Of a stretch of 64,000 nt of DNA, positions 1-64,000 are shown piece after piece. This DNA is from Mytilisepta virgata. Its lineage: Eukaryota; Mollusca; Bivalvia; Mytilida; Mytilidae. A model generated the notes under the pieces. The model was not told the origin of the DNA. It made no database searches and was given only the letters and a program-made list of their open reading frames with translations. The position numbers were made by a program, and so were the translations under genes. Within the stretch, counting starts at the first letter, position 1, and the number at the start of each line of letters is the position of its first letter. The stretch lies in contig CM051508.1 of the NCBI GenBank assembly GCA_028015205.1, positions 13,162,001 through 13,226,000 on the forward strand, read 5' to 3'.

Positions 1-321
1 TGGAGTCTTGACCATTGATGTTTTCATTGCCTCATTTTTTTATGAACTGACAATAAAGATGTATGTATTAGATAGATTGAATCATGAGGAATTTGATATT
101 TCACAGTTTTGATAATGCATCATGGGTAATATTTTCAAAATTTCATTGAATAATGTCATGATTTGTACTATACAATTCAGCAACAATGAATTTTCAGCAA
201 GTAACAGTTAAATTCTGAATAAATGTTATTATTGCATATGAACTGAAAAATAAGAAATTAATCAATTATCCCCATTCACAATGTTACCCAAGGGAGATAA
301 TAAAATTGTCCTTAAAAATTA

Positions 322-349
322 AAGGGAGATAATTACAATTATCTCCCTT
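322..349. repeat. Perfect 13-bp palindrome, AAGGGAGATAATT hairpin
   Basis: Arms 322-334 and 337-349 are perfectly complementary around a 2-base loop. The same AAGGGAGATAA word appears at many sites across the window. Confidence 0.8.
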
Positions 350-1674
350 GAATAAAATTTGTTAATTGAATGATGTTTCTAATTACTTTGAATTCATTGT
401 TTTTGTAAAAACAGCAAACTGATCATCATATCTGGTTGCCATTGAAATATAATGTGATGTCAACAGTGGAATAATTTTAATTAGTTGCTTGAATTCTTGC
501 TATATTTACAAATTTTATCTTGATTTTAGGTGCTTGCTAGATAAGATCAAAAATCTTTTTGTATTTAGTCTTGCACCTTTATAGAATTTGGCTCTACATG
601 TTTAGTTAAGAGAAATTGTGTTAACCTCCAATTTTTCCAGTACAAAAAATTAATCTTCAAAACAATATTATGAACCAGTCTTTAGATTAAGTAGTTCGAA
701 GTTTGGAGAAGGTAGAGGGTGCTTTATAGTATTATACATACCAAGTGATATTAAATAAACAATATCTAGTTAATTCATCTAATTCATATTATATGGAATA
801 TAGATAAAGTGGGATATTTCTAAATAAATTATCCTTAGGTTTTGTTTGAGGTATGTAGAATAGGTGTGTGATTGTGCCTGGTATTAATTCAAACTTAAAG
901 ATAAAAATTTCACTTAAGATAAAAATTTCAAGTTGGTATTGAATATGATTCTGGTAATGGGAACTTATAATAAGGTGTGTAAATGTACTCGTTAGCAAAA
1001 GAGTGGAACATTAAAGATTCTTTTTAAGATATTTGTGTTATTGATTTGAAACTTTGAGTTAACAGAACTTCCATTGCTTCAAAATCTCGAAAGATGTATT
1101 TTGCACCCAAAATTGCAAATCATTGCCAAATTGTCAGAATATTTGAACATGTTGAAGTCAAATCTAATCAGTTTTTTCTCAGCTGATCATTTGGAAACAA
1201 CTGATCTAAGGCTATCAATTAAAAACAAAATCCTGTTTTTACTGAATAATGAAAACCACTGATCCTTAATATTTTTTAGTTTTCACAATAATATGAATAA
1301 ATACTACAGATTGTAAAAATTATGTATCTGTGAAGAAGAGGTCCATTCCTTTGTTGTGACGTATTCAGTTGTAAGATTAAATCAAATTTAAAACTCAAAT
1401 TATTGCTCTTTGAAAGCAGTCTTTGTTACCTTGTTTAAACTTAAAAAACAAGATTGGAATATTTTACACAGTTATAATATTTATAGTTGATATTTTTTTA
1501 TTTTTCATTTGTTAGTTTTCTAAGACGAGGACTTTTGTCTTTTATATCTAACTTGTGTATTGTTATTTTTTGGTCTAAATTTTTTATGTATGTTATTATT
1601 ATTATAAATATATTTGGTTGTAACAAAAAAGATTTTAAAAAACTGTAAAAAAAAAATTTAATGAGAATCAAGTT

Positions 1675-1795
1675 TATTATCTCCTTAACCAAATTCCTAA
1701 GGAGGGGTAATCACATAATCTCCCTTTAGCCTACAGGAACAAAGGGATGTTGTAAAAATTATCTCCCCTTGGCAATTTGGTTAAGGGCATTAACT
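1675..1795. repeat. GGGAGATAA-family repeat copy
   Basis: It contains several ATCTCC/GGAG words and ends CCTTGGCAATTTGGTTAAGG, shared with the copies at 38720-38856 and 49738-49830. Confidence 0.6.
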
Positions 1796-2160
1796 CTATT
1801 TTTCTCAGAATTTAAGAATTTTCATGTATAGATATAGCTGGAATTTAAAATACATGTAAATAAAAAATCTTTGCTGGTCTTAAGTAAGAGACCCAGTATT
1901 TTCATTGGTTGTTGGTTGTCTGATTATTTTTATAGGATTATTATAATCTGTTTTTATTTTGGATATTTTGAACCATTGTTTCCTGGGACATTTAGAGGTA
2001 GTCATATGGTCAACAACACCAGATGCAGTAAGTTTTTTCAAATATGAAATTTTTGAATTTTGTACAATTGACACTTACCACATATTCTTACATTTTCATA
2101 TATAGTAAATTTATTGTTTATAACAAATGCAATAGATGAAGAACTAATAAAAATTAGATT

Positions 2161-2442
2161 TTAAGGTGGTACCCAACACTACAGGGAGATAACTCTTAAA
2201 AATCACCAGAGCGTTTAAATCAAATTTAATAAGTAAAGAGAAATTAAGCTTCTCTATGATCAAATTTGATGTTTGCCAAACTGCTATATATTCAATGAAA
2301 TTATTCCCGTTAAGTGTGAAATTATATTTACTAAAAAAAAATCAACATTTATATCAACAGGTCAAAGTAAATATTTCCATAAATTATATGAAAATTAAAC
2401 GGGCCAAATTTATTTTAGTCAAGGTGTTGGGTACCACCTTAA
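2161..2442. mobile_element. MITE, 282 bp, 19-bp perfect terminal inverted repeats
   Basis: The left end TTAAGGTGGTACCCAACAC (2161-2179) is the exact reverse complement of the right end (2424-2442). The outer TTAA may be the target-site duplication, as in piggyBac-type elements. The interior is AT-rich and has no transposase. Confidence 0.8.
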
Positions 2443-5400
2443 AGTCATCAACTTTAGAATAAGCATTGTTCCTAGAAAACATGTACGGTGGATGATGAAA
2501 AAGGTTGTCTGTTTGCATTAAAATCTGCATTGGTTTTGCAGAATGGTTTGAGGATTGCTCATTTAACGGTTTTATTATGTTACTCTGGCTTCATACACCA
2601 GTAAGAAGTGAACACCACAATATTACCATTTGTACTGAAAATTGTATAAAATCCCATTAATTTGAAAAATTTTTTAATCATTTAACAAAAGGATTTATTC
2701 ATTATGGGCTTAACTATAATCAAACAAGTTTTCTGACTGATTTGCAAATTTTTTTGCAGAATCTAGCATTTCGGAGAATTTAAATATCATCAGATTTTGA
2801 TTGAGCTTTTGTGTGAAAGAAGTTGCCTCTTGTTGCATACAATTAGCAACCACATTTTCTTCCATTTCAATAATCACTTTAAATTTTTATCAAAAAGGGT
2901 AAATTATCTATGCTTTTTTTCTGTGATTTTAATAGATGAGTTATTTCCCCTTTGTTCAGGAAATACTCCTGTTAAGGGGTAATCCCCCTTTTCTAACAGT
3001 GTAAATGATACAATTCAATTATATTGATTATCCACTTGACCTGTTTATTTTCACCAAAAATCTTTGAAGAGTAATCTCCCTTTCCTTTCTTCCAAAATAA
3101 TGTAAATAATGAACTCAACATTAAATCATCTGTTGATCAGTCATTCATTTTGTGCAATATAGTGTTCACATTCCAGTACTTTTACAAAATCAAACAGCTG
3201 ATTATTAATTTATGCAAACTTATCATTTGGGGCTCTGCATGGGGTTTTTTTTAATTAATACTTGTATATTACTGCAATAATATCAAATTTTCATTCCTTA
3301 CTTAATATGGTTATTTGGTTACAACATGGATTACCAAAGTTTAAAATAGATAGCAGAGAATTTTCAGTAAGGGTAAGGAATTTTATGTTTATCCCATGCT
3401 GGGCCTCCATTGAAATGTATTTTTTGTCAATTTTTTTCTTAGCATTTTCTATGTTTTTATTTAAACAACATGTGCATTCCAGAAAACCCTGTAAAAACAT
3501 GTGCATTCCATGTAGAACAGCTGATACTTGGTTTTGGTTTTTTGACAGCTCAACAATTTTTTTTAAATCTTTATAAATATTTCAAAAATTATTTATTTTA
3601 GCATTTAATGTTGTGGTATTTTTTTTAATTTAAAAACAGCATAAAATATTTGGTTTTTAAATCAAACATCTGCATAATATACATGTATTTTTAGAATATG
3701 AAGAGATAAAAAATAGCCAAATTTGCTTATAGCATTTTTTTCAGTAAAACATTAAGTGATAAATTTAGTACATTATAGTAAAAATTTTGTAATGTAGCTG
3801 CTTTTATAGAATTAGTTTATGTTAAATATTAATTGTTTTTAACACACTACTGTTATATCTTCAAGGGCAATAACTACTGCTGGTAGAGTTATCCCCCTTT
3901 ACTTGGTAAACTTAATAAATAATTCTGTATGTCTTCCATATTTTTCAATATTAAATTAAACTCTCATGTTTTTAAATAATGAAGAGAATCTTCTATGCAA
4001 CAAAAATAAATTGATTTTGATGTCAGAACAAGCTTCCTTGTGAACAAAGTATAAACATTTCTAAGACCCATAACTTACAGCATTTACAAAATAACTTACC
4101 GGTAATCATAATAATTTGCAAGTTTTCTTCGAGAGCAATTATAATTATATAACACTAGAAATAATTTAACAGTAAATTTATTCCATAACATTTTATTTCA
4201 GCATAAATATTCTATTGGAACTTTGCCTTGTGGAATGAATTGTCGCTTCTTGATGAATCTTAAATTTGTCTTCCTTTACTGAATTTTTTCTCACAAAAAA
4301 AAACACCCGAGAATTTATTGATTTAGGGTTGTGTGCCATGATGGTATAATAGCCACATTGTGGCATTGAATTAACAGTGAACGGACAAATATTGGTTTAA
4401 TTTGTATTACATCCCTGTTATTGGAAAAGTGTATTGAAAAACTAAGTCATGTTTTACACCATCTTGGCTTCACACGATAATAAATATATTGATTGATTGA
4501 TTTGTTTTTTATGGGGTGTTGGCAAGAATAAGTCTAGCCACATTGCCATGTAGAATTATCAGTAGACTGATTCTATGCCATGAAGGTATTTCTACAGCCA
4601 TAGCAAAGGACAGAAATATTTTTTACCTAGTTGATATATCGGACACAATATAAACGTTTTTTATTCCAAGATTCCTTTGAAATCAAATGGCCTGTTTTAA
4701 ATTTGCTTGGGTCATGGGACATCAGCACCCAATCATTTTATAAAACTGAGAAATTTGTGGACCCAGTCCAGAATATGGAGTATACTCTGACATTTCATGA
4801 CCCCTGCCAATTCAAATAGGCCATGTAATGCCATATGAATCTTGGGTCAAATATTTCTTATACATATCTTATTGTTTTATTTTGTATTATTATTTTCTTT
4901 GCAGGGTTTGTATATGTTATTGTTACATATATTCACTTATATACATTGTTTAGTAGTCTTGAATTCTATATTGAAATAAAATGTTATATATATACAGAAT
5001 AAAAAAAATCTTCATTTTACTTAATTTGCATTTTTGTTTAATAGAAAACATGTTTTTATTTTGGTGGTGTTTGGAAGGCATTAGATGGTAGGTATTTGGG
5101 GCAAAATGTTATATATATACAAAATTTGAATATATTTTTATTTCCCCCTTTTTGCATTTTTTGGTAAGGGAAAATTTCCATTTCGTTATTAGTTTGGCAA
5201 TGGGTGGCAAGTAACGGACAGCATGTTTTATGGTTACAAAGAATTTTTTTTTAAATTCAGTTACTTAAAGTTAATTTTTTAGCTGGATTTTAACGGGAAA
5301 GAAAATCTGAATGTATTGAAAGCTAGAGGTTTCCAAAACAGTGACAAAGGAAAACCGACAGAACAGATTCAGTTATTAGTTGACATCTCAGTTCGGCAAT

Positions 5401-5689
5401 TTTTAGCCAAAATTATTTTGGTGACTCCAAATATTGATGTCAGTTTAAAAATTGATCCCTTGTTAATACATTAGAGTTACTCAAAGACCCCAGGTACCTC
5501 AACCTAGTGTATAAGTCCAATCATCAAACGTCCTCTTATTCACGGACCTTCAATTACTCGAACTACTGAATATTTGGCTCAAAAGTTTTTGTTGGTCCCT
5601 TTATATTTAAAGTTTAGAAGTTCAATTACTTGAACAACATTATCTCCATCGTCCGTAAACTTTTCACATCTCCTATGAAACTACTTGAT
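2443..5689. other. AT-rich spacer
   Basis: It contains scattered GGGAGATAA-like words (2945, 3078, 3890) and a TTGATTGATTGATT tail near 4488 that may end a SINE. The pair of overlapping frames at 3262-3576 lacks coding character. Confidence 0.65.
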
Positions 5690-6620
5690 TGTAACCAAAC
5701 TCGGCAGGAATGATGTACGATCCACCTCTGGTTCCGGTTGGGGGAATAACATTGCCGCCGGAGGCCATCTTTGATTTTTATTTGCCAATATTTCGAAAAT
5801 CTCTGGAAACTACATGACCAAATATTTTGAAAATTCTCAGGACTAATGACAGCAATACCCTCTACAAACTATCCACTTTTGGTTGAGATTCATCCGAAGG
5901 CTGCTGCTGCTCAGAGTTTCCATTGAAACCATATCTGAAAGGACCTTTTTCGTAATTTTATCAGAAACTAATGGGCATATTGTAACCAAAGCTGACGGGA
6001 TGGAAGGACATATACAAACTATCCACTTTTGGTTCCAGTTGGATTTACAAATTGGCGTCCTGTTGCCATCTTTGATTTTGATTTCCCGATTTTAAAAAAT
6101 CTTCCCTGAAACTACAGTAGGAAATGTTTTGAAACTTTTTGGGATGGATGACAGCAATACACTCTATAAACGATCAACCTTAGATTGAGATTCATACCCT
6201 CATTTGACGGTTGTGATTGTTCAGTTTCCATAGAAACCATATGAGAGAGGAATTTTTTTGTCATTTGCTCAGGAACTTGCAGGCAGATTGTAACCAAAGT
6301 TAGAGAGAATGATTTATAGAAGGACTTCTACAAAAATTCCAATTTTGATTGGCAAATTATTAAAAATATCTGAAGCTACATCGTGAAACGTTCGAAACTT
6401 TGCGAGATTGATTACAGCAATACCCTCGAAAAAATTCCATGGAAACCATTGCTCAGGAGGAAATGGGCATATTGTAACTGATGCTGGCAAGTATTTCATA
6501 TGGAAGGACAGATGCGGGCAATCCACCTTTTTTAGGTCAAATGTCAAGGTCACTTCGACATTTTGCGTTTCTTTAGCAGCCTTGTGGATGCAATAGAGGT
6601 ATTTTCTAATGGGCTAATAG
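5690..6620. repeat. Degenerate tandem array, ~300-bp units
   Basis: TTGTAACCAAA-type unit starts recur near 5690, 5980, 6287 and 6470. Shared words include CAATACCCTCTA, TTTCCATNGAAACCAT and GCCATCTTTGATTTT. The small frames within do not look coding. Confidence 0.65.
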
Positions 6621-7090
6621 AAGCCAGACGAGCCTCTAGTTTTTAGCTACATTGGCTGCATGTTCTTTTCATGAATGTTATGGATGCAAGTAGCTATTCA
6701 TCGTTAAAAGCAATGAAATGACATAAAGATGCTACTTGCATGTTGGTACACCATGTCCATTTATGAGAGTTCAAATTTAACCTGTTGATGTGGGTTTAGG
6801 TGCAGATTACTTCACACTTACCCTACCTCCATGTTAACTTTCTCCAGGGGTACGAAAATCTCCCCATCAGAAAACAAAAAGTACTATATAATTTGTACCT
6901 TGTATGAACATTTACTAATAGCTTTTAGTTAAAACGAGCACATTCTGACCCTGCTATCTAAATTATGTACCGTTCATGCACTCAAATTTGCAGTTCTAGC
7001 AAGCGGTCGCCTTGTTGGTAATCATACTGTATTGGTTTTTATCGCGCCAGGATATATAAATGGTTTGGTTACCCATAAAACGGCTTAACC

Positions 7091-8087
7091 CAACCACTGT
7101 TAAGTCAGACTATCCTGACTCTCTGTTGTGTTTGTGTTTGTGTTTTGTACTCTTTTATGTTTTGTCCGGCGTTCTATTAGTTGGGTTGCTTTGCTTGATT
7201 GGTATGTTATTGTTTACCTTTCCTGTTATCCATTTTGTTGTTTATCCATTATTTTTCCTATGATTTTTTAATTTTTGTTTTGAATTTCAACATTTTAGGC
7301 CTTGAGCACAACTGATGAGTCGTAAATCGATGAAATGTGCACATTTGTGCATCAAAATTGGTATATAAAGGCAGTCTGATTCATTTGATACAATTTTGAA
7401 AGAGAACCACCTAAGGAAAATATTAAATGCCAGTTTTTAAACGCAAAATGTAAATTGCGCGATAGACTTAAATGAACATACGATGGACGCCAACTGCTGC
7501 CAATATCTCAAATGGTCCGTTGGTTTCTTGTTGAAGGTCACCCAATTACCTTTGGGATGTTTATCTATTGGTATGTCCGTTTTAGGGTGTCGTTTATAGC
7601 TGAATCACTGAAGGTCACATAATGACTTCCACATGTTACCAATCCGATTGTACATCCTGTTTTATGGTGGATCAAGACTCTTCATTTGAGGCCATAATTT
7701 TATTATTACTATGTGCAAATAATGAGACAATCATTGTATTGAAGAGTATTATGTAACTTTAAAAGGATATTACACAGCATTTATTAAGCTTATGCATGAT
7801 ATGTAACATCGTTTCGAAATGAAAGCCACGAAAGTTTTATTTTAAAAAATCGTCTTCAGTTTGATATTGGAAACCTTACATTCTTTTTCTGTTAAACGCG
7901 TTGTGATCTAGCATAAACAACAAAATGGATAACAGGAAAGGTCAAGATTTACATACCAATTAATCAACTCGCCCAACAGACAGAACTCCGGTAAAAAAAA
8001 AATAAAAAAAGAACACAAAACAAACATAAACATAAACACACATCAGAGAATCAGGATAGTCTGACTTGGTATACCAAACAATGGTGG
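7091..8087. repeat. Long inverted repeat flanking ~670 bp
   Basis: The left arm (about 7091-7245) and right arm (about 7913-8087) are diverged reverse complements. They share AAGTCAGACTATCCTGA, a T/G-rich stretch, and CCTTTCCTGTTATCCATTTT. The hammerhead-like core lies just inside the left arm and is absent beside the right one. This is either two opposed copies of one repeat or a foldback element. Confidence 0.65.
7312..7353 (+). ncRNA. Hammerhead-ribozyme-like core
   Basis: CTGATGA (7312-7318) is followed by a 4-bp stem II (7319-7322 with 7328-7331, one G-T wobble). Next come GAA (7332-7334), a 6-bp stem III (7335-7340 with 7347-7352, two wobbles), and a cleavage triplet ATC ending at 7353. 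All invariant core bases of a hammerhead are present. Stem I is not evident: the first expected pair (7311/7354) is A-A. Active self-cleavage is therefore doubtful. Hammerhead motifs in dispersed repeats are known from bivalves. Confidence 0.5.
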
Positions 8088-8446
8088 GGATACATGCATG
8101 CACTGTCTCTGTAATTTGGTATGTCATTGCCCTGGACATTCTTTTGCCGATGTCTGTAATATATAAAAAAAAACTGTAAGGTTCCATCTTATATTGCCTA
8201 TCCATGTCAATGACTCTGTGGACGACGTTGGATTTGCATGAATATTCATTAAATTCACAGAACTACAGCCTTATCTACACCCTCTAGGTTGTCGTTGCAG
8301 TTGAAAGGTATTTCAGTTCAAATCTCGTTTATTAATTGTAAATAATTAAATCTACCACTCGTCAATATACATATGACACCTGGGGATGTAAACTGTCAAA
8401 CTTCTGAATTTCACTAAAGGAAATTATACCTAATATATGTTCATCG

Positions 8447-8740
8447 TAAGGGAGCAATCATTTGATTTTTATGAAAAATGGGGGGGGGCTAGGCTCAAAT
8501 TTGAAAAAAGGCAGGCCCTTGTTTTGTTAAAATGAAAATACAGGATCACTTTAGGTGTGAAAAAAAATGGAGGACCTGTGTTAATTAGTAAATTTTTGGG
8601 TTTAACTGGAAAAAAAATTAAGGCCGCAATAGCGACCGTAAAAAGAATCCAGAACCAAAATTTTGACGAAAAAATAGACAGGATCAAACATTTGATCTTA
8701 GCTCCCCTCGCCCCATAAATACCAAATGGTTGCTCCCTAA
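8447..8740. mobile_element. MITE-like element, 294 bp
   Basis: The left end TAAGGGAGCAATCATTTG (8447-8464) and the right end CAAATGGTTGCTCCCTAA (8723-8740) are inverted repeats with two mismatches. Solo right-end-like pieces occur near 15605-15623 and 58558-58577. Confidence 0.65.
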
Positions 8741-10089
8741 TTCTATAAACTTCTGAATGAGTAATCTTTCGTGAACTGAAACTATTAACTCAATATTTAT
8801 CATGATAGACATCTTTTCTTGAAAACTGTTTGGCTTTTTTTATATCTATTCATTCGGTACTGGTACTCAGTTGTCATGCACACAATCAATATATGTAAAC
8901 ATGTATTTAAAAGACCTTACAGTTTTATCACTGAATGAGGAAGTATATTTTACATGTTTAAAATGGAGTTGTCAGGATCTCAGGAAAAGGTTCAAACTCC
9001 TGCAGTGTGCCAATTAATGGTGTGAAGAATTTTCAGACATTAAGTGGAAATGCGTTAACTGTGACCTGTTTTTGTGACAACTTTGTAACTCAAGAATTCA
9101 TTCCAAAAATGAAACTCTAAGGGGTCATAAAGTCGTCAGTCTTAAGGAATGTGGAACTAAAGACGCCTAAGAAACCATTCGTAAAGTTGACCCCCAGAAA
9201 CTTGTGTGTTCTACTCATAGCAATAAAAAATTTGTGCTCGGTGCCTACTTCAGCCTCATCAAAATCATAAATTATGCCATCTTGGTGATCCGTTGTCTGA
9301 AAATGACACAGTGATAATAAAATTACACTTTAAATTTTGTCAGTTTCATTAATCTTCTATGTAATTTTACTGCTATTACAATATATACATCCATATGAGG
9401 TAATAAAAGAGTAGAAAGCTATAGGTAAACACATTTACGAACATTTTGATAAAATCATGAAATTTCAATCTTTTCAATTTGAGTTTTTTAAAGGATAACC
9501 TGCATTTTATATTGAAATTAAAAGGAGTACCACAGACACATCAACTTCTGTTTCATACACAGACTTGTTATTATTCCTATACAAAAACTAGTTATTGAAA
9601 TAAAAACTTTATGACATGCTTGATTTTAACTTTCCAATTGTGAACTTCCCCTTGCTTAGCAGTAGATTTCATGTCTTGGGCTTCACACCTCACTGGACGT
9701 AATACTTTACTGGGTGTTATACCCAATTGCCGTGAATGGAGCAGGACAATCATGTCCTTACCACTCCGAAGCACTCTGGGTAATTGTGGTAGTTCACGTT
9801 GCTAGCGTTTTATTTTTTGTACTGTCTTTTCTGTTCTCACTAATTCGCCTCGTCTTTGGATTTTGCTTTAAGTACTTTCCCAGCAGTGTTGTCGCCTCGG
9901 TATTCTTAAAATGTCGATATTTGTACTTGATGGACTATTGACTTACAATGTACCAGTATCAATAAAATAATGGCGTTTATAGACTAAATTCCGATATACA
10001 TGTATGTTTTTAACAGGGTTGTCTCAATAATGTACTTCTTTTGAATTAGTTCCTTCGTGTTCTTGTAGATTTTCTCTCATCGGTAAGAA
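8741..10089. other. Spacer upstream of the tRNA-like sequence
   Basis: No gene was recognised. 9690-9940 is less AT-rich and gives a 75-codon frame, but it looks like dispersed-repeat sequence. Confidence 0.55.
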
Positions 10090-10162
10090 CCGCCTCGGTG
10101 GTCTTGTGGTAGTGTGCTCGCCTCGAGTGTGGAAGTTCGCGGGTTCGATCCCCGGTCGGGTC
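10090..10162 (+). repeat. tRNA-like sequence (SINE head or tRNA pseudogene)
   Basis: It has an A-box-like TGGTCTTGTGG and a perfect B-box GGTTCGATCCC. A 7-nt loop CTCGAGT would place CGA as anticodon, but a serine tRNA should have a long variable arm, which is absent. Acceptor and D stems are imperfect. It is more likely a SINE head than a working tRNA. Confidence 0.5.
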
Positions 10163-10230
10163 AAACCAAAGACATTAAAATAAAGGAATAACCGTGTCGT
10201 ATTTGAACGTAGATTTTACTGTCGCAAATT

Positions 10231-10276
10231 GGGATTACCTGGCGACGGTCCTATAACCACTGAGCCCCCGTTAAAA
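10231..10276 (-). repeat. Second tRNA-like head, opposite orientation
   Basis: Read on the minus strand, GGGGGCTCAGTGGTTATAGG resembles a tRNA 5' half with an A box. The T-arm is not clear. It faces the tRNA-like sequence at 10090-10162. Confidence 0.3.
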
Positions 10277-10353
10277 TACAATCAGACAACAGATTCCGTA
10301 TTCTTTATAAATTATGAACGAGAAAGTAATCGATTTAAATCTATATGTACTAG

Positions 10354-10359
10354 TTTATT
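10354..10359 (-). terminator. Candidate poly(A) signal of the minus-strand gene
   Basis: TTTATT on the plus strand reads AATAAA on the minus strand, about 160 bases after the stop codon. The position is reasonable but not proven. Confidence 0.4.
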
Positions 10360-10519
10360 ATAAATGCTGATTGTAGTCAGTAAATTTAGCAGTGATTTTT
10401 CCCACTATGCCACGTATGTATTGATGGATTTCGGGATTGTACTGTAATTTTGCATCCGACATATACTTATTGTACTTGACGGGAGTCGTTAGTAAAGTTA
10501 ATCTAAAGTTTGATCAACA

Positions 10520-12484
10520 TCATGTTTTTATAGCTGTCACGGTGTTCTTTAACGCCTTTGGGCTATTTGATTTAGATGCTTCTGACACCGAACATTTGTT
10601 CCTGGTAGAAAGATCGATTGTTTTGGCATCGGAAGTATGTCTAGCTTGTCTCAGTCTGGGACCATAAGCATATCGATATGTTTCTATAGCCTTATTCTGT
10701 CGTCTTGGTGGATCTTCTGCGCCAGAAAGCTTGTTTTTCTGGTATCTTGATATTGGTGATTTTGAATTCATAGAGTTCGATTTATTGAGTGGGTTCCCCC
10801 TTTTAAACATATATGATTTTGGCAAGGAGGCAACGTCGGATTCAGTAATGGCGTCGACATCTGTCCTCGTTTCAACAACCCGTCCATTAATGTCTTTCAA
10901 ATCCATTTCAGCTTTACTGTAATTTGATTCTAATTCTTGCAGTGCTTCTTTTTGTAGATCTGGAATAGTTTTTGACTCTGAGTGTATATGTCTGCCTTCA
11001 CTTGAAGTTGTATCTTGAATGGGGTCGGTAACATCATAACACTCTTGTTTAGCAGGAATTTCTGACGATAAATCATCACAGATCTGACTGCGTATCGTCG
11101 ATTTGCCTTCTGTAACATGTGATATTTTAATATCCGTTTTAAAAATTTTCCTACCCGTGTGAATTCGGCTTCTCGGAGACGACACTTTGGATTTTCCAGA
11201 AAAGCGCGTGGTGCGAGATGTTAATTTTGTACTTGTTGACTTACCATCAATTGATGTGACCACGCTAGGAGATTCGCTTAACTTTTCAACATAAAATTTT
11301 TTGTGTGACTCATCCTCAGTTATACTCCCGATTTCTAGATGAGACTGGATTTCCTGAATATTTGAGTCCGAATTGTGTGTCTCGATACTTCCGTTTACAG
11401 TGTTAGGGTAGCTTTGGCATTGTCTTGAATATTCTACGTTTTCATCAGTTTTCCATCTCAATTCATAAGTTGGGTAAAACTTATGTCCACCGCTAGGTTT
11501 GTACCCAACATTTTCGAATGATCCGACCTTTGAACTCACATTTGCGTATTTTCCTTTTCGTTTGATTGGCGGTAGGTGCCGGAGATGGAATTCTTCTTCT
11601 GGGTCAAAAGGTAAATTGTCATAGTGTCCCAAGTCCTTATTATAAGACTTTGGTTTTTTATTATGAAAATGTGGATTAAAAGAATTTTCTATGAACTGTA
11701 CTTTTCCTTTGTGTTTTGAACGATTTTGAGCTCGTGGATTGAATGACCTTTCAATGTAATGTCCAGTTTTTCCAGGTGTATACACAAATTTCTCGTTGTA
11801 TTTGGTGTGGTATGAATCTCCAGCAAATTTCAGTAGACCGTTAGGTTTACTTTTAGATTTGGAAGCACTATCTTTCCATTGGACCTCATCTAAATTCCAT
11901 GCTTCTTTCTTGTAATCGACAAATTTTCCGTGAAAATTGGGATCTGATTCCCTGTAAATACAATCACTTTTAAAAGACATCTTCCAATCGGGTTTTATTG
12001 GGGGATAGTGAAAGTCCAACACACCTAGAATTTGGTCTTCCTTTTTTCTTAGATCCTCTAACGATGGGTTACCAGTTCCATAAATTTCAGTCAATGGTTT
12101 CTCTGCAAGAACCATATGCCGTGTGCCAAATTTTGGATGAGTGGATAGAACAGGATGTCGTCCATCAATCGTACCAACGTTTACTTTGTACTTCGGTATA
12201 TACAAAAGCGGCACATCGGCCGGTTCTTTTTTGATCGGAGATCTATCCATCGTGACGATATATTTCTTCTTTGGTGGCAATTTCGGAAGCCATCGCACAT
12301 GTGATGTGCACCCAAATGGCGATTCTGAATTATCTGTACGTTTGGCTGGACGTGGATGCTCCACATTCTTCTGAAGCGTAATAATGTAATTTCCTTTTTG
12401 TTCATGTTTCGAAACAGACGTTCCATTCGCCCCTTCTATATTTCTAAACTCGTAACATTGTGAAATTGACTGTCGTAAAATCAA
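10520..12484 (-). CDS. Uncharacterised basic protein with one tau/MAP2-like microtubule-binding repeat (single long exon, 5' end uncertain)
   Basis: This 654-codon open frame ends with TGA at 10522-10520. It is hydrophilic, rich in K, S and charged residues, with no signal peptide or membrane segment. Residues 314-333 (ANVSSKVGSFENVGYKPSGG) match the tau/MAP2/MAP4 tubulin-binding repeat pattern, V.SK.GS..N..(H/Y).PGGG, with one glycine replaced by serine. Upstream (241-275), two related SFNP motifs sit in basic sequence. The last 300 residues look disordered. The role is inferred as microtubule-associated, cytoplasmic or ciliary; the family is not identified. The codon at 12484 is TTG, not ATG. 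The first in-frame ATG is at 12250-12248 with a good context (A at -3, G at +4), giving 576 residues. The frame stays open upstream to 12535 without an ATG, so an upstream exon or a frameshift is possible. Candidate acceptors on this strand lie just inside 12484. Confidence 0.75.
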   Translation of the reverse strand: MILRQSISQCYEFRNIEGANGTSVSKHEQKGNYIITLQKNVEHPRPAKRTDNSESPFGCTSHVRWLPKLPPKKKYIVTMDRSPIKKEPADVPLLYIPKYKVNVGTIDGRHPVLSTHPKFGTRHMVLAEKPLTEIYGTGNPSLEDLRKKEDQILGVLDFHYPPIKPDWKMSFKSDCIYRESDPNFHGKFVDYKKEAWNLDEVQWKDSASKSKSKPNGLLKFAGDSYHTKYNEKFVYTPGKTGHYIERSFNPRAQNRSKHKGKVQFIENSFNPHFHNKKPKSYNKDLGHYDNLPFDPEEEFHLRHLPPIKRKGKYANVSSKVGSFENVGYKPSGGHKFYPTYELRWKTDENVEYSRQCQSYPNTVNGSIETHNSDSNIQEIQSHLEIGSITEDESHKKFYVEKLSESPSVVTSIDGKSTSTKLTSRTTRFSGKSKVSSPRSRIHTGRKIFKTDIKISHVTEGKSTIRSQICDDLSSEIPAKQECYDVTDPIQDTTSSEGRHIHSESKTIPDLQKEALQELESNYSKAEMDLKDINGRVVETRTDVDAITESDVASLPKSYMFKRGNPLNKSNSMNSKSPISRYQKNKLSGAEDPPRRQNKAIETYRYAYGPRLRQARHTSDAKTIDLSTRNKCSVSEASKSNSPKALKNTVTAIKT

Positions 12485-12491
12485 AAGTTTT

Positions 12492-12518
12492 TTAGGTTCG
12501 CGATAAATTTTCAGCCAT
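12492..12518 (-). promoter_or_regulatory. Short upstream ORF (8 codons) before the tau-repeat gene
   Basis: On the minus strand an ATG at 12518-12516 in strong context (AAAATGG) encodes MAENLSRT and stops at 12494-12492. It lies out of frame with the long ORF. It is either a regulatory upstream ORF or the real start separated from the gene by a one-base frame error. Confidence 0.4.
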
Positions 12519-12535
12519 TTTGTTAATAGTTGGTT

Positions 12536-13770
12536 TTATAATTTTGTTCGGATCGAATTTCTTTGCTTATTTGCATTGTTTGCTCAAAACAATACTTCGT
12601 CGTAACGCTCGATAAACATTAAAATTTAAACGTCACACTTATAACACTTTTATATTGAATTAAAACTTCATGGTTCACATTACGATATGAAGGATCGTTA
12701 GAAAGTTTGTCTGACTTGTACCCGAGCAATGGTATCCTTATTCCGTCAATAAGGGATTTGATTAGCCCTTTCTGAGGGGTAAATTTAAAGCGATAAAAAT
12801 GTTTTTCACTTTTAACTTTTTTCGGTAAAGAGAGCAACAATATTTAAAACATATCTTTTTTCAGAAAGAACGGTATATGGACATGAACTAATGTATATGT
12901 ACGCTGAATGTCCATTAAATTACCAATTTCCTACTATAATAACTTGGACATATATTGTTTTACCACACTTGATATATACGACGTTCTTTATGAAAAGTCA
13001 GTGTAGAAAATTAAATGACAGCATACCCTTTTAAATTAAAATTTTAAATTTCAAAAACATTATTTTCAAAGCACTTGAAATTTAACCCTCATAATAGGGA
13101 TTGTTCCTCATTGAGGGGTTACCGTTCATAAGATGGTTGTTCTAAGCCTGTAAAATTTGTTCTCTCTCTCTCTTTTTTCACGCGAGTTTCTTGTCTCTGG
13201 TTCTCCGGATACGTTTTTCTTGGTCTATATTATATTCCTTAAGCCTATCGCTGTATAACGTATACAAATTTATAATATAATAATATAAATTTATTTGAAT
13301 TTACACCCAGAAGGGTCAATCAAAATTACAAACATACAAATTACAACAAAAATGACATTGCACGGCATTAACTATATTTATAAACATATAACATCAAGTC
13401 TGAGAGCATAACTTTGACCGACGTGAACCTTTTTTTATCTCAATTCTAGTGATTGTTTATGGCAAGCCGAAGTGGACAAAAATAGGTATTTCCTAATATT
13501 AGAAAATGAATTTGTAATATTAGAAATTCAATTTCTAATATTACTTATTAATAAAGGTAATAACGGTCGATAAAAGTTCAATTTTCGTATTTAAGATAAA
13601 TTTAAAAAGTTTTTCAATTGATGACAAAGAAGAAAAAGATGCTGAACCCGATTCTATTTCAGCATAAAATTAACTATATACAGAAGTTTACGGTTACGAA
13701 ATACACATTGTTTTTCATAGTTAGTTGTTCTATGTTAAAATGATAATCAACTTTTCAACTTTCCATTCTT
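12536..13770. other. 5' flank of the minus-strand gene
   Basis: 12540-12620 is CpG-richer and may be its promoter. A short TCTCTCTCTC run lies near 13162. No upstream exon with a clear ATG and donor was found. Confidence 0.5.
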
Positions 13771-13820
13771 GCTATAGCCTGGGACTATTATACTAATAGT
13801 ATAATAGTCCCAGCTATAGC
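13771..13820. repeat. 50-bp near-perfect palindrome
   Basis: TGGGACTATTATACTA (13780-13795) is followed after one base by its exact reverse complement (13797-13812), with GCTATAGC on both outer sides. Confidence 0.8.
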
Positions 13821-16572
13821 TTGCAGCAACACATAACATTTTACTATGATTTTCCTGTTCTTAACGATTATCTGGGACATTTTATAAATCTATATTTTGA
13901 TTTTCTTAAAGCTAATTCGACAGTTTGCCTATTTCCATTTGATCCTATGTGTAACGTGTTATATTACATTCATTTATGTAATGCATGGAACAAGCTGAAA
14001 TCCAAAATTCGTGTAAAACATTCTGCATAACACTTTGTACACTGTATCATTTTGTATTACAGAGCACGAACTATGTTATCCGTATACATTTTGAGTTGGC
14101 CGGTCTGTTCGATACAAATGCTTGAAAATAGCCACTGACAATACGTCTTTATGTAACATTTCAAAATTTTGCGATTAACACATAATCAACATTACGAAAT
14201 ATATAGTATAGTTAAACTTCCAATTAAATACGTCGGACAGCATTTCGTAGGAACAATGCACAAGTCAAAATGAAATTCAACACTAACTATCATTATTGAG
14301 AAGCCTTTGATGTCTATTATAGTTTTTGGTTATTAGATAAACTTTTTCCCATTGACCTTGGGTTCATTTCCGGTATCGCGATAGCCGGCTGGTTAAAAAA
14401 TAGGCCGTGGATACGCAATTGTATAATCAGAAGGTTCGACAAACACACAGACAAATAGAAACGGAGTAGGTGAATTTTCTTTCTTTTTATTTTGGTTAGT
14501 TCTAGGAATATGACGGATAACTGCCGGTGGTGTAAATTATTTTAGAATTTCATGACCTCTGACAGGCCAGGCCCAGGGTGTGCTAAATTCCATTTTGCCA
14601 TTTTGGGATTTTTCTGACTTGGCCACCCACCGAAAAATAGCTACGGACACATAATCCAAAAGGATTTGGGATGTGCGTGGCCCTTACTGTAAAAGAAATT
14701 GACAGAAATTGTTATTAATATTGTACATCTTCCGAAATCAAAGGTTTATGCCACAGCCACTTTTTCTGTCATTGTGAGATCTACTGTAATGTAATATGAG
14801 ACAGGTGAAACATGAAAAGGGTACAAAGCATAAGGTTTTTATTGCTTTTAAGTATGTAGAGAAGATTCTGAATGATTGAAAAATGTGACACCTCCATGCA
14901 AATTTGATTCCAGGTAGTCTTTCATATAAAGTTTATATTGATTAACAGTAAATAGTTAAAATAGATGAATAAAGTTCAAAATTTTATATTTTTCACTTAT
15001 TACAGCCATTTCGGGTAATACTGCGCATCGTCCTATTGGGCGCTTTAACATGAAAATGATTTGAATTTACCAAATTTAATGCTGCACCAAATTAACCGAC
15101 AGCATATTAATTTGATTTCACTTATTATCACACCGTAACCAAATTTGCTGCACAAGATTTAGCGTTGTTGAAACTTTTTCGTATTACAAAGCGTATTACA
15201 AAGTTATAATTTGCAGGATTTCCAGATTTTAACTATTTTAGTCTTTATATATTCCTAATATGAAATAATGGATTTTCCAAATTCCGTTTTTGGTGCCTTC
15301 GGTACTTTCACCCATGCATGTACATTTGTACATCAGAAATCTCTCTTATCGGGTTTAGATCACATAATTTTTCACACCTCTACACTTTAAAGCAGGGTTA
15401 GCTCGCTTATTAGAGTATAGTGGACCCCCACATTTATGTTTTGACTCCCCTTGAACCCTGACAGATTTCACTCTTGTTCAGTGGGAAAGACACAAAAAAA
15501 TCTTACTGGCAACTTTCCAGGAGACAAACCAGTGAAAAATTGCTGTTTGTTAACTTATGTAGATGGATAAATTTTTAAATTGCTTCCTTGTCCCTTAAAA
15601 AAATTAAATGGTTGCTCCCTAAATGGAATATTAATAGGCGAGGACAAAAAACGATGGAAGCAGTATATTTCAATATTACATGTAGTATTGTTAGCAGACA
15701 GCGAGTCGTGTGATTATCATTTGGAAACCTGGTCATTAATTTCACATTTGGGTATTACACTCATTAAAAATAGGGCATTGTGACACTCATCAAATTGAGA
15801 AGTTTTAAAGCATATAAGGGGTTGAAAAGGCTATAAGTAAGGCTATTCATGATCAAAGTAATAATTTCAAAAAATATTTTCCTTCAGTCTTGTGTGAAAT
15901 TTAATGAAGTGCTATAGGCCTGTTCACGCATAACAATTGGGTTAAGCAAAACAGCTGGTCCAGGAATTAACCGATTAGGGGCCCTGATTATCTCATCACC
16001 TGTTCTTACATGTATCAAAATTATTTTTTAAAAGATTTGTCATTGTTGGTTTTTTTTTTTTTTTATTATCATCATTGTTGTTTTGGGTTTTCTCCCCTTT
16101 CAGTGTACTTTTCTAATCTGGCACTTTCATCCCATATCAAAAGTACAATTATACTAACATTGTTATGAAAGATATGTTTTTATCTATTTCTGATATGGGT
16201 GTGAAGGTTATCACATGGCTGATAACAGATAAACATGACCTTCCATAAAAGATTGTGTGTTAAGAAACATGTACATGTTTCATGTTCAAAAATACATTTA
16301 GTCATGTAAAATTAAATGCATTGCACCCTAATAATCTACATCTACATGTAGCTAACTAATGCATATTTACATGTATTTCCTTAAAGACAGCCATAAGCTA
16401 CATGTATATGTATTCTTCGTAAACTGAATTTTTACATAGATACACAATGTAAATTATTCCAATGGAAAAAGATAGGGTAAAGAAAGCTGTGTACAAGACA
16501 GTAACTATGCAAATTTGCAGAAAACTACCACCACAAAGGCACAATCAAAAGAAATAAAATACTCCTGGCAAA
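13821..16572. other. Spacer, possible leader region of the desaturase
   Basis: 14360-14480 is locally GC/CpG-rich and ends near GGAGTAG|GTGAAT, a donor-like site. It could be a non-coding first exon or promoter for the plus-strand desaturase 7 kb downstream, but this is only a guess. A solo MITE end lies at 15605-15623 and a poly-T run near 16051. Confidence 0.3.
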
Positions 16573-16799
16573 CCAAGGATTTAAATATCTACTACTGTAA
16601 ATTCAGAAATTATTGCGTGCATTTTTTATTGCCATATTGTCATTTTAGACCAAAATGCCATTTTAATTTTCGCGATATTGAGAAAAATCACGCTTCATTC
16701 ATATAAAAAAAATCCAAAATGCGAATTTAAATTATTGCGATTACAACCCTGTTGCATTTATCGCAATAATTTCCGAATTCAAAGTATTTAAATCCTTGG
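16573..16799. mobile_element. MITE-like element, ~227 bp, with flanking direct repeats
   Basis: Arms 16573-16617 and 16762-16799 are inverted (CCAAGGATTTAAATA and AAATTATTGCG motifs, with a small insertion in the left arm). The 10-base word GGCAAACCAA occurs at 16567-16576 and 16799-16808, overlapping the arm ends, and could be a target-site duplication. Confidence 0.6.
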
Positions 16800-16897
16800 G
16801 CAAACCAAACAGAAAAAGTTTGATGTTGTACAGCATATAACATGTAGTAACAATGGCGAAGGAAAACCTTGTTAGGTGTCAGTTTCACAACAGTCAA

Positions 16898-17180
16898 CAC
16901 GTTTCTTATTGGAGAATATTTTGAAGCTTTCAGTGTAGTCTGTAAATGGGCATGAAAAAAAGTCTTGCAAGATTTCCCTGAGTGACGTACTAAATTTATT
17001 TGACCCCCATAAAGGATTTGTTGAATACAGCACATTTTCACAACTCGTTTCTTATTGGAGAATATTTTGAAGCTTTGAATGAAGTCTGTAAATGGGCATG
17101 AAAACAATTCTTGCAAAATTTCCCTGAGTGATGTACTAAATTTATTTGACCGGCAGTTTAAGGTTACCATAAAAGATTTG
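16898..17180. repeat. Tandem duplication, 146-bp unit
   Basis: CGTTTCTTATTGGAGAATAT recurs with a spacing of 146 bases (16900 and 17046), and the following ~130 bases match with scattered changes. The 147-aa minus-strand frame here is a by-product of this repeat. Confidence 0.75.
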
Positions 17181-18987
17181 TTGAGTACACCACATACTGT
17201 TTAATATCCATGCTTGCGGCAAGATTTTGCTACTCACTTGTGAAATATTTGACTACAGTACAAGAAGGCAGTATATTGTACAGCTAAACATAAAATAGTA
17301 AAGTAAACGGCACATGCTTATACAGACTTGATGGTAAATGCTCATCTTCACCAGTGAAATTAAATTGGGTACGTGGGTTGATGTTTATCAGCTATGTTTT
17401 GCTTGATAATAAGTACACTTCATGCTGGTTTTTTATATACTCGAGTTGAAAGCTAAAAACTTTCTCAGCCTAAAAAAAACACTTGAATTCTACAAAAGAT
17501 GAAGGGACTTACGAAATGCTTTTCTCCAATGAACAAACTTAAGTATATGTTGGAAATCTGCAAAAATCAGGGGAAAATTTTATTCCAGCTTAGAATTAAA
17601 TCACACTCATGGGTACACAAGTATGCACTATACATATACTTTTTTTTTTCAAATAGTTTAATTCTTTGTTTAATTGTTCCCATGGAAACAACAAAAACAT
17701 TGTCATCATCACATGTTTATAAGTTTGATTCAAGTTTTTTGGATCAGAAATCAAGGATTTATTTGTCTGGGCCTTATACTGATTGTTGTTGTTATTGGTG
17801 TTGTAACAAAGTACCACAATTAAGTTTTAGTATATATAAAGGTACTATGTACATGTATCATATTATTATCAGCTGCAGTTATACATGTGATATAGAGAAT
17901 GTTGTGGGTTCTGTTTCAAGGTAGGATTTTGCAGAGAGATGGGGTGATTTTAGGATATGGTGACTCTTTGTCTTTGAAACTGGTTCAGGGATGGATTTCA
18001 TAGTCCTTCTATGGTTAAAAAAAATTCTAGGGAAAACACTAAGTCACTGACTAAGTGGTTGCTTATGAGCTAAGCATGTCTGTCTGCTTCATGCTTCACA
18101 GACTTTTTTTGTGATTAAGTCACTTTTGTGTGTGGAGTCATCATTACAGTGTACAGCTGTAGGTGTATTTCAGTCTGACTTATGTAAATTAACTTTGACT
18201 TCACTTTAACTAAACAGGAGGCAGGCGAGACAATTTTTTTCATCCTCACAAGTTATGTTTCCTGCAGTCACACTAGTACACATGATCTCTGACCATTTTG
18301 GAAAGAAATTTAGAAGGGGAAATGTAAAATTTTCATTTATACAAAATTTGTGGTAAAAAAAGTGGAACTTGAGTTTGAGGAGAAACTAGAAATGGACTTC
18401 ATTTGGTCTTACACAAAATTTATTTTAAATTCATCATTCTGTCCTCCTTGTCAAACACATTTTGATTGAAATGGACAGTCCCCAATTTCGAACTTTATGT
18501 GTAAACATATCAGTCGAGATAGGTATTTTGGAGATTATCGCAAGTAATCTCCGTGATTTGCTTCCTGAGTCATTCTGAACTATTAATAAAAAAAATCAAT
18601 TCTGTTCCATATCTAAATATCCATATCATTTAAAAGTGGAATATTTTTCTCGTCAATAAATAATTCTGTAATAGCGACATTGGATTTGAATATTTTATTT
18701 TTGTATTTTCTGGAATGTAAGGAGGTATATATTTCTGTTAATTTCTTTGGTAAGTTTGTATAAGCATTTCAGAATTTTTTTAAGGGGTTAAAGAATAGAA
18801 TTCACAATATGCAGATCGAAATTGGAATTGGAAAAAAACTTAGTGAGATGTCTGTAGAAAGGTTGAAATAACTACAATGGCAAATTACCACTTCTCATCA
18901 AGCACCAACTCTTACTACCTCACCTTGTTACTTAAAATAATATGAATAAGACATCTCTTAGGTGCAATTGTGTACATATTTTAAATC
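17181..18987. other. Spacer without recognised features
   Basis: The 141-codon frame at 17499-17924 has no recognisable domain and an AT-driven composition. Nothing else is supported. Confidence 0.6.
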
Positions 18988-19322
18988 AGAAAATTTTGTG
19001 ATGCCCTTATCAATACCATTTGTGAGGATGGTCTTGATAAAAGATGCCAGTCCGTTGGATTGAGCAAAAAATGACTTTACTATGTTACAAAGAGCAACAG
19101 CCTTAGCATGTTTAAAACTCCCCTGTAGATATCGAAAAAGAGTAGTCAAAATGTGGCTACAGGGACAATTCTCACACCTGCCAAGTGGGGCCTCGGTGGG
19201 AGAGTGGTCTAGGTTGTTCGTCATGACTACTAATGATCACTAGCCTGTCAACACTGAGATTGTGAGTTCGAATATGTTGGTACAACTTGTTTCCCAATCC
19301 ACTATAAATAAATAAGTTTAAA
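18988..19322 (+). mobile_element. Chimeric SINE: SINE-A body and tail with a SINE-B tRNA head inside
   Basis: 18988-19186 and 19272-19322 align to the SINE at 53341-53651 (for example GAGGATGGTCTTGATAAA, GTAGATATCGAAAAAGAGTA, TTTCCCAATCCACTATAAAT). Between them, 19187-19271 is the tRNA-like head of the SINEs at 25.5 and 26.7 kb (GGCCTCGGTGG...GTGAGTTCGAA). The SINE-A head is missing. Confidence 0.75.
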
Positions 19323-19781
19323 CAAAATCAGAATCTGTTTATCAATTTGCTTGGTTTTTTTGTGAGAACTGGTACTTTTGCCAGTAGTGTATAATCCTGA
19401 TTGAAATTAATAAATTTCCTGATTTGATGTTTTTACCTTCTTACATGTATGTATGCAAGTATAAGGAAGTTTTAGTCCATAATAAAAAAAATTATCAATG
19501 CTTGACAGCATGATGGTGCTTTTTCCACACAAAGGACATTGTATTATTTGGCCCCTTGAATTCCAAAATAAAAAAATAATGAAATACTTACTCTTGTCTG
19601 TCATTAAGTTTTCTTTAAATGTTGCATTTTAATGGAAATTTTTTGTTTTCAGCAAGAAGATTCAATTACTTCTGTAATAGCGGCAATATGCTGTCAAAAA
19701 TGGCTAATTTTTAGGAAATCGATGAAAAAAACTCAAATTTCAACCTTTTTTGGACCTTTGAATTAAAATTTTGATATTAGC

Positions 19782-19870
19782 AACAGCCTTGTCCAAAAAG
19801 ATATTTCAATGAAATGTGTCTTTATGTAAGAAACACATTGTATTAAAAAATCTTTTTGGCCAAGGCTGTT
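19782..19870. repeat. Foldback, 21-bp arms
   Basis: Arms 19782-19802 and 19850-19870 (AACAGCCTTG...CCAAAAAGAT) pair with one mismatch. A smaller hairpin (AATGTGT/ACACATT) is nested inside. Confidence 0.7.
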
Positions 19871-21224
19871 GTTCCCTTGTTTTGACCCAAATCGACTGTG
19901 AAAACACTCAATTTTCTTCAAATTTCTTGATATACATTTGTACCAGACGTTCGTGACCTCCCTTTTGCATCATTGGAAGTAATTTTTTGCAATGATTGAT
20001 AGATTTTGAAAGTTTGATCATTATGCGATAAAAATAATACAAATTTGAATCTGAAATCTTGATTTTAATTTTTCATGTCAGAGGGGGGCCAAATAATGTT
20101 TCAAATTATACCATCTTTTTAAGTCACTTAAATGTCACATTCTTTATTTGAACCTTTGAATTAAAATTTTAATATGCATCTATTGATAAAATATTTGACC
20201 GACACATTTTTAGAGTTTCAGTACCATTCTCGTTTAAATCAAACTGCTAGGTATGTATAATATATTTTAGGTATAGAGGTAACCTAATATTAGACCCGTT
20301 CAATCCAGTACGATACTATATGCTACCTTGTAAATACAAAAAAGTATGCCTCGCGACACAATAAATATAAATATGTATATGCTTCATTGAAGCGAGACTA
20401 ATTTGTTTAAAGTAGTTTCTTTAGGTTTGTCTTAATCTGCATCCATTGTACTCAGTGTTGCTAGACAGTATAAATTATCCCATTCTAAGTTGTATCTTAT
20501 ATTAATCTATTTATATCAGCTAATTCAAAATGTTGCATTTTATCCATTAAAATTGGTGTTGAAATTAATGGACACTCAGTCCAGGTGTTATAAACTTAAG
20601 ATTAATTAAAACTTGGTTATAATAAACACTGGTCACACATGGAGAAATTTTCAGATATATTTTCACTTGAATGGGCATTGTTGTTGATGGTTTTGAAGGG
20701 TATAGCATTTCACATTTTTCATTGATGCTGGTTTTATGTTCATGTAATCAGGTTTTTGATGGAGAATTTAGGTAGCAACAAGACATTGAACCCGCGAGAG
20801 CACGGGAAAATAAGCATTTTTTTTTGTGGTGGCCATGTTGACTATAAAAAGTTGTTGCGGCCATGTCATTCATGGAACAGTGACTCAATATGGATGTTGT
20901 AGCAGGCTTTCCATAAACTTTCCTGTCAAGTAGGTGGTATCAACTGATAGTTTCATGTCTATATATGCTGTAGTATTCCAGAAATGGATGTTAATGCAAA
21001 CTTTAACCAAAGTCAATGAAGCGTGAAATGTAGGTCAACGTGACCCAATTGTCATATGGCTGTTCGTTACTACCGAAGATGTATCCACTGATGAAGTAGA
21101 CTGTATGCCATGTAGAATTACCAAAATGGACCTTAAGGTTCCATCAAAGTCAAAATCTATGACGAAAACACAACCACATAAATTGTCAATATTTTTATTG
21201 TTACAATTAATTCTGAACTGGAAT
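19871..21224. other. Desaturase upstream region
   Basis: AT-rich, with one dispersed repeat (21005-21115). No clear promoter motif was found. Confidence 0.55.
21005..21115. repeat. Dispersed repeat with inverted partner at 58030-58150
   Basis: AAATGTAGGTCAACGTGACC and GATGTATCCACTGATGAAGT match the reverse complement of 58040-58140 (AATTGGGTCATTATGACCTA, TTCATCAGTGGATGTGTCTC). Confidence 0.6.
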
Positions 21225-21443
21225 TTTTTTTTTCAAAATCAGCCTCTGTTTGATTAATGAAATTTCAGATTCTGAATAACAGTAAGTTCTTTCGCAGAAG
21301 TACTATAATCGTAAGTCTGGATATTTTTCTGTGTGCCCACCAATGTGAAATTTTTTTTCAAAGTCAGCCTCTGTTTGATTAATGGCCAATTTCTTAATAA
21401 ATTTTCAGATTCTGAATATCTCTAAGTTCCATCACAGAAGTAC
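21225..21443 (+). repeat. Tandem duplication just upstream of the desaturase start
   Basis: Two diverged copies (about 21225-21306 and 21347-21443) share CAGCCTCTGTTTGATTAATG, a TTTCAG acceptor-like site, and ATTCTGAAT...GCAGAAGTAC or the matching CACAGAAGTAC. The second copy ends 14 bases before the start codon, so its TTTTCAG (ending near 21408) could be the acceptor of the 5' UTR part of exon 1. A leader exon further upstream is likely but was not located. Confidence 0.6.
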
Positions 21444-21457
21444 AAAATCTGAAAAAC

Positions 21458-21643
21458 ATGGGAAAAGGCGGGAAACAGGACCAACAAAAAACAGAATTTA
21501 CCTGGGATGAAGTACAATGCCATGACAAAAGAGATGATCGTTGGTTGGTCATAGAAGGCCAGGTCTATAACATAACCAACTGGGCCAGAAAACATCCTGG
21601 TGGTAGTCGAGTTATAGGGCATTATGCCGGCCAAGATGCCACA
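21458..21643 (+). CDS. FADS: Desaturase exon 1: start codon and cytochrome b5 N-half
   Basis: This exon encodes residues 1-62, starting MGKGGK and containing the haem-binding HPGG (46-49). The donor is GCCACA|GTGAGT, phase 0. The HYAGQDAT end joins directly to DAFRAFH of the next exon, the classic b5 continuation. In-frame codons after the donor belong to the intron and are not coding. Confidence 0.95.
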
Positions 21644-24600
21644 GTGAGTAGTTTAAGCCCTTTTGTTATTATTAAGCCCAACATTAAAAATATTTCTTAT
21701 GTGTGTGTGTGATTATGTTCCTGTATCAATATTTACATTTTTGGACACTAAGCAAAATATCAGACTTTCTTCACTGTAGTATAAGATTAAAAATTGTTCA
21801 ATAAAAAGTGTTGGTTACCTAGCTACAGCCTCTTAATTTTACAAATGAGCACGATCACAGGTACCAGTATTTTTATATTTGACCTTTTAAATTGGTACAT
21901 TCTTATTTTCTTTTAGATATTTGTGAAATTGTGAAACCTTTTTACTGTTTTTTCCCAAACAAAACGTAAATTTAAACCAAGCCAGGAAAAAAAAGGGGGG
22001 AGGGTCCCAAACCGATAACTTTGTCACAATGAATGCTTGAACACCCACAGTATTATTACATTGGAGTTTGACCAATATTTCAATTTAATTATTTCTGCAG
22101 TAGGATTAGTTCTGCATTGTTTTCATGCTTGTTTAAAAACAATACCCATACGTATTATTCATTAAATACAGCACTTGGATACAGACTGAGAAATCAATTA
22201 ATTATTGACAAATGAGATTAAAATTCTGCATTTTGTATGATTCTAGGCCAACACAAGATAACTTTTTGGTTATCAAAATTATTATTACATCTGTTACAGG
22301 AGTTCATTTGGTTAAAATATTATCTTTTAATTTGCATAAAATATAACAAAAATGTCTTGTAAATATTTTAAAATTTACCCTTCTTAATGAAAATTAAATA
22401 TTAAAAAGCAATATTAAATTTTTTCACTTGGAATAGTAGGGAATAGGAAAAATCATAAACCAGACACTGAAGTCACATAGAAGAGGCAAACACATGTATT
22501 AGAATTCGAATATCTGTATAATTTAATCTTTAGACATTGCCCATCGGTTTTCTTTTTTACAGGTTTAGTCTGAGACATCAAAACTGCTTTTTAATCATGT
22601 TAATCTCGAAAGAAAGTGTTAAAAAACTGAGAGTCAAGACAAACTTTTGTCTTGATAAAAATAGTTTTGTTTTCAATTAATTGTCAACATTTTTTGAAAT
22701 ATTTTTCTTTGGCCTAATAAATTTATCTAAAACAGATAAATGTATGATTTGTCTTCACATCCTTCCTGCATACATGTGCATTCAAATTTTTAGGTTAAAT
22801 CTAAGAGAAAACTCAAGTGTAGAAAAAAAAATGTTGCTGATAAAATAATTAATAATTATTAATTCTATCCCCCTCTTTGACCTACAAAACATTTAGCGCT
22901 GAAATGAATGTGAGACTCGCTGCCCATTGGTCAATATTGAATTAAATAATAAATACTTTTGAACGGCAGCAGTTCTTCCCCATAATAATAATGGCTTATA
23001 AAAAATTAGGTGTATTAAAAAATTGGTTACATGTTTTGTTTGTAACTATGTATTGTTTGTTAGTTACATTGTATTTACTGGGTAGTGTTGGTGAAATCAT
23101 GTGGTGTCATTTAAAACCTTCTCAGTCTACACAAAGACTTGAGAAACTCAGATTATATCATTTAGAGTATCCTCCTACTCTGCTGTTACCATAGCAACAT
23201 GATTTGTCTTCAGATGTAAAATAAAAGATGATTTTGGAGACCTATTGATTTTTAATACATACCTGAGTTATCAAATACTTCGGAGTTGAGGGGGGGGGGG
23301 ATTGTTACTTTTCCTTAAGTGTCCCTAAAAATGCATTATGTTTGGTACAATTATCAAATCGCATCATGTACAATGTACCAAAAGTGTTTAAATGTTTGAT
23401 TAAATTATGAAAAATCACTTATTGAGTCTTCAAACTCTGTAACATTCTTGATTAATATTCAGAATTTCACCCCAAATTGAGAAAAATCGTTCCCTACCAA
23501 TTTTAAATTTTAGGGCAAATAAAAATACCAATCTATAATGGTATTAAAATTTAAATGTAAAATTATTTTTAAAATGAACTGAATTAGGGACATTTAAATC
23601 TTATAGGCCACTTGTAAGCACTCTTTGTGCAGATCGCTGTTTGAAAAGAAAGGGAAAAATCATTATCTTAAAGTTATTTTCTTGTATTGAAAACATTTAC
23701 GTTACAAGGTTTAATAATAAATTACTAAGCCATTCACATTGACAAAGTATAAATTATGTCATGATATGCATTGTAAAGAATGATTAAAATTCCTGTCAGA
23801 CAACTTACTGAAAAATGTGTAAATTGAATGCATGTGGTATTGTATCATATATGGCCAACAAAAATAAAACTCTTATTTCCAGTAACCAGACCCCATCACA
23901 CCTTTTTTTTTTGTCCATTTAGGCCAAATATTTGACATTTCTGTTCTGAGCTTCTTAAAAGTCAAAAGGTATACCAGTTGAAATTTTTTTAAAAATAATA
24001 AATATTTGTCTGCCTACCTGCCTTATATTTTAATAGCATGTGAGTTGGGATGCAGGTTATCTCCCTTTGTTCTAAACATAGTATAGAAGGAGCTTGGAAA
24101 TGTTTCACAGCTACAAGTTAGAAAAATGAAACACAAACGATGAATGATTTTTTTTTTTTTTTTTACAATTATAAATATCTTATACTGTAATATAAGTAAT
24201 TTATAATGCAAATCTCTAAATGTCTGTTGTACATATACTTTTATGTTCATATTGCCTTATTTCAAGAGTTTGTAGTGTGGTCAAAACAAACTGTTTTGTT
24301 AAAATGTGGGATTGATAGGCAGGCAATATTTTTTTCCTGGATTTTGTAAAATGGTTATTCTGACTTTAAATACATTGTTGTACATACTTGTACTGAAAAA
24401 GGTCCAAATCTGTCAATCTGAAAAATTTTGTTTCCCGTTGAAAATAGACTAGAGGCTCAAAGAGCTTGTATCACTCACCTGGATTTAACTTGTCCACCTT
24501 GAGCAGGACTAAAAGTTTAAGTGTAGCAGTCACTTACAAATGTAGGCTGTTGTTTCCCATAGGGTCCTAGGTTAAACTAAGTTCGGCTGTGGAGGCCATC

Positions 24601-27600
24601 TTGGGTGACAGTCTGGGTCATCAGACATAATTCCAAAAGAGGACCATCTAAGGACCTTGTTTCAGACAAGAAGATTTTTAAAATTAATTTTCCCATAGGG
24701 TCTTATGTTAAACTAATTTCTACTGTGGCATTCAATAAGTCAAATCAAAGATTTTTATACGGAATAGACTTGAGTACAATTTCTGAAAATTGTTTTCCAT
24801 AAGAATAAAAACTTGGGTTTCGGATTATGGGACTTTATTCATAAAAAAAGGGGGGTTCCAGTTTTCGGACAATAGCTCAAAAACGGTTGGAGCAATTTTC
24901 ATGAAACTATGATGACGTCTTTATATCAATTGACGTAAGCTGCCTTTTGTTTTTTATAAATTTTCGATATGAAATTTCAGAGTTTTGGACCTTTATTCAT
25001 TGAAAAATCGTAGAAAACTGTCAATTTTTCACACTTTGGACAGTTATGGAATTTTCTTCGTTCAAATTTCGGAGTTATGGAACTTTGTTCATTAAAAAAA
25101 GGGGACCCTTTTACATGTCACGCTGTATCTTAAAAGCGCATTGTCTGATTTACTTCAGACTTTACACAGTTGTTTATTGTGATAGTCTAAAGGTCTTTAT
25201 ACCTTTTGATGAAATTTCAGTTTTCTGTTCCAGAGTGGGATATGACTTATTCATCAAAAATAAGGAACAAAATCAAAGGATCTATATGTTAATTGGTGAA
25301 ATTTAATTTTCTGGACGACAGGCGTATCAATCACTCATGGCGCAGCTGTTATTATCAGTGGGGGAAGCTTGAATTTCCAGAGAGCTCCACCAATCTTTCT
25401 TCAACAGGAAAATTGGCTATCCTTGTCAACATTGGTCAACACCTTGCTGCAAGTTTAGTTCAAAGTCATAAACTTAAGGGGCCTCGGTGGCTGAGTGGTC
25501 CAGGTAGTTCGTCATGACTACTAATGATCACTAGCCTGTAAGCACTGAGGTTGTGAGTTCAAATCTCACCTGTGGTGGGGTGTGTTTGACTCCGATCTAA
25601 ATTGACAAGGATTGCCAATTTTCCTACTGAAGGTCGATGGTTCTCTCCGGGTACTCTGGCTTCCTCCACCAATAAAAACTGGCCGCCGCGAAATGGCCAA
25701 AATGTGCTGAAAACGGCGTTAAACCCCGACTAAACAAACAAACAAAAAAATCCTTGAAGACGTCATTATAGTAAAAATCGACTGGATAAGTTTAGATCAT
25801 GAACAAACTGTCTTATATGATAAAGGTTGAGTCCATGTACTTTTAGATTTCGTAGTGGGAGATATTGAGGTCAGTTTCTAATCTTACCTGCACTTAAAGA
25901 AATTATAGATTATTATATGAAATTTAACATATAGGCCTTGTTATGGCCCTGAGATATCCATATCTGATACTAGAGCAAATATCATGTCTTAAACCAGAGT
26001 CATTTCAAAAATGCTTACTAAGTACATGTACAAGAAGTTTTAACAGTGTTTTCTAGAGGCTAATACATGTATACATGTACCACAGTGGTACCACAGTGTT
26101 ACAATTTTTATTCCCCACCTGCAATAGCAGCTGGGCATATAGTGTTTCAGTCTGTGTGTCTGTATCTACATACTGCTTTAGATTAAAGTTTAGATTGAAT
26201 GTAGTTTAAAGGGAAATAGATGTTATATCAACATGAAAATTTGTCATTAAATACCTTAATATCAGATTCTGTTTAAAAAATTAGGTCAAAGAGTTGGTGC
26301 GACCTCAATGTCATACTTCACTGATCATGATGTTTGGAAGCAGGTCACAGTGTCCAAGGCACACATAAGTGTTTACCACTGTATTATAATCCCTTACCAC
26401 TAAGCTATTAATTTTGACCAATGTTTATGTATTTTTAATTTTGATGCAGTGATCCATTCCCGATTTCCGTAGTATATATATATATGTAAAATGATTCGCT
26501 AGATACCTATGTGAATTTTCTACCACAATGCTATTTAAAATTTCTGTTGACAACACTGTAGTAATAGGGATTTGGCTGAGGTTAAAGATCTTTTAAACCT
26601 AGTAACATTATGTATGTACCAGTGGTAGTTCTTTTGCTGATCTTATTTTATTTAGTTTTGGGGGCCTTGGTGGCCAAGTGGTCTAGGTAGTTCGTCATGA
26701 CTACTAGTGATCACTAGCCTGTCAGCGCTGAGGTTGTGAGTTTGAATCTCACCTGTGGCGGGGTGTGTTCGACTCCAATCTGAATTGACAAGGATTGCCA
26801 ATTTTCCTACCGAAGGTCGTGGTTCTCTAAGGGTACTCCAGCTTCCTCCACCAATAAAAACTGGCCGCCTCGAAATAGCCAAATGTGCTGAAAACAGCGT
26901 AAAACCCCAACTAAAAACCAAAAAAAAATTTATTCAGTTTTGTTTTGTCTCCCTACTGTAAAATGTTTATACTTTAAATCCTGTGTCACCTAGATTGTCT
27001 TTTCACCAGCATAAATACTTCTTACTAGCTGTCAGTCTCAACAAACCATATTTCCATTTTGTTTTTGTATCTTTAGTTCTGTTTTATAAACTGAATCATT
27101 TTATTTTGTAGGATGCATTTAGAGCCTTTCACAATGATCTGGAGAGTGTTAAAAAATATTTGAAGCCACTCCATCTAGGGTCAGTTAAAGAAACTAAAAC
27201 ATGTAAAACTCGTACAATAGATGAAGATTTTAGGAAGTTAAGAACAATAGCTGAACAAATGGTAAGAGGGAAAAAATTTTAAAATTCCCATCCCCCTCCC
27301 CCAAATTACAAACAAGAGAAAATGAATGTGATCTAAAATTTAATTATATGATAACTTGTCATGAATTTGGAAAACCAGAATTTACATTGAGTGACAACAC
27401 ATTAATTCCCAAATGCTTATAGCACATGGGTGAATTAATAGTGTTGTTTTTTCACAAGTTCTACACGTAGATGTGGCATTTTCAAATTTCAGGATAAGCT
27501 ACTCTTTTTATTACAATGTCAAAATAAAAAAAATAAAAAATAAAAATAATACGGAATACATGTATGAAGGCTTTGGTGACTAATCATCTGCAAAAACTTT

Positions 27601-30600
27601 GATGACATCTATTTCTATTATGATACATTGTATCACTTTATTTGGTGAAAAAAACAGCTTTCAAAATATAGGATTTTCTTTCAAATTATTTTGACTCCCT
27701 TAATATAATAAAATCTCTTCACAAATAATTTTACAGTTGGAAGTATATACAAATTGTTGTCTTTTTAGTTAATTTCTGTATTATTTTAAGAGAATGCACG
27801 CTTAAAAGTGACACACTTTTTTAGGATCTGTTGAAACCAACTTATAGATATTTTATTGTGTTCTGACTTACTTTGTATCTACACATTTTATAGAAACTGA
27901 AAATTTGATAAAATATCATGATTGTGTGAAAATGAAATTTTGGTACCATTAACAATTAGTAAGTTCGTAAAGGTCAACATCGATAAAAAATTTGGAAATA
28001 AACTATGCACTTTTTTCATTTATGTCACATAGCATTTTGTGATGTCATCAGTTTACCGATGCTGAAAATAAATTCTTCTCTTGGGGGGAGACAGAATCCT
28101 TAAACATATGGTAAAGGGAATAACAGAGTATGATGCATCAAAATAAGTTACTTTATTGGCTCCTTTTTTAATTATTGGTAATTTGTGTTAATTTCCGTTC
28201 ATCCTGATAATATCATTATCGTGGACTAGCACTGAGAATAGAAGTATCATGTCAGTGGCAACGATGACGTCAGTGATGCTGCTATGAATTAACATCATTT
28301 TGCGTTGTTTGCACACATCGACATAATGAATGAAATAATCATAAAATCATTCACAAAACCGCACATCTTAGTGCTACATTTTATTTTTACAAAAATTTCA
28401 GACCTTTACAAATTTGATAAAAATTATTGATAAAAATAATTTGTTTTTGCAGTTTGTTTTCTGATACTGACTTTATCAGGTTTGTCATTTAACACACACT
28501 TCTGGTCGTCCAATAACAAACCTAATAAGTGAGTTTCAAAAAACAAACTGCCGTTTTTTTTTATATGTATAGAAATGTTTTAGATTTTCACAAAATCATA
28601 TTTTAATTTAACACAATTATTATCATTGTTTATTTCAGGGCCTGTTCAAACCAAGCTACACATTTTATGCTGTGTTTTTAGGCCACATAATGTTGTTGGA
28701 GGTGCTAGCCTATCTCACACTGTACTATTTCGGTACAGGATGGTTACCATTTATTATTTCTATTATACTATACTCCACAGTACAGGTAAGCCGCCTATGA
28801 ATAAGCGATTTAAAAAACAGCTAAATATATTTATCAGGCTAATCATAAAAAATTCTCAGATTCTACCAAAATTTGACACACAGGTGAATATTATTTAATC
28901 TCAGAATTTGTACATGTATTATGGCCTAAGAGGTCAAAATTCAGATTTTTGTTTGGTAGGAAATGCTTACCCAGCCAGAGCACCTGATTTCATTTCCGTA
29001 TATACGAGTGTCTTGTTCTGACCTGTGCTTGACCCATGTCTGATTTTAAAAGCAGATTTCACAGCTGTTCTTCATGCTGCTTGTTGAACTTTCTACTAAA
29101 TTTTCAGACTTGGGCTAAAATAAATTAGGAATATTGGTTATTTCATTGTTCCATAATTTCATGAGTTAAGATAGGTTACTTGGCCACACACTGATGATAA
29201 CGCTATTGTTGATTTCCTATACTTGATTTCTTACATTTTCTGGAGAAATATTTTTGATCTTATACATTTGTGTAAAACAAAACTTACAGTCATCAATATG
29301 CCTCCTTGCAATGTTAATCAAAATAACTAAAAAATGCAAGAATACTGCGATTGTTTGAATGAGACAGCAACCAGCCAACCACAGGTCAAGAGGTCTTCAT
29401 GTGACCTTGAACTATGAAGGTCAAAAGAGTTAGTCATGCATCATATCAGTAAAAAAAATTGAAATAATGTTTACATCATTATTGTGAAGAATGGTGCATT
29501 GGGACATGAAATAAAAATGGACAATATTTAACATATTTTAAAGGGACAAGCAAGCTGGCTTCAGCATGACTTCGGCCATTTATCCGTATTCGCTAACACT
29601 CGACTGAACCATCTATTGCATTACTTTACTATGGGATTTATCAAGGTAGAACTGTTGTGTTTAATTTTTTTTTACCACTTCACCAGAGTTACTTCCTCTT
29701 ACATAGGTGGTGCCACCTGCAATGAAATTTAATGCTAGTTTTTTATTGTAAAGTGCTTTGTTGCAATGGATTAAATTTCTTTTGTTGTGAAAATTTTTCA
29801 TAATAAATTTTTTTGGGATATTTTAGATTTTATATATCAGATTTGTTGTTAAGGGAGAAGTCAAAAAGATGTTTAAAAATTCATTTTTCTAAAAAAAAAA
29901 AAAAACCAGGAAAATATTAGATTTGCATTGGGCAAAAAGCACTTTACATTGATGTTTAAGTTATTAATATTAGTGATATATTGTGAGTTCATTTATGGTT
30001 TTTAATTTAACTTTGGTGGGAGAGTTTCAGAAAGGCTTTAAAATAATTTTAGGCTGTGGGTTAAATTTAACTTTACTGACTTGCAGTGACCTTTTATATA
30101 TTATTTAACAATACCCATTTTTCTACTTCTGGTACTTATTTTTACCAAATTTTGAAAGGTCAGACATATACTCAGTCTCTTTTAAAATACAGGTTGGGAG
30201 AGTGATTCTTAATTCAAATTTGATTTATTTCAATTTTAGATTTTCTGCTTTTCTAACCAGCTGATGCATGCCTTATAGAGCTTGTAAATAATCCCTTTTT
30301 TTTTAATTTGTAAATAAGAATCTTTTATTTCTACATCAGTTTTCAACGTTTATGTCAACAGAATTTATTTTTTCATTTTTTTTTCTTCATAAAAATGTAT
30401 TTTTCGTGTAAATGAGATCTGAAATATAATAAAATTAGCAAATTTTATCTCTTAGATATGTAAGTTATCTTTATCTTCAAATACATTCATCAAAAATACA
30501 GTCAAAAATGAAATATGTATAGGTTGTATAGGTTGTTTAGGTTCTAACAGTTGAATTCATTATTTTTAGTTTGATCCAATCAGGATTGTCCATAAAAAAC

Positions 30601-33600
30601 ATATCCCACAATTCATTATGATCTGAAAATTTCAAATTGACATATGAATGAACTCCTTTTATATGATGCTAAAAGATAACTTTTGAACATATAAAAACTT
30701 ATATATTGCAAAACCAATTGTACATAGCTTCCGTTATGTATAAATAACCACAGCCAAAAAAATTCGCTTTGGCACAAAATTATGTATTTGCACAAAAGTG
30801 TATATAAAATTTGTATTTACTGTAGCATTGCAGGTTTGACTAACTTCCTGTCAAGAGGAGATAACTCAGGATTACTAGGTAGAAACAAACCTCTGTATAA
30901 CTTTGTGAAAATTCGGCACTTTTTATTATCTTTTTGCCCATCACTTTGGGTGACATCAGTTGTAGGAAAGATTCCATCTGTTTGATTGTCCTCTCTGTCC
31001 GAAATACTTCTATATAATCATTAACGCAAAAACTATTCATTCAACTTTATTGAAATTTTACATATTTGTTTGAAACACGTAAAAGATGTGCTAAATTTAT
31101 TATTTGTTTTCCATTACATGATTTGCAGTGATTTGAAACTCATCTTTGGAATGATGAATAGATTCAATGTATTGAAGTTATGGATCTCTTTCTTTAGGCA
31201 AATTCAATTTTTGGTTACAACAGGTATGAACCCAAGGTTGGTCAGGTTTTATTTCTGGAAAAAACATTGTAGTGATCATGATTTATATGTTGATAAAATT
31301 TTGTAATGCAGTTTACGGACTCTTCCAAATAATAGGTCTGTCAATAGGAAATGATATATACATGTATAAATTTCAGGTTTCTTATTTGTAAATAAATTTC
31401 TTTGACTCATAACAAGTAGAGGTTCATATTGGATGGGAAACATTTCATGGCATGCTGTATATTATATGTAGTCAATTTGTTGTTGTAAATGCATGCCCTT
31501 AGAGTTAGCCCTTTGTAATTTTTATGTAGTTATACGGTATAGTGGGGGGTATAGTTCGGATCTGAAGTCGTAAGTTCTCAGCGGTATCCTTTATGTTTTA
31601 ATGTTTGCACTTTTTGTAAACAGAGGTTTGTTTTTTACTGGCTGAAGTGCGTATTTTACTTTGTTAATGTAGAGCATGCAATATTTGATACATTGCTAGA
31701 ACTGATGTTGCATTTTTTGTTATAAAAAATTATTTTATATAATTTTGATGCTTTATATACATGTATTTGTATATACTCCCATATATACGTATGTATATTA
31801 TTATTTTTTTCAAATTCTAATTAAAATCGTATATTACACCCACATCTTCATCTGAACCCTCACCCCACACAAATTCAACTTCTTTCCATCAAAAATTATA
31901 AATAATTAGTTATCAGTTGATGAGGTCAAAGTTCAAACCATTCTAAGTTCTACAATTATCAAATTTGCATGCTCAGTTTAGACTAGTTGTGTTAATGTTC
32001 TATGTTAATACCCGATCTTGTTTTTTCAGGCTCAGTGCGGATGGCTACAACATGACTTTGGTCATTTATCGGTATTTCACAACCGTACATGGGACCATTT
32101 TTTTCATTATTTTACGCTAGGATTTATAAAGGTATTTCCAGAACAAAGTATATACTCATTGTCAAAGGTTTTATTATTGGCTACTGATATAAATATCTTT
32201 GATTTGACTGGTTAAAATGTTGTCACATGACATTTGTCATTGCATAACTTCAGCTGTAATATTTCTGTTTAAATTTGTTATCATGATTATGTGGATTCTA
32301 ACCTGTGTTTTTTTTTCTGGGAAGGGGGGGGGGGGTTCATTTTTGTATTCATTTGTGATAACTTTATTTCAGTAATTATTTGGATTTCCAAATTTTAGAA
32401 CTACTGTTGAGAAATAATTTATGGAAATGTGAACATACACTGTATCAAAACAAGTTTAACAGTATGGTAGTGATGAAGCTATCCAAGATAAACCATTTTG
32501 AATTGCCTCAGAGCCTGATTCTGATCCAGTGCTAAATTTTATTATGTAACTGGCCTTTTTACAAGACAAATAAAGGGTGTCAAATTTCTTTTCGATAATC
32601 GTCTAGTATCATGATATCATCTCATGGTATCCTTGTCTTCACTTGCAATGAAAGTATATGTTGTTTTCTGGTTCACAGTTTTTGGGGAAAAGACACGTTT
32701 TCAGCTTTACATTATCATGCAAATCATTTGTAAACATACAGTGTTATTTCAAAATCTTTTGACAAAATAGGATTACAAGGCCTTTTTTTACATTGATTAA
32801 CTTTCAAGCATAATTTCTTGATTTTGAATAGATTTCAGATTGGTTATTTTCAAAAGTTTTTTTGTCCTAAATTCAATTAACACAAAATTTTGTTCCAGTT
32901 TTTAGAATGTTTTCTAGGTAAATATAATTTTTAAATTTTTATACGGCCGCAAATATTTGTGGACATATTATGGTATGAGTCTGTAGTCGACGTCTGTACG
33001 TACATAGTTAGGTTTCTGCTCGTTTACTTTTGTTCCATTGAAGGTATCCTTATAACATTTTACCATAATGGTCCCCCATAAAAAGTGTAGGTTGGAATCC
33101 TGTGGTAGGTCAACATATTTTTTCTATATTTTATGGTTTTTGATGTATAAGAGGTTAAAAGGTCCAAATAGCAATGTTGCTCGATATGTTAATTTATTAT
33201 TTTTCATCGAATTCTTATGGGGATTTTTTCTTTTAATTCATCTTGATGAGTGCTTTCATTGGTATGCTCGTCCTGATAGCACCTGGCTGCCACTGGACGT
33301 TAAACAATTCATCCATCCATCATTGGTATGTAAACAAAATTTTTCATCTTTATTTTTTTCCGAGATACAAGGCGTAAAAGTTAGCAATTTTGGATCAAAC
33401 ATAAAATTTTTATTTTTCAGCCAATTTCAATGGCGATTTTTTTTTTATTTCACTTGGATACGTGCTTTCAGTAGTATGCCTGCTGATTTTTCCTATAATT
33501 TACATTTCTTGAGATATAGGGTGTTAAAGGTGCGAAAAAAACAATGTGGCTGGATTTCTAGAATTTTTCATCTGGTTTTTGTGGTACGTTTGTGTAATGT

Positions 33601-36600
33601 ATATTGTGATATTCAACACATACATGTACATGCTTTAATTGTTTACCTGCCGACATGTTGCAGTCATATCATGCTGCACGTAGCCCTTTATTACAGTTAT
33701 GTCCGATCTTATATTGGAATTATTATTTTTTTCCCATTATTACCAATCATTTGCATGTATTTGTTAATCAATTATTTGATTTTATTCTTTTTGAGAAAGT
33801 TTTGGAAAACATGACTGCTTTTCCTGATGTTCAAACAAATTTTCACCAAGATGATAAAAATTACATTATTTCTGTCAGAGGCCTTCCTGTCAGGCATAAT
33901 ACTATAAGCCTCACCATCGAAAAGTTGGTGGTGTGTTGTAGAATGCCAATAATTTCTATGGGAATATTCTTTTAAATATTGAGTTTTACCAAGTTGTGAC
34001 TCTTTGAACTTTGATATATTTTATCTGGTCATCACAACTCCTCCGATATCCCTTCTCTAGATTTTTAAAGTACTAGCTCGCGAGATAACAGTCCACAGGA
34101 ATATATGTCCCCATCCAAATACATTATTCTGACTCCTAGCTGACTAGTCTTTCTTCATTCTACTTAGTATTGAAGGTCAGCCCAGCAGAAGATCGACCCC
34201 TTGACCTTTCTCACTCGAGGCAAACAAGCTGCCACAAGATAACTGAGATGGTTCATTATATTTTAAAAATGAATCCATTCAGAATATTTTTGATGCATTT
34301 ATTATTGCATCTCATTAAAAAATGTTTTGAGAACTTTGTTGACATTTTGACTAATAGGTATCGAGTGGGGTATAGTAGCACGACATTGGCAATGCGTTCA
34401 TTTTCATTATAGTGCAAAGTATCGTCCAAATACTTTGAGATATCACAGTCTAATTAAAATTAGATCTTCACACTTGCTTCTTGTTTTTTCCGAACTGAAA
34501 CATGTTTTAATTGGTTTATTCACATTATTTTTTGATTGGATGATATGAAATTTAAATAATACATATATGATTATGATTGGATGATATGAAATTTAAATAA
34601 TACATATATGATTATGATTGGATGATATGAAATTTAAATAATACATTAGTCGTATACATTCGTGCTGACCTCTGACTTGACCTTCAATGGGATGTTTCTA
34701 TACAATACATAAAAAAACAACTGAATGAAAAAAGGAGCAAGTGCAGAGATCTAATTATAATTAGATTGTAAAATATTAGGAATTAAGAGATAAACAGTTA
34801 TATATTGGTATCACCTGATTATTATTGTGATAATATGAATTACATATTTGTTGTATTCATTCACGCTTCCATTGTTTTCATGTCTAGATATTAGCACAAA
34901 TTTCCAGATTTCAATAATAAATGTTTTCATTTGACGATATTTTTATGTATAATTTTAAAAATACCGGTAATTGAATGCATATACGTATGTATAAGAATTG
35001 TTATTTCCATACAGGATATGCACACATGCTAATTACAAGTATTGTGAAATGCAAGTTATTTGTATAGCATCTTGCACATACATAAATTTATCATGCATTT
35101 TTATTATATACAAGTTAATTTACTTAAGTGCATAGGAATTGCAAATTCTTTGACTTTTAAATTTAAAAATTTCTCTTGGAAGTTTTGAGATGGAAAAAAA
35201 AAGTTTTTTTGGTACGTCAAAATAATTTGTTGCAATAATTATTATGTTTCAATCCTTTCATCTTTTTTGTCAGATCTGAGATAATAGTCGATGCACTCTA
35301 TAAGATGAATGATATATTTAACTTTTTTTCCTGCAGGGAGCCTCTCCAAATTGGTGGAATCACATGCATTATCAACATCATGCAAAACCTAACGTGGTAA
35401 GTCTTAGTTTAGTATATAAAATTTGTTTGTCGGAACATTTATGATATAGGGCATATATTTCCTAGGTGTGTTCGTATTGCTTTTGTCACATGACCATTTG
35501 GTATTTAAACTGGTGTTTGTGATTTTCGGTATCGAGTCTCGTTATAGCCTGTGTCAGGTTTATTAAAGTACATCTAATCGAGGGTATGAACTGAAACTTA
35601 GTATTGATTTGTAATTATAAAATAAAGGTTATAGCTAGTACCATTCCTATACAAGGCTTTTAGTTGTTTATGTGCCTTAGAATATAATTGTTTTATATTC
35701 GTACGAACATAGTGAGGGAGAATATAAGTTTGTATTCAAATACTATAACAGCTTAAAAGTGGAGATAAAATTTATAGTTATCTCCCCTTACCAGGTTTTA
35801 TGATTCTGTTCTAATTTGGAAAATTGCCAAGCAGCAAAATATTCCTTCAAACAGGAAAATTGAATCTAAATTATTTTAAAAATTTGTATGTCAATGAGGG
35901 AAAACTCTCAGACAGACTATTATATTTTAGAATAGTAACCATTCTTTTGAGTAAAAAATTTTAGTTCAGAGAAAACTCAGTTCTGACAACCAGTATTCTA
36001 TAATTAGCGAAAAAGTGTACATAAATTTGTACTGCAAATTAGCCTGATAATTTGTTATTTTCTGAAAACAATTAAAATTCATAAAAAACTAGTAAAATAA
36101 AAGCAAAAAAATACTCTTTGACAAGATGATTCTTTCTGAAATCTGAAAAATTTGATGACAGAATGATACTGATGGTTTATTATAATATGCTAATTTTATA
36201 TGCTTTTAATCAATACCATTTTCAACACAGATGTTGTGAGTCTGAACCAAGCTTCCGAGGATGTCAAACTATGTTTCTGAAGGCTAGTGTATTTGTTCAT
36301 AAAACAAAGCCACCATCATATTCCCAGATTTTTGATAAAAGGGTGTAAAGCCCTAATTAAAAAATTCCAATGTTCACCAAGTTTAAAAGAATTCTTGCAT
36401 TAAATTTTCTTTTAACAAATCTGAAGTTTGGGTAAAGTCTAATTAATTGGTTCAACAATACAAATTCAAAATTATTGCAGATGGACAAAGATCCTGACGT
36501 AAGAGTAGAAAAATTGTTTGTTGTCGGAGAGGTCATGCCTGTAGAGGTAAGTTTAATCCCAAACATAGTGGACAGAATTATAATTCAGTTACCAATAAAT

Positions 36601-39600
36601 TTTGATCTCTAAGTGACTGAGTACAAGTAGTCTTGTTAGTCTGTTAAACTGCTAATGAACATTACTCTGTCAATGGTGTCACTGGTGAGAGTGTCCAAAA
36701 CGAATCTTAATTGACAAGAATTTGCTCAAGATCGTGGTTCTCTATGGGTACTCTTGCTTCCTCCATCAATAAAATCTGGCTGCTACGATAAAGTTAATTT
36801 TTCTGAAAGTGACTTCAGTCCCATTAAAAATAAATAACCCATACAAATCTTATTTTTAACTTGATGTCCAAATAAAAAAATCTGTTTATTACATTGAGTG
36901 TGGTGAAATACCTGGACTTCCGAGTGAAATCAAATTCGATAATTCACCCAGTGAAATTTCAAGTCACATTTCACTCAATAACGTAAAAATAGCTGTTGCC
37001 AAAGACATTGCTATACAAAGGCTGATGCGTAGTCACAAAAAAACATAATCCTTTGTATTTTCTAATGAATACATGGAATCTTTAAATTCGAATACCAAAA
37101 ATCTACAACTCGTGACAGAAAAACACTAATTTAGAGTTTGGGTAACCCCACCACTGTTCAATGGTGCGTGAAATTGGTTTTATTCAAACCATTCCAGTTC
37201 GAGAAATCGAGATTTGATTGTACAGTGCTTTTGAAGTTTGGTGACAATTACTGAGGTCTTTACGCATAGAACATACGTTAAACCATTGGTTGTGGTCTAT
37301 ATACCTCAGTTTGAATCCATGAAAAGTTGAACACCATAAATAAATGTCACATTTTATATTATTGTATTTGCTTTGTTTATTGTAGGTTGCGAAATCCAGC
37401 AAAGAAAAGACAGTCCCATTCAATCAACAACATAAGTATTTCTTTATAAGTAAGTATATGTATAGACAATAATGGACTTCATATATAAAAATTGTAAAAG
37501 AATAACACTAGTAAAAATACAAGGAACCAGAAAAAAGTATACAGAGGTTAATTTTACATACTTTGTTCATGAGAGGGACTTTTTCACTTTGCCTATATAG
37601 AAGTGCCCTTAAAAGCCTGTTTGACTTTATTAATGTGAGTTTAAATTTTTGTGATGCTCATCCCTCATCCGGTTGCTATCTTTGCATTACTAAAAACATT
37701 GCATTGATTCATGAATTTTAGGAAATTAAACTTTAACAAGCTGGAACCAGAATTTCAAGACTACTATGGTTCTATTTACCCATGTCTCTAACTAATTTCA
37801 TACTGCCTTTTGAGTTTAAGACGCCTCAATATGGCTCAATATCACCAGGACAGCATTAAACACCATTCAATCAATCGATCAAGATCAAGAAATCAAGGTT
37901 CTACTGTACATTTATAACTACAAATCTTTGACATTTGATACTGAGAATCTGAATGTAAGGATATGGGGTATGCATCAGTGATATAATATCCCATAAGACT
38001 CTATAAGGAAAAAGATTGATTGTTTCTATGGGTGACCATGTGTCCTTCAACAGAGCAATATCCCACACCACAGGACAAGGTTAGCACAGAATGGCTCCAG
38101 AAACACTTTTCAAAAATAAAACAAGAGTAATCAGAAATCCCAAATAATAATACCTAGACAGTGACTGAAAATATAAAGCTTATACTGTCTTGAAACCTCA
38201 CTTCTTGGAATGGATTTTTGGCATTTTAAAAGTCTGCAAAACCACCATTTGAAATATTTTTCATGCTCTTTTTACATATTTGGTGCAACAAGTAATTGAA
38301 GAAAATCTCATGAGAAGAGTTATCTCCCTTTGGTATTAAAAATTCCATAGGCAAAAAGTTTTCATTTCTCTGGAAAACCTGATCGATAAAAATCATCAAT
38401 TGTATTATCTACAACTTAACTAATTGCATCTGTCATCCAAGTGAAAAGACAATGCCAATTGATTATCGTACTCAGACTATGAAAATCTGTTCATAGATTG
38501 AGGTTTACAGACAATGATGTGATATTCTCTTGTTTTTTAGTTGGTCCACCAATGTTGTTCCCGATATATTTCCAGTTTATGCTATTTAGACATGTTTATA
38601 CTAGAAGACTTTGGTTGGTAAGTACATGTATTACAGAAAGCATATACAATCAAACTTATATTTAATAAATTTTTTGCGGTCTGTTAGGATTTTTCATTAC
38701 TTCAGTAAAGTGAGAAACATGAACTAGTTATCTCCCTTAAATTATCCAGGGGATATAATAAAAAAAAAGGTGTTAAGTAATCTCACTTTAACCCTCAGGG
38801 CCAAAGGACAATTATAATTATCTCCCTTGGCAATTTGGTTTAAGGGAGGTAACTGACTAATGTTTTTCTTTGGTATATTGTGGTGGCAATATGTATTGAG
38901 GCAAAAGGCAGGAGTAGCTAGACAGAACGTCAGAACTTTGGCAAGAAAACTGACAATCATTTTCAGTAGCTGTTGAACTTATTTATGGTTTTTATACCCC
39001 CCGCAAACAAAGTTTGGGGTGGTGTATAGGAATCAGCCTGTCCCGTCCCACAGTCTCTCAAACATGCCTTATCAGAGGCTAATGAAACTTTGCATACTGT
39101 TAGATCCTTGTACGTAGATGTGTTCATGTGAAGTATGTACTGGTCAAATACTTTTTCCCATAAATTTATACCCTTTTGGACTTAGAAATTCTGTCTATCC
39201 CCCAATTTTTTTGTACCCACAGTTTCTTAATCATGCCTTATCAGAAGTTAATGAAACTTTTCATACTGTTAGATCCAAGTACGTAGATGTGCACATGCAA
39301 AGTATGTCCTGGTCCAATACTTTTTCCATAATTTTGTATGAGTACTTCTTGTTTAATATAAGTTTGGTTTTTGGTCTTCCAAATGTTTCGGTTTTAATGC
39401 TGCTGATGAGAGGTAACTCCTTGAAATGCGTCTTATACAGCATAGTATAAATTTACTATATCTAATATTAGTATCTTTGGATTGTTATTTTGAAACTCCT
39501 GGGATGATGTATCTGCATGGTGGACCCTAGGTCCCCGAGGGTATTCGCCAACCCAGTGGTCAGTCTTGTCCGACATGATTATTCATTGATTTTGTTACAG

Positions 39601-42600
39601 AAATTACCAGTATTTAGAAAAATTCAAAAATAATAGAAATACTAAGGGTTCATTCCTTGTATTGCACATGGTAGATCTCCTTAACTGAAATTTGGCTTCC
39701 TATTTCGGTTTTGGTTATGAGTACTTCTTGTTTAATATAAGTTTGGTTTTTGGTCTTCCAAATGTTTCGGTTTTAATGCTCCTGATGAGAGGTAAATCCT
39801 TGAAATGGGTCGTATACAGCATAGTATAAATTTACTATATCTAGTATTAGTATCTTTAGATTGTTATTTTTTTTTATACCCTTTTGGACTTAGAAATTCT
39901 GTCTATCCCCCAATTTTTTTGTACCCGCCGTTTCTCAAACATGCCTTATCAGAGGTTAATGAAACTTTGCATACTGTTAGATCCTAGTACGTAGATGTGT
40001 GCATGTGAAGTATGTCCTGGTCCAATACTTTTTTCCATAATTTTATACCCTTTTGAACTTAGAAATTCTGTCTATCCCCCAATTTTTTTTGTACCCACAG
40101 TTTCTCAAACATGCCTCATCAGAGGTTAATGAAACTTTGCATACTGTTAGATCCTAGTACGAAGATGTGTGCTTGCGAGGTATGTCCTGGTCCAATACTT
40201 TTTTCCATAATTTTATACCCTTTTGAACTTAGAAATTCTGTCTATCTTCCAATTTTTTTTGTACCCACAGTTTCTCAAACATGCCTTATCAGAGGTTAAT
40301 GAAACTTTGCATACTGTTAGATCCTAGTACGTAGATGTGCGCATGCATAGTTTGTTTTGGTCCAATACTTTTCCAATAATTTTATACCCTTTTGTTCCCT
40401 CAGTTATACCCAGTTGGACTTAGAAATAGTGAGACAATTCAACATGATAAGGATGCTCTAGTCCATTAAATTAACAGCAGCAGAGGGTACAGTTAGTGAG
40501 GTCCCCTCACAGTTCTAGTTCTTATGGATTTTGCTTGCAATACATTGCACTCCATATTGCACGTTTTCAAATAATTTAGTGTCTGTTCTGCAGTGGAAAC
40601 ACTACAAAAAATAAGGAAAGAGGTCCAACTAAGTATAAAGGTAGGCCAATTTCCTTCAAAAGCAAATTCTAATTTGCATAGGTAAACTCTATAGATATAG
40701 CATTTGCCTTGAAATTGAATTTCCAATAAATCAAATCTACAGGATTGACTGCAAGCAGATGTATTGTTTTGAACACGTCACCTTGAGTTAGATTCAAACT
40801 TACAACTCTACTGACAATAACCTACTTAGATCACTTTGTCCCCAAGGCTCCGAAAAGTACATTAAACATTCCCTGAACTTTTTACAAAGAATTGATAGTC
40901 TTTGTAACGGTAGAAAAAAAAGTAATGGTTGAGATTTTTAAAAAAAATTTTAATTTTAAAAATAAATTTACCCATTTTTATTGTAGGATGCAGCAATAAT
41001 GGCCATATATTTCTTTAAATTCTTCTTCTTCCTTGTTCCAATGGTAGGATGGGGATGGGCTCTTTTCTACTATGAAGCATTCAGGTAAGTGATACATACT
41101 GGTAGTTAAGGACTGGTCGAGAATTTTTATTTTAGGAAGGGGGATGCATTCCTTAAGGGTTTATTTTAGGGATTTTTTATGTTTTATGCTGATAGTTTTG
41201 GATATCGTATAAATGAAACATCTTATGCTGAAAGTTTGGTAATGAGTTGTAGAATTTTGGTATTCAAATTTCCAGATGAGTTATTCTGTTTGATGAATTG
41301 ACAAATTTTAGACGTATGAGATGACAATATATATTCTTATATGACGTCCTTATATCGTCAAATGATATACTAACCGATATATCCACCTCTACCACACGCG
41401 TGGTTTTATATAAATGCGAATTGTTTGAACTTTAAAAAGAAAAATCATCTTTGTTTATCTTTACAAAAATAACCACAATAGTTGTGTACAACAACAATTA
41501 TGATAATGTTGTACACTGCAATACACATTTACTTAGGCAGTGCCATCTTGATTTTTGAACAACATGACATTTACCGTGGTAAGTCTGTGAAACGTGTTTT
41601 ATTAATTTTTCTCGTGTAAATGATGAATTACATAGTTTGACTGTGCAAATGTTTTTCTTATGAAATAAAGTTTTATTCAAAATATGCTCTTGAAAGGACA
41701 GAATACAACATATTAATCACAAGAGAAATGGAAAGGCCAATACAATGTTAGATATATATAGGACGACTCAAATGAGCAAAATTAGTGTATTTGTCCTATT
41801 AGAATATAAACAATTCATGGTTGTTATAGATTTGAAGTCATTTACACATGGAATGGGCCTTTATATTCATATTTTATACCTCTCATACACTCGGTATAAA
41901 ATATCCGAATATAAATGCTCAGCCCGTGTGTAAATGACTATAACTCTATAACCCCCATGAATTATTTCGTAAGTAACAACCCTGACAAGAGCTATTATGT
42001 CAGATGACTTTTTTTCTTCACTAGTGAATAATCAGATTTTATTTCACTTGGAAATCATGTTATATGTATTTTGATTATTTCATTGCTGTAATATTCATGA
42101 TATGACTAAATTTTTATTCTAGAGTAGGTGAGTCACTATGGTTTACATGGGTTAGCCAGTCTAACCATATACCGATGAATATTGACCACGATGATGCTAA
42201 ACCTTGGTTAAAACTTCAGATGGCAGCAACTTGTGACGTGGAGAAATCGTTCTTTAATGACTGGTTTACTGGACATCTTAACTTCCAGATAGAGCACCAG
42301 TAAGTATTTATACAAATACATTTTAGCTCACCTGGCCTATATGGCTTGTTGTCATACTTTTTTTCATAAACTTTCCTTTATAGATTTTTTCCTCTGAAAA
42401 ACCAGGCCAATTGGGACCAAACTTTGTTGGAATGTTCCTTACCCTATTTTTGGATGTTTTCAGAGTAGTTTCCCATTAATAAAACTTCTCTGCAAAAAAT
42501 TACTTTTTTACATTTTATGCATTTTTTTAAACTTAAAATAAAGCCAAGACTCTAATTTAAATAATGAAACCAAAAAACAATCACAAATCAATATCTAGAA

Positions 42601-45101
42601 CTTATAAATAGAGGGAATTCCATACCTATGACATAATATATTTAGGGAAAAACCACTTGAATTTTATATGAAAATGTTGTTTGCATTCTGAAACTACATG
42701 GTCTGATTGAACCAAATTTGGCAGCAATGGTCCTTAGATGGTCCTCTGTCAGAATTGATCCAGAATGTAAACCTAGATGGCTGCCACACGTATTACTTTC
42801 CAGTTGCGACGGCGGCATAAACTTTTGTAAAACTTTGATAACTTTGCACATGTAATATCTACAATTATGATTTATGGTCCACAAGGTAGCTTCTTGTACA
42901 AGGTTTGCCGCAGTATACTTGTCTTGTGTCCCTGACCTCATTTTCAGGTTCACTGACTTCATAAACATGAATTTAAAATATGCGTCCAGGTTTCGTGGTT
43001 AAATCCATTTCTCAGCAACTGTAATACCTATGCCAACCATATTTGGTCTATAGATAGTTCTTAGTGGGTACATGCAAGTCTGACACCTGGCTTGGGACCC
43101 TGACCTCAATTTCATGCGCGAATGACTTTGTCACTTTTTCATGGTTAAGTCCATTTCTCAGAAACTGTAATACCTAGACCCACCTTATTCAGGTCTGGTC
43201 GAACTCGCAAACGCGAGTATATCTGAACGGTGAACTGAAACTCGCTTTTGCGAGTATGATGTCGTCAATTTACTTGCAAATGCGAGTTTCTTCACCTGGT
43301 TGTATATTCTTTCACCTGTAATGCAAACGCGTAATCCGTCATACCTGTAAATTAGGATATGTATTCTTTATACCTTTTTGAACATTTCTACCGAGCAGAT
43401 TCAAAATCTACCATGCAATTATGGAGAAATTGAAGGTCAAAGTTGACCAGAATTTGAGTTATCTTTTGGACGTTTTTGGCATAGATAAACACATATTTCA
43501 TCTATTTTTGTGACTTAATCTTACATAAAAGGACATTATTTCTGTTGAACAAGGTAGGGAAAGAATTTTTTTATTCAAATTGACTTTTTTATGACTTGTT
43601 AACCTTTATTTTAAGAAAATACATGTTTATAACCGGAACTCATTTCTGCATATGAAACTAAAGATGATCAAAATGTTCAGTAGTTCTTTAGTTGGTTTTT
43701 ATTTATTATTTTTATTATATAACAATTATTGAAGATATATTTACCAATATTATGCATTTCTGTTGTGATTTTTGTATATTTGCAAAATATATGAAACTGT
43801 GGTGAGATACTATTCTAGCCTCAGCACTGGAGATTTCATCAAAAACATTGAATGCTGGGAAAGAAACTAGCTTTTGAGTGTGTAATCAGTTTTGGGAGTC
43901 TGACACCTGCCTTTTGACCTTGATCTCAATTTCATGCTTGAGTTGCCTGCATCACATTTTCGTGGTTAAGTCCATTACTCAGAAACGAGAATACCTAGAC
44001 CCACCATATTTGGTCAATAGATAGTTCTTTGTGGGTACATGTTAGTCTGACACCTGGCTTGGGACCGTGATCTCAATTTCATGCTTGAGTGACTTTGTCT
44101 TTTTTTGTGGTTCAGTCCATTTCTCAGAAACTGTAATATCTAGGCCAACCATATTTGGTCTATATATAGTTCTTGGTGGGTACATGCCAGTCTGACACCT
44201 GGTTTGAGTCCTTGTCCTCAATTTCATCTTTGAGCGACTTTGTAACTTTTTCATGGTTAATTCCATTTCTCAGAAACTGTAATACCAAGACCCACTGTAT
44301 TTGGTCTATTGATAGTTCTTGGTGGATACATGCCAGTCTGACACCTGTCTCAGGACTTTGACGTCAATTGCATGCTTGAGTGACTGTCAGATTTTCAAGA
44401 TTAGGTCCATTTGTCAGCAACTTTAATACCTAGACCTACCATATTTGGTCAATAGATAGTTCTTAGTGGATACATGTTGGTATGACACCTGCCTTTTGAT
44501 CTTGACCTAAATTTCTTTTGCAAAATGTCTGGTATCAGATAATCATTATTCTGTGTCCATGAGCATACTCAGGTGAGACATGTTTTGTGTCCACTCTTGT
44601 TTCATTGTGGCCTAATCACCCCTGCAGGCCAAAATTAGCATCCAGTTAAAAATAATCCATTATACAGTATTTAAGAATATTTGTTTATTTTCAGCCTGTT
44701 CCCGACTATGCCTAGACACAATCTATACAAGATCCAGCCATTAGTCAAATCCCTCTGTAAGAAGCATGGTATACCCTTTGAGGTGAAATCTCTATGGAGA
44801 TCATTTGCTGACATAGTTAAGTAAGTAGTTCAAAGGGAATTATGGGTAAATTTGTATTGTGGGTAATAATGTGTTAAGTGACAGAAAGATTAATAAATTA
44901 AAGTTCAACATCTGATTTGAAAAATTTATAGATTTAAAGTCTATGAGAATGATTTAATTTGAGTTCATTAACTAATTTATATAGTTTACTGTATAAAAAA
45001 AAGACAGATGGTGCTAAAAAGGTTTATTTTTGTATCTTAGGAGTCTGAAGCACTCTGGTGAACTATGGGATGCAGCGTACCATGCCCACCACATGTCATA
45101 A
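21458..45101 (+). CDS. FADS: Front-end fatty acyl desaturase (delta-5/delta-6 type), 12 coding exons plus one alternative exon
   Basis: This gene encodes a membrane desaturase that inserts a double bond between an existing one and the carboxyl end of polyunsaturated acyl-CoAs, taking electrons through its own cytochrome b5 domain at the endoplasmic reticulum. Joined exons are 21458-21643, 27112-27261, 28639-28785, 29544-29645 (or 32030-32131), 35337-35396, 36481-36546, 37386-37449, 38541-38617, 40987-41084, 42123-42299, 44695-44820 and 45041-45101. They give 437 residues, the usual family length, with every junction GT..AG and in frame. Cytochrome b5 covers about residues 12-90, with HPGG at 46-49 and likely haem ligands H46 and H69. 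The histidine boxes are HDFGH (169-173), HYQHH (206-210) and QIEHH (372-376). The Q in QIEHH is typical of front-end desaturases. Hydrophobic membrane segments lie in exons 3, 8 and 9. The ATG is the first in an open frame that begins just upstream. Regioselectivity cannot be read from sequence alone. Confidence 0.96.
25478..25750 (+). mobile_element. SINE-B, full length, in desaturase intron 1
   Basis: A tRNA-derived head (A box TGGCTGAGTGG, B box GAGTTCAAATC) is followed by a body with CCACCAATAAAAACTGGCCG and a tail ACTAAACAAACAAACAAAAA. It is about 270 bp. Confidence 0.85.
26661..26928 (+). mobile_element. SINE-B, second full-length copy in intron 1
   Basis: It matches the copy at 25478-25750 closely from GGCCTTGGTGGCCAAGTGG through CACCAATAAAAACTGGCCGC to an A-rich tail, in the same orientation and 1.18 kb downstream. 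Confidence 0.85.
27112..27261 (+). CDS. FADS: Desaturase exon 2: cytochrome b5 C-half
   Basis: This exon encodes residues 63-112. It opens DAFRAFH, which supplies the second haem ligand H69, and closes with a basic linker leading to the desaturase domain. The acceptor is TTTTGTAG and the donor ATG|GTAAGA, phase 0 at both ends. Confidence 0.95.
27262..28638 (+). other. Desaturase intron 2
   Basis: AT-rich intron with no recognisable repeat family or alternative exon. Confidence 0.8.
28639..28785 (+). CDS. FADS: Desaturase exon 3: first membrane segments
   Basis: This exon encodes residues 113-161. It starts [10 protein letters not shown] and contains two hydrophobic stretches around [11 protein letters not shown] and [10 protein letters not shown]. 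The acceptor is TTTATTTCAG and the donor ACAG|GTAAGC, phase 0 at both ends. It splices equally well in frame to either copy of the next exon. Confidence 0.95.
29544..29645 (+). CDS. FADS: Desaturase exon 4a: first histidine box, variant A
   Basis: This exon encodes 34 residues (162-195) with [12 protein letters not shown], the first histidine box that ligates the di-iron centre. Phase is 0 at both ends. The acceptor (ACATATTTTAAAG|G) has a poor pyrimidine tract and the donor is AAG|GTAGAA, so its splice sites look weaker than those of exon 4b. After the box the residues read [18 protein letters not shown]. Confidence 0.9.
29646..32029 (+). other. Intron between the two alternative exons 4a and 4b
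   Basis: This 2384-nt AT-rich intron separates the duplicated exons. It is too long for splice-site crowding to enforce exclusive choice. I saw no further HDFGH-coding copy in it, and no obvious long inverted repeat. Confidence 0.75.
32030..32131 (+). CDS. FADS: Desaturase exon 4b: first histidine box, variant B (alternative exon)
   Basis: This is a second 102-nt, phase 0-0 exon with the same [12 protein letters not shown] core. It begins AQCGW, closer to the AQAGW common in animal front-end desaturases, and continues [18 protein letters not shown]. The acceptor is a strong CTTGTTTTTTCAG and the donor AAG|GTATTT. Comparing codon by codon, 23 of 34 residues and about 70 of 102 bases match exon 4a. 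Normal use would be in place of 4a. Including both would add 34 residues without a frameshift. Confidence 0.88.
33230..33325 (+). mobile_element. SINE-like tail with CCATCCATC end
   Basis: CTCGTCCTGATAGCACCTGG and GGACGTTAAACAATTCATCC resemble the sequence at 54560-54626. A related GGACAGCATTAAACACCATT tail is at about 37845-37880. These are 3' ends of a third SINE-like family. Confidence 0.45.
34447..34768. mobile_element. Foldback element enclosing a minisatellite
   Basis: Ends 34447-34490 and 34727-34768 are inverted repeats (TCTAATTAAAATTAGATC and TCTAATTATAATTAGATC, ACACTTGCTTCTTG pairing with GGAGCAAGTGCAG). The interior holds a 41-bp tandem repeat. This design resembles bivalve elements with short terminal repeats and a tandem-repeat core. 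Confidence 0.65.
34534..34646. repeat. 41-bp minisatellite, ~2.8 copies
   Basis: GATTGGATGATATGAAATTT starts at 34534, 34575 and 34616, with almost no differences between units. Confidence 0.9.
35337..35396 (+). CDS. FADS: Desaturase exon 5: second histidine box
   Basis: This exon encodes residues 196-215, [20 protein letters not shown], with the HYQHH box at 206-210. The acceptor is TTTTCCTGCAG and the donor GTG|GTAAGT, phase 0 at both ends. Confidence 0.95.
36481..36546 (+). CDS. FADS: Desaturase exon 6
   Basis: This exon encodes residues 216-237, starting [17 protein letters not shown], the conserved segment after the second histidine box. The acceptor is ATTATTGCAG and the donor GAG|GTAAGT, phase 0. 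Confidence 0.93.
36680..36835 (+). mobile_element. Degenerate SINE-B body
   Basis: It retains TTAATTGACAAGAATTTGC, GATCGTGGTTCTCTATGGGT and CTTCCTCCATCAATAAAATC with many changes. It lies in the desaturase intron between exons 6 and 7, without the tRNA head. Confidence 0.6.
37386..37449 (+). CDS. FADS: Desaturase exon 7
   Basis: This 64-nt exon encodes [20 protein letters not shown] plus part of the next isoleucine, leaving phase 1. The acceptor is TTTATTGTAG and the donor ATAA|GTAAGT. The split codon is completed by exon 8. Confidence 0.92.
38541..38617 (+). CDS. FADS: Desaturase exon 8: membrane segment
   Basis: This 77-nt exon encodes [20 protein letters not shown] and following residues, a typical desaturase membrane segment. 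The acceptor is TGTTTTTTAG and the donor TTG|GTAAGT. It restores phase 0. Confidence 0.93.
38720..38856. repeat. GGGAGATAA-family repeat copy in desaturase intron 8
   Basis: It contains TTATCTCCCTT, an AATTATAATTATCTCCCTT half-palindrome, then GGCAATTTGGTTTAAGGGAG. It is the same module order as the copies near 1.7 and 49.8 kb. Confidence 0.6.
39054..40420. repeat. 170-bp tandem array split by a 379-bp-spaced duplication
   Basis: TTTCTCAAACATGCCTTATC-type unit starts lie at 39054, 39223, 39931, 40101 and 40271. Between the second and third units, a 150-bp segment starting TGAGTACTTCTTGTTTAATA occurs twice (about 39338 and 39717). The array lies wholly inside desaturase intron 8. Confidence 0.85.
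40987..41084 (+). CDS. FADS: Desaturase exon 9: membrane segment
   Basis: This 98-nt exon encodes a very hydrophobic, phenylalanine-rich helix ([20 protein letters not shown]) and ends in phase 2. The acceptor is TTTATTGTAG and the donor TTCAG|GTAAGT. Confidence 0.93.
41811..41963. repeat. Imperfect long hairpin in desaturase intron 9
   Basis: Arms of about 70 bases (41811-41880 and 41893-41963) pair with some mismatches. Shared words include AATTCATGG, TTATAGA, GTCATTTACACA and ATATTTTATAC. Confidence 0.65.
42123..42299 (+). CDS. FADS: Desaturase exon 10: start of third histidine box
   Basis: This 177-nt exon encodes residues 318-375, including [10 protein letters not shown] and [16 protein letters not shown]. 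The last histidine of QIEHH is split across the junction with exon 11. The acceptor is TTTATTCTAG and the donor CACCA|GTAAGT. Confidence 0.95.
42640..44590. repeat. ~145-bp tandem array in desaturase intron 10, interrupted by an insertion
   Basis: TCCATTTCTCAGAAACTGTA-type words recur at 43004, 43150, 43971, 44116, 44262 and 44406, about 145 bases apart, with CTAGACCCACCATATTTGGT in between. The gap between 43190 and about 43900 is filled by another dispersed element. Confidence 0.8.
43190..43719 (+). mobile_element. Hairpin-rich dispersed element, copy 1 (~530 bp)
   Basis: It begins CAGGTCTGGTC. Three stem-loops follow with stem ACTCGC/GCGAGT and different loops: AAAC at 43203-43218, TTTT at 43240-43255, and AAAT at 43272-43287 with one wobble. 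The rest is AT-rich and matches 56726-57191 throughout. It interrupts the 145-bp array. Confidence 0.7.
44695..44820 (+). CDS. FADS: Desaturase exon 11: completes QIEHH
   Basis: This exon completes H376 and continues [20 protein letters not shown], the hallmark sequence that follows the third box. The acceptor is TTATTTTCAG and the donor GTTAA|GTAAGT, phase 2. Confidence 0.95.
45041..45101 (+). CDS. FADS: Desaturase exon 12: C terminus and stop
   Basis: This exon completes K418 and encodes [19 protein letters not shown] followed by TAA at 45099-45101. The acceptor is TGTATCTTAG. Confidence 0.94.
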
Positions 45102-46206
45102 CAACATGTCACATGACCAGAGGCTACAGTTTTTTTACAGATCAAAGACTGTCTTCATTTTTCTATATGTTTATATGGCACTAATTAATCTTTTTTTATA
45201 ATCTAGCTTTTGTATGCAATTTTTGTTGCTTTAAAGAAGTTAGTTGCAAAGTACCAAGAGCTCAGGGGAAGTAACTCTGTTAGATATCATTTACATATTG
45301 TTGCATTATTAAATAGTGCTTTGTACTGTTAATAAGCAAGAGTTAATAGTTTAGATTTACTATTAGATAGGTAAATATGTTGGCCAATCAGAATTAATTT
45401 GATGATTTTTCAGATATATGCACTTTTTCTCTATCATATATATGAAAAATTATGAGATTTGTGAATTTTGGTCAAGGGTTTAGAATTCCTATCCAGAGAC
45501 TAGTTAATTTATATCTTTCTAAAGATATCATATTGATTTTGTCAATATTTGGTGGGGAGATCGGAAGCTTTCATCAGGAGGACTATCAGAATATCAGGAG
45601 ATCTATACATCTACCTCCAGATTGGAGTCACATGTATGCTTTAAGAAAAGACTAGCCTAATTTTCCACATATTTGTCGTTCTATTCCTGAAACTGAAAAA
45701 TTCTTCAGGATTTTTATAATTCAATTTTTTTTTATTTCAAATTTCTATTTACTAAAAAAAAAACAGAAAAAACTTTTTTTGGGGAATTTGTTACCTAGCA
45801 ATTATTTACAACCAAATATTATATTTAATGTAAGAAGCCATATTTACAATCCATTAAATGTATACATTGATGTCTAATTTTTTTATTTTTTTTTTATAAT
45901 AGCAGGTACAAAAAATTAATATATTTTCTCACAACTGATGTACATTGTATTTGTACTGCCATGTCAGAAATATTAATATGTATCACATTACACAAGAAAA
46001 CAAGTAACATCTAATTGGGTCAATGTTTATGTCATGTGTCGTCATTTGCAATCCCGGTGTTATTTATTGATTGTGCTGTCAGAAGGCTTTATATTTATTT
46101 CAGTTTTGTAATAATATTGTTATATACACTTTTACATATAGGCAATAATTAACATTTTTACAGTATAAATCCTATGGTAATTAAAGTTACAGATTTCTGC
46201 AATAAA
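45102..46206 (+). other. FADS: Probable desaturase 3' UTR
   Basis: This is AT-rich sequence after the stop. Candidate poly(A) signals are ATTAAA at 45308-45313 and AATAAA at 46201-46206. Which one is used cannot be told from sequence. Confidence 0.4.
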
Positions 46207-46732
46207 TTGACAAATGTTTACAAAAATATCCATGTTATTCAAAAATGGAACAAAGCTAAACTCTTTATTGTTGAAATGTGGACCCAATCTAGAGTACAAT
46301 GCTGTTGAAAACTTTTTTTCAACATGGTAAAAATCAATTTATATAACAGAAACAGGCAGAAATTGTAGCTATGTGGTGACAATTACTAAATAAAACCAAA
46401 GTTTTTATGATCGAGCGAAGTAATATTTTGACCAATTTAATATTCAGTTTCAAAAAATTAAAATGTTACTAAAGAACTTTAGGTGAAACACACTATGCAG
46501 AACATTTTCAGTGAATACTGAGAAGTAAAGTAATGTTTTTTTTTGCTCTGCTTGATTTTCATTTTTCACCAGTTCTATATTCTAACCATGACATCCTGCT
46601 CAAAGGAGTGTTTGCTATTCTGTAATTTTGAAAATGATAAGGTTTTTTAAAAGTCAGATTGAAGGAGACATAATCTTTTTTTTACGTGTGAATTAAAAAC
46701 AATACAGTAATCTTCCATTACCCAAGGTACCC

Positions 46733-46765
46733 AAGGGAGATAATAGAATTAGAATTATCTCCCTT
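46733..46765. repeat. AAGGGAGATAAT hairpin (12-bp arms)
   Basis: Arms 46733-46744 and 46754-46765 are perfectly complementary with a 9-base loop. It belongs to the GGGAGATAA family. Confidence 0.75.
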
Positions 46766-48604
46766 AGGTGACTTGTGTTTAGTTTAATCACTGATTTATG
46801 TCTTTCACCTAGTATCACCAGTATTGTAATTATGTCTTTCAGCTGTCCACCTATAGTATCACCAGTATTGTATCTTAACCTTTCAAATTGTCTTGGGAAA
46901 TGTGACAGTATGATAAATCGTTTAATCTAAAATATTTTTGCAGCAGAAGGTGGGACAGATGTGTGTGTTAACACTTTATTTAGAGCTAATTGTAGTGTTT
47001 TCTGTATTTTTTATACGACTGTTTTGTTTCAGATTTTATATTGAAATGTTATTCTGTGTATAACTTAAGGGTGATCGCTGGTCTAATAGGAAATAAATAG
47101 GATTTGGAATAGGTGTTTTAGTTTGAGAGAACATATGAATAGTAAACAAATAAGCAAGAAAAAAATATAGGTTCATGTGCTCATTTTAGAGCTATAAAGC
47201 CTTGAAAATTTGCAGGAAATAGGTTTTCTCTGGATTTTTCATTGTCTTTGCATTGGCAACTTCAGTCTCTCAAAAATGTATGAAAAAATAAAAAGGATTT
47301 CATACAATTTTTTCAAATACCATTTTAAGGTATATATGATTGAATTATAAAAGAAAAAATGGGGGTTCATGGGCAAAAAATTTAATGATTAAGAAATGGA
47401 TAAAACCCGAGGATTCCGAAAATCTGACAAAAAGATCAAAACATGACCAGCGAGCATCCTTAAATTGATTTGAAACGAGCCATTCTTGTCATTTTTGTAT
47501 GTCCTTTTGTAAGGATAGATAAAGCTACTGGAAATTTAATTCAAAGAGTGATTTGAAAATCTAGATGAGGTTGCATAGTTTCCAGTTTAAGTTGAATGTT
47601 GTTTAATTTTCAACTGTCAGATAAACTGTAAATTTCTTAAACTTTAATTAACATTAGGGCAGCAAAGTCCAGTCTGCTAACCACACTAGTGTAGGGACTA
47701 AACCTAAACTTTTACATGTCTGGAACATCTTTCTTGGAAGTTTCTTAAACTGTTTTTACAATGATATAGTTAAATCGACCAGATTTTTGCAGCTATTCCC
47801 AATATCAATATTTTATTTTTCTCGTACTGAATATTGTCCATGGATCAATTTTAATATACAGTCAGACTTTGGTCGGTCGAACACCACCATTTGCTAGAAC
47901 CATTTTAAAAGTCTCGTCAATTTTCCATTTATTTTCATGTTTAAAAAAACCCCAGTTTCTCAAACTACTGATAACTTGGACAGATTTTGACTGCCAATTG
48001 GAGTTGAAGCCATCAAAATTCTACTGTAATAGATTTCAAAATGGGTCAAATTCTGTTTGAAGTTAAAGGATCTGTCAACTTCCGGTTTCTGTTGGAAACA
48101 AAATATACATTCCACAATTACATAATTATAATTTTGTACTTCAGAGTTTTGCAACTAAGTAATTAAAAGAGACATATTGAAAGTTAAAATTGATTCAAAA
48201 TGGTGAACAAGAAATTGCAATATTTTATAGGCTTTATCTTTCAATATAAAATTGTTTTTTTTAATTGTCTGGTGAATATTAAGTTGCAGTCCGTTCAGTA
48301 CAAAGTGATGATCCTGTTTGAGTCTGGTTTGGCATTTGATAAAAGATGTTGCTAATTCATTGTATTAAATGGCTTACAGTTTATTTGTAAATCACTGCCT
48401 CTGTCAGGGTAATATTATTTTCAAGATCCTCAGTAAGGATTACAGGGTAGTTTTATGTCAAAGAGGTCAGATTCTTCAGTATACAGCTGTTTTCTGTGGG
48501 ACGAAATCCATGTGAGATGAGCATTTCACTTTTTAATACAAGCTTATTGTTCTCTCAGTGCATTCAATATACATTGTAATCATGATAACAAATAGAGATT
48601 AAAC

Positions 48605-48830
48605 CCAAACAAGAATGGACACATTAAATGTCTCGCCTGTGTACGCACATGGACACAGAATAAAGATAATATTTTCTGCTACCAGACATTGCAGCTCAAA
48701 GGAAAATGCATTAAAAGAAAAAAGTAATGGTCAGGCAACATTTGTCTGCAAAATCTAATGCTTGGAATTCAAGCCTAAAAATTTGTGTTCAAGCTCAGCT
48801 GACAGGTGTCAGAACAAACCTGCTTTAAAG
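48605..48830 (-). repeat. Inverted copy of the repeat end seen at 44.5-44.6 kb
   Basis: The reverse complement contains TTCTGTGTCCATGTGCGTAC, CAGGCGAGACATTTAATGTG and TCCATTCTTGTTTG, matching 44545-44605. It belongs to the dispersed repeat family that ends the 145-bp array. Confidence 0.65.
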
Positions 48831-49737
48831 GGCACCCCTATATAGCAAATCACTGTCTATAAGTGACAGTGAAAAGGTCCCATTTATGAACAAAACATGT
48901 AAAAATGTAAAATAAACCTCTGTATAAAGGACACCTGCTCATTAAGGGCAATTTTTACTGGTCCCTTTGGTGCCCTTTATAGTATATATATAGTGTGATA
49001 TCTAAGCCCTGAGGTAAAACATGACAGAGGGTGTTCAGTATTTGAGATATCAAAATAATCAAATTTTTCTTAATTATAAAAATGCATAAACATTAATTAC
49101 ATTAATTACAGCTACTTTGCCTAGATTTGCACATTTTCAGCTATCAGATGATTGAAAAACTAATTCAAATACCAGTAAAATCAGTTTGAATAATTGTAGT
49201 ATAACTTTTGTTGAAATTTATACACCTAAAGTTTACAATGAGTGACCCGTAACCTGTTAATTGAGGAATGAGTGAATGTTGTTGGTGTTGGTGTTGTTCA
49301 TTCACACATTGTAGATTTTGTTATTTAGAATTCAAAATTGGTTACTTTGTTTATTATATTTTCTAGATTTAAACATTTGATAAGAAAATATCCGTGATTT
49401 GGGTTTTTTTATGATATTTTTTTTTTGCTTGACTTCCGTGTTGATTTCACAAGTGAATTATTAGATTTTCTTTCACTCAGAAATTTTGCCATTTCACTAT
49501 TTTCAATATGATAATTCTCTGTTGTGATATGTCAATTACTGACAACTAAAACCATTTAAAAGGATAATTTATGAAACCATATTTACAATTTGTTAAATGT
49601 TTAAAGTTTATTTTGTTGGATGTATACACATTAATATTTATAAAGGAATAAATAATGTGATAAAACCAAATGAAAATTTTGATTGGTTTACGGAGCAATT
49701 TTTGAAGAGACAGTTGCATTTTTCTTGAACAAATTAC

Positions 49738-49830
49738 TCAGGGGGATTAATAAAAAAATTTGCCCTCAGAACCAAAGGGAGATAATTTTTATTATGTCCC
49801 TTGGGTAATTTGGTTAAGGGAGATAACTGA
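49738..49830. repeat. GGGAGATAA-family repeat copy
   Basis: The order is CAGGGGGATTAATAAAAAAA, CCCTCAGAACCAAAGGGAGA, then TTTGGTTAAGGGAGATAACT. It is the best-preserved member of the ~100-bp family. Confidence 0.6.
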
Positions 49831-51413
49831 CTATTTTATCCATTTAAGAAACAGGGTATTAGACACATTGAATAATCCTGTATTTAGTGTTACATATCTT
49901 AAAAGTGCTAATTTATAGTCTAATGGAGTTAATTTTGAGTTTATATATATTTTTTGATATTTATAGTGCATAATTATTTGTATTAAAAATTGCTATTCTT
50001 TAAAATCCTTGAAATAAAAAGAAAAAGCTATCTGTATTTAGTAAACTTTATTTAGACTTACAAGGCATCAAATATTTAGCTCACTTAGCCCATTTATTTC
50101 CTTGTCTCTGTCATTATTATCTTTTCTGCTTAGAGAGTATTGGTGGAATAGTATTTTTGCTTGGGTGGGCCCCTGTCTGTTTTTTTTCTTTGTTTTGCGT
50201 CAACTGAGTGTGAAACCCTACCAGCCAGCCAGGAATAAAAACACACTCAGCAAAAAAAAGAAAAGGCATTTACTTCTCATAGATATTTTATATGAGTAAA
50301 ACTGCAATTGAACAGTTAATCTGTGACACCAGAAAGATAGATTCATTGTGATAATTTTTGTCTGGTCTGGGGCCACTTAAAAAACTAAAACGTGGTTGGA
50401 AAGAGACATTACAATTTTTTTTTACTGATTGAAAAATACGTCTGTGTTTTTGTCCATATGAGACAAAAACCTACTCGCACACGGTTGCAAAACAAAGAAA
50501 AAAACAACTATGGCCTAGTTACATTTTCAAAATTGTGTCCTGCAGCTTAAATTTTGTAATAATTTTATCACCTTTAAAAAAGGTTTGATAAAATTTGCCT
50601 TACAGTTCAAGGTGAGCAGTTCAGCAGTTCAGGCTCCTTATGCTTTGTTTTTCATCAACTTGCTTCATAAAAACCAACCAGCCAGCAAGGCAGTAGGAAC
50701 ATTATTAAATGAAAGAGTTATGCAGAATATGCGTCATAATTGAAACAATTTTCAGAATCCTATATGATTTCAAACGGAGAATTTTCGAATTAAATGGAAC
50801 TAAGACCTTAAAAATAATTACAGAGAATGGTGAAACGTATAAGAATTTAAAAAAAAAAACAAAATAATGATGTTCTGAAAGATAAACTAATAAAGAAATA
50901 GTTGAGAATAGGTAGAGTTTGGGCGGAAAATACCATAGAAGAAAACACCAACTGTTGCCCTAAACTCGTGTATAAGGCATACATACTTAGGATTTTGGTT
51001 TAATGAGCCTTTTTAAAAGACATTTATGTCACTGAACACAAATACGGTTTAAAAGTTTTTCTTAAATTTTACACTGAGTCTCGTAAAGTTTTTTTTTAAT
51101 TGGATAGAGAAAATCACACTTTTTTTAAATGTTGACCCACCCACCCCTATCCAGATCCTCTGAATGCTGTGATGCCAATTTCGATGCATTTCATATAACA
51201 ATTCGATCAACAAATTATCTCCCTTCAACAGTGCTAAATGCCTAAAGTGTAGTAATATGAAACAACTCCAAAAAATATCATGGAGCTAACTCAAAACCAA
51301 AATCGCAAAAGAATGGAAAAAAAAAAACAGAAAATAAACAAGGATCGGATTTTGCCTGGAGACAATGCTCCTTAGTTTTCAAGAATTTACAATTTTATAA
51401 CGGGACTGGTCCT

Positions 51414-51593
51414 GGTGCGGATTCAGACGAGGCGAACACTGCACGCGCCTCCTTAAAAAAACGTTTCTGACAATTCATATGCATTTTTAGCATAAAATCG
51501 TCAAAAAACATTTTTCGACTCGGTCCGCTCGGCGCTATATCAATAATTACCAACACTTCAGCTCCCCCTAACGTCAAATCCTGGATCCGCACC
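51414..51593. mobile_element. Short inverted-repeat element, 180 bp
   Basis: The left end GGTGCGGATTCAG (51414-51426) and right end CTGGATCCGCACC (51581-51593) are complementary at 12 of 13 positions. The GC-rich interior stands out from its AT-rich surroundings. No transposase is present. Confidence 0.55.
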
Positions 51594-52407
51594 TGTGGTC
51601 TGTATCAGTTGAGCTAGAAGTAATTCCACTATCGAAAGTTGAAATAAAAATTCAGTGATGGCAATTTCGTACAAATACAGGGGTTGGACAAGTGGACCCC
51701 AATAACCTTTTCAATAATCTCGCCCTTTACGTTAATAATGGTATTGGTTACTTTTTATGTCAATTTAACAGAATACCTGTTAGAAGTATGGACATTTCCC
51801 TTGAATTTATTTCACTTCTGGTGCCATTTTCAAAAGGTCGACTAAAAACTTTCAAAATATCTGTGGGCATTGCCTGGTATGTGGTTCCTAAAGATTTGCT
51901 AACAATAACTAACAGATATAAGCACTAAAATAATTTTCTACATACATAAATATCCCTTTGGGAGACGGTTTAACACATATTTTCTTACTTAATATCTTTT
52001 AAGACATTTTTTAACGTGAAAGACACTCGGAACCAAAACAAATTGTTGGCTTTAACTGTGAGTTTTGAATGTCCTGGGCAATATTTCAAAACGGCAAGTC
52101 GTCTGTATGTTCGACATTTACGATAAAAGGTATATACATATTTATTTTTTTTTAAAGCAATGGTTAGGAGTGAAACAATACATGGGGAAGTAGCCATACT
52201 CCCTTGGACAAATTTCAAAGATTTTGTATATTTTAATATATATACTTTAAATACGGTCACTCCGAATCAAAATAATTTTACTATCAAATGAAAAATGGTT
52301 TAAATATTAAATGATAGCAAAAAAAAAAAAAATTTTGGGGGTATGATTGTCCTTCTGTTGATCTACTGTCTTAATATTACCGAAAAAAGAAATACCTGCA
52401 AAATTTT

Positions 52408-52899
52408 GGTATCCATGGTGATCAAGATAGCTGCCGTAGATGAACTTAGAAAATCCGAGTGCCGAAGTTAAATTTTATTGATGATAAAAGGTTTGTACTA
52501 GACGACTTTATGATATTCTTTTCTAGAAGCATTCGGCTAACTGCAACAGAACTTGCAGCAATAACCATTCAAGACTGCCTCGGATGAACCAGAACGCCAA
52601 CCAGTTTATAATATGTTTATATCAAATCAAATGTATTGTCATATAAACACGGTGACAGTTTGTAACAAATATACACATATATTTAATAAACAAAAGCATT
52701 GTATATCAGATAACAAATTAAGGGCCTGATACAGCTTAAGAGTCCCTTGTCCTCAATTGTATTAATTGTTTAATAAAGTTTATAGGAAATTGTTTTAAGC
52801 TTCTGAGCGAATTGGAACCAAAACCTGCTAATAGATGGTGCTTCGTAAGAATGGTATTCATGGTGACCAAGATAGCTGCCGTAGATGACCTTAGAAAAG
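52408..52899. repeat. Two ~47-bp direct repeats 445 bp apart
   Basis: GGTATCCATGGTGATCAAGA (52408) and GGTATTCATGGTGACCAAGA (52853) both continue with TAGCTGCCGTAGATGANCTT. They are probably two units of a degenerate tandem repeat. Confidence 0.6.
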
Positions 52900-53131
52900 T
52901 TCTCTTAAAAATCTTTCAATGTGAACCAACTGTTACCATACTTTAAAGAATATTTGTCCCTATATGATCCTCTTACGTAAGTGTACTTGAGATATCGCCC
53001 GCTAACCAGGATAGCCGCCATAACTATTAAGTGTATAACACATGAACCTATGAGAAAATTGGAACCATATGCTTCAGTAATGGTTCTAAGATATAACCTT
53101 ATTTTAGAACTTATACGATGTTCTTTCCAAG

Positions 53132-53169
53132 CTGGGACTATTAGTAGATGTTAGTTATAATAGTCCCAG
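53132..53169. repeat. Palindrome sharing CTGGGACTATTA with the 13.8-kb copy
   Basis: CTGGGACTATTA (53132-53143) and its complement (53158-53169) flank a 14-base loop. It is a second, looser member of the family at 13771-13820. Confidence 0.7.
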
Positions 53170-53340
53170 GTCCAAGCAACTGAGATGACTGGTACGTTGG
53201 TTATATATCTACTTGTCAATTTTTTTAGCTAATTTGAACAAAACGTAGCAGCAACTTAATGATTTGTTCAGCTTTATGGTCTTTCCTTAGCAAATTAATA
53301 GTAAGCGACCCAAGTCTGTGGAAACAACAGGATATCTACA

Positions 53341-53651
53341 AGGGCGCAGTGTTGTAGTGGTTAGCGCATCGGACTACGAAGCCAAATGTCCATGGTTCGA
53401 TTCCCGTTTGGGATGAAAATTTCACCATTTGCAAGGATGGTCTCGATAAACGATGCTAGTCGGTCGGATGGGGACAAAAAAATGCTGTTCCGTGTTAATG
53501 GAGAGCACGTTAAAGACGCCTCTGTAGATGTCGAAAAAGAGTAGGCTTAAATGCCACTACAGGGGCCGATCTCGCATCCCTCAAGTGGAGAGGGATTAGT
53601 ATAAGTTGGTATAACGTGTTTCCCAATCCACTATAAATAAATTTAAGTTTA
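53341..53651 (+). mobile_element. SINE-A, full length
   Basis: A tRNA-like head with A box TAGTGGTTAGCG and B box GGTTCGATTCCC (53341-53415) leads into a body with GTAGATGTCGAAAAAGAGTA and a tail TCCCAATCCACTATAAATAA. Confidence 0.85.
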
Positions 53652-54084
53652 ACTTATAAGCTACGTGTAATACAAGAGATTTCCATGTATTTGGTGTGCT
53701 CGAATAAGTATATGAAATTCGCAACCAACGTTCTGCTGTATAACCGGTTTGGGTACCCTGGGCTGAGTAAATCTAGTTTCAACTGAACGGAGAGCTAAAA
53801 ACTCTGGAGCCCTGTGTCACCAAGATATAACTCTACGGTATCAAAATCAAATGTTCCGATAAACAGAAGAAAATCAGCATCTTGTGGGAAATGTTTAAAA
53901 TCTAAATTATGGGGAAATGTGCATGGGAGTAATTAGGAGGGTCAAAGTTTCAAGAGATCAATACACACAAGAGACTATAACCCACAGAGGTTGAATCTAT
54001 GCAACATGTCCGATATATATAGTCAACATACATGTATATATTAAGTAAAATGATCATGGTTAAGAACATGAAGAAGAGGTTAGA

Positions 54085-55460
54085 GGAATCCAAGTCAACT
54101 CGCCCCTTTCAAATTCGCCTCCCTCTTAACAAAGTCGCCCCCTCTTTAGAGACAACCTGCCCCACTTTGCCTCATCGGAGACTAGTCAACCCGCCCCCTT
54201 CTAAAATGTATAAATTACAAACTCGCCCCAAGCTGGGCCTCGCCTCACTTTCTACATAGAGTTTAACTGAAATGATTTAGGTTTCGGAAGTATTGTTTAT
54301 GTGAAATAAGTTGTACCCGCCCCATTCAAAAATGTATAAATTTGCAATCTGAGATTCTTCAACTCGCCCCAGTTTCCTGATAGAGTTAAACACGCGGCAT
54401 CTAGGAGAAAGAGCAAACAACTGGTCGGCTCAGAATCAGTATAATGTGTCCGGTGGGTTGATATGTCTTCCTGTGGACTATTACCTCGTGAGCTAGCACG
54501 TTAAAAGTACGACTCAGTGTGTCGGTTTAGTACTAAGCAGTTTTCATATTCATTCTCGTCCTGATACACACTTAATGGTTACCACCGGTCGTTAAATAAA
54601 CTTAACTTATCTATCCATCCATCGGAATTGTTCTTCATGTGAAATAGGTCGTACATGCGTCAAATTTTAAATAATTATTAGGTTAAAATTATTCTCGAAT
54701 AGGTGGTAACAACACGAATACAAGTAATAATTAACACAATAATTCAGATGTTACTTTAAAAATTGGACGCTATTGTTTTCCACATTCCAGTTAATTTGAA
54801 CTAGTCTTTGACGGACAATTAGTTATTACCGACAAAACGTCTTCAAATTTAGTGTCTTTTATAAATTTATCAATACATACACTAGCTGTTATTACAGTTA
54901 AGGGAAGTTAATAGTTGATATGTTATTTCATGAAAAAGAGAGATAAGTGTGGTTTGTTTTTTTTCAAATAGAGAAATTTGTATGGCTTGGTATTGAAAAC
55001 ATAAATAGAAAATTGGGAGTAACCATGTATTCATTATGTCTAACGTATATCCTTGTGTTGTGTTCCGATTCTCCTGTCCCAGGCAGGGGCTCTACAGTGT
55101 GATTTCATGTGACGGATTACAGCATCGTACCTGCATTCCTGGTAAATCAAAGATTCTGTTCATCCACTGGTATTTATTAAGACTTTGATAACATAGATAT
55201 TCAAGGCGACATATGACTATTTTTATGTATATTTTAGACATTTTTTTTAATCTAGTCTTTTTTTTATGACGTTTTGGGGGCGGGTTGCCCAATCTTTGAT
55301 GGGGGCAAGTTTGCAAAAGATAGCTTCCAATACAGACTTGACAAATTTCTGATGAGGAGGGTTGACAATCTCCGATAAAGGCGAGTTTGACATAAAATTT
55401 TGAAATGGAGCGGGATGTCTCGAAAGTGGGGACGAGTTGGCAGTGGGCGAATTGTCCTGC
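54085..55460. mobile_element. Possible foldback element with C-rich/G-rich subterminal repeats
   Basis: The left part (about 54085-54245, more at 54300-54370) repeats words such as 'ctcgcccc' and 'ccgccccctt'. The right part (about 55265-55460) carries the reverse-complement style ('gggggcgggttg', 'ggggcaagttt', 'ggcgagttt'). The pairing is repetitive, not base-for-base. Boundaries are uncertain. Confidence 0.4.
54470..54626 (+). mobile_element. SINE-like element with CCATCCATC end
   Basis: It contains CGTGAGCTAGCACGTTAAAA, TCTCGTCCTGATACACACTT, CCGGTCGTTAAATAAAC and a tail TCTATCCATCCATC. It is homologous to the end of the 33.3-kb copy. Confidence 0.5.
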
Positions 55461-56019
55461 CTTTTTTGCTACTTAATTACTTCTTTCAATTACAAGTTTA
55501 CCGATATCACATTATTAAGCAGTGTTGCTTTAGTTTTGTGGTGTTTTCTAAATACCAGAAGACTTTAAAGTATAATTTATTTAATCATTTAAACTAAATA
55601 AAAACGTAATTAGAAACATATTGATATAAATCTTAAATTTTAAGAATACGATTTAGTTTTCACATTTCTGGAGCTTTGCCAAGACGAGACTGAATTTTGT
55701 GTCTCCACTAACTCAATTATTCCCCTTTAAAAAAAAATTCTTACAGTTTTTGCACATAGTGGGTCATATTTACATTTTATTTATGTTAACTGTAAAATTG
55801 GGTTAAAATTTACACTCCCAGTGCTTTAAAACGAATTTGGGTTACTCAGGAATACTGACCTACTTTTATATCTATCTCATACATATTCATAATATGCAGA
55901 AAAGAAGCCATGATGCCTGTTGTGTTCTTCCATGATGGATAGTTTAGAACTTTATTTGCAAACGTTTAACACATAAACAATAAAAACGTCGTCGCTAAAG
56001 GGATCCCCCGGACTCCTAG

Positions 56020-56095
56020 ATGGACACATCGTCCATAATAACTCAAGTTGGAAGAGATGAGGAACTTCTTAATACGTTTCCTCCATCGGAAAAAG
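56020..56095 (+). CDS. Putative first coding exon of an unidentified gene
   Basis: An ATG at 56020 opens 25 codons (MDTSSIITQVGRDEELLNTF, then PPSEK) ending at a consensus donor AAAAG|GTAAGT, phase 1. The surrounding 55985-56170 is richer in CpG than its neighbours, as expected for a 5' end. I could not find a matching downstream exon before 64000, so the gene either continues beyond the window or the call is wrong. The product is not recognised. Confidence 0.4.
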
Positions 56096-56725
56096 GTAAG
56101 TGTTTACGTTGATCTGACCGAAACATGGCGATTTATGATGCGAGTACCTGTTATTGCGCGGGGCAAAATAGTGCATTAACTATAGACTGATCAAGAGCGA
56201 AAGACCCGAACTGTAAGGAAAAGCATGATAATTTTAGAAATAGTTGGTCGTTAGGAATTTGTTACTTGCCCAAAAACTAAAACATGTGACCCAGATAAAC
56301 ATTTGAAAGTTGAAGGTCGTGTAAACATTGGCATGCCAAAATAACACAACTTCATTTACAAAATCTACTAGCTCAATGCCTTTATGTATGTGTTTAAAAT
56401 GAAATATTGATTATTTGCAAATATGTTTAGATATTAACAAAGTTGAATAATGTCAGCTAACACAGAAATTAATAATAAACATAACATAAGGTTGCTGGTT
56501 AATTGGACTTCCGGTTGAATTCCCACCACAAAAACCCGATTTTCGTTGAAGAATTTGGCCATCTACATTTTATATATGATTTTGAAACAATTTTTATACA
56601 ACTGCACATTTTGATTATGATGCTAAAACTGCAATAAAAATATGTAGGTATTTGTTGATCACCCACATACTTTCACCAAGGGAGACAATCTTAAAGGTTG
56701 TTTTTTTTTTGGGTTGGGGGGTTAA

Positions 56726-57191
56726 CAGGTCTGGTCAAACTCGCAAACGCGAGTATTTCTGAAAGGTGAATGACATCATCAATTTACTCGCAAGTGCGAG
56801 TTTCTTCACCTGGTTGTATATATTCTTTCACGTGTAATGCAAACATGTAATCTGTGATACCTGTAAATTAGGATATATATTCTTTACACCTTTTTGAACA
56901 TTTCTACTGAGCAAATTTAAAATCTACCATAAAATTATGGAGAAATTGAAGGTCAAAGTTGACCAGAAGTTAATCGATCTTTTGGACGTTTTTGGCATAG
57001 ATAACAGACACATTTTATCTATTTTTGTGACTTAATCTTACAGAAAAGGACATTATTTCTTTTTTATTCATATTGAATTTTTTATGACTTGTTAACATTT
57101 ATTTTTAGGAAATACATAACCGGAAGTCACTTCTGCATACAAACTAAAGATGTTCAAAAACTTGTTGGTTTTTATTTATTATTTTATTATT
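56726..57191 (+). mobile_element. Hairpin-rich dispersed element, copy 2 (~466 bp)
   Basis: It has the same order as 43190-43719 and shares TGGAGAAATTGAAGGTCAAA and TTTTGGACGTTTTTGGCATA. Two ACTCGC/GCGAGT hairpins are kept (56739-56754 with loop AAAC, 56786-56801 with loop AAGT); the middle one is deleted. Confidence 0.7.
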
Positions 57192-57257
57192 ACTAGTATA
57201 ATAGGAGTTGTGTGGCTTCGTTGTCTTTTTGAAATTTCCCATTTTAGTAAATCTGAG

Positions 57258-57750
57258 TTTACGGGATAAATAGAAATATACAAACATACAACACATAGAC
57301 CAGTCCAACAAATTGGTAAATGTTTGTTTACTTGTACATGTCTAAAAGCCACCCATCCTACCCTCAGAATGTATCCCCGAAGTGGGATAAATTCATTTTG
57401 CTCTGTTCAGTGTCTACATCATGAATCCTTCGTCCCAGTGTGGTCATCAGTATTTATTGGTCTAGATTAACAAAGCCTGACTGGGTCACGTGCACAATGG
57501 AGTCGGAAAGAAGACATAATGGAAAAAATTACCGAACTTTCGTTAAGGGTCGAGAAATGCATGGAGTTTAAGTGACCCGAGTTCTAGCCACTGAGATTCT
57601 ACTGTATCAAGTTCTGGAGCTATCATACTTTACGGGATAAATAGAAATATGAATCCCTCATCCCAGTGTTGTCAGCAGTATTTATTGGTCTAGATTAACA
57701 AAGCCTGACTGGGACGACCCGGTCACATGCACAATAGAGTCAGAAAGAAT
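57258..57750. repeat. Direct duplication with internal deletion
   Basis: Copy A (57258-57512) and copy B (57630-57750) share TACGGGATAAATAGAAATAT and TATTTATTGGTCTAGATTAA followed by CAAAGCCTGACTGGG. Copy B lacks about 100-150 bases of A between the two words. Confidence 0.65.
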
Positions 57751-58286
57751 GATTTGACACAGTGAGAATTTCAATAGCTGTGCTCGGGAGGAAAACCTAT
57801 AGAACTATAAATAATGCTAACATTTACCGATAATAAAAGAGAATAAACAAGTAAACAATAAACCCCATCCCAATGGTAATCTGATTCTTGGGCTTAAAAT
57901 AAAATATTTTTTTCCCTAAATTTGACAGACCCCGAAAAATCACTGCTACAAAAAATATTTTATTTACAACTTTAGGAGGAAATTATTATTTTATACATTG
58001 TGTATGACAATTTTTTGTTTAGGTTCATTTCTTTGGAACTAAGCATAGTGTATCAATGAAACTTCATCAGTGGATGTGTCTCAGATAGTACTGAGCAGTC
58101 ATACAATAATTGGGTCATTATGACCTACATTTTATGCTCGTGTTCAAATAATATTCTATAATGCTGAAAAATGTTACTTTTGACTCCATTTGTGCATGAA
58201 TGAAAAATTTGGAATAAAAATATTTTAGAATACATGTACATTTTTCTTGTAATTAGATTATGATAAAGTTTAAATTTAGAATCAGT

Positions 58287-58380
58287 TTACATTGTAAGTA
58301 AGGTATCAGTATACGTTGTAAGTAAGATACCAGTATACACTGTAAGTAAGGTACCAGTATACATTGTAAGTAAGGTCTTA
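58287..58380. repeat. 24-bp tandem repeat, 4 copies
   Basis: TTGTAAGTAAGG-type units begin at 58292, 58316, 58340 and 58364, separated by CAGTATAC. Confidence 0.85.
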
Positions 58381-58997
58381 CTTGACTCCCGAGAACTTTT
58401 AATGATTTATATAATATCACATTTTATTCTGGCCAAAAGTTTTATTGTCAGTACCTGAAAGAGACGACAATGCAGGCTGTATGACATTCCATGTCTCAAA
58501 ATTCTGCAAAAGAATTTGAAGATCTGACCTTTCTGCACTCTCCCCCTTTCTTTAAATTCAAATGGTCAATCCCTAATTATATGCTGATCAAAGTAAATCT
58601 TCATTTGTTTCAATGTTTGTTTAAAAAGTTTTGATAAAGTAGTGTATATAGATGGATTAAATGATATCCAGGAGTGTAATTATGTGATATAGAATTCAAA
58701 TCATTGTTTGTTTACATGATAGGGTTGTTGACATACAAAGTAAACAAAAACGATCATTTCAAGGGAGACAATTCAGATGGAATGAATTGTAATTGTCCTG
58801 TCTAGACGTATTATATTAGATTATAAAAGAATTGTAATGTTTAAATTACATTTTAATATACATGTAAATTTTTTACTACCAAAATGTGGCCACAGTTCTT
58901 TAATTTTTTGCAAAAAAATGTTTTTTTAAAAATACTTTTACTGTTTAAATTTCAGATTTTTTTCCTTACGAGTGACTTTGGTGTCTTCAAGCACTCT

Positions 58998-59266
58998 CAG
59001 GGGTGGGTCCCGGTGAGGGCGTAATGGGCGTATGCCCCCCCCCTTTTCAAAAAAAAAAAAACTATTGTAATCTGCTTATATTGTATTGAATATGGCAATT
59101 TATCATATTCATTAATTAAACACATATAAAATATACATCCTCCAAGTCAGGAACCGTTACATTAGTGCATTTCACAATTATTTTATGTTTTTTAGCAAAA
59201 AGAAGGTCCAAAACATTTTATTATACGCCCCCGCCTCCCCTTTCAAATATCCTGGAAACGCCCCTG
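58998..59266. mobile_element. MITE-like element with CAGGGG ends, 269 bp
   Basis: The left end CAGGGGTGGGTCCCGG (58998-59013) pairs imperfectly (12 of 16) with the right end CCTGGAAACGCCCCTG (59251-59266). CAGGGG termini are common in hAT-type non-autonomous elements, but no clean 8-bp target duplication is seen. Confidence 0.5.
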
Positions 59267-59267
59267 A

Positions 59268-59349
59268 CTCAAGCTTCTTTAACCAATAAAAAGTGGTCAC
59301 CAAAATAAAGCAGTTTTTACTGAAAGCAGTAAATTAAACGAGACTGAAC
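59268..59349 (+). mobile_element. SINE-B 3' remnant
   Basis: It retains CCAATAAAAAGTGGTC, then CTGAAAGCAGTAAATTAAAC, resembling the SINE-B end at 25660-25735. It is strongly diverged. Confidence 0.4.
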
Positions 59350-62001
59350 TACAGTCTAAAAGAAAATGAAAATTTTGTTGATACACAATACTGTTAGACA
59401 ATGAATTGTATTGGGCATTGATCAACTGTATAGTCACTCGGCATTGCCTCGGGCCAATACAACTGAATGGGACATGACACAGGCATTATATGAAAATACC
59501 TATTTAATAACACTATAGAATATACATGAAAAAAGAAAAAGTTGGGGCAGGTGCAAGTGATGGAAAAGAGCATCGATGAGAATTTTGAAATCTGTTCTAT
59601 CCTAACGAGTCGTTCTTTTCAGACCTAAATTTGTACATTGCACATGTAGAAACCAGCATCATTTTTACAATCCATTTCTCCTGTCCAATTTATTGAAACA
59701 GACATTTACAAATGTTGGGTAGGCCAATCAAAGAATGGCCTTGCTTGTAAGACATGGTTGTCTGCCAAATAGTATCAGACTAGGATATAATCAGATTTTG
59801 TTTTTGTGTGCTTAAGTTTGATTGATGTATGAATTGCTTGAATTGTTGACAAACAATGATTACATAATGGCAGTCAGTTGGTTTTAGCTTCAGATTGGTT
59901 TTTATTGGTTTTTATACCAGATAATGAGTATGTTAAGGTTGTTTTTGATTATTTAAGGTCAAAAGTTTAAAAAGCATGAAGTACATATACAATGTACATG
60001 AAAAGGGTTGGGGGGGATTGTTAGGAGAGGGTTGGTTTGATGTACATGTAGGAAAGGTGGATGAAGAAATGTACATGTTTAATTCTTGTTTAGGCCATAC
60101 CAAATTGATCTTTAATTCTTTGGAATTTGCCGCTCTGATTTTTGGACGATGTAAATTTTAAGGAAAATTTTTTTTTGCTGCTTCATTTTGCAAAAATGCT
60201 GAAAATCCACTCCAAATTTTTCATTTTTCAATAAATTAAAAATAAAAATTGTTCGCCTGCTCCCAAAATTTTGTAAAAATTTGATTTTCTCCATTTTTTT
60301 GAATATTTTATTTTTAAAAATGTGTGCCCCTCGTAAATTTTATCTGAACTAAAAAAAAACAAGGCCTCGAGAAAAAAAAATTAAAATTTCGAAAAATTAA
60401 TTTGGTGTGGCCTTATAATGTTGGATTTTAATTAGCTCATAGAAGAAACCAGATACATTGCACTGTATTACTGTTACTGCATTACATTTTTTAAAAATTT
60501 TGCTATACAGTGAAACTCCCCAAAACCGGCCCATCTAAAAACCTGATCCTTCACAAAGCAAACGTTTTTTTCCCCGGAATTTACACCTATACATTCATGT
60601 TAAAAAGTCCTCCATAAACAGTCCCATTGAATTCCGAATACTGGAGATATATTCTGGTCCAAAACATATATTCCTGTCAAATACACCTCTAAAAACCAGC
60701 CTATCTCTCATTCTCTTCATTAAGTAGAGTATCTTCGTTTTAATAAAATATTTTAATTTTCGTTTCTACCAGAAAATAATGAAGAAACTAAAAGAGTAAT
60801 AGTTAAAGAAAAAACAATGCAGATATATTTAATTTTCATGTCTTTCGATATTTCAATTTATTCATTTCCGGTCAGATTTCAGTACAGTCCAGAAGCTCTC
60901 AAAACCGGCAACTCCAAAAACCAGCAACTCCAAAAACCAGCCTATTTCTGTGATCCTATAGCTGTTCGATTTACAGAGGTTCGTTTCACTGTACATTTTA
61001 ATTCAGGCAATACAAGTGTTAAATTATGGCTTTTTTTCACATAATTTTGGAGCCTGGGTTTTTTGTTTAAATTTCTGCCTTGTTCTTTCTCTATCTTAGC
61101 CCGATTAAAATCAAATGGATATTATTTAAATTACAAAAAAAGTATTAGGACAAGTGCTGGAAAAACTATAGAAAATTATTATATATGGCAGTTAATACCA
61201 ATTTATAAACATAAGGGGCACTTGCATGGATTCTCAAATCGCCAATAGTGTCAGTGTAAATTGTACAAAATAATTAATAAGAGACTTTTTAGATGATTGA
61301 ATGCGAGTAAAATGACCAGAAAGTTTATTGACCACTAACTATGTATTATTTCCCTGGTGACAACAATCATATACTTGATATGAACTTAGTGGTATAAAAT
61401 GATTACGGTATATTTATCAACGTTCAATATAACTTAATAAATTTGTTTTACAGTAATATTTCTGAAGTCAGTGATATAGACTTCCTTCTCGTAGTATCAT
61501 GTCTTCTATGTTATCGTGATATTTACACACTATTTCAATATAAATTTGGCACCATTTTGATGTTGTTACCGGTAAGTATCACTACATATATTGAGGTATA
61601 CATGTAGTACAGCCTGTATATGTCCACAGAAACCAGTAAGTTGAAACCGCAGACTAATATAGCAAAACTTTATCAGCACTAGAAACACAATTTTGATCTT
61701 AAATGGCCATTTCTGCCTTGTTTAGTCTTGATCGTCTTTGATTTTACAATATCTGCAATTTCAGGCAAGATCATGATATAACAAGACCAGATGTAAAACA
61801 CAATCCCATTAGGGATATAAGCATACAGTGTACAAAATACAACATAACACACAAATGTGACTATAAAGAAGATATACAAACAGTTGATTGTTATGATAAT
61901 CCTCTCTCCTTAGTTCTAATGACTGTTTTATAAAGGATGTAAATGTTTTCATATAACTCGGTGTTGAGGGATTCAGAAGCCTTTCAAGTGTCTCAACGTT
62001 A
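59350..62001. other. AT-rich spacer
   Basis: 60510-60980 carries repeated CCAAAACCGGC / CCAAAAACCAGC words of a degenerate dispersed repeat. 61451-61570 has splice-like ends but stops in all plus frames. No gene is supported. Confidence 0.6.
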
Positions 62002-62280
62002 TTAAGGTATCCGGACCATAATAGATCATGATCGAAAATTGTATCTCTTTTTGACCGTGAATGGCTGAAACAAACAATTTAAAGCTGGAATTTTGTATAT
62101 ATATTTTTCTGAAGTTGAAACACACTTTGTTGCTTATATGCAGAGTGTGTAAAAATAAGTTAGTTACATTGGCATTTCCGAAGTTTGCAGATAATTACCG
62201 AGGTCATTTCAATAGCGTTGTATGGAACATCCGGGATATTTTGAATAATCACGTGGTCATTTATGGTCCGGATACCTTAA
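62002..62280. mobile_element. MITE, 279 bp, 20-bp perfect terminal inverted repeats
   Basis: The left end TTAAGGTATCCGGACCATAA (62002-62021) is perfectly complementary to 62261-62280. Length and the TTAAGGT start match the element at 2161-2442, but the interior differs. The frame at 62061-62315 is a by-product of this element. Confidence 0.8.
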
Positions 62281-63199
62281 AATTATTAAAACTATTTTCT
62301 ACTGTATCAAAATAATTGAACAATTTTGCACGTAGATCCTTTGTTAAATCACAGGACAGAAAGAAATGAAATTCGTCATCAATTTAATTTTTCATGTTTT
62401 TACAATAAATATAAATTTCATTATAATTTGTTTGGACAAAAAAACATCATTTCTTGATTTGATCTTTTTTTTATGAATTTGTTTGAAAATATGAAGCTGC
62501 AGAAAAGCAAGACTAGTCAGAATAAACAAGATCAAAATGACCATAAAAGATCAAATTTATGTTAAGAGTTCAGTCTTTTTTAATACACATAGATGAAAAT
62601 GTAAGAATATGGGGTAATCATAAAAGAACTAATATCCAATAGAACGAAATACGGGACAAGATTGATTATATATTAATTGTTATGTTGTCTCTTATGTTTC
62701 AATAACCAACAGTCTAGAACTACTAAAGCCTAAAAACGATTGGTTAATTGGCTTGTGCTAGTAGATATGAGCAAACACTTTGTTAAAGGAAACAAAACAA
62801 GGCTTCAGATTGGCCTGTTGGGCCTGGTTACTCAAAACGTTTTTTTTTGACAAACTGCACCAGTAAAAACTGTATGCTATCATACAGCTTAAATGTCTCC
62901 CAAAAAAACAGAAAAAACACGAAACACTTTGAGAACCTTTTGTAAGTACTGGTTAAAATATTCTGGAATCAGAATGAACGTTATTTCTCCTATTGTTGAC
63001 TTGTTTAATCGGTGGGATAAAAATACATAATATTTTTAACCACTTCCCAGTGATTACATTTCTACGTGGGAATTACTGCTGTTTTTTTCTACAGTTATTG
63101 GAACGATAAACTAGAGAAGTTCCGAAATGACGTTAATGTAAACAAACTACATTTCAACGACATTTTCTGGAGGTTTTTGTCGAAAATCATAGGAGAAAC
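62281..63199. other. AT-rich spacer
   Basis: No coding or repeat structure was recognised. Confidence 0.6.
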
Positions 63200-63361
63200 A
63201 GATTCTCCTTCAATTTACTCGTGAGTTATGGAATTTCTCCACCCTCAATAGTTAAATTTTAGATTTTAACACGCTCGCAAAGGGTCGCGTGTTGAAAATC
63301 GAAAATTTAACTATTTCGGTTGGAGAAATTCTATAACTCACTCATAACTGAAGGAGAATCT
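63200..63361. repeat. 162-bp palindromic foldback
   Basis: Outer ends AGATTCTCCTTCA (63200-63212) and TGAAGGAGAATCT (63349-63361) pair perfectly. The pairing continues inward through GAGTTAT, GGAGAAATT and AGTTAAATTTT words to a centre at the CGCTCGC/GGGTCGCG boundary near 63280. Confidence 0.75.
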
Positions 63362-63597
63362 ATATATATAAAAGTTTAGCAGAAAATAGTTGAACTTAGA
63401 TGAGAATATCTGTCATTGTCTATATTGACATTATTTCGTTATTTTTTTTATTTTTTAAATTTCTTCATCACTGATAGAAAACATAGAGTTATGTATTTTT
63501 TTCGTTGGACATTTTTGGGTTTCAGCTGAATTTTTTCATAGCTTGTTAAATAATATGGCCACTAAGAGCTTGCTATACAGTGAGCAAATTATGCGAC

Positions 63598-63690
63598 ATG
63601 TCCCATGTTAAATGCTGTACTATGATGGGCGCATGTGGCATGCCCTATGTTAAATGCTGTACTATGATGGGTGCATGTCCTCACTTAATT
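63598..63690. repeat. 42-bp direct duplication
   Basis: TGTTAAATGCTGTACTATGA begins at 63606 and again at 63648, followed by TGGGCGCATG and TGGGTGCATG. Confidence 0.75.
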
Positions 63691-64000
63691 AGTCCTCTAC
63701 CAGCAATACGAAAGAGTACTATAGGTTTTCACTCTGTCTTTCACTCTGTTTTGTCCATCCATCTGTCAGTCACAGTACAGTTTTCTGGACTTTTTTCAGA
63801 AACTGTTTAACCAACTCTCTGATATTATTTTTGGTATATGAGCTTATAATTTTGCGTTACAGATCAAGTTTGAGTTTAACGGTGATTGGATAATTTTGTG
63901 AGAGTTATTGCCAGTGGAAATAGAAATTATTGCCAAAATAAAAAATTTTCTGGACATTTTTTGCAATCCCTTTGCTAACTGATCTTATTTTTAGTAAGTG

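Follow-up and report, generated by a model that had tools for sequence, protein, structure and literature searches.

When front-end desaturases differ in position or substrate choice, duplication of whole genes is the usual explanation. Can a single gene also make two different enzymes by exchanging one exon that carries part of the active site? This question is raised by a locus of the bivalve Mytilisepta virgata, and its sequence, together with those of related molluscs, suggests that the gene probably can. The window, meaning the whole stretch of 64,000 nucleotides of contig CM051508.1 that was analysed, contains the whole of a front-end desaturase gene of the cytochrome b5 type (fatty acyl desaturase, FADS), at 21458-45101 on the + strand. 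Each transcript of this gene has 12 coding exons, the fourth of which is present in two versions, 4a and 4b, and both the 4a isoform and the 4b isoform are 437 aa long with no internal stop. The parts of the gene are as follows.

21458..21643, + strand: FADS coding exon 1, with ATG, cytochrome b5 domain and HPGG (Pfam Cyt-b5, 84.7 bits)
27112..27261, + strand: FADS coding exon 2 (gene model; tblastn match)
28639..28785, + strand: FADS coding exon 3, constitutive neighbour upstream of 4a/4b, donor CAG/GTAAGC (tblastn match)
29544..29645, + strand: alternative exon 4a, 102 nt, phase 0/0, first histidine box HDFGH
29646..32029, + strand: intron between 4a and 4b, 2384 nt, a length that rules out steric exclusion
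32030..32131, + strand: alternative exon 4b, 102 nt, phase 0/0, first histidine box HDFGH
35337..35396, + strand: FADS coding exon 5, second histidine box HYQHH, constitutive neighbour downstream of 4a/4b (tblastn match)
36481..36546, + strand: FADS coding exon 6 (gene model)
37386..37449, + strand: FADS coding exon 7 (gene model)
38541..38617, + strand: FADS coding exon 8 (gene model)
40987..41084, + strand: FADS coding exon 9 (gene model)
42123..42299, + strand: FADS coding exon 10, start of third histidine box QIEHH
44695..44820, + strand: FADS coding exon 11, rest of QIEHH, the box spanning the exon 10/11 junction
45041..45101, + strand: FADS coding exon 12, ending in the stop codon

The family of the encoded protein is clear from its domains. 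In the 4b isoform, Pfam recognizes a cytochrome b5 domain with HPGG (PF00173, 84.7 bits against a cut-off of 23.7) and an FA_desaturase domain (PF00487, 122.6 bits against 29.7), and all three histidine boxes of front-end desaturases (HXXXH, HXXHH and QXXHH) are found, as HDFGH, HYQHH and QIEHH. Identity to P0021 and P0023, enzymes named Delta5, is 65%, and the closest named relatives of the gene are from Mytilus. In two species studied, clade A Fad genes have 12 exons and clade B genes 10-11 (PMC4550275). The twelve exons counted here agree with mollusc Fad clade A (the Delta5 clade), a placement made by exon count alone and not by a tree. The gene thus appears to be a Delta5-clade front-end desaturase of a bivalve, with predicted Delta5 activity.

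A preliminary description of this DNA had reported two exons of 34 codons with phase 0 at both ends and intact GT..AG sites, all of which was confirmed, and its hand counts of 23/34 identical residues and about 70/102 identical bases agree with our scripted comparison (23/34 and 70/102), as does, exactly, its list of 11 differing residues (162, 164, 165, 178, 180-183, 185, 186 and 191). Exons 4a and 4b are adjacent, homologous, equal in length (102/102 nt) and in phase (0/0), which is the arrangement of a mutually exclusive pair. The 32 differing bases are distributed 9/6/17 over codon positions 1/2/3. DNA likeness is limited to the exon, with an alignment of 93 bases that starts at exon base 13 and stops 3 bases beyond the exon, and with intron flanks that are not alignable; dN is 0.23, and synonymous change is too high for dS to be calculated. 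Because similarity is confined to the exon and dS is beyond calculation, the duplication is old. When each spliced protein was searched against the window by tblastn, exon 4 matched its own copy with E values of 7e-18 and 1e-20 and the other copy with 1e-11 and 2e-11; there was no third exon-4 copy in the window, and each other FADS exon was matched once. A panel of 61 exon-4 peptides gave a like picture: each of them matches both places, with a worst E value of 1e-8, and the best match of the panel elsewhere in the window reaches just 0.017. These paired matches are not chance.

Each copy also has its own counterpart in other species. Exon 4a shares 28/34 residues with P0004, an isoform of Mytilus trossulus that is 78% identical overall, and exon 4b shares 33/34 with P0003 and 30/34 with P0123. 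Set against the 23/34 that the two copies share with each other, these values support the earlier proposal that the duplication is old and that selection has maintained both copies. They also bear on the idea that 4a and 4b come from two genes that overlap or interleave, or that the duplication arose as an assembly artefact, which we find barely credible: every other exon is single in the window, and an assembly error would not give copies that differ at 32 of 102 bases, each with a Mytilus-type counterpart.

Are the two exons used as alternatives? The two-exon locus is seen as DNA in the window alone, and the loci of relatives are deduced from pairs of proteins. Among 47 pairs that are at least 90% identical outside exon 4, six are less than 80% identical inside it, and the other 41 are at least 85%. 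The six discordant pairs are that of the window and one from Biomphalaria, then two of Mytilus type with P0123 in common and two from oysters with P0011 in common. For example, isoforms X1 (P0042) and X2 (P0044) of Biomphalaria at NCBI, listed on contigs of equal size, are identical at 410/410 residues outside exon 4 and at 17/34 inside, so that all 17 differences fall within these 34 residues. In Mytilus, the M. coruscus gene model P0007 is 4a-like (27/34 to 4a of the window), and P0123 is a 4b-like sequence of 245 aa whose source was evidently spliced because the contig that encodes it is no longer than 1081 nt. These two agree at 97.9% of 191 residues outside exon 4, the four differences all lying at the end of P0123, and at 68% inside. 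The P0007 model itself is without exon 5. Between Magallana gigas X2 and Saccostrea X1, the most divergent segment begins at residues 161/162. The mosaic of the gastropod-like P0039 is weaker, with exon 4 as the segment of lowest identity to P0043 and, against P0042, a tie with the N-terminus; between P0003 and P0004 the identity minimum lies in exon 3, not in exon 4. The best reading is that the exon pair is conserved at least between the window gene and Mytilus and recurs in oysters and a snail.

Counts of the first histidine box point the same way. One box is present in 171 of 176 relatives, four have none and one has two far apart, so that boxes in series occur in 0/176, although these relatives represent clusters of 90% identity, in which minor isoforms, double inclusion among them, can be hidden. 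The exception, P0005, is a fused fish gene from a goby, in which 308 residues separate the boxes, as they would in two genes joined head to tail. Exon 4 is nearly constant in the family (33-37 residues across 61 sequences), and a conserved length of 102 nt is given for exon 4 of fish FADS1-3 (PMC10240347). It is conceivable that most transcripts carry 4a and 4b in series as a tandem duplication adding 34 residues, and joint inclusion would keep the frame and give 471 aa without an internal stop; against the box counts, the spacing in P0005 and the nearly fixed length, however, we regard this as highly improbable. P0010, P0032, P0037 and P0038 skip exactly exon 4, and because of these four representatives "neither" has to be counted as a further outcome among database entries. 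Together with pairs that differ exactly over exon 4, the lack of boxes in series supports the earlier wording of "apparently mutually exclusive", and 4a and 4b are best read as an alternatively spliced, essentially mutually exclusive pair that would exchange part of the active site. We consider it very likely that the fourth coding exon of this Delta5-clade gene was duplicated in the distant past, and that transcripts would run from exon 3 to 4a or else 4b and then to exon 5; the two resulting enzymes, each of 437 residues, would differ at 11 positions.

The splice sites give some hints of how the choice might be made. AG/GT borders are present at both exons, and GTRAG, found in 10/10 other donors, is absent from those of 4a and 4b only. 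The 4a acceptor, AAAG/G, is weak and the sole non-YAG acceptor (AAG) among 12, and the 4a donor, AAG/GTAGAA, is weak too; exon 4b has the acceptor TTTTTTCAG and a weak donor, AAG/GTATTT. The poor sites of 4a could mean that only 4b works, with 4a as a duplicate in decay or out of use, or the other way round. Exon 4b also carries the commoner family residues, Gly165 (121/171 relatives) and Trp182 (79/172), and 4b-like segments are known in P0006 (Mytilus galloprovincialis), P0008 and P0013. Yet 4a has neither a stop nor a frameshift, its match to P0004 is slightly above the overall identity of that protein, and a 4a-like exon also occurs in the M. coruscus gene model, making such decay very improbable. 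For two working exons, simple enforcing devices, which not every exclusive pair needs, were not found: the intron measures 2384 nt, the donors are not U12-like (GT-AG, by eye) and 102 nt keeps the frame. In addition, no convincing looping RNA duplex was seen between introns of the window, the best duplex flanking 4b being reached by 5/60 shuffles and those of two other intron pairs by 31/60 each. Since exclusivity is imposed neither by distance nor by reading frame or type of site, exon choice would presumably be regulated through weak splice sites and trans-acting factors.

What would the exchange alter? In the AlphaFold model of P0003 (mean pLDDT 89.8; numbered as the window minus 3 in the exon-4 region), the variable residues are placed within helices 144-169 and 177-192 or immediately ahead of the second one. 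Three of the 11 belong to a transmembrane helix and precede the first metal-binding histidine by 4-7 residues; the other eight are in or beside the helix leading from box 1 to box 2. Two observations speak against an effect on preference: a known position-preference residue of fish Fads2, Y277, falls outside exon 4, judged by its number, and position 165 is S or A in 47/171 relatives, including salmonid Fads2 entries. Altered substrate choice between the isoforms is plausible, and the switch would concern the acyl chains accepted and not basic catalysis; Delta5 desaturation of polyunsaturated as against monounsaturated acyl-CoA is one example. A wider proposal is possible, though we lean against it: a splice switch conserved in molluscs, predating the bivalve-gastropod split, would retune one Delta5 desaturase between polyunsaturated substrates (ARA/EPA) and monounsaturated ones (for the non-methylene-interrupted fatty acids typical of molluscs), and part of the reported lineage-specific mollusc Fad "duplications" would then be two spliced forms.

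Related arrangements are known from other enzymes. Mutually exclusive exons 6a/6e of coq-2 occur in helminths, annelids and molluscs, and as proposed for 4a/4b one of two homologous exons is used and the enzyme core is changed; that enzyme is a polyprenyltransferase, unlike the desaturase here, and its product choice was shown by exon deletions in C. elegans to follow the exon, whereas 4a/4b are known from sequence alone (PMC7434440). Closer in biochemistry is the oyster alternative oxidase, a membrane di-iron enzyme of a bivalve, in which a duplicated exon 10 (in C. virginica the copies differ at 15 of 41 residues) gives the equal-length isoforms CvAOXA and CvAOXB; that exon comes last in the gene, has a stop of its own and uses an alternative 3' splice site, whereas exon 4 of FADS is internal, symmetric and frame-preserving (PMC5589949). 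Mollusc clade A/Delta5 desaturases share the cytochrome b5 fusion, the three histidine boxes and the 12-exon structure, but the accessible portions of their accounts put diversification down to gene duplication and do not describe a duplicated exon 4 (PMC4550275, PMC13299295, PMC10970445). No earlier account of mutually exclusive exons in a desaturase gene was found in the literature searched, which covered a minority of subscription papers. For human FADS1 and for FADS2/FADS3 of primates, the alternative transcripts arise by skipping, truncation or alternative starts and are not known to exchange catalytic exons. These genes are of the same family and are alternatively spliced too (PMC4728637).

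If 4a and 4b are indeed such an exchanged pair, the animal could alter its fatty acid products through splicing. A swap of 34 residues around the first metal-binding box would provide natural enzyme pairs, with 11 differences here and 17 in Biomphalaria, with which the determinants of substrate choice could be located to advantage. Isoforms of this kind may account for some published "recent Fad gene duplications"; transcript-based counts of mollusc Fad genes may take isoforms for paralogues, and a cloned "Delta5" enzyme may be just one of two products.

The plus strand of the window carries a complete front-end desaturase gene, read in a single continuous frame of 437 residues to a TAA stop across introns that are GT..AG throughout. 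The gene was modelled with 12 coding exons per isoform, exon 4 existing in two versions, 4a and 4b, whose positions and counts of identical bases (70/102) and residues (23/34) reproduce those of the preliminary description.

Exons of the desaturase gene
21458-21643, plus strand, coding exon 1
27112-27261, plus strand, coding exon 2
28639-28785, plus strand, coding exon 3
29544-29645, plus strand, exon 4a
32030-32131, plus strand, exon 4b
35337-35396, plus strand, coding exon 5
36481-36546, plus strand, coding exon 6
37386-37449, plus strand, coding exon 7
38541-38617, plus strand, coding exon 8
40987-41084, plus strand, coding exon 9
42123-42299, plus strand, coding exon 10
44695-44820, plus strand, coding exon 11
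45041-45101, plus strand, coding exon 12

The product matches two Pfam domains far over their cut-offs, Cyt-b5 at 84.7 bits and FA_desaturase at 122.6 bits. Among the best 120 of 1870 relatives, its nearest named ones are from Mytilus (66-78% identity), and the 4b-type protein P0003 shares 83%. Tandem arrays lie in intron 8 (39872-40394, 3.1 copies of 170 nt) and intron 10 (43897-44515, 4.3 copies of 145 nt). The intron 3' of exon 4b holds a plus-strand open stretch of 252 codons (33056-33811), long for DNA of 32% GC, for which Pfam gave no hit at E 0.1 or better. Elsewhere, a minus-strand open stretch of 671 codons (10523-12535), in which Pfam scores a Tau/MAP tubulin-binding repeat at 25.7 bits, under the cut-off of 27, may belong to a gene for a microtubule-associated protein. 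A tRNA-like short interspersed repeat with B-box-like GTTCAAATC/GTTTGAATC was recognized by eye in two copies (about 25478-25740 and 26660-26930); ARAGORN found no tRNA in the window.

Every other desaturase exon occurs once in the window, and a third exon-4 copy was not found there (best background E-value 0.017). The DNA similarity of 4a and 4b is limited to the exon; 17 of the 32 base changes fall at third codon positions, dN is 0.23 and dS is not calculable. By residue comparison, each version is closer to its own Mytilus-type counterpart than to the other: 4a matches P0004 (Mytilus trossulus isoform X2) at 28/34 and P0007 (an M. coruscus model) at 27/34, and 4b matches P0003 at 33/34 and P0123 at 30/34. 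These comparisons bear out the earlier proposal of an old duplication with both copies kept. Exon 4 of fish FADS1-3 is also given as 102 bp (PMC10240347), so the duplicated exon, as an exon, appears ancestral.

Isoform pairs in relatives point to mutually exclusive use. Region searches with each version listed 67 and 77 relatives, and 176 proteins of >200 residues were aligned with both window isoforms. Biomphalaria glabrata X1 and X2 are identical at 410/410 positions outside exon 4 and at 17/34 inside. P0007 and P0123 share 97.9% of 191 residues outside, where the four mismatches fall at the final four positions compared, and 68% inside; the contig encoding P0123 spans no more than 1081 nt, so this sequence is evidently spliced. 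Magallana gigas X2 and Saccostrea X1 share 91% outside and 65% inside, exon 4 being the most divergent 34-residue window of the whole protein. As a control, we took all pairs with an identity of 90% or more outside exon 4, provided that no fewer than 180 residues could be compared there and no fewer than 32 within the exon; there are 47. In six of them, identity inside is under 80%. These six make up four separate cases, since two Mytilus proteins are each paired with P0123 and two oyster proteins each with P0011, next to the pairs of the window and of Biomphalaria; another oyster pair stands at 85% and the remaining 40 at 94% or more. The mosaic looks weaker in the alignments of the gastropod-like P0039, where exon 4 is the lowest-identity window against P0043 but shares that rank with the N-terminus when P0042 is compared, and for P0003 and P0004, whose lowest window lies at residue 127. 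The exon-4 segments of four other desaturases (P0006 and P0015 from Mytilus galloprovincialis, P0008 and P0013) resemble 4b, and in three of the four the residue before the box is altered (AHDFGH or SHDFGH vs QHDFGH).

One first histidine box was counted in 171 of the 176 relatives, none in four and two in one, the 740-residue goby protein P0005, where they lie 308 residues apart; none has two boxes in series. The reading of the exons as mutually exclusive, put forward in the preliminary description, stands as the probable one. P0010 (M. galloprovincialis X4), P0038 (Crassostrea virginica X3), P0032 and P0037 (M. gigas) lack exactly exon 4; they would reflect in-frame skipping, presumably giving inactive proteins without the first box, or could be by-products of annotating a locus in which two exons alternate.

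Donors are GTRAG in 10/10 constitutive exons, GTAGA in 4a and GTATT in 4b; acceptors are YAG in 11/12, that of 4a being AAG. Weak sites on precisely these two exons would be compatible with regulated inclusion. Neither the 2384-nt distance, the 102-nt frame nor the splice-site type enforces exclusivity, and a search found no convincing intron duplex; exclusivity therefore probably depends on regulators.

Among the papers listed by the literature searches, none was seen to describe mutually exclusive exons in a desaturase; coq-2 and oyster AOX are the closest precedents. Surm et al. class two pairs in the 12-exon clade as products of recent gene duplication: C. gigas 2 with 3, each of 433 aa, and A. 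californica 3 with 4 (XP_005090573; XP_005090577, 'isoform X5') (PMC4550275). A later genome survey, by contrast, gives C. gigas a single gene for each of the exon counts 1, 10 and 12 (PMC11677070). Judging from these published descriptions, both pairs may be isoforms.

In the AlphaFold model of P0003 (75-sequence alignment, mean pLDDT 89.8), helices 144-169 and 177-192 lie around box 1 (His166 and His170; add 3 for window positions). The HDFGH box is identical in 4a and 4b. Variable window positions 162, 164 and 165 are placed in a transmembrane helix, 7, 5 and 4 residues ahead of the first histidine, 162 and 165 probably sharing that histidine's face by helix geometry; the remaining eight are modelled in or just ahead of the helix that links box 1 to box 2. 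This predicted pattern suits an altered substrate fit. Two points counsel against over-reading it: residue 165 is S or A in 47/171 relatives, including salmonid Fads2 entries, and position preference in fish is tied to Y277, by number outside exon 4 (PMC7501227). The sort of difference exon 4 could make is illustrated by the cold-seep bivalve Gigantidas haimaensis, described as having two Delta5-clade enzymes, one acting on polyunsaturated substrates and the other on 18:1n-7 (PMC13299295). Exon choice would likely alter substrate use in the desaturase of M. virgata.
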